IMG/VR virus record: IMGVR_UViG_3300049737_000165
Location: 1-26,617 of that record
DNA: 26,617 nucleotides
Origin: a virus
Strand: one strand, 5' to 3'
The translations under genes were made by a program, and so were the position numbers. The notes beneath the pieces were generated by a model that was not told the DNA's origin, did not search any database, and saw only the letters and a list, made by a program, of their open reading frames with translations. Below, piece after piece: positions 1 through 26,617 of the stretch; positions within the stretch are counted from its first letter, which is position 1, and every line of letters starts with the position of its first letter.

Positions 1-163
1 ACCATGAAGTAGCAACTAATTTACCTATTTCTAATGCACTACCCATAGCAATAATTGGTACAACTGCACCAGCGAATAAAGTGGATAAACCTACAATAGA
101 ATAGCCAGCGGCTATTACAGATATAGAAATCGCACTTAAAAATGTTATTATAATTGTCAACAT
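1..163 (-). CDS. Membrane protein, partial (5' end of gene only)
   Basis: The first 54 codons of a gene that runs off the left edge. The start ATG at 161-163 has an AGGA ribosome site that overlaps the stop codon of the upstream lysin gene. The visible peptide is almost wholly hydrophobic: a segment at residues 1-24, a short break, then a second at about 26-45 with the pattern PIIAMGSALEIGK. This resembles the N-terminus of a multi-pass membrane protein common in tailed phages, with two helices followed by a soluble part, but I cannot see the rest. Function unknown. Its place after the peptidoglycan hydrolase makes a lysis or envelope role possible, but nothing in the sequence proves it. Confidence 0.7.
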   Translation of the reverse strand, partial: MLTIIITFLSAISISVIAAGYSIVGLSTLFAGAVVPIIAMGSALEIGKLVATSW

Positions 164-170
164 ATAAATC

Positions 171-821
171 CTAATTTATTTTTGGTATATCGTAATCTTC
201 TCTTAACTTCTTAATAATACTTCTTAACTTCGGAAAGTATTTTTTATCAGCTGCATATGCACCAAGTGTTTCAACATATTGTAAAGAATCTTCTATACCG
301 TTATCTCTTAATTCTCTGTACTTTTCATAAGCACTACCATTATTTATGATATTAATATAATGTTGTACAGAATCACATTCATGCATATAAACTCTAACAC
401 CCCATTTTTTAGGATTATTACTAGGCAACATATGTGGTTCTCGTAGGTCATATGTACGAACACCAAATAAGTTTTTACCTTCTAAAGCAAATCTACTATT
501 ACCCCAACCACTTTCTAAAGCCGCCTGTGCTAATAGTATTTCAAGATTTACAGGATATATGTCTGTTGTTGTATTGTAAATATAGTTTACACAAGCGCCA
601 ACACTATTGATAAATGTTTGATTGTTTTCTCTTTCAAAATCTGGCCTAGTGTATGTGGTAATTTTTTCTAAGGTTTCCACCACTTCTTCTATTTGAAGTT
701 CTTGTTTTGCGTGGAGCGCCTCATCTTTTTCTGCTGATACGGTGTACCAGATACCAAAAACAAACAAGATGACCGTTACAGCCATCAATGTTTGAAGTAT
801 TGTTTTTATTTTTGCAAGCAT
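171..821 (-). CDS. Bax-like / GH73 glucosaminidase (probable phage lysin)
   Basis: A 216-residue peptidoglycan hydrolase of the Bax/FlgJ-C glucosaminidase (GH73) family, which cuts the N-acetylglucosaminyl linkage of murein. An N-terminal membrane segment spans about residues 8-28. A linker follows, then the catalytic domain with LLAQAALESGWGNSRFA at 96-112, where Glu103 is the expected acid, and GKNLFG at 115-120, a classic mark of the family. The uncleaved hydrophobic N-terminus suggests a membrane-tethered or signal-anchor-release lysin acting in the periplasm. Its start follows the upstream stop by two bases' gap, with a weak AAGAG site. Neighbours are small membrane or unknown proteins. 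Lysis is inferred from family and context; a role in entry or virion assembly is the alternative. Confidence 0.85.
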   Translation of the reverse strand: MLAKIKTILQTLMAVTVILFVFGIWYTVSAEKDEALHAKQELQIEEVVETLEKITTYTRPDFERENNQTFINSVGACVNYIYNTTTDIYPVNLEILLAQAALESGWGNSRFALEGKNLFGVRTYDLREPHMLPSNNPKKWGVRVYMHECDSVQHYINIINNGSAYEKYRELRDNGIEDSLQYVETLGAYAADKKYFPKLRSIIKKLREDYDIPKIN

Positions 822-822
822 G

Positions 823-1149
823 TTAGGCTCTTTTGATTATTATATAATCGTAACTTGATATAGATTCTGGTTCATTTTCACCATACTCTGACCAAGTACC
901 TATCTCTATGTCTTTGTTCTTCTTTTGAAAGAATTGCAAATCAGGCCTATCAATGTATTTTGACATGTTTTTAAATATCTTTTCAGATTGTTTTTCTGTA
1001 AAATTATTTGCAACATCTGTTGACCAATTGCCTGTGTAATAGGTCATTTTGTTTTCACAACCACTAATGAAGTGGTCTAGTTTTTTAGGGACGCCACTTA
1101 TTACCGATTTAAGGTAGTGGTCCAGTTCTTTTGATTTAGTTTGTGCCAT
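823..1149 (-). CDS. Conserved-looking phage protein, unknown function
   Basis: A 108-residue soluble protein I do not recognise. The start is well supported by AAGGAG eight to nine bases upstream. The N-terminal half is basic and helical in character; the C-terminal half has the run DRPDLQFFQKKN and ends in a strand-like YDYIIIKRA. There is no signal peptide and no membrane segment. It lies between another unknown ORF and the Bax-like lysin in a tight run, so it is probably cotranscribed with both. A TATAAATG sequence, close to a T4 late promoter, sits at 1167-1174 just ahead of its ribosome site and might add late expression. Confidence 0.8.
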   Translation of the reverse strand: MAQTKSKELDHYLKSVISGVPKKLDHFISGCENKMTYYTGNWSTDVANNFTEKQSEKIFKNMSKYIDRPDLQFFQKKNKDIEIGTWSEYGENEPESISSYDYIIIKRA

Positions 1150-1169
1150 AATATAGTTCTCCTTCTCAT

Positions 1170-1469
1170 TTATAAACCTTTGATTAAAAATTTCTGAATT
1201 ACATTCTTAGTTGGTATAACGGTAGTATTACCACCATCTGACAACTCATTATGTTCATCATAATTATAATCACTCATCATCACATGTACATCTTTGTCTT
1301 GTTTTACAAGCCAACCAGTAGATACACAAATAGCCGGTTTGCTTTTCTGTATCTCTTTTAATGTACGCCAGCCAGAATCACTCTGTATATCCTCCCAATA
1401 TACCATATAGAAATCGAATTCAAATGGTATGCCTGGTAGCACATCTGACTTTGCTCTTTTTTTAGCCAC
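1170..1469 (-). CDS. Hypothetical protein, unknown function
   Basis: A 99-residue protein with a basic N-terminus (AKKRAKSD) followed by a compact domain rich in Trp and Tyr: FDFYMVYWEDI at about 18-28, STGWLVK at about 50-56, then an acidic loop and a C-terminal IPTKNVIQKFLIKGL. The layout suggests a small beta-rich fold, but I cannot name a family. It overlaps the end of the upstream exported-protein gene by eight bases, so translation is probably coupled. There are no cysteine pairs, membrane helices or known catalytic motifs. Confidence 0.75.
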   Translation of the reverse strand: MAKKRAKSDVLPGIPFEFDFYMVYWEDIQSDSGWRTLKEIQKSKPAICVSTGWLVKQDKDVHVMMSDYNYDEHNELSDGGNTTVIPTKNVIQKFLIKGL

Positions 1470-1761
1470 TTATTTCTTTCTTGTAAGTTTCATCTGCTTT
1501 CATTCTTAACTCAGCAGCTATGCTTTCTAAAATAGATGGTAAATGTTTTTCAATAACATCTGTCATCTCTAAAGAAAACTTATATGCTAGTTTAGTCATC
1601 TCTGCCTCTAATACCGACATATCTACACCGTTACCAGAAACATTTTCTTTTATAACATGTGCTAAAACAGCTGTGTTATAATCGTCTGCTTTTGCAATAT
1701 TTGAAAGACCAAACCATAACATGGCATTCAAAACTACAACAAACATAACAAACTTTTTCAT
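1462..1761 (-). CDS. Small exported (signal-peptide) protein
   Basis: I place the start at the ATG ending at 1761, because AGAAAGGA lies just upstream and the product then opens with a textbook signal peptide: MKK, a hydrophobic core (residues 4-20) and an AKA|DD cleavage site after residue 25. A longer open frame to 1824 would read through the promoter and is rejected. The mature part (about 74 residues) is helical and charged, with a likely amphipathic stretch from residue 35 on, and ends in a basic tail. It is the first gene after the promoter at 1792-1820, so it should be made strongly and early. Periplasmic location is predicted; function unknown. Confidence 0.8.
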   Translation of the reverse strand: MKKFVMFVVVLNAMLWFGLSNIAKADDYNTAVLAHVIKENVSGNGVDMSVLEAEMTKLAYKFSLEMTDVIEKHLPSILESIAAELRMKADETYKKEISG

Positions 1762-1778
1762 AATATATCCTTTCTCAT

Positions 1779-1785
1779 TATTTAT
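1779..1785 (-). promoter_or_regulatory. T4-late-like ATAAATA element
   Basis: CATAAATA occurs on the minus strand between the sigma70-type promoter and the ribosome site of the exported-protein gene. T4 late promoters use TATAAATA, read by gp55. Similar elements occur at 1167-1174, 2443-2449, 24271-24277 and 26393-26399. In an AT-rich genome chance matches are common, so this is only a candidate. Confidence 0.25.
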
Positions 1786-1791
1786 GGATAC

Positions 1792-1820
1792 ATTATACAC
1801 TAATTGGACCATAGAGTCAA
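1792..1820 (-). promoter_or_regulatory. Strong sigma70-type promoter
   Basis: On the minus strand TTGACT (1815-1820) is followed after exactly 17 bases by TATAAT (1792-1797), a near-perfect vegetative promoter. Transcription should begin near 1785, leaving a leader of about 24 bases that carries AGAAAGGA before the ATG at 1761. It should drive the exported protein and the genes running to the left edge, including the lysin. Four similar promoters occur at 4792, 7145, 8708 and 23619. Confidence 0.85.
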
Positions 1821-1824
1821 GCAC

Positions 1825-1861
1825 TTTTTTGCTTATTTTTGCGTTTTTTTATGTTTTTTTT
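1825..1861 (-). promoter_or_regulatory. Phased A-tracts upstream of the promoter (UP element / bend)
   Basis: Four A-tracts on the minus strand (1825-1830, 1836-1840, 1844-1850, 1854-1861) have right-hand ends 10, 10 and 11 bases apart, in phase with the helix. They sit directly behind the -35 box. Such tracts are known to bend DNA and to bind the RNA polymerase alpha subunit. A TGTCGCAGC motif follows at 1866-1874. The same layout recurs at 8739-8798. Confidence 0.7.
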
Positions 1862-1883
1862 GATGGCTGCGACAGTTTTGTCA

Positions 1884-2405
1884 CTACTCCGGTCGTACAA
1901 ATTTGTCATTCCAACCAAATGCCTCTTTGACAACTGATTCGGTAAGACCTTTATACATTTTATTCAACGATTTGTTCTTCATACCAAGTAAGACCTTTGC
2001 CTCGTCTTGATGAAGACCCTCTAACATTTGAATAAACATTTTTTCTTTTTGTACTTTGTTAGTAGCATTATCAGCGCCTTTTACGAAATGCCATAGTCTT
2101 TTAGATTCGTTTCTTAATAGACCATGTTCAGTTCCTATCGGAGCTTCGTTTGCCATGAATGGAGGGTCACCTGCTGGTAAATCCCATGCAATATTAGGGT
2201 CAAAAGCACCTTTCAATACTTGTTTAAGAGGCGCTGTTGCGTGTTCTTTTAATACTTGAATTTTTTTAGGTTTATCTTTTGCGTTATTGACTTTTTTTAG
2301 AATTTCAGACATTAATTCTACTGTCTGACCCATACCAGATGTGCCTTGATTTGTTTTCATAGCAGCTGGATTCATTAAATGTGGGTGTCTTGCTTGTTCG
2401 GCCAT
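1884..2405 (-). CDS. Conserved T4-like phage protein (DUF6433-like)
   Basis: A 173-residue protein with a textbook AAGGAG ribosome site. The central block reads NNAKDKPKKIQVLKEH, then GAFDPNIAWDLPAGDPPF at about 67-84, then a helical C-terminal half with LLGMKNKSLNKMYKGLT. I recognise this layout as a family of unknown function carried by marine T4-like phages, annotated from memory as DUF6433; the number should be verified. No catalytic motif is apparent. The KPKKIxVL and LPxGxPPF blocks suggest a conserved binding role. It is the last gene before the phased A-tract promoter region. The upstream ATAAATA (2443-2449) may give late expression. Confidence 0.85.
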   Translation of the reverse strand: MAEQARHPHLMNPAAMKTNQGTSGMGQTVELMSEILKKVNNAKDKPKKIQVLKEHATAPLKQVLKGAFDPNIAWDLPAGDPPFMANEAPIGTEHGLLRNESKRLWHFVKGADNATNKVQKEKMFIQMLEGLHQDEAKVLLGMKNKSLNKMYKGLTESVVKEAFGWNDKFVRPE

Positions 2406-2441
2406 AATTTCTCCTTCAGTTTGAATATATATTCGATAATA

Positions 2442-2651
2442 TTATTTATCCATAAAATTTCGTTTAGAATACCAATCATAAAATGCCTTGTCCGTAAACA
2501 ATTCTGCTATCTCGTTTGCTGGTACTTGGTCTGATTTTATACATGTTTCTAATGATTCATACTCGTAGGTATCTACCTTTCGAGTCATTTTTCTATCTTT
2601 GTTAGACTCTGCCAATGTTCTAACTAACCTTTCTTGTTTAACAATTGTCAT
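2442..2651 (-). CDS. Hypothetical small protein
   Basis: A 69-residue soluble protein. The first ATG of the frame is at 2669, but the one at 2651 has AAAGGA at good spacing, so I use it; the upstream bases belong to the small membrane ORF. The sequence is charged and helical, with the basic stretch NKDRKMTRK and a C-terminal aromatic cluster FYDWYSKRNF. No family recognised. It overlaps the preceding 40-residue membrane-protein gene by 14 bases. Confidence 0.7.
   Translation of the reverse strand: MTIVKQERLVRTLAESNKDRKMTRKVDTYEYESLETCIKSDQVPANEIAELFTDKAFYDWYSKRNFMDK
2443..2449 (-). promoter_or_regulatory. T4-late-like ATAAATA element
   Basis: GATAAATA overlaps the stop codon of the 2442-2651 gene and lies about 40 bases before the start of the DUF6433-like gene, a workable distance for a late promoter. 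Sequence match only. Confidence 0.3.
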
Positions 2652-2760
2652 CTGGTGGTCCTTTATCATTATTGTCTTTATAGTTACTATCTAAATTTGT
2701 TAGTAAAAACCATAATACTATAATTGATACGGGTACACCAATAAAAAATAATCCTGTCAT
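2638..2760 (-). CDS. Tiny single-pass membrane protein (40 aa)
   Basis: A 40-residue frame that fills the gap between two genes exactly. Its ATG overlaps the upstream stop as TAATG, and its stop lies inside the next gene. Residues 3-20 form one hydrophobic helix (GLFFIGVPVSIIVLWFLL), followed by a polar acidic tail ending in DDNC. The ribosome site is weak (AGAAAG), so reinitiation after the upstream gene is likely. Small one-helix proteins of this kind are common in phage early and lysis regions. Function unknown. Confidence 0.6.
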   Translation of the reverse strand: MTGLFFIGVPVSIIVLWFLLTNLDSNYKDNNDKGPPDDNC

Positions 2761-2975
2761 TAAAACTTTCTAACAATATGTCTTCTTAATGCTCTAGTTA
2801 ATTCTTCCATTTTATCTATAATAGCAATTAAACTAGGGTCTGTAATATAATTTGTTTGTTCTTTTAATTTATCGTATTCTTTTAATGTTATCTGCACCAT
2901 TGGTGATAGGTCTCTACTACCCTCATTTTCCATGGTGGCGTCTAAGCCTCTTTGTTTCTCTTCGCTGTCTGTCAT
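2760..2975 (-). CDS. Hypothetical small protein
   Basis: A 71-residue protein with an AAAGG ribosome site. The N-terminus is acidic and probably disordered. The C-terminal half is helical and ends in a basic cluster (RALRRHIVRKF), with PSLIAIIDKMEEL before it, consistent with a short coiled-coil or dimerising helix. No family recognised. It follows the terminator hairpin at 3004-3026, so it may need its own promoter or readthrough. Confidence 0.7.
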   Translation of the reverse strand: MTDSEEKQRGLDATMENEGSRDLSPMVQITLKEYDKLKEQTNYITDPSLIAIIDKMEELTRALRRHIVRKF

Positions 2976-3000
2976 AAAAACCTTTGGTTAACCTAAATGA

Positions 3001-3026
3001 AAACGGAGGACCTGGGGCCCTCCGTC
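3001..3026 (-). terminator. Rho-independent terminator
   Basis: A perfect seven-base stem, ACGGAGG/CCTCCGT (3004-3010 and 3020-3026) with a nine-base GC-rich loop, is followed on the minus strand by TTTTCATTT. It lies 14 bases after the stop of the winged-helix-like gene. The GC-rich stem stands out in this AT-rich window. Confidence 0.75.
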
Positions 3027-3039
3027 TCCTGATTTTAAA

Positions 3040-3303
3040 TTATGCTGAGTAAGCGACTTGCTTACCAAACACAGCAGTAATACCAGCAGCTATAATAGCT
3101 TTTGATGGTGTTCCTACTCTGTAAGAAACGCCTTTAGAACCACGATTTTCATAAATCATCATTCCTTCGTTTCTAAGTTTACCAACCATTGCAGCTGGTG
3201 ACCTTAGGTCATATGTAGTTCTTAGTTGTTTCCAAGATACATCTGAACCTTTTGCAAAAAGATTTCTCACTTTTGCTGTTTTTGATAGTTTAGCTTTTGC
3301 CAT
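3040..3303 (-). CDS. Small winged-helix-like phage protein
   Basis: An 87-residue basic protein. The start at 3303 has AAAGGAG at ideal spacing. A second in-frame ATG at 3342 also has a ribosome site (AGAAAGGA) and would add 13 residues (MFNFLKTLKGDKV). The pattern is a helix (TAKVRNLFAKG), a second helix with WKQLRTTYDL, a third with PAAMVGKLRNEG and a beta-wing (MIYENRGSKGVSYRVG), the order of a small winged-helix DNA-binding domain. Similar short proteins are widespread in marine T4-like phages, with the C-terminal PSKAIIAAG block. It lies between an operator-like palindrome and its own terminator, so it may be a separately controlled single-gene unit. DNA binding and self-regulation are inference. 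Confidence 0.8.
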   Translation of the reverse strand: MAKAKLSKTAKVRNLFAKGSDVSWKQLRTTYDLRSPAAMVGKLRNEGMMIYENRGSKGVSYRVGTPSKAIIAAGITAVFGKQVAYSA

Positions 3304-3333
3304 AACTTTATCTCCTTTTAGGGTTTTTAAAAA

Positions 3334-3373
3334 ATTAAACATATGTTTAATGTCCTTTCTGTGAGTTTAATGT
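3334..3373 (-). promoter_or_regulatory. 18-bp perfect palindrome plus direct repeat (operator-like)
   Basis: The bases 3334-3351 form a perfect palindrome, ATTAAACATATGTTTAAT. The half-site ACATTAAAC (minus strand) recurs at 3365-3373, exactly 20 bases from the copy at 3345-3353, about two helix turns. The palindrome contains the alternative ATG at 3342. On the minus strand it is followed by six Ts, so it could also fold as a terminator or attenuator. A TTGCCT box lies upstream but has no good -10, so I do not call a promoter. Confidence 0.5.
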
Positions 3374-3425
3374 ACTCCTACAATTGCCAGGCAAAGCGTA
3401 CTTTAGTAGTTTGACCGGCGAATTC

Positions 3426-3905
3426 TTATTTGTCATTATCTGGTTCAAAATCAGGTGTAAAATGTACATCTGCCATGTCAGATAAATCTCTAACTTCATC
3501 CTCAATATCTTTTGAAAATGGTTTATGTGGTCTGTGTTTAATATCTAACAACTTACTATAATCTAATCTAGCAGATTTGTTTTTACCACTTGTGTTTAAT
3601 GTAACCATTTTATCTGTTAGTGTTTGAGCAGGATGTTTTTTGTTAAAATCACGGTAAACCAGTCCTCTGATTGTATCAATTACAAGTGCCAAGTCAGCCG
3701 TAAATGTCATTTGATTTGTTCTAATACCCATAGCTACAAACTTATCTAATAATTGATATGCGATATCGTCAACATTTCCTTCTACAAATTCTTTCGTCTG
3801 TTGTTCAACTAAACGATTGTGTTCCTTTGGGTCAACAGGATGTTGGACTTTTTCTTTGTCTTTAATTCTGTCTGTGGGAAATAGAATAATATTATCGTCA
3901 CTCAA
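3426..3905 (-). CDS. Conserved phage protein, unknown function
   Basis: A 159-residue acidic soluble protein that begins with a TTG codon seven bases after a strong AAAGGAGAG site; no ATG is available at that place. It overlaps the end of the glutaredoxin gene by eight bases. The middle block VDDIAYQLLDKFVAMGI and TADLALVIDTIRGLVYRDF is helical and resembles a family found in marine T4-like phages next to replication and redox genes. The tail is very acidic (DFEPDNDK). There are no catalytic motifs or membrane segments. Confidence 0.8.
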   Translation of the reverse strand: MSDDNIILFPTDRIKDKEKVQHPVDPKEHNRLVEQQTKEFVEGNVDDIAYQLLDKFVAMGIRTNQMTFTADLALVIDTIRGLVYRDFNKKHPAQTLTDKMVTLNTSGKNKSARLDYSKLLDIKHRPHKPFSKDIEDEVRDLSDMADVHFTPDFEPDNDK

Positions 3906-4167
3906 TTATCTCTCCTTTAAAGTTTACTTTACCTTTTTCATTAAAGTGTTCTACAAGTTGATTATAACCACCAATTAAATTTCCATCAATCTTAATCTGT
4001 GGCATTTGCCTCACATTCTTACCAATGTCTTCAATTAGTTTACTAGGGTCGGAATCAAAGTCTTTTTCTAAAGATTTTTCTTCGTATTCAAGGCCAAGAT
4101 TTTTTAGCAATGTTTTGGCCTTGTTACAATAAACACAATTGTTTTTACTATAAACTGTTATTGTCAT
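3898..4167 (-). CDS. Glutaredoxin
   Basis: An 89-residue glutaredoxin. The redox centre CVYC is at residues 11-14 after the first beta strand (ITVYSKNN). The cis-proline is Pro56 in RQMPQI, where most family members have TVP, and the glutathione-binding GG pair is at 66-67. It would pass electrons from glutathione to substrates in the cytoplasm, most obviously to the phage NrdA. T4 carries a comparable NrdC. Its start lies inside the end of the LPP20-like lipoprotein gene and its end overlaps the next gene, so it belongs to the unit driven by the promoter at 4792-4820. Identification is secure; the missing Thr before Met-Pro is a mild variation. Confidence 0.93.
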   Translation of the reverse strand: MTITVYSKNNCVYCNKAKTLLKNLGLEYEEKSLEKDFDSDPSKLIEDIGKNVRQMPQIKIDGNLIGGYNQLVEHFNEKGKVNFKGEIIE

Positions 4168-4774
4168 CTTTATTCTTTAGGTTGTCCCATGCCTTTTTAC
4201 TTTCATCATTTAGATTGTAAGCGTCAACAGCTTGTTCAATAGTGTAGTTATACATCTTATTAAACTTACCTAGAGGCAATCTCATACCTATCCATGTTCT
4301 ATAATAACCATTTTTAGTCATAGTTACATCTTGTGCAAATATCTCATAACCTCTTACAGGTGTATCAGTTATTTTATTTACAATAGCACTTTCAACTTCG
4401 GTCACTACAGTTTTTGTTTCAGTTTTACCAAGTTCTTTGATGAATTGTTTTGATTCTTTATTCATCTCACCCTTGATTATATCTGCCAATTCAGATTTAG
4501 CCATCATTTTAGCTTTCTCTATTGACAATTGTAAATCAGGAGAAACAGCTGTTGCAACACCATAGATACATTGCTTATCATTATCTTCACTTGTTAACCA
4601 TGAAGTATCACAAGCTTTTGATTCATTGATATCTGCCATGTACCACGCTGGTACTTTATCAACAGTATTACCTTTCTCTGATTTAATCTTATAGGTACTA
4701 TTCATACTAGAACAGGCACTTAGACCTACAATAGCTACAAGAGCACCTAATTTCATCATTTTATTTTTCATCAT
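4148..4774 (-). CDS. LPP20-like lipoprotein
   Basis: A 208-residue predicted lipoprotein. The signal peptide is short and basic (MMKNKMMK) and runs to a lipobox VGLSAC, with Cys21 the lipidated residue. The mature part carries YGVATAVSPDL, then the helical AKMMAKSELADIIKGEM, then GYYRTWIGMRLPLGKF, the order expected of the LPP20 family of outer-membrane lipoproteins. Four further cysteines may form disulfides. It starts about 11 bases after the predicted transcription start of the promoter at 4792-4820. It is the first of a group with glutaredoxin. Phage-encoded outer-membrane lipoproteins often block superinfection; that role is inferred here. Confidence 0.75.
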   Translation of the reverse strand: MMKNKMMKLGALVAIVGLSACSSMNSTYKIKSEKGNTVDKVPAWYMADINESKACDTSWLTSEDNDKQCIYGVATAVSPDLQLSIEKAKMMAKSELADIIKGEMNKESKQFIKELGKTETKTVVTEVESAIVNKITDTPVRGYEIFAQDVTMTKNGYYRTWIGMRLPLGKFNKMYNYTIEQAVDAYNLNDESKKAWDNLKNKDDNNSL

Positions 4775-4911
4775 ATTTTACTTTCCCTTACATTATATAC
4801 TAACTCTTGTATAAAGTCAAGCGTGGATTGAACATATGTCCAGGCATCCTCACTAGATACATCATACAGTATCACTAACACAAGAGCAACAATAATTAGA
4901 TATCTAATCAT
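4771..4911 (-). CDS. Small single-pass membrane protein (46 aa)
   Basis: A 46-residue frame with a strong GGGAGGTG ribosome site. Its ATG overlaps the stop of the upstream exported protein (TAATG), and its stop overlaps the ATG of the LPP20-like gene (ATGA). Residues 4-16 (YLIIVALVLVILY) form a membrane helix; the rest is an amphipathic, mildly acidic helix. The perfect junctions on both sides are the main support. The second half of the gene also contains the promoter for the lipoprotein downstream. Function unknown. Confidence 0.7.
   Translation of the reverse strand: MIRYLIIVALVLVILYDVSSEDAWTYVQSTLDFIQELVYNVRESKI
4792..4820 (-). promoter_or_regulatory. Strong sigma70-type promoter inside a small gene
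   Basis: On the minus strand TTGACT (4815-4820), 17 bases, TATAAT (4792-4797). The start site should be near 4785, about 11 bases before the ATG of the LPP20-like gene, with AAGGGAAAG in the short leader. It lies within the coding sequence of the 46-residue membrane protein. Confidence 0.8.
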
Positions 4912-5303
4912 TATTTCACCTCCCATTCACCATTTACATCTAAACAAACTTTTCCTGGTGATTTAAAAGCATGTTTATCCCGACTATAATATCGGCAATA
5001 TTCAGGTGTATTCACATCATGGTAATAAAATTGTGCAAATAAGTCCCAATAACCTGGGGTGTCAATGCCTCTCTTACCGTCAGCACACTCTAAAATTTCT
5101 CTTTTTGTAATAGTATCGCCTTTTTGTACTATTTCAATTTTTACAAAACAATATTGACCATCAGTTTTTTCTGGTGATATAGATTTAATTTTACTATGCA
5201 ATACTTGTTCACCTGCAACTGCAACTCCTGTTATGATTAAAAATATAATCATTATAAAAGTCCATGTTAAGTATCGTCTTTGATTATTCCAGGGGTCAAA
5301 CAT
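4911..5303 (-). CDS. Exported or membrane-anchored protein, unknown
   Basis: A 130-residue protein. A hydrophobic segment (residues 12-30) ends in GVAVAGE, so either signal peptidase cuts after residue 30 or the segment stays as an anchor. The rest is a compact extracytoplasmic domain with four cysteines, QYCFVKIEI, LECADG, EYCRYYSRD and VCLDVNGEWEV, suggesting two disulfides. The ten residues before the helix include Arg-Arg, fitting an N-in orientation. No family recognised. It belongs to the envelope-directed block started by the promoter at 7145-7173. Confidence 0.75.
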   Translation of the reverse strand: MFDPWNNQRRYLTWTFIMIIFLIITGVAVAGEQVLHSKIKSISPEKTDGQYCFVKIEIVQKGDTITKREILECADGKRGIDTPGYWDLFAQFYYHDVNTPEYCRYYSRDKHAFKSPGKVCLDVNGEWEVK

Positions 5304-5463
5304 ATTTTCTCAATTCTTCTATACTTTGTTTTGTATTATATATCTCTTCTTCAAGATTGTCAATGGTGGATTGCTTATTAGTAATTTCAATCTCCTCTTG
5401 CTTTTCTTTGACTTCGTTCTCTAATTGTTCTATTCTGTCATTATATCTATTTTGATATGTCAT
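5296..5463 (-). CDS. Small coiled-coil protein
   Basis: A 55-residue protein. The frame is open further upstream, but those codons lie inside the 17 kDa-type lipoprotein gene; the ATG at 5463 overlaps that gene's stop as ATGA and gives the natural start. Almost the whole product is a charged heptad-like helix (RIEQLENEVKEKQEEIEI and on), so it is probably a cytoplasmic dimer or trimer. There is no signal or membrane segment. It ends eight bases into the next gene. Function unknown. Confidence 0.65.
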   Translation of the reverse strand: MTYQNRYNDRIEQLENEVKEKQEEIEITNKQSTIDNLEEEIYNTKQSIEELRKYV

Positions 5464-5945
5464 GGTTTTTCTATCCATTGTCCGTCTGGTAATTGACAAG
5501 CAGTACCAAATACTACCTCTCTCTTGACGCCTCCGATACCAATTAATGGCCAACTACTAGTAATATCTACTGTTGCGTCATAATCTTTACACTTAATAGG
5601 TCCTTGTGTATATGACCTTGTAACATGAATAATACCTGAATTACCTGTTTGACTATTGTACCAATTTGTATAACTAGAACCTGAACCACTTGTGTTTAAA
5701 TGGTCTACAAATACAGCATTGTGTACATCATAATCTGATTTATACATTAATTCAGCACCTGCAAATCCTCCTAGTAAAGCACATGCACCAGTAACATAGG
5801 GGTCTGAAACACCTAATGATACACAACCTGCAACAGCTGAACCTGCACCGGCACCAGCACCAATATGTGTTCTATTAATCGAACTGCAATTGGTCAGGAA
5901 CACCAATGATAGTCCTAATAATAGTACCGATTGGATTGACTTCAT
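5460..5945 (-). CDS. 17 kDa surface-antigen-type lipoprotein
   Basis: A predicted outer-membrane lipoprotein of about 161 residues. The ATG at 5945 has AAGAAGG at good spacing; an ATG at 5960 overlaps the previous stop and is the alternative. The signal peptide ends in the lipobox FLTNC (Cys20). A glycine zipper follows (GAGAGAGSAVAG, then GGFAGAE). The C-terminal domain has CKDYDATVDI and FGTACQLPDGQWIEKP, matching the Cys and GTACRxPDGxW pattern of the rickettsial 17 kDa antigen family. That family is typical of Alphaproteobacteria, so this gene is the clearest host-derived item in the window. A role in changing the cell surface or excluding other phages is inferred. Confidence 0.82.
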   Translation of the reverse strand: MKSIQSVLLLGLSLVFLTNCSSINRTHIGAGAGAGSAVAGCVSLGVSDPYVTGACALLGGFAGAELMYKSDYDVHNAVFVDHLNTSGSGSSYTNWYNSQTGNSGIIHVTRSYTQGPIKCKDYDATVDITSSWPLIGIGGVKREVVFGTACQLPDGQWIEKP

Positions 5946-6042
5946 ATTTACCTTCTTCATTTTTTTTGATTGATGAACACGCTGTCATGGTTGAGACCAC
6001 TATAATCGCCATAATCACCACTCTTATCTTTTTCTTTATCAT
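5875..6042 (-). CDS. Small lipoprotein overlapping both neighbours
   Basis: A 55-residue frame with a lipoprotein signal: MIKKKIR, a hydrophobic run, and the lipobox TMTAC with Cys22. The mature peptide is short (about 34 residues) and ends IIGVPDQLQFD, with NPIGTIIR before it. It overlaps the end of the 5957-6220 gene by 86 bases and the start of the 17 kDa-type gene by 71, each in another frame. No start has a clear ribosome site; a GTG at 6057 and an ATG at 6012 are the alternatives. The exact signal-plus-lipobox layout is unlikely by chance, so I think it is real. An o-spanin (Rz1-like) role is possible but unproven. Confidence 0.5.
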   Translation of the reverse strand: MIKKKIRVVIMAIIVVSTMTACSSIKKNEEGKYEVNPIGTIIRTIIGVPDQLQFD

Positions 6043-6220
6043 AATTAGATTTATCACTTGCTACCAAAAGGCAATCTGCCTGTATGGTTTCAATTAAATT
6101 TTGTATTCTAAAATCTCTATCAGGCGACTTAGGAAAACTATACTTTGTTGTCCTAAGGTCATCTGACATCTTCTTAATAGAATCTATCTTATCGCAAAAA
6201 TCACTAATCTTGTGTAACAT
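5957..6220 (-). CDS. Hypothetical soluble protein
   Basis: An 87-residue charged protein. It begins inside the end of the exported-protein gene (17-base overlap) and ends with an ATGA junction to the next gene. The N-terminal half is helical (ISDFCDKIDSIKKMSDDL); the C-terminal part is rich in Asp, Lys, Ser and Gly and probably disordered, partly because a second lipoprotein frame uses the same bases. There is no signal or membrane segment and no recognised family. The ribosome site is poor, so translational coupling is likely. Confidence 0.6.
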   Translation of the reverse strand: MLHKISDFCDKIDSIKKMSDDLRTTKYSFPKSPDRDFRIQNLIETIQADCLLVASDKSNYDKEKDKSGDYGDYSGLNHDSVFINQKK

Positions 6221-6431
6221 TCTGTTTGACTTTCGTAAATAGATTTACAATTGTTTCTTTAGTCTTAGCATTCTGCTCTTTTGCTGATTGCCAACTTTTC
6301 TTTTGAAACTCAATTGTTTTTGTTTTCTCTGCATTAAACCAATCTAAGATTGGATTTGCTTTTGCAACGCCTGTGATTAACAAAAATGCTAATGCACCGA
6401 TTGTAATTGCTATAGTTTCCTTTAGCTTCAT
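6204..6431 (-). CDS. Small periplasmic helical protein
   Basis: A 75-residue protein with a signal peptide (MKLKETIA, hydrophobic core to residue 22, AKA|NP cleavage after residue 25) and a GGGAGAA ribosome site. The mature 50 residues form a lysine-rich amphipathic helix (EKTKTIEFQKKSWQSAKEQN). If the N-terminus is not cut, it would be an inner-membrane protein with a periplasmic coiled coil, as in i-spanins. Its start overlaps the preceding stop as ATGA. Function unknown. Confidence 0.7.
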   Translation of the reverse strand: MKLKETIAITIGALAFLLITGVAKANPILDWFNAEKTKTIEFQKKSWQSAKEQNAKTKETIVNLFTKVKQNVTQD

Positions 6432-6814
6432 ACTTTTCTCCCTGCTGTTTTTAGGTCACTTTTATTTACCACCATATAAGGACCTTTGTTATATGCCGGC
6501 ACGATAGTAAAGTTTTTACTTTCTTCTATCTTCCAAGAATTGTCTGGTTTTGTACCACCATTACCAATAGTATTTGACATTGGTACATCTGATAATGTTG
6601 TTTCTCTTTCATATGGCATTGTTCTCTCTGCAATATTAATTGAGTGTCTACCATCAATTGTCAACTTAATTCTACCATTATCATCACAATCAAATCCCAT
6701 AGACTTTAAATATTTGATATGTTTAGCAAGTGCTTCTAGGTAACCTTTCGTAGGTTTTTTCTTCTTTGCTCTACGAATAGCACCACTAGATTGATTTGTG
6801 TAGATAATCGCCAT
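6428..6814 (-). CDS. Hypothetical protein, unknown function
   Basis: A 128-residue soluble protein. A basic N-terminus (IRRAKKKKPTKG) is followed by a helix (YLEALAKHIKYLKSMGF) and a beta-rich middle with GRIKLTIDGRHSINIAERT, then a flexible Gly/Asn section and GPYMVVNKSDLK. The basic start may bind nucleic acid. It is linked by a TAATG junction to the gene before it and ATGA to the one after. I do not recognise a family. Confidence 0.75.
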   Translation of the reverse strand: MAIIYTNQSSGAIRRAKKKKPTKGYLEALAKHIKYLKSMGFDCDDNGRIKLTIDGRHSINIAERTMPYERETTLSDVPMSNTIGNGGTKPDNSWKIEESKNFTIVPAYNKGPYMVVNKSDLKTAGRKV

Positions 6815-7113
6815 TAATTCACACTCTTGTTTTCAGGTGTTTCTGCGTCTGACATTGCTTTTACTTCAGCATATGTCTTACCAAAACCAACTTTGTAAAA
6901 TGCGTCAACTGGATTATCTGACGAATAAGCCGCCAATAGATTTGAAAAGTTGATATCAACACCCTCGTAATATTGAGGTTTATTGTTTCTCAACTCAATG
7001 TGGTCTTTACAAAACTGAATACGATTGTCATACTTCTCGTACTTGCCTTTTGTATCTTTACTTTTTGCAACATCAAACTCTGCATAAAGTGTTTCTTTTG
7101 AATAAAATGCCAT
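6814..7113 (-). CDS. Hypothetical early protein
   Basis: A 99-residue soluble protein, first in the unit after the promoter at 7145-7173. The ATG at 7113 has AGAAAGGA and a leader almost identical to the one at 1761; an upstream ATG at 7131 has no site. The sequence is aromatic and charged (MAFYSKETLYAEFDVAK, NNKPQYYEGVDINFSNLLAAY) with an acidic C-terminus. No motif recognised. Its strong promoter and leader suggest abundant early expression, so a host-takeover role is possible. Confidence 0.75.
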   Translation of the reverse strand: MAFYSKETLYAEFDVAKSKDTKGKYEKYDNRIQFCKDHIELRNNKPQYYEGVDINFSNLLAAYSSDNPVDAFYKVGFGKTYAEVKAMSDAETPENKSVN

Positions 7114-7144
7114 AATATAATCCTTTCTCAATTAATTATTCACT

Positions 7145-7173
7145 ACTATACCATAACCGTCTGGAAATGGCAA
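7145..7173 (-). promoter_or_regulatory. Sigma70-type promoter
   Basis: On the minus strand TTGCCA (7168-7173), 17 bases, TATAGT (7145-7150). The leader is about 25 bases and contains AGAAAGGA. Behind it, 7174-7261 holds no gene: T-runs, a GC-rich stretch with a repeated TCCTGGCG, and a weak ACGAA/TTCGT hairpin, perhaps the end of the preceding unit. Confidence 0.75.
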
Positions 7174-7261
7174 GCCTAGAAAAAAGCGTGTATTTACTCA
7201 CTTTTCTCAGGAAAAAAGTCGCCAGGATGCGCCAGGAGAGGCGAAACGAAGCTTTCGTGTA

Positions 7262-7450
7262 CTACCGTACCCCCTCTGGAAGTATATCCTTCTTACTTTC
7301 TTCTTCAGCCCACTTCTCAAATTCTTTAACTTTTTTATCGTTATGGGCTATACTTACATCACAAGCTTTGATGGCGTCTTGTGTCATACCATCAATAACT
7401 AACTTACGAATCTTTTTTACATCATCAATGTGGTTCAGGACTTCAATCAT
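7262..7450 (-). CDS. Hypothetical small protein
   Basis: A 62-residue helical, charged protein. Its ATG overlaps the stop of the DUF3310-like gene as ATGA. The pattern DVKKIRKLVIDGMTQDAIKACDVSIAHNDKKVKEFEKWAEEE looks like two or three helices, reminiscent of TPR-like or small regulatory helical proteins, but the sequence is too short to assign. It is the last gene of its unit. Confidence 0.7.
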   Translation of the reverse strand: MIEVLNHIDDVKKIRKLVIDGMTQDAIKACDVSIAHNDKKVKEFEKWAEEESKKDILPEGVR

Positions 7451-7716
7451 TTTTTTTCTCCTTGGTCCTCTGAATTCATTAATAGTACAATATAGTGTAC
7501 TGCTTTAAGTAGGTCTTTTCTATTCCTACCATCTTTTTTACCAAACCTACACAAATATTTAATTGCATTTGCCTGACAGAAATCTTTATCTATACCTATA
7601 TCTCTTAATAGGTCTTGCACTTGTGTGCCTTTACTCACTTGAGCATAATGTTGACCATAAGTACCTTTTATATATGTACCTATTTCTTGTAGTATTTTAT
7701 CTTCGTTATATTTCAT
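7447..7716 (-). CDS. DUF3310-family phage protein
   Basis: An 89-residue protein whose C-terminal half, FCQANAIKYLCRFGKKDGRNRKDLLKAVHYI without a break (residues 46-76), matches the DUF3310 pattern (helix with N-x-x-KYLxRxxxKxG, then a DLxKAxxYL helix). The family is found across phages and is sometimes labelled a nucleotide-kinase-like protein; its role is not settled. The N-terminal half here is longer than the minimal domain and includes GTYGQHYAQ. The ribosome site is weak. Confidence 0.7.
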   Translation of the reverse strand: MKYNEDKILQEIGTYIKGTYGQHYAQVSKGTQVQDLLRDIGIDKDFCQANAIKYLCRFGKKDGRNRKDLLKAVHYIVLLMNSEDQGEKK

Positions 7717-7718
7717 AA

Positions 7719-7976
7719 TTAACTATCTATCCAATCTGTTGCTGATTCTTCTTGTTCCGCTTTTTCTACTACTTTATCTATCTGACTAAAATAACACCAG
7801 TTACTACCAAATGTAATTGCACCAGTATAATCTAGTTCAGTATCATAAGTCTTAGCATTTAAACTTGAATCTAGTTCAGCAGCTATATCTGTTTTCTCGG
7901 TAGCAATACCGATATTTGTTATAACACCCTCTCTACCTTTAGTGTCTTGAATTGTATCTCCAACATTTATTATCAT
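7719..7976 (-). CDS. Hypothetical protein, small beta-barrel-like
   Basis: An 85-residue acidic protein with GGGAGG before the start. The opening VGDTIQDTKGREGVITNIG resembles a KOW/SH3-like beta barrel, and YTGAITFGSNWCYFSQIDKV continues as strands. The tail is acidic. No known family assigned. It overlaps the preceding gene by four bases. Confidence 0.7.
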   Translation of the reverse strand: MIINVGDTIQDTKGREGVITNIGIATEKTDIAAELDSSLNAKTYDTELDYTGAITFGSNWCYFSQIDKVVEKAEQEESATDWIDS

Positions 7977-8347
7977 ATTATTCCTCCCATAAATTTAGTG
8001 ACTTCCGTATTAAAGTCATGTTTAAAAAATTGTCTTGTATTATACTTTTGACCGTAATCTGTATAAAAAGATTTATCATCACAATCAAATTCATCTGCAT
8101 AAGTTTTATAATACTCTTCGCCAGAAATTATATTTACCTCTGAGTAGTTATCATAGTTACTAGCAGATTCATTATAGTTCTTATCACAAAACTCTTTAAC
8201 TTTTTGTTTAAAGTTCTTATCATTTAGTCTTGTCAATTGTGACAATGGTACATTTCTGAATATCGTATAATTGATGAAGAAATAATCATGGTCTTCATCA
8301 TCATAGTATTGTCTTTGATAGACTAAATGTATCGTACTTTCTTTCAT
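7973..8347 (-). CDS. Hypothetical acidic protein
   Basis: A 124-residue soluble protein, strongly acidic and rich in Tyr, Asp, Asn and Phe (YQRQYYDDEDHDYFFINYT; NYDNYSEVN; EFDCDDKSFYTDYG). Its composition recalls phage DNA-mimic or early inhibitor proteins, but no known family is evident. The start overlaps the preceding stop as TAATG; the ribosome site is poor, so coupling is likely. Confidence 0.7.
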   Translation of the reverse strand: MKESTIHLVYQRQYYDDEDHDYFFINYTIFRNVPLSQLTRLNDKNFKQKVKEFCDKNYNESASNYDNYSEVNIISGEEYYKTYADEFDCDDKSFYTDYGQKYNTRQFFKHDFNTEVTKFMGGII

Positions 8348-8541
8348 TAAGCGGACTCTAGCTCCATATCAATTACTTCGTCAATATTGTTTTCATCAAT
8401 ACCAACTAATTCAAGATTATCAAGAACCATAATCTTTGCTTTAGCAGCTTCTTTGCTGATTGCATTGTTTGTAAGTTCTAGTAAGATAGCGTCAACAGCT
8501 TTCTCAGCTAAATCCCAATAATAGTTTTTTACTTTACTCAT
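8347..8541 (-). CDS. Hypothetical small acidic helical protein
   Basis: A 64-residue protein with an AAGGAG ribosome site. Two helices are evident, YYWDLAEKAVDAILLELTNN and AKAKIMVLDNLELVG, followed by an acidic tail (IDENNIDEVIDMELE). Short proteins of this type occur in marine T4-like phages; function unknown. It follows the 54-residue ORF at the head of the unit driven by the promoter at 8708-8735. Confidence 0.7.
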   Translation of the reverse strand: MSKVKNYYWDLAEKAVDAILLELTNNAISKEAAKAKIMVLDNLELVGIDENNIDEVIDMELESA

Positions 8542-8698
8542 AGTGTGTTTCTCCTTGTTTAGTGTTATTAATTATATTCATTACTTCAAAAAGTGATTTA
8601 TATGGATTACTATACAACACTTTTTTAGCAAAGGCAACCCTTTTTTCAAGTCTTTTTAGTTGTATTTGCATTTTCTTTTTGTTATATTCTTTAATCAT
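8534..8698 (-). CDS. Small basic helical ORF at the head of the unit
   Basis: A 54-residue frame that connects the promoter to the next gene. The start ATG at 8698 lies only about three bases after the predicted transcription start, so the message would be almost leaderless; an inner ATG at residue 10 is the alternative. The N-terminal half is very basic (KEYNKKKMQIQLKRLEKR), then VAFAKKVLYSNPYKSLFEVM. Its stop falls inside the start of the next gene. No family recognised. Confidence 0.5.
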   Translation of the reverse strand: MIKEYNKKKMQIQLKRLEKRVAFAKKVLYSNPYKSLFEVMNIINNTKQGETHYE

Positions 8699-8707
8699 TA
8701 TGTGTCC

Positions 8708-8735
8708 ATTATACAGGTTTCCACATAGAAAGCAA
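8708..8735 (-). promoter_or_regulatory. Sigma70-type promoter
   Basis: On the minus strand TTGCTT (8730-8735), 16 bases, TATAAT (8708-8713). The predicted start near 8701 is about three bases before the ATG at 8698. It should drive the 8698-7262 gene group. Confidence 0.75.
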
Positions 8736-8738
8736 GCG

Positions 8739-8798
8739 TTTTTTTGCTTTTTTTTAAAGTTTTTTTTGAGACCAGGTAAGGGTTTTAGAGCTGCGACA
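8739..8798 (-). promoter_or_regulatory. Phased A-tracts and TGTCGCAGC motif behind the promoter
   Basis: Three A-tracts on the minus strand (8739-8745, 8748-8755, 8760-8767) have right-hand ends 10 and 12 bases apart. Further upstream, TGTCGCAGC (8790-8798) repeats the motif at 1866-1874. The arrangement is the same as at 1825-1874. Confidence 0.6.
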
Positions 8799-8809
8799 CA
8801 AAATACTTG

Positions 8810-9490
8810 TTATTTCCAAGCATTTTTTATCCATTCCATGTCAGATTCGTGAGGATTTGGTCTTCCGTGAAACACGGTTACCAACGATTCGCCATTATGT
8901 TCATATGTCCAGTTTTGTTTAGAGTATCTAGTACCGCTTCGGTCATACCACTTATATGATTGTGTCCACGAATCTGGAAACGAATCACATCCAGGAGTAT
9001 TCTTAATTAAGGCTGATATTAGGTTTTGGTCACCTGGATACTGTCTAAGGTATTCTGGTCTATTGGACATAAATTTATGCCAAATTCGGCCGTGAAGGTC
9101 CTGCTGTTTAAATCTCATAATACTGGAGTTCCAAACACCACTTACGGGGTTAAAGTCATTCATACCACAAAAATCTAGTTGTGGTTCGTGACTATAGAAA
9201 CAGTCTATATTACTTGTAATTACAACATCTAAATCCATGTATAAGGTAACGCCTGGTAGATATGTGTCTGGATGAAATAACTGTAGTTTATTCCACCAGC
9301 CTTGTAAATCAGTTTCTTTAAACTGTCTAATATCAATATCTCCCTCTACCATCTTATGCATTTTAACATGGTCGGTAAATACTACAAAATTTATAGGAAG
9401 TGTGGTGTTTCTTCTTACCATATTGTAAAGTTTTTGAACATACTCTACAGGATACTTGTCACCATAACAAACGCAAGCAAAATTGTACAT
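8810..9490 (-). CDS. GT-A-type glycosyltransferase (DxD)
   Basis: A 226-residue glycosyltransferase-like protein. I start at 9490, where AGGAAT precedes an ATG that overlaps the upstream stop; the longer frame would run through the membrane-protein gene. The product opens MYNFACVCYGDKY, then LPINFVVFTD, GWWNKLQLF and LYMDLDVVI, where Asp86-Leu-Asp88 is the metal-binding DxD of GT-A enzymes. The later block GDQNLISALI is also typical of this group of phage and bacterial GT8-like proteins. It would transfer a sugar from a nucleotide-sugar donor in the cytoplasm. It is the last gene of the glycan cassette. Donor and acceptor cannot be told. Confidence 0.8.
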   Translation of the reverse strand: MYNFACVCYGDKYPVEYVQKLYNMVRRNTTLPINFVVFTDHVKMHKMVEGDIDIRQFKETDLQGWWNKLQLFHPDTYLPGVTLYMDLDVVITSNIDCFYSHEPQLDFCGMNDFNPVSGVWNSSIMRFKQQDLHGRIWHKFMSNRPEYLRQYPGDQNLISALIKNTPGCDSFPDSWTQSYKWYDRSGTRYSKQNWTYEHNGESLVTVFHGRPNPHESDMEWIKNAWK

Positions 9491-9738
9491 TATATTCCTA
9501 ACCAATTGAATACTGCTCTTAAACTTAATAACATATACATTAATTCCATAATCATTCTTGGCCAATCTTTATCTTTATAACCAAACCACACCCACATAAT
9601 ACAAGCACTTACACTCAAAGACCAACCTACCCATTGGGTTGAAACATTTGCACTTGATAAGATTGCTACACTAGTAACAGCAAGTATTAAACCAAACCAT
9701 CTAAATTTGTTCTTGAAGAACCTCGAAGGCGATACCAT
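9490..9738 (-). CDS. Small membrane protein, three helices
   Basis: An 82-residue hydrophobic protein. The ATG at 9738 has AAGGAG seven bases upstream; a TTG two codons earlier is too close to that site. Three membrane helices are likely at about 14-31, 37-54 and 63-80, with WFGYKDKDWPRM in the second loop. It overlaps the end of the preceding GT-B-like gene by 38 bases. It could be a small transporter, flippase partner or anchor for the cassette, but no family is clear. Confidence 0.7.
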   Translation of the reverse strand: MVSPSRFFKNKFRWFGLILAVTSVAILSSANVSTQWVGWSLSVSACIMWVWFGYKDKDWPRMIMELMYMLLSLRAVFNWLGI

Positions 9739-10486
9739 CTTCAATCTCCTTTATTGTAAATTGATTATAAGATAACATTCTCATCCATCTATTTATTTTA
9801 TCACCATCAGGTTTAAAAGGATAATTTAATGTCTTGTAACTTATATCTCTACTACTAACACCAGCAGCTACATTTCTATTATGTGTTATACATGGTACGC
9901 CATTGACTGTTGCGTCAACAGCCGTTAATGACATGTTAGTAACTAAACAATGAGCGTCTTTTAAGTCATCTAATATATCTGTATTCCACCATTTGTTATT
10001 TGGTCTTGGTTTATTTCTTAATTTTATCGGTCTATCTGTACATTTTTTTATTTCATCTGTAGTTTCTTTTATCCAATCATCTTGTGTCATATCATTTATA
10101 TAATATGTTACAGTAGGAGATGAAGGACAAACTAATATATGCTCACCTGATTGCCAACCTTTAAATTCTGTATTTAATCTCTTATCATCATGTTCTTTAA
10201 ATGATGTGGTGTGAATACCACCTTTACATATTCTAAAATATGTTTTATCGTAATTGTTTATAATTGGTTCAGGATATCTTGTAATTTGTTCAGTTATATA
10301 ACCGTTATCTACATACCACCATTCTAATCCCCAATCTATACATTGTTTGATTGTTGATATATTTTTACCTGCTAATCCCCAAAAAAAGTGTACATCTTTT
10401 CCGTTATCTTTCCAACCTTTTTTTATGGCTGGCATAAGTTGATGTGATAAACATTTGTCCCACGGTAAAGTATGTGTATGAATCAT
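9701..10486 (-). CDS. GT-B-like surface-glycan protein, paralog 1
   Basis: A 261-residue protein, one of three related proteins here (with 12547-13428 and 16930-17832). Shared elements are GEHILVCPSS, a block with CTDRPIKLRNKPRP, then DILDDLKDAHCLVTNMSLTA followed by VNGVPCITH, and a C-terminal QFTIKEIEDGIAF. This order, a nucleotide-sugar-site-like helix (S/T-rich) followed by a small G-x-P loop, resembles the C-terminal half of GT-B or capsule-export (KpsC/S-like) enzymes. Its start overlaps the previous gene as ATGA. A glycan role is inferred from fold pattern and neighbours; the precise reaction is unknown. Confidence 0.6.
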   Translation of the reverse strand: MIHTHTLPWDKCLSHQLMPAIKKGWKDNGKDVHFFWGLAGKNISTIKQCIDWGLEWWYVDNGYITEQITRYPEPIINNYDKTYFRICKGGIHTTSFKEHDDKRLNTEFKGWQSGEHILVCPSSPTVTYYINDMTQDDWIKETTDEIKKCTDRPIKLRNKPRPNNKWWNTDILDDLKDAHCLVTNMSLTAVDATVNGVPCITHNRNVAAGVSSRDISYKTLNYPFKPDGDKINRWMRMLSYNQFTIKEIEDGIAFEVLQEQI

Positions 10487-11205
10487 CTACTATCTACCAA
10501 ACTTTTATTAACTTTAATTACATTCTTTAATATTTCACTATCAATAAAGTTTGTAAATGCCTCCATGTCTTTAGGAAAACAATTACCATCATAACCTAAT
10601 TCTTTTACTCTCATGTGACTAGGACCTATATTCTCAAAGTCTGCCAATGTATTAATAATAGAATGATAGTTATATGATTTATCTAATTTACTATACAATT
10701 CATGGAAGAAAGTAACCTTTGTAGCTAACCAACAGTTGTACACATATTTAATTACACTTGCGTCCTTCTTTTTTAAAATAATATTTGTTTTGTGATGGCA
10801 TTTAAATCTTTCAATCCACCAATCTGCTTCACTTCTTAAACCACCCCATAATATGTGTTCATTGTTTTTAAAATCTTTTTCAGCATGTGCTTCTCTAAGA
10901 AATTCGGGAGAATAAACTACATTCTCCTCATAGACAGTTAACATGTTTGGTAAAATGGTAGATTTTATTAAAGTTCTTACATCTCTCAATGCAATAACTG
11001 TTTTATCTATTACTGTTAAATCTTGTTCACCATTTATAGTAGGTGTTGGTAAACAAATAACAGCACCATCAATCTTGTCAACAAAATGTTCTAGTTTATT
11101 GTCGTTGTATTTTGGGTCTATTCTTACTACATCATTTTGAGCATTTTCTAATGCGTTTGCAATTGTATTTCCAACATACCCACAACCTATTACTGCTAAT
11201 TTCAT
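10483..11205 (-). CDS. UDP-glucose/GDP-mannose dehydrogenase family, short form
   Basis: A 240-residue member of the UDP-glucose/GDP-mannose 6-dehydrogenase family, which oxidises a nucleotide sugar twice to the uronic acid using NAD. The NAD motif GCGYVG is at 7-12, CLPTPT at 51-56, KSTILP at 81-86, SPEFLREAHA at 99-108, the helix with KYVYNCWLATKVTFFHEL at 153-170 and the catalytic-cysteine loop GYDGNCFPKD at 204-213 (Cys209). The usual family length is about 390-450; the C-terminal UDP-binding domain is absent. All catalytic landmarks remain, so it may work as a minimal enzyme or with another subunit. It would supply an acidic sugar to the cassette. Confidence 0.85.
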   Translation of the reverse strand: MKLAVIGCGYVGNTIANALENAQNDVVRIDPKYNDNKLEHFVDKIDGAVICLPTPTINGEQDLTVIDKTVIALRDVRTLIKSTILPNMLTVYEENVVYSPEFLREAHAEKDFKNNEHILWGGLRSEADWWIERFKCHHKTNIILKKKDASVIKYVYNCWLATKVTFFHELYSKLDKSYNYHSIINTLADFENIGPSHMRVKELGYDGNCFPKDMEAFTNFIDSEILKNVIKVNKSLVDSR

Positions 11206-11873
11206 TTTAAATCTATCCTTGTTGTTTCGTAATATAATCTAAACCACTCATCAGCATAATCACTTCTAGCATACTCTTCAAAATAAGGTCCGCCTAATGT
11301 CCAATGTACATTTTTAGCCTTGTGATTATAATCATATTCTCCTACTAACCAGTTCCATTCTAAAGGTATATCTCCTATTGCGTCTTCATTGGCGCACCAT
11401 TTAAATTGATGTAAGTCTAAACCACTTGCATTATTAACATAGTCTAATGTTAATTTATGACATAAAGAATTATTAAACATCATAAAACTAGACCAATTCT
11501 TTTTAGGAAAAGCTTCATTCTTAGCACCTCTAAATTTTACAGTTTGTTTAGGTACATAATTATGTTTACAACATTTTACAGTATATAAGTAATTTCTCAT
11601 TTTCCACAATTCTGCAATGTCACCTCTAAACATCATATCACAATCCATAAAAATAGAATAACCTGTATAACTTCTTAAATATGGCACCATAAATCTACTA
11701 AATGCAAAATCTGTAGATTGATTCTCCTGTTTTTCTCTTGTAAAATCTGGTATATTACTCAAACACAATGGTGTAATTGAAACTGGTTCGCTTGAGTTTC
11801 TTCTAATACTCTCTGCCAATATATGGTAGGCAATCTTTTCGCCCTCATCATAACCTATAAAAACATCTATCAT
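11202..11873 (-). CDS. GT8-like glycosyltransferase (DxD)
   Basis: A 223-residue glycosyltransferase of the type common in phage surface-glycan regions. It opens with IDVFIGYDEGEKIAYHILAE (residues 2-21), the typical start of these proteins. YSIFMDCDMMF contains the DxD metal site (Asp77, Asp79), and the later block PKKNWSSFMMFNN resembles the acceptor-side motif. The start has GGAGG upstream and overlaps the previous gene as ATGA. It would act in the cytoplasm. Donor and acceptor unknown. Confidence 0.85.
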   Translation of the reverse strand: MIDVFIGYDEGEKIAYHILAESIRRNSSEPVSITPLCLSNIPDFTREKQENQSTDFAFSRFMVPYLRSYTGYSIFMDCDMMFRGDIAELWKMRNYLYTVKCCKHNYVPKQTVKFRGAKNEAFPKKNWSSFMMFNNSLCHKLTLDYVNNASGLDLHQFKWCANEDAIGDIPLEWNWLVGEYDYNHKAKNVHWTLGGPYFEEYARSDYADEWFRLYYETTRIDLK

Positions 11874-12571
11874 ACTCTTGCCTCCGGACTACGCCCTTTT
11901 AATTTTCTGTTACCTTTGGTGTGGTCATAAACAGGTCCTAATATAGACCTCGCTTGTACATGGCCATTTTTACCATCACCTATATTAAAATTTCTTGTAC
12001 CTCTGTTTTCAAATTCTTTTCTTACATAATCCCACACAAAACTATCGTGTTGTTCTTTTAAATTATATATACCATCTGTATCATATAAAGATTTCATTCT
12101 GTTTGCATATGCTAATGTGTCTGCATGATTTAAATTAAAGTATAAAAATCCACACTCACTATAATGATTACCTCTACCTAGATATGTCATCATACAATCA
12201 TCTCTATGAATATGTTTTTTAATCCACTCTTCATCTATTTTCTTATGAAAAACACTATCAGCGTCAATACAAATAAGACCATCAACATCTTCGTTCATAA
12301 GAGCATGTGTATATGCATAAACTTTATAACTAAAACGGACACCATCTGTAAGAAACTCTTTTCCTTTTACTTTATAATCTGAGTATGGTTGTCTATGTTT
12401 ATTTCGTTCTACAAACTCTTTTAACTCTGGTAAGACTTTCATCATACACTCATCTTCATTATAGATTTTTAAAGGAAATGACCAATTATAGGTCTCCTTA
12501 AATCTATAAGCGTACTCTTTATATAGTTTATTATTGTAAGTTGTTATTACTTTGATATTAAGTGGTGCCAT
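11870..12571 (-). CDS. GT-A-type glycosyltransferase (DxD)
   Basis: A 233-residue protein with a GT-A layout. The first strand is NIKVITTYNNKLYKEYAYRF, the sugar-nucleotide region follows, and the metal site is LICIDADSVFHK (Asp103, Asp105). Later blocks are CGFLYFNL and EQHDSFVWDYVRKEF, the latter with the acidic residues often found near the catalytic centre. AAGGT precedes the ATG, which lies 25 bases inside the end of the preceding gene. Together with the other two DxD proteins it indicates at least three sugar-transfer steps. Confidence 0.75.
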   Translation of the reverse strand: MAPLNIKVITTYNNKLYKEYAYRFKETYNWSFPLKIYNEDECMMKVLPELKEFVERNKHRQPYSDYKVKGKEFLTDGVRFSYKVYAYTHALMNEDVDGLICIDADSVFHKKIDEEWIKKHIHRDDCMMTYLGRGNHYSECGFLYFNLNHADTLAYANRMKSLYDTDGIYNLKEQHDSFVWDYVRKEFENRGTRNFNIGDGKNGHVQARSILGPVYDHTKGNRKLKGRSPEARV

Positions 12572-13428
12572 GGTTTACCTTGTCTAATTTCTTCTACTGA
12601 CCATTGAGCATAAGCTAGGTCATACAACAGTTGTTCTCTTTCGCCACATTTAGGATTTTCAATATCTGATAATGAATGACTCGATATAGGCCATAAAAAA
12701 TTATATTCATTACATGGTATTACTGGTATGCCTGCTAATATAGAATCAATACTAGAACCGCTAGTATAAGACACGGTGCAATGTGCATTTTTAAAATCTT
12801 TCTTTATGTCTTCATTTTTACTATATGTTACATTTTTGTATGCAAAACTTTGAATATGATTTTTCATTAAATTTTTGTTTTCAGGATGGTCTCTAAATCT
12901 AATTTCTCTGTCAGTATGTTTTCTCAAATAATGAATTGTATTAGTAACCCATAACTGAAAGTCAATACCAAATAAAGAGGCGTCTGTCATATTTTGACCC
13001 ATTAATAATATATGCTCACCTTTTTTTCTCCAAGGACTAACTTTTAATTTAAGGTTATCAAATCTATCTGATTTACTATTTTTATTCTTAAAGTCTGCTA
13101 AACCATGCATATAATGTTGTAAACCAACTCTGTAGTTTCCGTGAATTTGTGCAATAGTTCTACCTAATAAAGGCGTTTCTAAAACAATTAACGGTTTATC
13201 TTTATGACTTGCTATAATTGTTTGTTTTACATGATGGTGTCGTACAAAATCGTTCTTCCATTCTTTAGTAGGTGTTTTTTTCCAAGAACCAAATACGACT
13301 GCTACATCACATTCCTCATATCTGTCATGTTTTTTTACACACTTACCACCAACTGAATCTGCAAAATCCATTAATATTTGTTTTTGCTTCCATAATGGTG
13401 TAGAATTTAAAAAGAAATTTACTAACAT
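12547..13428 (-). CDS. GT-B-like surface-glycan protein, paralog 2
   Basis: A 293-residue relative of the proteins at 9701-10486 and 16930-17832. The N-terminal half includes CDVAVVFGSWKK and the region LIVLETPLLGR, like the first domain of a GT-B enzyme. The second half has GEHILLMGQNM, HTDREIRFRDHPEN, DIKKDFKNAHCTVSYTSGSS and AGIPVIPC, and ends QWSVEEIRQGKPWHHL. The HPEN and S-G-S-S positions are the best candidates for a nucleotide-sugar or phosphate site. The start ATG overlaps an upstream stop as TAATG with a GGGG site. Likely a transferase or export-linked enzyme of polysaccharide synthesis. Confidence 0.65.
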   Translation of the reverse strand: MLVNFFLNSTPLWKQKQILMDFADSVGGKCVKKHDRYEECDVAVVFGSWKKTPTKEWKNDFVRHHHVKQTIIASHKDKPLIVLETPLLGRTIAQIHGNYRVGLQHYMHGLADFKNKNSKSDRFDNLKLKVSPWRKKGEHILLMGQNMTDASLFGIDFQLWVTNTIHYLRKHTDREIRFRDHPENKNLMKNHIQSFAYKNVTYSKNEDIKKDFKNAHCTVSYTSGSSIDSILAGIPVIPCNEYNFLWPISSHSLSDIENPKCGEREQLLYDLAYAQWSVEEIRQGKPWHHLISK

Positions 13429-14111
13429 TATTTACCCCGTAATATAACTGCCTCTGATAAACATTTATTTCTAGGTCTATTTAAAAACACTTCGTATTTG
13501 TAATTAAGGTCTTTTAACATTTGTTCATATTGTTTTAAACTAGTTTCATTATCAATTAGTTTTACTTCAAACTCAATTAAAAATGCCTTAAAAGGTACAT
13601 CATAAGTTAAAATCTCTGTACAAAAATCATACCACACACCCTCAATATCAGCTTTAATGATATCTGGTTGTGGCATATCTTCTTCCATCATCTGTTTTAA
13701 ATTTTTACATTCAACTTCAATGTATGCTGGGTCTTCACCAAATTGTGGTAATGGTAATAAAGAATAACATTTTGCTAAATCATTCTTATCATAATAAAAT
13801 TTCATAGTACCTGGTGTCTTATTATATGCGACTTGATGAAATGTCATCTTATCTTTACCAGTAAAATTTGTTTCCCACATCTTTATGGTATCTGGTGTAG
13901 GGTCATATAAATGTATATTCATATTAGGATTGTCTTGCAACATAGATTGTTCCCAACCTACATCTCTATGTACGCCTAATGATAATACATTTGTGCTTTC
14001 TTTGACTACACTTTCTGGTAGCCAATAGTTTTTATATTGTTTAAAGTCTTGAGGATTCATATAGATACCCTCTAGTCTTTTTATCTCTGTTAAGAGTTCT
14101 TGTTCAGTCAT
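13428..14111 (-). CDS. FkbM-family methyltransferase
   Basis: A 227-residue SAM-dependent methyltransferase of the FkbM type. The SAM loop is NVLSLGVHRDVGWEQ (41-55), with the acidic residue after strand two in HLYDPTP (Asp70) and the signature IIKADIEG at 151-158, usually (I/L)KxDxEG. FkbM enzymes methylate hydroxyls of sugars, and such genes are common in O-antigen, capsule and marine-phage glycan clusters. It has a strong AAGGAG start. Here it probably caps or decorates a sugar of the cassette. Confidence 0.88.
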   Translation of the reverse strand: MTEQELLTEIKRLEGIYMNPQDFKQYKNYWLPESVVKESTNVLSLGVHRDVGWEQSMLQDNPNMNIHLYDPTPDTIKMWETNFTGKDKMTFHQVAYNKTPGTMKFYYDKNDLAKCYSLLPLPQFGEDPAYIEVECKNLKQMMEEDMPQPDIIKADIEGVWYDFCTEILTYDVPFKAFLIEFEVKLIDNETSLKQYEQMLKDLNYKYEVFLNRPRNKCLSEAVILRGK

Positions 14112-14120
14112 TTTATCTCC

Positions 14121-14762
14121 TTAATCTTCATGTACTGGCCAATCAGTTTGGAAAGTAACATAATTTAATTGTATACCTCTTCGTTCTACTTTAATATTTT
14201 TTCCTTCATCCATACCATGCCATTTATTAGGTCCATGAAATATGTATCCATAATTATTCCAAAATGGTACTGTCTTTTTATATGATAAATCTTCACTATA
14301 TAAATCGGTACCTAAATTAATATTTTCACCTGTCTTGTTAATATAAATTAAACTTGATATTAATTTTTCTGGTATATCACAATGAGGTTTCAACCAAAAT
14401 CCCTCTGTATCATTTAATACTTCTAGTCTAACAAAAGAACCTTTAAATTCTTCTTTATTTCCTACCATCTTAGCAATTAATTTTCTTACAGGTTTACTAC
14501 GCAAATCATTAATAAATTTTGTTAATTCAGGATATTTTTTATAATTATCTCTTGTAATATATTCTCTTAATTTATGATTTTGTTTCTCTACACCTTTTTT
14601 GTAACCTGACCTGGTACCATCATGTAATACACCATCTCTAGTTACAGTAGCATTTCTAATTTCATCAATCTGTTTATCTGTTAAGACATCTTGAATAATA
14701 AAATGGTCCCATGGATTATTGTCATATTTACATCTTTGTAAACTATCTAGTAATTTTGTCAT
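14121..14762 (-). CDS. 2-oxoglutarate/Fe(II) dioxygenase
   Basis: A 213-residue 2OG-Fe(II) oxygenase. The ATG at 14762 overlaps the stop of the SGNH gene as ATGA, which decides the start over a frame 12 codons longer. The iron site is LKPHCDIPEK (His127, Asp129) with a distal His in NKWHGMDEG (His182), and an Arg in ERRGIQLNYV (Arg194 or 195) should hold 2-oxoglutarate. These enzymes hydroxylate or otherwise oxidise C-H bonds and are frequent in marine T4-like phages. In this setting a sugar or lipid-linked glycan is the likely substrate, but protein or nucleic acid cannot be excluded. Confidence 0.85.
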   Translation of the reverse strand: MTKLLDSLQRCKYDNNPWDHFIIQDVLTDKQIDEIRNATVTRDGVLHDGTRSGYKKGVEKQNHKLREYITRDNYKKYPELTKFINDLRSKPVRKLIAKMVGNKEEFKGSFVRLEVLNDTEGFWLKPHCDIPEKLISSLIYINKTGENINLGTDLYSEDLSYKKTVPFWNNYGYIFHGPNKWHGMDEGKNIKVERRGIQLNYVTFQTDWPVHED

Positions 14763-15478
14763 TTGTTTTTCAACCAATCTATTATACCATCTGTCCATAC
14801 TTTATAAGCATGTTGATTAGGATGTTGGTCGCCCTCTGCTAACTCGTATTCTTCACTCGTTTGTATTAAGTCAAGTAAACTATACTCTGGTTTATAGTAA
14901 TTAGACCAATCTATTTGGTTTTTAATAGTTTTGGTCTCACGATTTTTTGGGTTGTACTTATACCCTATTGAATTATATATGCAATAATCCAATTTTAATT
15001 CTTTTAATCTTTTTTGTATTTTTAAAATAGAAAACAATACATGATAAGAAGCTGTTTCATCAATATCTTCATTTATAACTTTTCCCCATTTTAAGGTGTG
15101 AAAATAATCACCTTTAATAACAGGTCCTTTTGTAAAGGCATATTTCATACAATTTTCTGCCTCTTTATTTCTACCAAAAATACTTGCTTTATTGCCTCTT
15201 TCTTTGTTATATGTTTGTTCATCAAAACTTACTACTTGAAATCTACCAGATGGTGGTACACCAATTAATATGAAACTATTTTTTTCAAATTTGTGTGAGT
15301 ATAATCTTCTTAATACACCATCAATGCTATAACCATTACGAGCAAGATTAACTTCATCTTTTTTCATATATTCTGCAACATATGTACCTGGACTTCTATG
15401 TTCACCACTTAATTTATTTCTTTGAGGCACACAATTACCATATGCAAAACTGCAACCCATATTATACAACTTTGACAT
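14759..15478 (-). CDS. SGNH/GDSL-type hydrolase
   Basis: A 239-residue protein with the marks of an SGNH hydrolase. The nucleophile block is YNMGCSFAYGN (Ser10, in place of GDSxxxG), and the C-terminal block is GDQHPNQHAYKVW (Asp217, His219). Block II may be NLARNGYSIDG and block III ILIGVPPSGR. I start at 15478, where GAGAGGAAG precedes the ATG; a longer frame would run further into the carbamoyltransferase gene. Such enzymes add or remove acyl groups on surface glycans, and related forms modify O-antigens and capsules. Cys in place of Asp beside the Ser, and the Asp-x-His spacing, are unusual but occur in phage relatives. Confidence 0.7.
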   Translation of the reverse strand: MSKLYNMGCSFAYGNCVPQRNKLSGEHRSPGTYVAEYMKKDEVNLARNGYSIDGVLRRLYSHKFEKNSFILIGVPPSGRFQVVSFDEQTYNKERGNKASIFGRNKEAENCMKYAFTKGPVIKGDYFHTLKWGKVINEDIDETASYHVLFSILKIQKRLKELKLDYCIYNSIGYKYNPKNRETKTIKNQIDWSNYYKPEYSLLDLIQTSEEYELAEGDQHPNQHAYKVWTDGIIDWLKNK

Positions 15479-16856
15479 TATACTTCCTCTCAAAATCTTG
15501 ACCATCTCGTTTATCATTTACCATAGGTTTACCTTTGATGTTTAGAGATGTATTTAACAATATTGGACAACCAGTTTGCCTCTTCCATTCTTTTAATAAA
15601 TTATAAAAACCCTCATTATCTTCTTTTGTAACAGTTTGTACTCTACTTGTGCCGTCTGCATGTATAATAGCAGGAAATTCTTTAGGGTATTTACAAGTAC
15701 CAACAAACTGCATATATGGACTTGTTTCTTGTGGCATATCAAAATACTCATGTACATCTTCTAATAATATAGCAGGTGCAAATGGTCTAAACTTTTGTCT
15801 TTTCTTAATTGCATTGACCATATCTTTGACCTCTGGTCCTCTAGGGTCTGCAAGTAAACTTCTATTACCTAATGCTCTAGGTCCAAACTCTGCTCTGCCA
15901 TTGGCAACACCAACCATTTTGTTTGCTTTTAATTCTTTTATAATACTATCTACAGGATATTCACCAGGTATATCTTGTCCTAGAAAAGGACCTTTCCAAT
16001 TTAATTTTTGTTTTGTAATGGCAGGTATACAACCTAATGCTGAACCACTATCTCCTGGATTTGGCATAATCCATATATTTCTTTTAAGATTACTATTTGC
16101 AACACAATTTAAAGCACAACCACCACTAATAACTAAATTAATTTTTTTACAATGTTTTTTTACAATCTTTGATAATTCATCTTCATATACTTTTTGTACT
16201 GAGGCTGCTAAATCATAATCAGTTGCCCATGTCAAATCATTATTAGGTACACCCTTATGATTATTTCTTTTCAACCAATTTTCTTTTATAAAAGTAGTAT
16301 ATCTTGGTTTACCATATGCAGCCATACCCATTGTAATATATTCTTCTTCGTTTGGTTTTAATCCTATTCTTTGTGTTACTGCTGAATATAATAAACCTAA
16401 TGATATAGGATATTGTTGACGACCTATCATTTTTTCATTATCCCATAAAGACATAGTTTCCATTTCACCAATGGCGTCAACTGTTAGTGTCATTGCGTCT
16501 TCAAATGGTGATGTATAATAACCACCTGCCATGTGTGAGTGGTGGTGTGTAGCATATTCATCTATCTTAATACCAAATTGTCTTAAATATATACTTGGTA
16601 AATCTTTCATATTTAATGCATGATAATATTGTCCTGCTTTTAACTGTCTTTTCTTCTTCAGCCATGGTTTTTCATAATATACGACCATGTCAAAAGGACC
16701 ATATCTCATAGCCTCATTAACAATAGCCCAATTTAAAAACTGGTCATTCTTAATCTTAGAATATCTTTCAGCATGAGCAGCCCACATTATTTCCTGACCG
16801 TCAACAACGGCCATGGCTGCGTCATGGTTTAGACAATTTATTCCTAATATTCTCAT
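15462..16856 (-). CDS. NodU/CmcH-family carbamoyltransferase
   Basis: A 464-residue carbamoyltransferase, which moves a carbamoyl group from carbamoyl phosphate, through a carbamoyl-adenylate, to a hydroxyl of a sugar or similar acceptor. Landmarks are LGINCLNHDAAMA (4-16), the metal-binding HHHSHMAGGYYTSPF (104-118), LVISGGCALNCVANS (241-255), NGRAEFGPRALGNRSLLADPR (319-339, the carbamoyl-phosphate loop) and RPFAPAIL (357-364), with LLNTSLNIKGKPMVN near the end. Family members are usually about 550-600 residues; the C-terminus is shortened after KPMVNDKRDG. Similar genes occur in cyanophage glycan clusters. It ends 17 bases inside the SGNH gene. Confidence 0.92.
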   Translation of the reverse strand: MRILGINCLNHDAAMAVVDGQEIMWAAHAERYSKIKNDQFLNWAIVNEAMRYGPFDMVVYYEKPWLKKKRQLKAGQYYHALNMKDLPSIYLRQFGIKIDEYATHHHSHMAGGYYTSPFEDAMTLTVDAIGEMETMSLWDNEKMIGRQQYPISLGLLYSAVTQRIGLKPNEEEYITMGMAAYGKPRYTTFIKENWLKRNNHKGVPNNDLTWATDYDLAASVQKVYEDELSKIVKKHCKKINLVISGGCALNCVANSNLKRNIWIMPNPGDSGSALGCIPAITKQKLNWKGPFLGQDIPGEYPVDSIIKELKANKMVGVANGRAEFGPRALGNRSLLADPRGPEVKDMVNAIKKRQKFRPFAPAILLEDVHEYFDMPQETSPYMQFVGTCKYPKEFPAIIHADGTSRVQTVTKEDNEGFYNLLKEWKRQTGCPILLNTSLNIKGKPMVNDKRDGQDFERKYNVKVV

Positions 16857-16936
16857 TTGTATATAAAAGGGTCCTGTTTTTTAGCTTTGTATTTTTGCCA
16901 TTTAGTTTTAAACCAATTGATTATTCTTCTTACCAT
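16853..16936 (-). CDS. Micro-ORF, 27-residue basic peptide
   Basis: A 27-codon frame filling the only gap between two cassette genes. Its ATG overlaps the stop of the GT-B-like gene (ATGGTAAG), GGAGA lies upstream at good spacing, and its stop overlaps the carbamoyltransferase start as ATGA. The product is very basic and amphipathic: MVRRIINWFKTKWQKYKAKK then QDPFIYK. It may be a real small membrane-associated peptide, or a leader that couples translation to the next gene. Confidence 0.5.
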   Translation of the reverse strand: MVRRIINWFKTKWQKYKAKKQDPFIYK

Positions 16937-17832
16937 ATATTTTCTCCGTTTAAATGCCCATATGCTTTACCGTTTTTCATTTCTTCTTCGGTAAACTGAG
17001 CACACATTAATGATTTTATCCAATCTTCTCTGTCACCTGCATATAAAGGGTCTTTAATTTGGTCTAACTCATTTAAACCTAAACTTACTGGATAAGCAGG
17101 CGAATGTTCACTACAATAACTAGGTATACCAGCCATAACGGCATGTACAGCACACATTGAATGAAAAGATACCATAGCGTAACAATCTTTTAAATCTTCA
17201 CTCAATGGTTTTTCTTTTCTATCTGGCGACCAATCTAAATCATCTTTAAATTTTTGTCTAACAACTATATCTCTTTTGGTATGTTGTTTTAATTTCTTTA
17301 TAATATCTTTTTCCCATTCAATCCTATCTATACCGTACCAATGTGCTGTATGATAACTTGGTGGTATTACAAGAATATGTTTACCATTATATTGCCAAGG
17401 TTTAGGTGTTAATTCATCTCTACATTTTTCATTAAGTCTTTCTATAAGTTTATCAAATCTTCTATCGACCTTATATGATTTTTCTAAATAATTTTTTTGA
17501 GTATTGTTTTTACAGATACGATACCATCTATCTCCTGTGTCTGATTGTTTAAAATCATTACTAAAGAAATAAGGTTGGTCAAAGTAATACCAATCATTAC
17601 AGACTTCTCTAACTTCTTTAGTTCCTCTGACTAAACCTTGAAAGGCAACTGATACATCATCAGGTATTTCACCGTCCCATGTAGGCCAACTAAAATCTAA
17701 AAATCTAGCTGCACCTCTTCCTGGCGATTTATTATTTTCTACTGAATTAAAAATTTCGTGATTATGTTTTTCACAGAATAATTTTAAAAATGATGATGAT
17801 GATTTTTTAGTATTAAAGAGATAAATTTTCAT
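16930..17832 (-). CDS. GT-B-like surface-glycan protein, paralog 3
   Basis: A 300-residue relative of the two other GT-B-like proteins. The ATG at 17832 has AAGG upstream; the frame is open for two more codons. Elements are KIYLFNTKKSSSSFLK at the start, DVSVAFQGLVRGTKEV, GKHILVIPPSYHTAHW, HTKRDIVVRQKF, LSEDLKDCYAMVSFHSMCAVH, AGIPSYCSEHS and the closing QFTEEEMKNGKAYGHL. It is the first glycan gene of the cassette, starting inside the end of the RuvC-like gene. Function as for its paralogs: a sugar- or polymer-transferring enzyme, not precisely known. Confidence 0.62.
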   Translation of the reverse strand: MKIYLFNTKKSSSSFLKLFCEKHNHEIFNSVENNKSPGRGAARFLDFSWPTWDGEIPDDVSVAFQGLVRGTKEVREVCNDWYYFDQPYFFSNDFKQSDTGDRWYRICKNNTQKNYLEKSYKVDRRFDKLIERLNEKCRDELTPKPWQYNGKHILVIPPSYHTAHWYGIDRIEWEKDIIKKLKQHTKRDIVVRQKFKDDLDWSPDRKEKPLSEDLKDCYAMVSFHSMCAVHAVMAGIPSYCSEHSPAYPVSLGLNELDQIKDPLYAGDREDWIKSLMCAQFTEEEMKNGKAYGHLNGENIW

Positions 17833-18406
17833 AACCAACCTTTTTAATAAAATAACTATCTACAATATCAGACAATGGATTACCTGTCTTTTCTGTATCA
17901 AGTATCTTCTTCAAGTTATATTCTGGTAATTCTTTCACAAATGCCTCGTACATCATATCTTTATCTGCATTACCTTTTCCAGTAGCACCTTTTTTAACAA
18001 CACTAGGTACAACTGTATGATAACCATACTCTTCTTCAAGTAAACGATATTTAAGAATACCACAATTTTCAGCAATTTGAAATACACCTTGGCCTTTTGA
18101 ACCAAAGGAGTATCCTTCAATGAAAATAATAGGTTGATTTTGTTTGTAATTTGATAATAGGTCCATAACAAAATCTGATATGTAAGTGAATCTTTCAATA
18201 GGGTCGTTCCATTCTTTATGTTCATAACCAGTTATATTTTCACCTTGTCTACCAATCCATTTCTTTTTACTTGTTAAGTAATGAAAAGAAAAAGTACCAC
18301 TTCTTATGTCATCAATATGTATAGCCGGACTGGTAAGACTATAATCAATTCCAATCTTCGTCCTCTTCCAATCCGTCTTCGTATCTTTCCTCAGCGTCTT
18401 CTTCAT
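17813..18406 (-). CDS. RuvC-like Holliday-junction resolvase
   Basis: A 197-residue RNase H-fold nuclease of the RuvC type. Acidic residues fall in the expected places: Asp21 in KIGIDYSLTSPAIHI, Glu97 in IIFIEGYSFGSKGQGVF, and Asp180/Asp183 in NPLSDIVDSYF. The basic region VVPSVVKKGATGKGNADKDMM is the typical DNA-facing part. T4 itself uses gp49 for this step; RuvC-like versions are frequent in marine relatives. GAGGT lies six bases before the ATG at 18406, so the start is well supported although it lies 62 bases inside the zinc-ribbon gene. It would resolve branched DNA before packaging. Confidence 0.82.
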   Translation of the reverse strand: MKKTLRKDTKTDWKRTKIGIDYSLTSPAIHIDDIRSGTFSFHYLTSKKKWIGRQGENITGYEHKEWNDPIERFTYISDFVMDLLSNYKQNQPIIFIEGYSFGSKGQGVFQIAENCGILKYRLLEEEYGYHTVVPSVVKKGATGKGNADKDMMYEAFVKELPEYNLKKILDTEKTGNPLSDIVDSYFIKKVGYENLSL

Positions 18407-18524
18407 GTTCTACCTCATGTCCACAAAATGGGCAAGTTAGTGGTTCTAAGTCTTGCTCTTCAATATCCCAACTTACGGTATATTTAGTTTCGCAGGAAGA
18501 ACATGTTATTTTTCTTTTTTCCAT
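18345..18524 (-). CDS. Small zinc-ribbon protein
   Basis: A 59-residue protein with two CxxC knuckles, CSSC (Cys8, Cys11) and CPFCG (Cys31, Cys34), spaced for a zinc ribbon, and a very acidic tail (about 20 residues, mostly Glu and Asp) ending in EDW. The ATG overlaps the nrdB stop as TAATG; there is no clear ribosome site, so coupling to nrdB is likely. The last 62 bases are also read, in another frame, as the basic N-terminus of the RuvC-like protein. Short zinc-ribbon proteins of this sort occur in T4-like phages near recombination genes. Function unknown; a DNA- or protein-contact role is possible. Confidence 0.75.
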   Translation of the reverse strand: MEKRKITCSSCETKYTVSWDIEEQDLEPLTCPFCGHEVEHEEDAEERYEDGLEEDEDWN

Positions 18525-19627
18525 TATAGTTTGAATTTTTTAAATTGGTCTTTAGTTACATCTTGCTTAATACCACCAATAACATATGATTCAATCTCTG
18601 TTTCTTGTGGTGCGTTTTGCATACCCTTGCTGTTCAACCAATGGTCTACCCAAGGAAGTGGATTTGTTTTTTGTTCGTACTGAGGTGTTAGACCGATTGC
18701 TTTCATCCTTCGGTTTGCCATGTATTCTACAAATTGGTGTAACAGTTTTTCTGATAACCCAATCATACTTCCTTTGGAAAATAGATATGTTGCCCAACGC
18801 TTTTCCTCCTCTAGTGATTCATCATACATTTTATAGACTTCTTTTTCACAATCTTTTCTAATTTTAATCATATCTTTATCATCATTACGGTCATGCCAAT
18901 TATTGATAATAGTTTGTGACATTGCAAGGTGTTGACTTTCATCTCTTGCAATCATAGAAATAATTTTAGCAGAGCCTTCTAGTAATTTAAGTTCACCAAA
19001 TGCAAAACTACAAGCAAACGATACATAGAATCTTAGACCCTCTAGTATGTTTACAGATATCATAGCAAGATACATTTTCTTTTTAAGTTCTTGCAAATCA
19101 ACTTTACTCTTATCAAGGTGCCATTGATAACCTAAATTTATAAGGTCATCATAAGTTTTAGTTACACTTTCTGCTCTTTTTTCTATTCTATCATCTTTAA
19201 GAATTGTATCAAAGACTTCGTTAGGATTTGCATAAAGATTTTTAATAATGTGTGTATAACTTCTACTATGTATGGTTTCTATAAAATCCCATGTAACAAT
19301 ACAGCCTTCTAATTCTGGATTAGTAACAAATGGTAAGAATGCCAAACATGGACCTCTACCTTGAACACTATCTAACATAGTTTGATACTTTAGATTTGAT
19401 GTAAAGATAAACTTTTGTTGTTCAGATAAGTCTTGATAGTCATTTCTATCTTTCTGTAGTGAAATCTCCTCTGGTCTCCAGAAATAACCTAACTGTTGTT
19501 GATTCAACTTATCAAATATAGGATATTTCATATCACTATATTGTTGAACCTGTAAGTCATCACCAAAAAACATTGGTTGTTTCATTTGGTCTAAATTTTT
19601 GTCTTTATTAAATACGCTTTTTGCCAT
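18524..19627 (-). CDS. nrdB: Ribonucleotide reductase class Ia, beta subunit
   Basis: A 367-residue NrdB close to the Escherichia coli type. All iron ligands are in place: Asp86 (LDSVQGR), Glu117 and His120 (FIETIHSRSYTH), Glu196 (NILEGLRF), Glu230 and His233 (RDESQHL). The radical Tyr is Tyr124 in the same SRSYTH block. The C-terminal tail QFKKFKL is the segment that docks on NrdA. It houses the diiron-tyrosyl radical that starts reduction of ribonucleotides for phage DNA synthesis. Neighbours are nrdA (one gene upstream) and a zinc-ribbon gene that it overlaps as TAATG. Confidence 0.97.
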   Translation of the reverse strand: MAKSVFNKDKNLDQMKQPMFFGDDLQVQQYSDMKYPIFDKLNQQQLGYFWRPEEISLQKDRNDYQDLSEQQKFIFTSNLKYQTMLDSVQGRGPCLAFLPFVTNPELEGCIVTWDFIETIHSRSYTHIIKNLYANPNEVFDTILKDDRIEKRAESVTKTYDDLINLGYQWHLDKSKVDLQELKKKMYLAMISVNILEGLRFYVSFACSFAFGELKLLEGSAKIISMIARDESQHLAMSQTIINNWHDRNDDKDMIKIRKDCEKEVYKMYDESLEEEKRWATYLFSKGSMIGLSEKLLHQFVEYMANRRMKAIGLTPQYEQKTNPLPWVDHWLNSKGMQNAPQETEIESYVIGGIKQDVTKDQFKKFKL

Positions 19628-19628
19628 T

Positions 19629-20273
19629 TTACTTTTCCATCTCCCTTAATTCATAAAAAAAGTTATCGTCATCACCTGCTGTCCATTTTTGTTCACATTC
19701 TACACTATACTCCTTCGTGGACACCTTGAAGTCTGGAAACTTCAATTCGCTAGGAGTATAACTCTTGTCATAGAATATAACTCTGTTGTTAGGCTGAGCG
19801 GCAAAGTGGCCATTCTCTAACCTTAAAATATTAAATGACTTATGTTGTGATGGTACTTCACTATAAGTTACATTTCTTTCTAAATTCGTACTATTCGCAT
19901 TATCAATTGTAAACATATACCAACCTTTATACCATTTTTTATTTGGTGACAAATATTTACATTGGTTGCCTGATAACATCTGTTTTTCGACAATTGCGAT
20001 ATCATAACTGAAACAATCCCATAATTGCAATTCTGTTAGAGGAACATCCTCTGGTATCTCCTTTTTCCATACAAACGCACTAATTGGTAACTTATCATAC
20101 AGAGCACCATACTCCGGTATATAAGTTTCAAAGTATAATGCTCTACCTTGAATTGATTTTGCCGTTACCCATACGCCCTCAACTAACTCTCCATGGCCTT
20201 TTTGACCGTCATATAGATACTCTTTCTTAACATACACATCAATATGAGGTGTATTGACACACAAATATGCCAT
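19629..20273 (-). CDS. Conserved phage protein between nrdA and nrdB
   Basis: A 214-residue soluble protein, aromatic and strand-rich (HIDVYVKKEYLYDGQKGHGE; VEGVWVTAKSIQGRALYFETYIPE; KWYKGWYMFTID). No catalytic motif or membrane helix is evident. I recall similar ORFs lodged between the two reductase genes of marine T4-like phages, without known function. Its position one gap before nrdB and eleven bases after nrdA suggests it serves or regulates nucleotide metabolism, but that is inference from context only. Confidence 0.8.
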   Translation of the reverse strand: MAYLCVNTPHIDVYVKKEYLYDGQKGHGELVEGVWVTAKSIQGRALYFETYIPEYGALYDKLPISAFVWKKEIPEDVPLTELQLWDCFSYDIAIVEKQMLSGNQCKYLSPNKKWYKGWYMFTIDNANSTNLERNVTYSEVPSQHKSFNILRLENGHFAAQPNNRVIFYDKSYTPSELKFPDFKVSTKEYSVECEQKWTAGDDDNFFYELREMEK

Positions 20274-20284
20274 ATGTTACCTTT

Positions 20285-22600
20285 CTATATTGTACAGCTT
20301 TCGCAATCTTCTTCAGCTTGCAAAGTTGCTGGCTCTGTTACTTCTACATTATCTTTCCAACCTAAATTATGTGTTGGTTCATCAATATCTTTTTTAGCGT
20401 CATAAGTGTTTTGATAATAAGAAGTCTTCCAACCATATTTGTATGTTGACAATAAATCTTGTGCCATAACAGACACAGGTACCTGATTGTCTTCATAATT
20501 TTCTGGATTGTAAGACCAATTACCACTAATTGCTTGGTCAAAATACTTTTGCATTACTGCAACGATATTTATATATCCTTCATTCCCTTTCATGTCCCAT
20601 AATAAAGTATAAAAGTTTTTTAGTCTTACATAATCTGGTACAACTTGTTTTAGTGTACCTTTTTTAGACTTTTTAATACTTAAATAATCTCTAGGTGGTT
20701 CGATACCATTTGTCGCATTTGAAACAACACTAGAAGATTCAGACGGCATTTGAGCAGATAAGGTGCTATGTCTTAAACCATGCTCTTTGATATCTTTACG
20801 GAGTTGTTCCCATTTCATTGACAGTTTTCTGTTTGAAATCTCATCAACCTCTTTCTTGTAAGTATCAATAGGTAGGATGCCGTCTGAATATTTTGTACGG
20901 TGGAAATATTCACAAGGACCTTTTTCTTTAGATACCTCGTTACTTGCCTTCAATAGATAAAATTGAAATGCCTCTGTTAATTCATCAACTTCTTTCCACG
21001 CAGCTTTATCATTATAACTTAATTTGTTTTTTGCTAGATAGTGTGCAAGACCAATGTAACCAATACCAAGACTTCTTCTTGCCTTTGTAGATACCTCGGC
21101 AGCTTTTACTGGATATTTTTGATGGTCAATAATTTCATCTAATGCTCTAACAGCAAGGTCACATAATCCTTCTAATTCATCTAAGTAACCAATCTTACCT
21201 ACATTAATTGCACTTAAAATACATAATGCAATCTCACCCTCACCATCAATATGGCTAATAGGTGTTGTTGGTAGTGTAATCTCTTGACATAAGTTTGACA
21301 TTGTAATTCTATCTTTAAAACTAGAATGAGTATTACAATGGTCAATATTCATTATATAAATTCTGCCGGTCTCTGCCCTCTCTTTAAGCATGTCGAACAT
21401 AAGTGTTTGTGCCGACACTTTCTTTTTACTAACACTTGTTTTTCTTTCTGCTGTTTTGTAGAGTTCGTCAAATTCTTCACTTCCCCAGGCCTCATAAAGT
21501 TCTGGTACTTCATGTGGTGAGAATAAGGTAATGTCTTCGTCATTTATAAACCTCTCATAAAATAATTTAGATAATTGAATTGAGTAATCTAATTTTCTAA
21601 CTCTATTATCCTCTGTCCCTTTATTGTTCTTTAAAACAATAATGTCTTCTATTTCTTTGTGCCAAATAGGGAAGTGAACCGTTGCACTCCCTCCACGAAC
21701 ACCGTTTTGAGTACAGCACTTAACAGTTGCCTCAAATTTTTTGAGGAAAGGTACAACTCCTGTGTGCTGGACTTCACCGCCTCTAATTCTGGAATTGATT
21801 CCTCTGATTCTGCCGGCATTAATACCAATACCAGCCCTTTGTGCAACATAATTGCCAATAGCCATATCACTACTGAAAATAGATGGAAGAGTATCATCAA
21901 CATCAACCAAAACGCAACTAGCATACTGCTTGATAGGTGTCCTAACACCGGCCATAACCGGAGTAGGAATATTGATTTTAAATTTTGAAATAGCGTCATA
22001 ATATTTTTTAACATAACTCATCCTCTTATTTTTAGGGTACTTTGAAAATAAAGTAGCGCTAATCATCATGTACATAAACTGAGGAGTTTCAAACAACTCA
22101 CCTGTACTTCTATCTTGTACTAAGTATTTGTCAACGACCTGTTGTAGACCAGCATAAGTGAAATCATAATCTCTTTCATGCGTAATCCAATTTTCCATTC
22201 TATCAAAGTCTTTTTTATCATACCATTGTAGAATTTCATTATCATAGATTCCTTTTTCAACACATTTATTAACATGGTCAAATATATGAGGGTGGTCCCA
22301 CAATCTACGAAAAATTTGTTTTCTTAGACTATAGAGTAATAGTCTAGCAGCTACATATTGATAATTAGGATTGTCTAAAGAAATAAGGTCAGAAGCGGAC
22401 TTAATTAGAATTTTTTGAATTTCATCTGTAGTCATACCATCATAAAATTGTAGACCACTCGACATCTCTACCTGAGATGATGATACACCTGTGATATCTT
22501 CACATGCATACTCAACCATTTCGTGTATCTTTTCAATGTTAAGAGGTTCATTACCTCTGCCGTTTCTTTTTTGTACATTCAGTATTTCTTTATTTACCAT
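20285..22600 (-). CDS. nrdA: Ribonucleotide reductase class Ia, alpha subunit
   Basis: A 771-residue NrdA, collinear with the E. coli enzyme (761). The N-terminal ATP-cone (about 8-95) with VQKRNG and IHEMVEYACED suggests allosteric dATP/ATP control is kept. Active-site residues are Cys229 (YASCVLVD) and Cys460 (LCILSAINVG), the redox pair, with Asn436, Cys438 and Glu440 in SNLCQEITLP for radical chemistry. The Tyr pair for radical transfer is in SYYQNTYD. The C-terminal swinging CxxC is Cys766/Cys769, to be reduced by a thioredoxin or glutaredoxin such as the one at 3898-4167. AGGAG precedes the ATG. It makes dNDPs from NDPs for replication. Confidence 0.97.
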   Translation of the reverse strand: MVNKEILNVQKRNGRGNEPLNIEKIHEMVEYACEDITGVSSSQVEMSSGLQFYDGMTTDEIQKILIKSASDLISLDNPNYQYVAARLLLYSLRKQIFRRLWDHPHIFDHVNKCVEKGIYDNEILQWYDKKDFDRMENWITHERDYDFTYAGLQQVVDKYLVQDRSTGELFETPQFMYMMISATLFSKYPKNKRMSYVKKYYDAISKFKINIPTPVMAGVRTPIKQYASCVLVDVDDTLPSIFSSDMAIGNYVAQRAGIGINAGRIRGINSRIRGGEVQHTGVVPFLKKFEATVKCCTQNGVRGGSATVHFPIWHKEIEDIIVLKNNKGTEDNRVRKLDYSIQLSKLFYERFINDEDITLFSPHEVPELYEAWGSEEFDELYKTAERKTSVSKKKVSAQTLMFDMLKERAETGRIYIMNIDHCNTHSSFKDRITMSNLCQEITLPTTPISHIDGEGEIALCILSAINVGKIGYLDELEGLCDLAVRALDEIIDHQKYPVKAAEVSTKARRSLGIGYIGLAHYLAKNKLSYNDKAAWKEVDELTEAFQFYLLKASNEVSKEKGPCEYFHRTKYSDGILPIDTYKKEVDEISNRKLSMKWEQLRKDIKEHGLRHSTLSAQMPSESSSVVSNATNGIEPPRDYLSIKKSKKGTLKQVVPDYVRLKNFYTLLWDMKGNEGYINIVAVMQKYFDQAISGNWSYNPENYEDNQVPVSVMAQDLLSTYKYGWKTSYYQNTYDAKKDIDEPTHNLGWKDNVEVTEPATLQAEEDCESCTI

Positions 22601-22609
22601 CTATTTCTC

Positions 22610-23608
22610 CTAACATTTCTTATAGTAACTTAATTTGGTTAACGCTTCTAATTGAGCAAAGGTGTTGTTACTTATAATAGTTTGTAACTGTGCCTTACTC
22701 ATTCCTGATAGTATCATATCATTAATGTCTTTATGTCGCATATCATCTGGCCACACGACAAGGTTGTAATCTTTCTCAACAACATCATACATTCTTTTAA
22801 TAATTTCTTTGTTTCTCGGCTCATTATCAAATATGTATGTTACATTATCAGGTTGTACTCTTAATGTCAAGTCTGCACCTGCAGCCGCCAAACAATTATT
22901 TAAAAACATACTATCTATAGGTCCTTCGACTATGGTAATATGTTCTTGTAGATTTACTGTATCTAAACCGTAAACCTTTTGTTTATTCTCGTCTAACTTA
23001 ATTGTTAGATATTTTGGTTGTTCTTTGCCGAATGCTCGGCCTTGAAAAGCGAATACTTTTCCGTCTGTGTCATAAAAAGGTATAATCAATCTAGGATGTT
23101 CACCTTTTGTGTGACTAAATGTATTTGGCTTCACTTTGTTAACAAAAGCCATAAACTTATTACTCAAATATAATTTAGAATAATACGATTCAGGTATCAT
23201 TCTATTTTTAACATATTCTAATACTGGATGGCCTTCTTTCAGTTCGCTGACCGATTGAAGACCCTCTAGCATATTTACTTCTTTAAAATCTGGTTTAAAG
23301 TTTGTAAATTTCGGCTGAGGCGTGGAGGGTGCCGACCCTTTATATCTTTCTAGTAGATAGTTTTCATATTTCTTTCTGTCTATGAATTTTAGAAAATTTG
23401 AAAAAGATTGTCCTTCGCCACAATTGTGACATTTGAAAAACATATCATTTTTCACTCTATAGAAGTAGGCTCTAGCCTTTGTCTTGTTCTTCTTAGAATC
23501 ACCACAATGGGGACACCTGAAGTTAAAAAGGTAATCACCTTTCTTCTTAAACTGCGACAACCTGGCAGATACTTCGTTAATAAATTTTAAATCAATATAA
23601 CTCGACAT
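22610..23608 (-). CDS. 61: DNA primase, T4 gp61-like
   Basis: A 332-residue primase. A zinc finger lies at the start, RCPHCGD (Cys32, Cys35) and KCHNCGEG (Cys60, Cys63), then a variable linker, then a TOPRIM-like core: HPRLIIPFYD (171-180), VFAFQGRAFG, ITIVEGPIDSMF with Glu228, IFDNEPRN with Asp261/Glu263, and KDINDMIL. This order matches gp61, which makes pentaribonucleotide primers with the gp41 helicase. There is no ribosome site; the promoter at 23619-23647 should begin the message only about five bases before the ATG, so near-leaderless translation is likely. It heads the long replication-glycan unit. Confidence 0.9.
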   Translation of the reverse strand: MSSYIDLKFINEVSARLSQFKKKGDYLFNFRCPHCGDSKKNKTKARAYFYRVKNDMFFKCHNCGEGQSFSNFLKFIDRKKYENYLLERYKGSAPSTPQPKFTNFKPDFKEVNMLEGLQSVSELKEGHPVLEYVKNRMIPESYYSKLYLSNKFMAFVNKVKPNTFSHTKGEHPRLIIPFYDTDGKVFAFQGRAFGKEQPKYLTIKLDENKQKVYGLDTVNLQEHITIVEGPIDSMFLNNCLAAAGADLTLRVQPDNVTYIFDNEPRNKEIIKRMYDVVEKDYNLVVWPDDMRHKDINDMILSGMSKAQLQTIISNNTFAQLEALTKLSYYKKC

Positions 23609-23618
23609 AGCAACACAT

Positions 23619-23647
23619 AATATACACTAAACTAATTCATTTGTCAA
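23619..23647 (-). promoter_or_regulatory. Sigma70-type promoter
   Basis: On the minus strand TTGACA (23642-23647), 17 bases, TATATT (23619-23624). The predicted start near 23613 is about five bases before the primase ATG. It is well placed to drive primase, nrdA, nrdB and the genes beyond, with no other clear promoter before 8735. T-runs and a TGGAAA/TTTCCA inverted repeat lie just behind it. Confidence 0.82.
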
Positions 23648-23708
23648 TGGTGGAAAAAACTTTCCAGCGAAAAAAATACCTCCGTACTTCCGGCGCTGTT
23701 TTTCTAAC

Positions 23709-23726
23709 CAGGACTTACCAGTCCTG
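23709..23726 (-). terminator. Hairpin directly after a stop codon (possible terminator)
   Basis: A perfect seven-base stem CAGGACT/AGTCCTG with a GGTA loop begins at the base after the TAA stop of the coiled-coil membrane-protein gene. No T-run follows (GTTAGAAAAACAG), so it is a weak terminator; RNA processing or message protection is an alternative. Confidence 0.4.
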
Positions 23727-24152
23727 TTACTTCATCATTTCCAGGATTTCGTGACCATTAAGGGCTATAAACCACCCTACAACAATTGCACCACCCATAA
23801 TCAACCATCTATACTTTTCTAGTATACCAACTCTGGACCCAATGTCAAGCTTTATTTGCTTCATTTCAATGAGTAATCTTTTTTCTACTTGTTGGATTTC
23901 TTTTGATAATTCTCTGTGAACAGTATCTATTTCTCCCGCTCTTTCTTTTAATTTGTCAAAAATAACTTCATCAATTTGTTCTTGTCTGGATATTTTTTCT
24001 TCATGCACGGCCAACATCTGTTTAATAGATGTGGATACATCTGTAAGTTTTTCAATAGCAGTATCTAATCTACTATTAAGGTTTTGAGTATTCTCAATAT
24101 CTTTCTTTAGACCTGTTAATTCAACCTTCAGGTCTGTAGTTGATTCTGCCAT
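23727..24152 (-). CDS. Coiled-coil protein with C-terminal membrane anchor
   Basis: A 141-residue protein. Residues 5-105 are a long heptad-like helix (LKKDIENTQNLNSRLDTAIE and on; IQQVEKRLLIEMKQIKLDIG), and about 116-132 a membrane helix (LIMGGAIVVGWFIALNG) close to the C-terminus. It would be tail-anchored with the coiled coil in the cytoplasm. GAGAGAG precedes the ATG. Similar proteins occur in marine T4-like phages; function unknown. A scaffold, membrane-replication or exclusion role could be considered. Confidence 0.8.
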   Translation of the reverse strand: MAESTTDLKVELTGLKKDIENTQNLNSRLDTAIEKLTDVSTSIKQMLAVHEEKISRQEQIDEVIFDKLKERAGEIDTVHRELSKEIQQVEKRLLIEMKQIKLDIGSRVGILEKYRWLIMGGAIVVGWFIALNGHEILEMMK

Positions 24153-24224
24153 TTTTATCTCTCTCGTTTAATGCTTACAATCCATAAGGACGGAATAAAA
24201 AAGGTCTAACACTTCTTACTTGAT

Positions 24225-24245
24225 GATAGCATAATTGGAGCTATC
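24225..24245. other. Inverted repeat in a gene-free gap
   Basis: GATAGC/GCTATC with a nine-base spacer. On the plus strand it is followed by TTTTT, like a terminator, but no plus-strand gene ends here. On the minus strand it lies in the 24153-24281 gap ahead of the coiled-coil gene. It may be an operator or a terminator against antisense transcription. I see no clear promoter in this gap. Confidence 0.3.
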
Positions 24246-24270
24246 TTTTTACTATATTGACCCTTACTTT

Positions 24271-24277
24271 TATTTAG
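24271..24277 (-). promoter_or_regulatory. Late-like CTAAATA element
   Basis: CTAAATA on the minus strand just after the stop of the basic 65-residue ORF. The same heptamer occurs before the cyclase gene at 26393-26399. It is a candidate late promoter by likeness to TATAAATA only. Confidence 0.25.
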
Positions 24278-24281
24278 GTAT

Positions 24282-24479
24282 TTACGCTGTTAAACGGATA
24301 TTTAATTCAGCACATCTCTTCATAATAAAAAGTTTTTTCTGCGTTTTCCTCCTTCTTCTATCTTTTTGTTTTCTAATCTGGACCCACCTGTTAAATAACA
24401 TGTACAGTCGTGTCCTATGGTCGGCTCTTCTTCTCTTCTTCATTACTTGATATAGTTTCCTATGTTGTAATTTAGTCAA
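24282..24479 (-). CDS. Small very basic protein (TTG start)
   Basis: A 65-residue protein starting with TTG, which has a full AAGGAGG ribosome site at good spacing; the next ATG (residue 13) has only a weak one. Over a third of residues are Arg or Lys (KKRRRADHRTR; RKQKDRRRRKTQKK). It probably binds nucleic acid or another polyanion. It follows the cyclase gene closely. No family recognised; composition alone cannot show function, though the strong ribosome site makes it a real gene. Confidence 0.6.
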   Translation of the reverse strand: MTKLQHRKLYQVMKKRRRADHRTRLYMLFNRWVQIRKQKDRRRRKTQKKLFIMKRCAELNIRLTA

Positions 24480-24517
24480 TAGACCTCCTTTTAATAGTTA
24501 GAAAATTTTATGATATA

Positions 24518-26389
24518 TTAAGCACCTCCTTCTTTCATCACAGGTTTATAAATTGTAATTAATTCTTCTTTACCTTTGACTTTTATTTTGTCAACTTCTA
24601 CAGACTTAACATCTTTTAATTGGTCCATTGTGTAAGAAGAATATAATGTCGCCACGATATTACCATCTTTCTCTTTGTAATTTCGTGTCGCAGCCTCTAG
24701 TCTAGCAGCTAAGTTAACTGCGTCACCAATGACTGAGTAATCAAATCTCATATCACTACCCATATTACCAACGATACAAGTACCTGTGTTTACACCTGAA
24801 CCTATGTTAATTTCTGGTAGCCCTTTATCTTTAAATTCTTGTTTTAATTTGGCAGTTTCTTTAGCACACTCGATACTTGTCTTAACAGCCATCTCAGCGT
24901 GATTAGGACAGTCAAGGGGTGCGTTCCAGAAGGCCATTATGCAATCGCCCATGTACTTATCAATTGTACCACCATTGTTCATTACTATCTTACTCATTCT
25001 ATTTAAGTAATCATTTATTACACCTACAAGGCCTTCGGGGTCATCATTATTCTTGTAATATTCTGAAATAGGTGTGAAACCTACAATATCCATGAATAAG
25101 AAAGACATCTCTCGTCTTTCACCACCTAACTTCAATTTACTAGGGTCTTTTTGAAGTATGGCAACTTGTCGTGGGTCTAAGTATGATTCAAATTGTTTTC
25201 TTATCTGTTGTTTTAATTTAAATTCTAAAATAAATCTGTTGAATATACTATGTAAACCAACAAACAATATAGTCACCAATATCCAAGTGACATCTACTAA
25301 CATTAATCTTTCAAAATACCATATTGCTCCGTATATTGAGGCGATAGAGAAAAACACCATCATCATACCTACTGCATAGTATGGTGTAAATCTTGTAAGG
25401 ACTATTATACACGAACCTATCAGAAAGGCAACAGCCAATTCAATTAAAAATGATATGTCTGGTCTTTCTATGTTGACACCATCTATAACTGTTTGTAATG
25501 TTGAAGCAATTGCAACATAATCATAATTACTTCCTGTTGGTGTTGCAATCACACCACCTAATCCCTCTGCTGTCATGGCAACTATTACAGTCTTACCTTT
25601 TAAATTATCAAAGGCACCTGGACCTGTACTTGCTAATGACATAGTTTCATACTCTTTATTCCATGTCAACCATATTCTGGCATTTGCGTCTGTATTAATT
25701 GTTGCAAAACCTGGTACTCTCATAGCAATAATACCTGCGTCACCAGCTTTTACTTGATAACTAGGGTCACCAACTGCAACTCTTATAACTTCTATTGCAA
25801 GTGACGGATAAACATCATTACCTATTTTCATAAGCAACGGCATTCTTCTTACAACACCATCTATTTCAGGAGATACATTTGTTGTACCTACACCAGCTGC
25901 ATTTGAACCTACTTCTAAAATAGGTCCTACCATACCTGGCCATTCAAATAACCACTCTAAAGGATTACCAATCTTGGCAACACCTCTAGGATATCCGTTT
26001 TGTGTAGTTTGATGTGAACCAGTTTGGGCAACAACGACAAAATTATCTTTTAATGCTTCTGCAAGAATGTCGTCACCGCCCAATCTATCTTCCTCTGAAA
26101 ATAAAATAGGCAATACAATGACACCTACCTCAGCGGCTCTTAATTCTTCTATTAGACCTGCTAATACATCTCTTTTCCATGGCCATTGACCATACATTTC
26201 TATTGCCTTTTCGTCAATAGTTACAATAGCAATGTCTTGTGATACTTCTTTTTGTTGTGCTTGGAATTGTAGGTCAAATGATTTTAACCTAAGAATTTCT
26301 TTAATCTGTGGGTCTTGTATGCCAATCCATGTCAAGGCAAACAAAGTAACAAAAGCAAAAGTCCAATGTGTAAATAATTTCTTCATCAT
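24518..26389 (-). CDS. CHASE2-domain class III adenylate cyclase
   Basis: A 623-residue membrane cyclase, complete. After an N-terminal membrane segment (about 8-24), a CHASE2 sensor domain fills the periplasm (about 30-310: FDLQFQ, IVTIDEKAIEMYGQWPW, VVRRMPLL and a TPTG stretch). Three helices follow (about 313-331, 336-357, 363-381), then the cyclase domain. The metal-binding residues are Asp434 (FLFMDIVGFT) and Asp482 (DKYMGDCIMAFW); Lys478 should set purine choice with Ser552 (YSVIGD), and Asn559 and Arg563 (VNLAARLE) are the transition-state pair. All are present, so it should make cAMP from ATP. Ser in place of Asp at the purine site points to class IIIb. An enzyme of this layout in a T4-like phage is unusual; bacterial origin is likely. 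Confidence 0.95.
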   Translation of the reverse strand: MMKKLFTHWTFAFVTLFALTWIGIQDPQIKEILRLKSFDLQFQAQQKEVSQDIAIVTIDEKAIEMYGQWPWKRDVLAGLIEELRAAEVGVIVLPILFSEEDRLGGDDILAEALKDNFVVVAQTGSHQTTQNGYPRGVAKIGNPLEWLFEWPGMVGPILEVGSNAAGVGTTNVSPEIDGVVRRMPLLMKIGNDVYPSLAIEVIRVAVGDPSYQVKAGDAGIIAMRVPGFATINTDANARIWLTWNKEYETMSLASTGPGAFDNLKGKTVIVAMTAEGLGGVIATPTGSNYDYVAIASTLQTVIDGVNIERPDISFLIELAVAFLIGSCIIVLTRFTPYYAVGMMMVFFSIASIYGAIWYFERLMLVDVTWILVTILFVGLHSIFNRFILEFKLKQQIRKQFESYLDPRQVAILQKDPSKLKLGGERREMSFLFMDIVGFTPISEYYKNNDDPEGLVGVINDYLNRMSKIVMNNGGTIDKYMGDCIMAFWNAPLDCPNHAEMAVKTSIECAKETAKLKQEFKDKGLPEINIGSGVNTGTCIVGNMGSDMRFDYSVIGDAVNLAARLEAATRNYKEKDGNIVATLYSSYTMDQLKDVKSVEVDKIKVKGKEELITIYKPVMKEGGA

Positions 26390-26392
26390 ACC

Positions 26393-26399
26393 TATTTAG
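26393..26399 (-). promoter_or_regulatory. Late-like CTAAATA element before the cyclase
   Basis: CTAAATAGG on the minus strand, overlapping the stop of the repeat-protein gene and the ribosome site of the cyclase. It is too near the ATG to be an ordinary promoter with a leader, so it may be chance. Confidence 0.15.
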
Positions 26400-26617
26400 T
26401 TCTGTGTGACAGTCGCTGAGCAACTTACTTGTGTGCAATTTTGATATAAGTAATAATTTTGTGAGGTACTACTGTCTTGTGTCAAATCTATCGTTGATGT
26501 ATTACCACTTAAATTAATTGTGGCATTGTGGTCACCACTTCCGTCTTGCGTTACATCTACATTGTGACTATCAGTCAATGTTATTTCTGCATAATGATTG
26601 CCTGTACCTTTTTGGTC
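26396..26617 (-). CDS. Curlin-like repeat protein, partial (C-terminal end)
   Basis: The last 73 codons of a gene that enters from the right edge; the frame stays open to the first base, so the TTG near 26578 is not its start. The sequence repeats a unit of about 20-22 residues built around N/T-x-x-x-x-Q-x-G-x-x-N: VDVTQDGSGDHNATINL, then IDLTQDSSTSQNYYLYQ, with a partial copy GTGNHYAEITL at the edge. This is like the curlin repeats of CsgA/CsgB, which stack into beta-solenoids or amyloid. Two cysteines lie near the end (QNCTQVSC). A fibre or structural role is possible; the rest of the gene is needed. Confidence 0.6.
   Translation of the reverse strand, partial: DQKGTGNHYAEITLTDSHNVDVTQDGSGDHNATINLSGNTSTIDLTQDSSTSQNYYLYQNCTQVSCSATVTQN

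Follow-up and report, generated by a model that had tools for sequence, protein, structure and literature searches.

Two places on the minus strand of a 26,617-nucleotide viral DNA stretch, the window of this analysis, combine near-consensus -35 and -10 hexamers with a row of A-runs and, further upstream, a copy of the box TGTCGCAGC. This layout raises the question of whether the A-runs and the box are working parts of the promoters, and which host machinery they would serve.

The ribonucleotide reductase alpha protein of the window shows 92.1% identity to its counterpart in Pelagibacter phage Mosig EXVC030M, and window positions 1-10488 align to Mosig 115962-126529 with 80.4% identity, 61% of the 12-kb query being covered. 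Together these comparisons place the window within the genome of a T4-like phage of the Kyanoviridae, a pelagiphage with Mosig EXVC030M as its nearest relative, and we infer SAR11 as the host. The substantial genes of the window lie without exception on the minus strand. They include a phage-encoded CHASE2 and adenylate/guanylate cyclase protein (24518-26389, minus); an annotated cyclase is also present in HTVC008M, a more distant pelagimyophage.

Anatomy of the two sites

Both sites have the design that a first-pass annotation of this DNA had described (Table 1). Site 1 (1874-1792, minus) consists of the box, four A-runs and TTGACT-17-TATAAT, and the identical box recurs at site 2 (8798-8708, minus) ahead of three A-runs and TTGCTT-16-TATAAT, where an alternative -35, CTTGCT, lies one base upstream and gives a spacer of 17 bp. 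The A-runs end 3-4 nt upstream of the -35; counted with the first T of TTGACT as -35, those of site 1 end near -39, -50, -58 and -68. The proposed regular spacing of 10-11 bases between A-tract ends holds as a mean of about 10 but not strictly, since we observed spacings of 10, 8 and 11 at site 1 and of 12 and 9 at site 2. Under a strict 9-12 rule, site 2 passes and site 1 fails.

Table 1. Features of the two sites, and candidate SOS-box-like sequences in SAR11 and in related phages
Feature	Position	Strand	Remarks
Box TGTCGCAGC, site 1	1866..1874	minus	exact match; about -89 to -81
Four phased A-runs, site 1 (8, 7, 5, 6 A)	1825..1861	minus	runs at 1861-1854, 1850-1844, 1840-1836, 1830-1825
-35 hexamer TTGACT, site 1	1815..1820	minus	17-bp spacer
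-10 hexamer TATAAT, site 1	1792..1797	minus	
First gene of site-1 operon, 99 aa	1462..1761	minus	hydrophobic N-terminus; preceded by GAGAAAGGA
Box TGTCGCAGC, site 2	8790..8798	minus	exact match; about -97 to -89
ACCTGGTCTC, right half of palindrome TTGAGACCWGGTCTCAA	8768..8777	minus	palindrome complete in some relatives
Three phased A-runs, site 2 (8, 8, 7 A)	8739..8767	minus	runs at 8767-8760, 8755-8748, 8745-8739
-35 hexamer TTGCTT, site 2	8730..8735	minus	16-bp spacer
-10 hexamer TATAAT, site 2	8708..8713	minus	
54-aa ORF, near-leaderless	8534..8698	minus	start about 10 nt past -10 of site 2
64-aa gene after the 54-aa ORF	8347-8541	minus	
Candidate SAR11 SOS-box loci	L381-L386, L393, L397, L400, L404, L406, L407, L387-L391		
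Host-matrix match in Mosig, SOS-box-like	117857-117873		
Host-matrix matches in HTVC008M, SOS-box-like	30099-30115, 87258-87274, 133405-133421, 134996-135012		

The first gene behind site 1 matched no Pfam or PHROG family. A glucosaminidase/endolysin-like gene is part of the same operon, so that its early timing is not assured. A near-identical leader, (T/A)TGAGAAAGGAT(T)ATATTATG, is found at two different promoters of the window (7173-7111 and 1797-1759, minus) and occurs in Mosig too. At site 2, many relatives keep a small ORF like the 54-aa one, with a second promoter inside. The palindrome (TT)GAGACCWGGTCTC(AA) adjoins the A-runs on their upstream side in the site-2 relatives L070, L082, L086, L102, L108, L109 and others, and is half-decayed in the window (8777-8768). 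The palindrome was rejected as the motif of a host regulon: GAGACCWGGTCTC with one mismatch was found in none of seven SAR11 genomes, and its backwards-read control gave 8 strand hits.

Conservation, phasing and predicted bending of the A-runs

With a genomic G+C of about 33%, the A-runs might be merely AT-rich intergenic sequence or products of slippage. Against this, a 40-bp stretch holding four A-runs of length five or more is found once in the window, at site 1, where 300 dinucleotide shuffles lead one to expect 0.007; a search for three of these runs inside 32 bp has 3 overlapping matches, all at sites 1 and 2 (0.42 expected, shuffle maximum 3).

The relatives were gathered solely through homology of the downstream genes (51 loci and the best 80 of 131, plus Mosig). 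Among the 127 usable upstream sequences, a promoter was found by rule in 118 and none in 9, leading to 63 distinct promoters; L060 (20-aa match) and L064, L067, L120, L122 and L124 (start too near the gene) were left out of this set. At least two A4 runs are present in 57 of the 63 and at least three in 36, and the orthologues L023, L090 and L132 have T-runs or are devoid of A-runs. At a period of 10.5 bp, the best of 12 tried, the mean resultant of the A-run ends over the 63 promoters, which as orthologues are not independent, is 0.906 vs 0.585 in the null (z 9.7). The 21 representatives below 70% identity gave 0.896 vs 0.577, with 0 of 2000 permutations as high. These comparisons support conservation of a helically phased A-tract element among the relatives, and a 10.5-bp peak that survives sequence turnover is at odds with mere AT-richness or slippage, an explanation that we consider very improbable.

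In a wedge model, site 1 ranks first in the 26.6-kb window for predicted bends of both 45 and 60 bp, site 2 stands at percentile 99.2-99.3 of the window, and the Mosig orthologue of site 1 at percentile 100.0 of its 46-kb locus. The suggestion that the A-tracts form a built-in bend or UP element thus gains support from phasing kept despite turnover, from the top predicted bend and from A-rich DNA abutting near-consensus -35 and -10 hexamers.

The Mosig orthologues at both loci retain the A-runs together with AAAAAAGTGCTTG. Two of the five [GC]CTTG-type promoters found in the window have at least two A4 runs; A-run promoters are therefore a subclass and not the whole. Across 12 whole phage records, the composite AAAA-AAAA-GCTTG[AC] has two matches in Mosig, namely the orthologues of sites 1 and 2, and a single one in HTVC019P; the other 10 records, among them HTVC008M, T4 and four cyanophages, have none. 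Such A-run arrays are almost absent from HTVC008M.

The upstream box and LexA-type repeats in its slot

The first-pass annotation had listed the box as part of the promoter design, but the box is not fixed to the promoter. Mosig has TGACGCAGC at the box position of site 2, whereas at its site 1 the box is missing and AGAACAAAAATAGAACA stands there instead. The window contains three exact copies of TGTCGCAGC, the third of which (24686-24694, plus) is inside the cyclase gene, away from any promoter. We therefore rejected the box as a fixed promoter element; a distinct site upstream of the core promoter describes it better.

From box to -35 the distance measures 45 at site 1, and 16 site-2 orthologues have 53-54 or 64-65. 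These steps of about 10 bp mean that the box stays on one helical face, a constancy that a few indel events could explain. Counted upstream of the -35, the box is centred at about 50, 58-59 and 69-70 bp and the LexA-like boxes of relatives at about 49, 59 and 70 bp, the comparison being post hoc. The box is probably a protein site, since many relatives carry a different, LexA-type direct repeat in the slot. A regulator plausibly binds in the slot, which spans about -85 to -105; in E. coli, activators that touch alpha work at similar distances. As a host regulon motif the box was rejected, TGTCGCAGCC having no exact match in seven SAR11 genomes.

The box could instead be the right arm of a stem-loop that ends the preceding operon, as a terminator or 3'-end element, and is unrelated to the promoter. 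In the distant relatives L027, L030 and L132, and at HTVC008M 133406, strong stem-loops include the box or the complementary sequence, at least five box bases are paired in 21 of 33 segments, and the box follows the upstream stop codon by 10-22 nt in the 16 site-2 orthologues. However, folding is better than z -1.5 in only 12 of the 33 segments, the box is unpaired in L061, whose sequence here is identical to window site 2, a U-run after the box is absent, and the distances from box to -35 change in steps of roughly 10 bp. On balance we regard the stem-loop as less likely than not.

In many relatives the slot is occupied by AGAACAAAANNAGAACA, a repeat of the same format as the sites before SAR11 lexA, umuDC and a presumed nrdJ. 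Among the 63 distinct promoters, GAAC-N7-GAAC is present in 26, a TGTCGCA-type box in 31 and both in one. Neither window site has GAAC-N7-GAAC near its promoter, the sole copy in the window falling in a coding sequence at 5430. On the host side, LexA is encoded in six of the seven SAR11 genomes searched, with AGAACTTTTATAGAACA just upstream of lexA at 6/6 lexA loci; AGAACAAAACAAGAACA precedes a two-gene operon read as umuDC in 4/7 genomes, and a GAAC repeat lies beside an nrdJ-like gene in two, umuDC and nrdJ having been named by eye from the protein sequences. At all five full recA loci we found GAACAAAATGTGTACA. AGAAC-N7-GAACA is a candidate SAR11 SOS box before lexA, umuDC and the nrdJ-like gene, with a variant at recA.

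A matrix built from the SAR11 host boxes only (lexA, umuDC, nrdJ-like and recA) gave 5 matches in Mosig, HTVC008M and the window combined, each of them at an operon boundary ahead of a promoter, while 50 matrices with permuted columns had a mean of 0.18 matches and a maximum of 2. Matches to the looser pattern AGAAC-N7-GAACA number 7 in the two SAR11 T4-like records (6 at operon boundaries, 1 in coding sequence) and 6 in T4 and four cyanophage records, all within long ORFs. HTVC011P has one, between genes: this intergenic AGAACAACTATAGAACA (3346-3362, minus), which lies some 1 kb away from the podophage's integrase gene, suggests SOS-linked control there. In three phage sets, the raw count of GAAC-N7-GAAC, 13, does not stand out from those of other spacings (3, 11, 6, 14, 7 and 9 for N4, 5, 6, 8, 9 and 10), and among the matches listed in a motif scan of viral contigs, 121 were classed, many of them inside ORFs. 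In the orthologous slots, N7 spacing is found in 10/27 and 16/40, N4 in 1 and other spacings in 0. Support for the repeat comes therefore from the host-only matrix, the orthologous slots and location, not from raw counts. The repeat is found facing either way with respect to genes, and HTVC008M has it between divergent genes, which weakens a role as a transcript 3'-end signal.

The whole design might then be a regulator-controlled module, in which host LexA (in many relatives) or another factor on TGTCGCAGC would dock upstream, the bent A-tract would set its geometry to the polymerase, and phage genes would answer the state of the host. The near-exclusive distribution of the two boxes over the 63 promoters and the operon-boundary matches of the host-only matrix speak for such modules, as do the distances from the LexA-like box to the -35, which in 31 representatives fall mostly near 41 and 62 (Rayleigh p ~0.002 at 10.5 bp and 0.0009 at 10 bp; 9 periods tried). 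The absence of the repeat from both window sites speaks against them, and so does the host umuD box, which lies just past the -10 whereas the phage position is distal. The distances may moreover stem from a few indel events of one repeat unit, and HTVC008M and Mosig have both elements at some sites, so that the two are not strictly exclusive. We hold regulator-controlled modules to be a serious possibility, if one on the lesser side of even odds. A fuller version, in which pelagimyophage promoters would combine regulator site, phased A-tract bend and sigma-70 core, many lineages would employ host LexA as the regulator and T4-like SAR11 phages would thereby read the SOS state, and TGTCGCAGC would here have taken the place of the LexA site and be bound by a different factor, perhaps encoded by the phage, seems to us doubtful. 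The LexA-type sites in relatives are the strongest lead to come out of this work.

Proposed function and comparison with known promoters

The reading that we prefer, with a probability of roughly 70%, is that both sites are sigma-70 promoters of the SAR11 polymerase, with a bent, UP-like A-array that raises their strength and a separate box upstream. Its starting points, namely anatomy, conservation, phasing and slot, were observed directly. The host RNA polymerase would recognise the -35 and -10 hexamers at both sites, and the phased array, 30-40 bp long, would bend the upstream DNA in vivo. Its A-runs would present minor-groove sites to the C-terminal domains of the alpha subunits in the manner of an UP element, and this contact would make the promoter stronger; as the first-pass annotation suggested, it may let phage promoters win host polymerase. 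We infer the alpha contact by analogy with T4 early promoters and UP elements. TGTCGCAGC would keep to its slot on one helical face, with its centre 50-70 bp ahead of the -35; a protein on the box and early timing of the operons would be in line with the same model.

The A-tract promoter design is real and conserved among the relatives, and it offers a testable promoter model for the phages that infect the ocean's most abundant bacteria. According to PMC7029224, a published attempt to define pelagimyophage middle and late promoters failed, and the early ones came from a generic predictor only. In the open-access papers searched we found no account of pelagimyophage promoters with phased A-tracts or with LexA-type sites. 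SAR11 SOS genes are described as rising during infection by pelagiphage HTVC027P (PMC12753301). Should the relatives' LexA-type sites prove to be bound, they would link T4-like phages to the DNA-damage response of the host.

Several known systems share parts of this design. As in curved promoters with phased A-tracts, the A-runs recur at a 10.5-bp period upstream of the -35. The proximal subsite of E. coli UP elements has the consensus AAAAAARNR, which AAAAAAGTG beside the window -35 resembles; unlike UP elements, with one or two subsites, the window sites have three or four phased A-runs, and the host is an alphaproteobacterium.

Precedents for host-regulator sites on phages include LexA, Spo0A and CtrA, as outlined in PMC9437464. 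Like phages regulated by LexA (e.g., GIL01) or CtrA, the relatives bear host-regulator-type sites at their promoters. GIL01 is temperate, whereas we deal here with T4-like pelagiphages, a distal site and a window itself devoid of the LexA-like site.

The T4 middle (MotA) consensus is given as TGCTTtA 11-13 bp from TATAAT (PMC1524935); site 1 has TTGACT, and site 2 has TGCTTTC 14 bp from TATAAT. T4 early promoters are laid out as UP/-35/TGn/-10 (PMC2988021). PMC2988021 and PMC1524935 describe near-consensus host sigma-70 elements, which the window sites share as TTGACT-17-TATAAT and TTGCTT-16-TATAAT, and UP-like DNA rich in A around -40; in T4-like phages the bases from -40 to -44 are reported to be often A-rich (PMC1524935). 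The -35 region differs, being CTTGAC/CTTGCT within GCTTGACT and GCTTGCTT vs GTTTAC in T4 (PMC1524935). The extended -10 TGn is absent, with GTG/CTG directly before TATAAT and the TG one base out of register. Unlike that of T4 early promoters, the A-array is longer, helically phased to about -68, and accompanied by an additional upstream box. The T4 -35 and TGn features fail here, and on the best reading the pelagiphage sites would function in the manner of T4 early promoters while departing from the T4 consensus.

Follow-up and report, generated by a model that had tools for sequence, protein, structure and literature searches.

A CHASE2-class III adenylate cyclase gene in the curli cassette of T4-like phages and its possible role in a FecR–CHASE2 envelope sensor

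The cyclase gene and the curli cassette

The window, that is the whole stretch of 26,617 nucleotides that was analyzed, carries the gene for a CHASE2-class III adenylate cyclase of 623 amino acids at 24,518–26,389. The gene lies on the minus strand, which the original prediction had not named, with the ATG at 26,389, 623 codons and the stop at 24,518. The prediction of a complete enzyme was borne out. The ORF is uninterrupted, its translation contains both Pfam domains and all catalytic residues, and its match to PHROG 35576 spans the full length of the protein (E 2e-268); an NCBIfam search gave no useful name. All features of the protein given here are on the minus strand. The CHASE2 sensor domain comprises residues 19–324 (25,418–26,335; PF05226, E 3e-42) and the class III cyclase domain residues 427–612 (24,554–25,111; PF00211, Guanylate_cyc, E 7e-18), the latter scoring 65.4 bits against a cut-off of 21.9. 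An AlphaFold2 model was obtained with a mean pLDDT of 86.9 (49-sequence alignment). Three membrane helices are predicted after CHASE2, at about residues 313–388 (25,226–25,453; model helices 313–334, 337–360 and 368–400). The original count of three membrane helices thus stands for this part of the protein, but not overall, since a further helix before CHASE2 (residues 9–25; 26,315–26,365), predicted from the model and the hydrophobic sequence, brings the number to four. The predicted layout is that of a CHASE2 receptor, with an N-terminal membrane helix, CHASE2, three membrane helices and a cyclase output, and by the known CHASE2 topology the sensor domain is expected to be periplasmic. In a structural comparison of the model, the cyclase domain superposed on CyaB (3r5g) with a Z score of 26.5 and 2.0 Å rmsd over 188 residues, and on CyaC (1wc1) with a Z score of 25.0; these matches are confined to the cyclase part, residues 371–620, and the list says nothing on CHASE2. 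Scans for sigma-70 promoters and terminators around the gene gave no decisive signal.

Six catalytic residues had been named beforehand, and all six were found at those numbers in the translation. Their conservation was surveyed in 233 aligned proteins, namely 80 CYC1-type phage proteins, 73 CYC2-type phage proteins and 80 bacterial relatives. The metal-binding Asp434 (25,088–25,090) is present in 80/80, 73/73 and 80/80 of these, respectively. Lys478 (24,956–24,958), the residue specifying ATP as substrate, the metal-binding Asp482 (24,944–24,946) and the transition-state residue Arg563 (24,701–24,703) are present in 233/233. Ser552 (24,734–24,736), the second substrate-specifying residue and class IIIb-like, and the transition-state residue Asn559 (24,713–24,715) occur as an S/N pair in 80/80 CYC1 proteins and as S or T with N in 80/80 bacterial relatives. 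The CYC2 type retains D434, K478, D482 and R563 but has D552 and S559 in 73/73 proteins, a pair that may lower activity or change the product. In class III cyclases, a lysine with an Asp, Thr or Ser partner, and not Glu or Cys, selects ATP. K478 and S552 follow the class IIIb pattern, so that ATP is the predicted substrate. The window protein would make cAMP from ATP, both its activity and its ATP specificity being predicted from these residues.

The contig had been taken for that of a T4-like phage, and this is upheld by the IMG/VR virus record (IMGVR_UViG_3300049737_000165), by PHROG matches, by NrdA and by the gene order. The primase, RuvC, ribonucleotide reductase and endolysin-like genes of the window match PHROGs. 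NrdA is 92% identical to that of Pelagibacter phage Mosig EXVC030M and 80% identical to that of HTVC008M, and the order DUF7201-primase-NrdA-hypothetical-NrdB-RuvC is common to the window and Mosig. No CsgG or CHASE2-cyclase match was found in Mosig, where other genes occupy the position of the curli cassette described below; phages that are otherwise alike may thus carry the cassette or not. Elsewhere in the window, a long run of glycosyltransferase-like, methyltransferase-like and carbamoyltransferase genes (8810–17,838) probably serves surface modification; in Mosig, too, the matching position holds glycosyltransferase and sulfotransferase genes. Small predicted lipoproteins are encoded on the minus strand at 4148–4774 and 5460–5960, the product of the former resembling LPP20 (E 2e-4, under the Pfam cut-off).

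The gene preceding the cyclase encodes a curlin-repeat protein. It is cut by the right edge of the window, so that only its C-terminal end is contained (26,396–26,617, minus strand, frame open to the edge). Its sequence is almost the same as that of the C-terminal end of AGE60352 from HTVC008M, and its stop lies 6 bases ahead of the cyclase ATG. The positions of csgF, csgG and FecR would be past the edge. The curli context was missed by the original prediction because the window ends inside the preceding curlin gene. In HTVC008M and Melnitz the genes for CsgF, CsgG, a curlin repeat, FecR and a second curlin repeat are followed by the cyclase as last gene. The same order was found in every locus with enough upstream sequence among the 80 closest viral loci and two isolates, and also, given enough upstream sequence, in a separate group of viral loci collected via a different cyclase domain. 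Phage curli/T8SS cassettes (Zaragoza-Solas 2020; Wittmers 2022) are marked by csgF, csgG, curlin-repeat and FecR genes; of these, the window shows the end of the curlin-repeat gene. By comparison with its relatives, the window cyclase would be the last gene of csgF-csgG-curlin-FecR-curlin-cyclase and not a free-standing metabolic gene. Downstream of the cassette the neighbor differs between loci (tail tape measure, SSB or DUF7201/primase), and therefore the cassette moves as a unit.

As a reverse test, viral loci were picked by CsgG alone, which avoids selection on the cyclase. Among the best 80 matches, FecR was present in 56/56 loci with at least 1.6 kb downstream, and a CHASE2-cyclase in 20/20 loci with at least 5 kb downstream, a few of which were near-copies. 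In two of these 20 loci the cyclase was moved or reversed. Both isolates with this CsgG, HTVC008M and Melnitz, also have the CHASE2-cyclase. By gene content and order, the linkage of the cyclase to the curli cassette was shown to be near-obligate. Two observations concern larger phages. In some large-phage contigs of up to 349 kb (L219/L220, L225) the cyclase is on the opposite strand to the curli genes, at most a few kb apart. Jumbo Brevundimonas phages of about 350 kb (hits H25–H27) encode CsgG-like proteins with 28% identity that are annotated as hypothetical.

Of 123 unique regions upstream of csgF, 60 contain the T4 late-promoter heptamer TATAAAT at most 200 bases from the gene, with 11.5 expected by shuffling. 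Reversed sequences contained it in 28/123, and by that control the excess is therefore about twofold. Before csgG, FecR and the cyclase, which lie inside the cassette, the motif was present in 0, 6 and 8 of about 130, respectively. In HTVC008M it lies 6 bases ahead of the csgF ATG. The motif result suggests late transcription of the whole cassette, cyclase included.

Selection, output domains and FecR

For the window type, the median dN/dS was 0.06 for the cyclase part of the protein and 0.18 for CHASE2 (hundreds of comparisons); for the CYC2 type the values were 0.06 and 0.08. By these ratios, strong purifying selection acts on the cyclase domain. The ORF of the window is not a chance reading frame, because it has hundreds of viral relatives and a cyclase-domain dN/dS of about 0.06. 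Quick trees were calculated for both domains. On the CHASE2 tree the CYC1 and CYC2 outputs interleave, with at least five changes forced by well-supported branches. On the cyclase-domain tree, which carries a long-branch warning, CYC1 and CYC2 each form one clade. Still other cyclase domains with an intact catalytic set are found in the phage loci L339, L360 and L333. Therefore, the sensor has repeatedly gained new cyclase outputs. A natural chimera was seen at L068:1058–3130, where a CHASE2 domain 90% identical to that of the window is joined to a cyclase domain with only 36% identity and the coupled changes S552D and N559S.

Co-evolution was analyzed in 68 dereplicated phage cassettes. The partial distance correlation of CHASE2 and FecR given CsgG was 0.48, and 0/500 permutations were as high. 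For CHASE2 and the cyclase domain joined to it, the partial correlation was 0.02. On this measure, the CHASE2 sensor was shown to co-evolve with FecR and not with its own output domain. As a caveat, adjacent genes recombine less, which could raise the FecR–CHASE2 correlation; it would raise that of CHASE2 and cyclase still more. In bacteria, FecR genes were found in the flanks of 18 of 79 CHASE2-cyclase loci versus 1.2 expected from the FecR density in 11 genomes, although several of the FecR-bearing genomes are related and their lineages are not all independent, so that the Poisson value overstates the case.

For the host side, a SAR11-441R probe sequence marked one AT-rich genome of 1.2 Mb, and the family of this genome was taken to be SAR11. 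The survey comprised 197 genomes of this family, many of them incomplete assemblies, and its counts apply to that family. A CHASE2 protein was present in 24 of the 197 genomes, in 22 cases of another kind than the CHASE2-cyclase. Four SAR11-family CHASE2 loci were fetched. One encodes a CHASE2-SpoIIE phosphatase by Pfam, a second looks alike by eye, and in three of the four FecR lies directly before the CHASE2 protein. At L376:83–3492, L375:53–3498 and L377:529–3956, FecR is followed by CHASE2 with a predicted SpoIIE-type phosphatase, apparently the host's own FecR–CHASE2 sensor. Published examples are a Campylobacterota cluster of CHASE2 adenylate cyclase, FecR outer-membrane protein, phosphodiesterase and TPR protein (PMC9239204), and a FecR/CHASE2-kinase biofilm operon of Burkholderia (PMC5192318). 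Together, the bacterial, published and SAR11 pairs point to FecR–CHASE2 as a sensor pair with changeable outputs. We infer from these data that FecR may be the direct partner of CHASE2. The occurrence of FecR domains in several unrelated roles counts against this reading.

The cassette was also found on bacterial contigs. In a Caulobacteraceae MAG, L083:5989–12049 holds csgF-csgG-curlin-curlin-FecR-CHASE2/cyclase between glycosyltransferase and TonB-receptor genes. A second genome of the same family carries a cassette (L269:3242–9262) with 87% nucleotide identity to the first over exactly the 6-kb block, in unrelated flanks; a calcineurin-like phosphoesterase gene lies just past it. Judged from this comparison, the 6-kb curli-FecR-cyclase block looks as if it were mobile in bacteria. 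The CHASE2 domain of L083 forms a long branch within the phage clade; the L083 cyclase domain groups with bacterial ones.

According to Wittmers et al. (2022), FecR and the cyclase do not belong to bacterial curli operons (PMC9599517). This is true for 18 of the 20 alphaproteobacterial operons that we fetched, and not for L083 and L269. Ordinary alphaproteobacterial curli operons were considered as the source of the phage genes and rejected, as 18/20 had no FecR or CHASE2-cyclase, with L083 and L269 as the only exceptions. Gene capture from the SAR11 host is likewise unsupported; those CHASE2 proteins of SAR11 that we looked at are phosphatases. Of the two clear CHASE2-cyclases of the SAR11 family, one (L296:277–2942) adjoins spanin-like and nuclease ORFs, and its contig is for this reason probably phage DNA binned with the host.

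Proposed function and fate of the cAMP signal

We favor the reading that the window protein would be the cytoplasmic-output arm of a FecR–CHASE2 envelope sensor in the phage curli cassette, with cAMP made late in infection, and put its probability at roughly 0.58. The genes csgF-csgG-curlin-FecR-curlin-CHASE2/cyclase would probably form a single late operon, transcribed from a T4-type late promoter ahead of csgF. The curlin-like proteins and FecR would be secreted to the periplasm, and CsgG and CsgF would form an outer-membrane pore. FecR may then inform CHASE2 of the periplasmic state or of how curli export proceeds, upon which the homodimeric class IIIb cyclase domain would make cAMP from ATP inside the infected cell. 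Curli export is the presumed sensor input here, and the timing is presumably late. Two further points count against the sensor reading. In Melnitz-infected cultures no aggregation was seen (PMC9004378), and curli fibers may therefore not form; sibling capture by aggregation is one published idea for the cassette (PMC7029224). The typical hosts are also without the known receptor family, and the pathway is therefore left without a known last step.

This receptor family was searched for in the 197 SAR11-family genomes. PF00211, the class III cyclase domain, was detected in three genomes, in two of them over the cut-off. The cNMP-binding domain PF00027 was detected in 12, of which three matches are clearly CRP-like (>50 bits) and nine are weak and lie in proteins of about 370–1000 amino acids. 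No cNMP-binding domain was found in the remaining 185 of the 197 genomes; single absences are weak, 185 together are not. Of 14 known genomes that served as controls, 10 were positive in the cyclase search and 5 in the PF00027 search. Nine phage records contained no PF00027 match; complete isolate genomes or near-complete contigs make up three of these records.

These numbers bear on the original proposal that phage cAMP acts via CRP-like transcription factors of the host on carbon or stress control. Such a route would fit a cyclase that is intact by sequence and model, and in S. meliloti the CRP-family regulator Clr does receive signals from CHASE2 cyclases (PMC13001267). CRP-type proteins do exist in 3/197 SAR11-family genomes, and not every host in the wider phage set belongs to SAR11. 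However, the genomes of the family are mostly without CRP, and therefore cAMP in a typical SAR11 cell would meet none. The CRP route was not borne out by the searches in phages and SAR11-family genomes and was rejected as the main reading; on these counts we consider it unlikely. The cAMP must be read by a receptor that does not belong to PF00027, or in a rarer host, or must act directly on an enzyme.

Lysis timing was considered as well. The cassette would then be a pore-based release device and the cyclase a timer or an ATP drain. Buchholz et al. proposed that the CsgGF pore is pinholin-like and helps to time lysis (PMC9004378), the late-type promoter motif before csgF is in line with this, and a membrane sensor could report lost membrane or envelope integrity. 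However, a bare pore needs no conserved curlin-repeat proteins or FecR, and an ATP drain needs neither conserved ATP-selecting residues nor a sensor that co-evolves with FecR. We regard this explanation as distinctly unlikely.

Alternatively, cAMP or another cyclic mononucleotide might jam or mislead a nucleotide-signaling defense such as Pycsar. The window cyclase domain is a distant homologue of the Pycsar cyclases (PADLOC PycC, E 1e-24), repeated output swaps with the core catalytic residues kept could reflect an arms race, and the coupled S552D/N559S change in one swapped type might alter the product. But the PycC match covers the shared cyclase domain only and is typical of any class III cyclase, the bacterial L083 cyclase scoring higher. 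A freely diffusing decoy does not explain the fixed linkage to curli genes and FecR, and streamlined hosts are generally poor in known defense systems. An anti-defense role is highly improbable in this light. Identity with Pycsar itself was rejected, as any class III cyclase matches PycC and no cyclic-mononucleotide-binding effector was found next to the cyclase, the neighbors being curli, FecR and replication genes. The PADLOC PycC models match 24,518–26,389, and phage genes of this kind could be mistaken for Pycsar by automated defense finders.

Barely credible is a bacterial curli-FecR-cyclase cassette carried as a passenger without function for the phage: the same cassette order occurs in two Caulobacteraceae-group genomes and the closest isolate, Mosig, is without the cassette, which is hence dispensable, but a cyclase-domain dN/dS of about 0.06 over hundreds of comparisons contradicts this, as do catalytic residues that are invariant in 153 phage proteins, the coupled CYC2 change aside.

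The FecR–CHASE2 sensor reading can be widened. FecR–CHASE2 might be a modular sensor common to phages and bacteria with exchangeable outputs (cyclases, histidine kinase, SpoIIE phosphatase), tied to type VIII secretion in the curli phages, and its cAMP might be read in SAR11-type hosts outside the CRP/cNMP-binding family. This wider form is tentative and, taken as a whole, doubtful. If it is true, cAMP would have a target of a new kind or be used without any transcription factor.

Pelagiphages belong to the most abundant viruses of the ocean, and the cyclase gene recurs in hundreds of viral contigs. The puzzle is that an intact and selected cAMP sensor is carried into usual hosts that seem to be without cyclases and CRP-type receptors. 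Either SAR11 contains a cAMP target that has gone unrecognized, or the enzyme serves the phage in some other way. We know of no ligand for CHASE2, and the co-evolution with FecR gives the domain a testable partner. The cultured phages HTVC008M and Melnitz make such tests possible.

Relation to known systems

The original statement that no phage system of this kind had been characterized holds for biochemistry. It does not hold for genomics: the HTVC008M gene is annotated as 'adenylate/guanylyl cyclase', and Wittmers et al. (2022) assign the adenylate cyclase to the T8SS (curli) clusters of pelagiphages (PMC9599517). Gene and cassette are thus already published there, and the window is a further member. 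In the retrieved part of that account nothing was found on the CHASE2 identity, the output swaps, the co-evolution with FecR, the cassettes in bacteria or the cAMP receptors missing from the host, and to that extent these are apparently new.

The closest known relatives, HTVC008M AGE60353 and Melnitz gp104 (PHROG 35576), are 67% and 49% identical to the window protein. They represent the same gene, in the same cassette order as in the relatives of the window, and have the same hosts. The output domain of Melnitz differs, with 36% identity to the cyclase domain of the window, D/S at 552/559 and a C-terminal tail. In the Caulobacteraceae cassettes (L083, L269) the csgF/csgG/curlin/FecR/cyclase order is as in the phage, on bacterial contigs; their proteins differ from that of the window by Thr at 552, a longer C-terminal tail and only 37% identity in CHASE2. 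The Campylobacterota cluster resembles the phage cassette in that the CHASE2 cyclase adjoins a FecR-domain protein. In contrast to the cassette, it is bacterial, and the retrieved part of the report mentions no csgF or csgG (PMC9239204). In the SAR11 FecR/CHASE2-SpoIIE pair, a FecR gene also lies directly before a CHASE2 membrane sensor, but the output is a SpoIIE/PP2C-type phosphatase and not a cyclase. CyaB of P. aeruginosa (3r5g) and CyaC of Spirulina (1wc1), both class IIIb, share the cyclase fold of the window protein, whereas their sensor domains differ from its CHASE2.

The nearest experimental parallel to the sensor reading is found in S. meliloti, where the outer-membrane barrel NsrA signals to the CHASE2 cyclases CyaD1, CyaD2 and CyaK and these to the CRP-family regulator Clr (PMC13001267). 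Like the window protein, these cyclases combine CHASE2 with a class III cyclase domain, and the signal enters via an outer-membrane barrel. Unlike the phage cassette, the S. meliloti system has no curli or FecR, and it possesses in Clr the CRP-family reader that SAR11 hosts mostly do not have.
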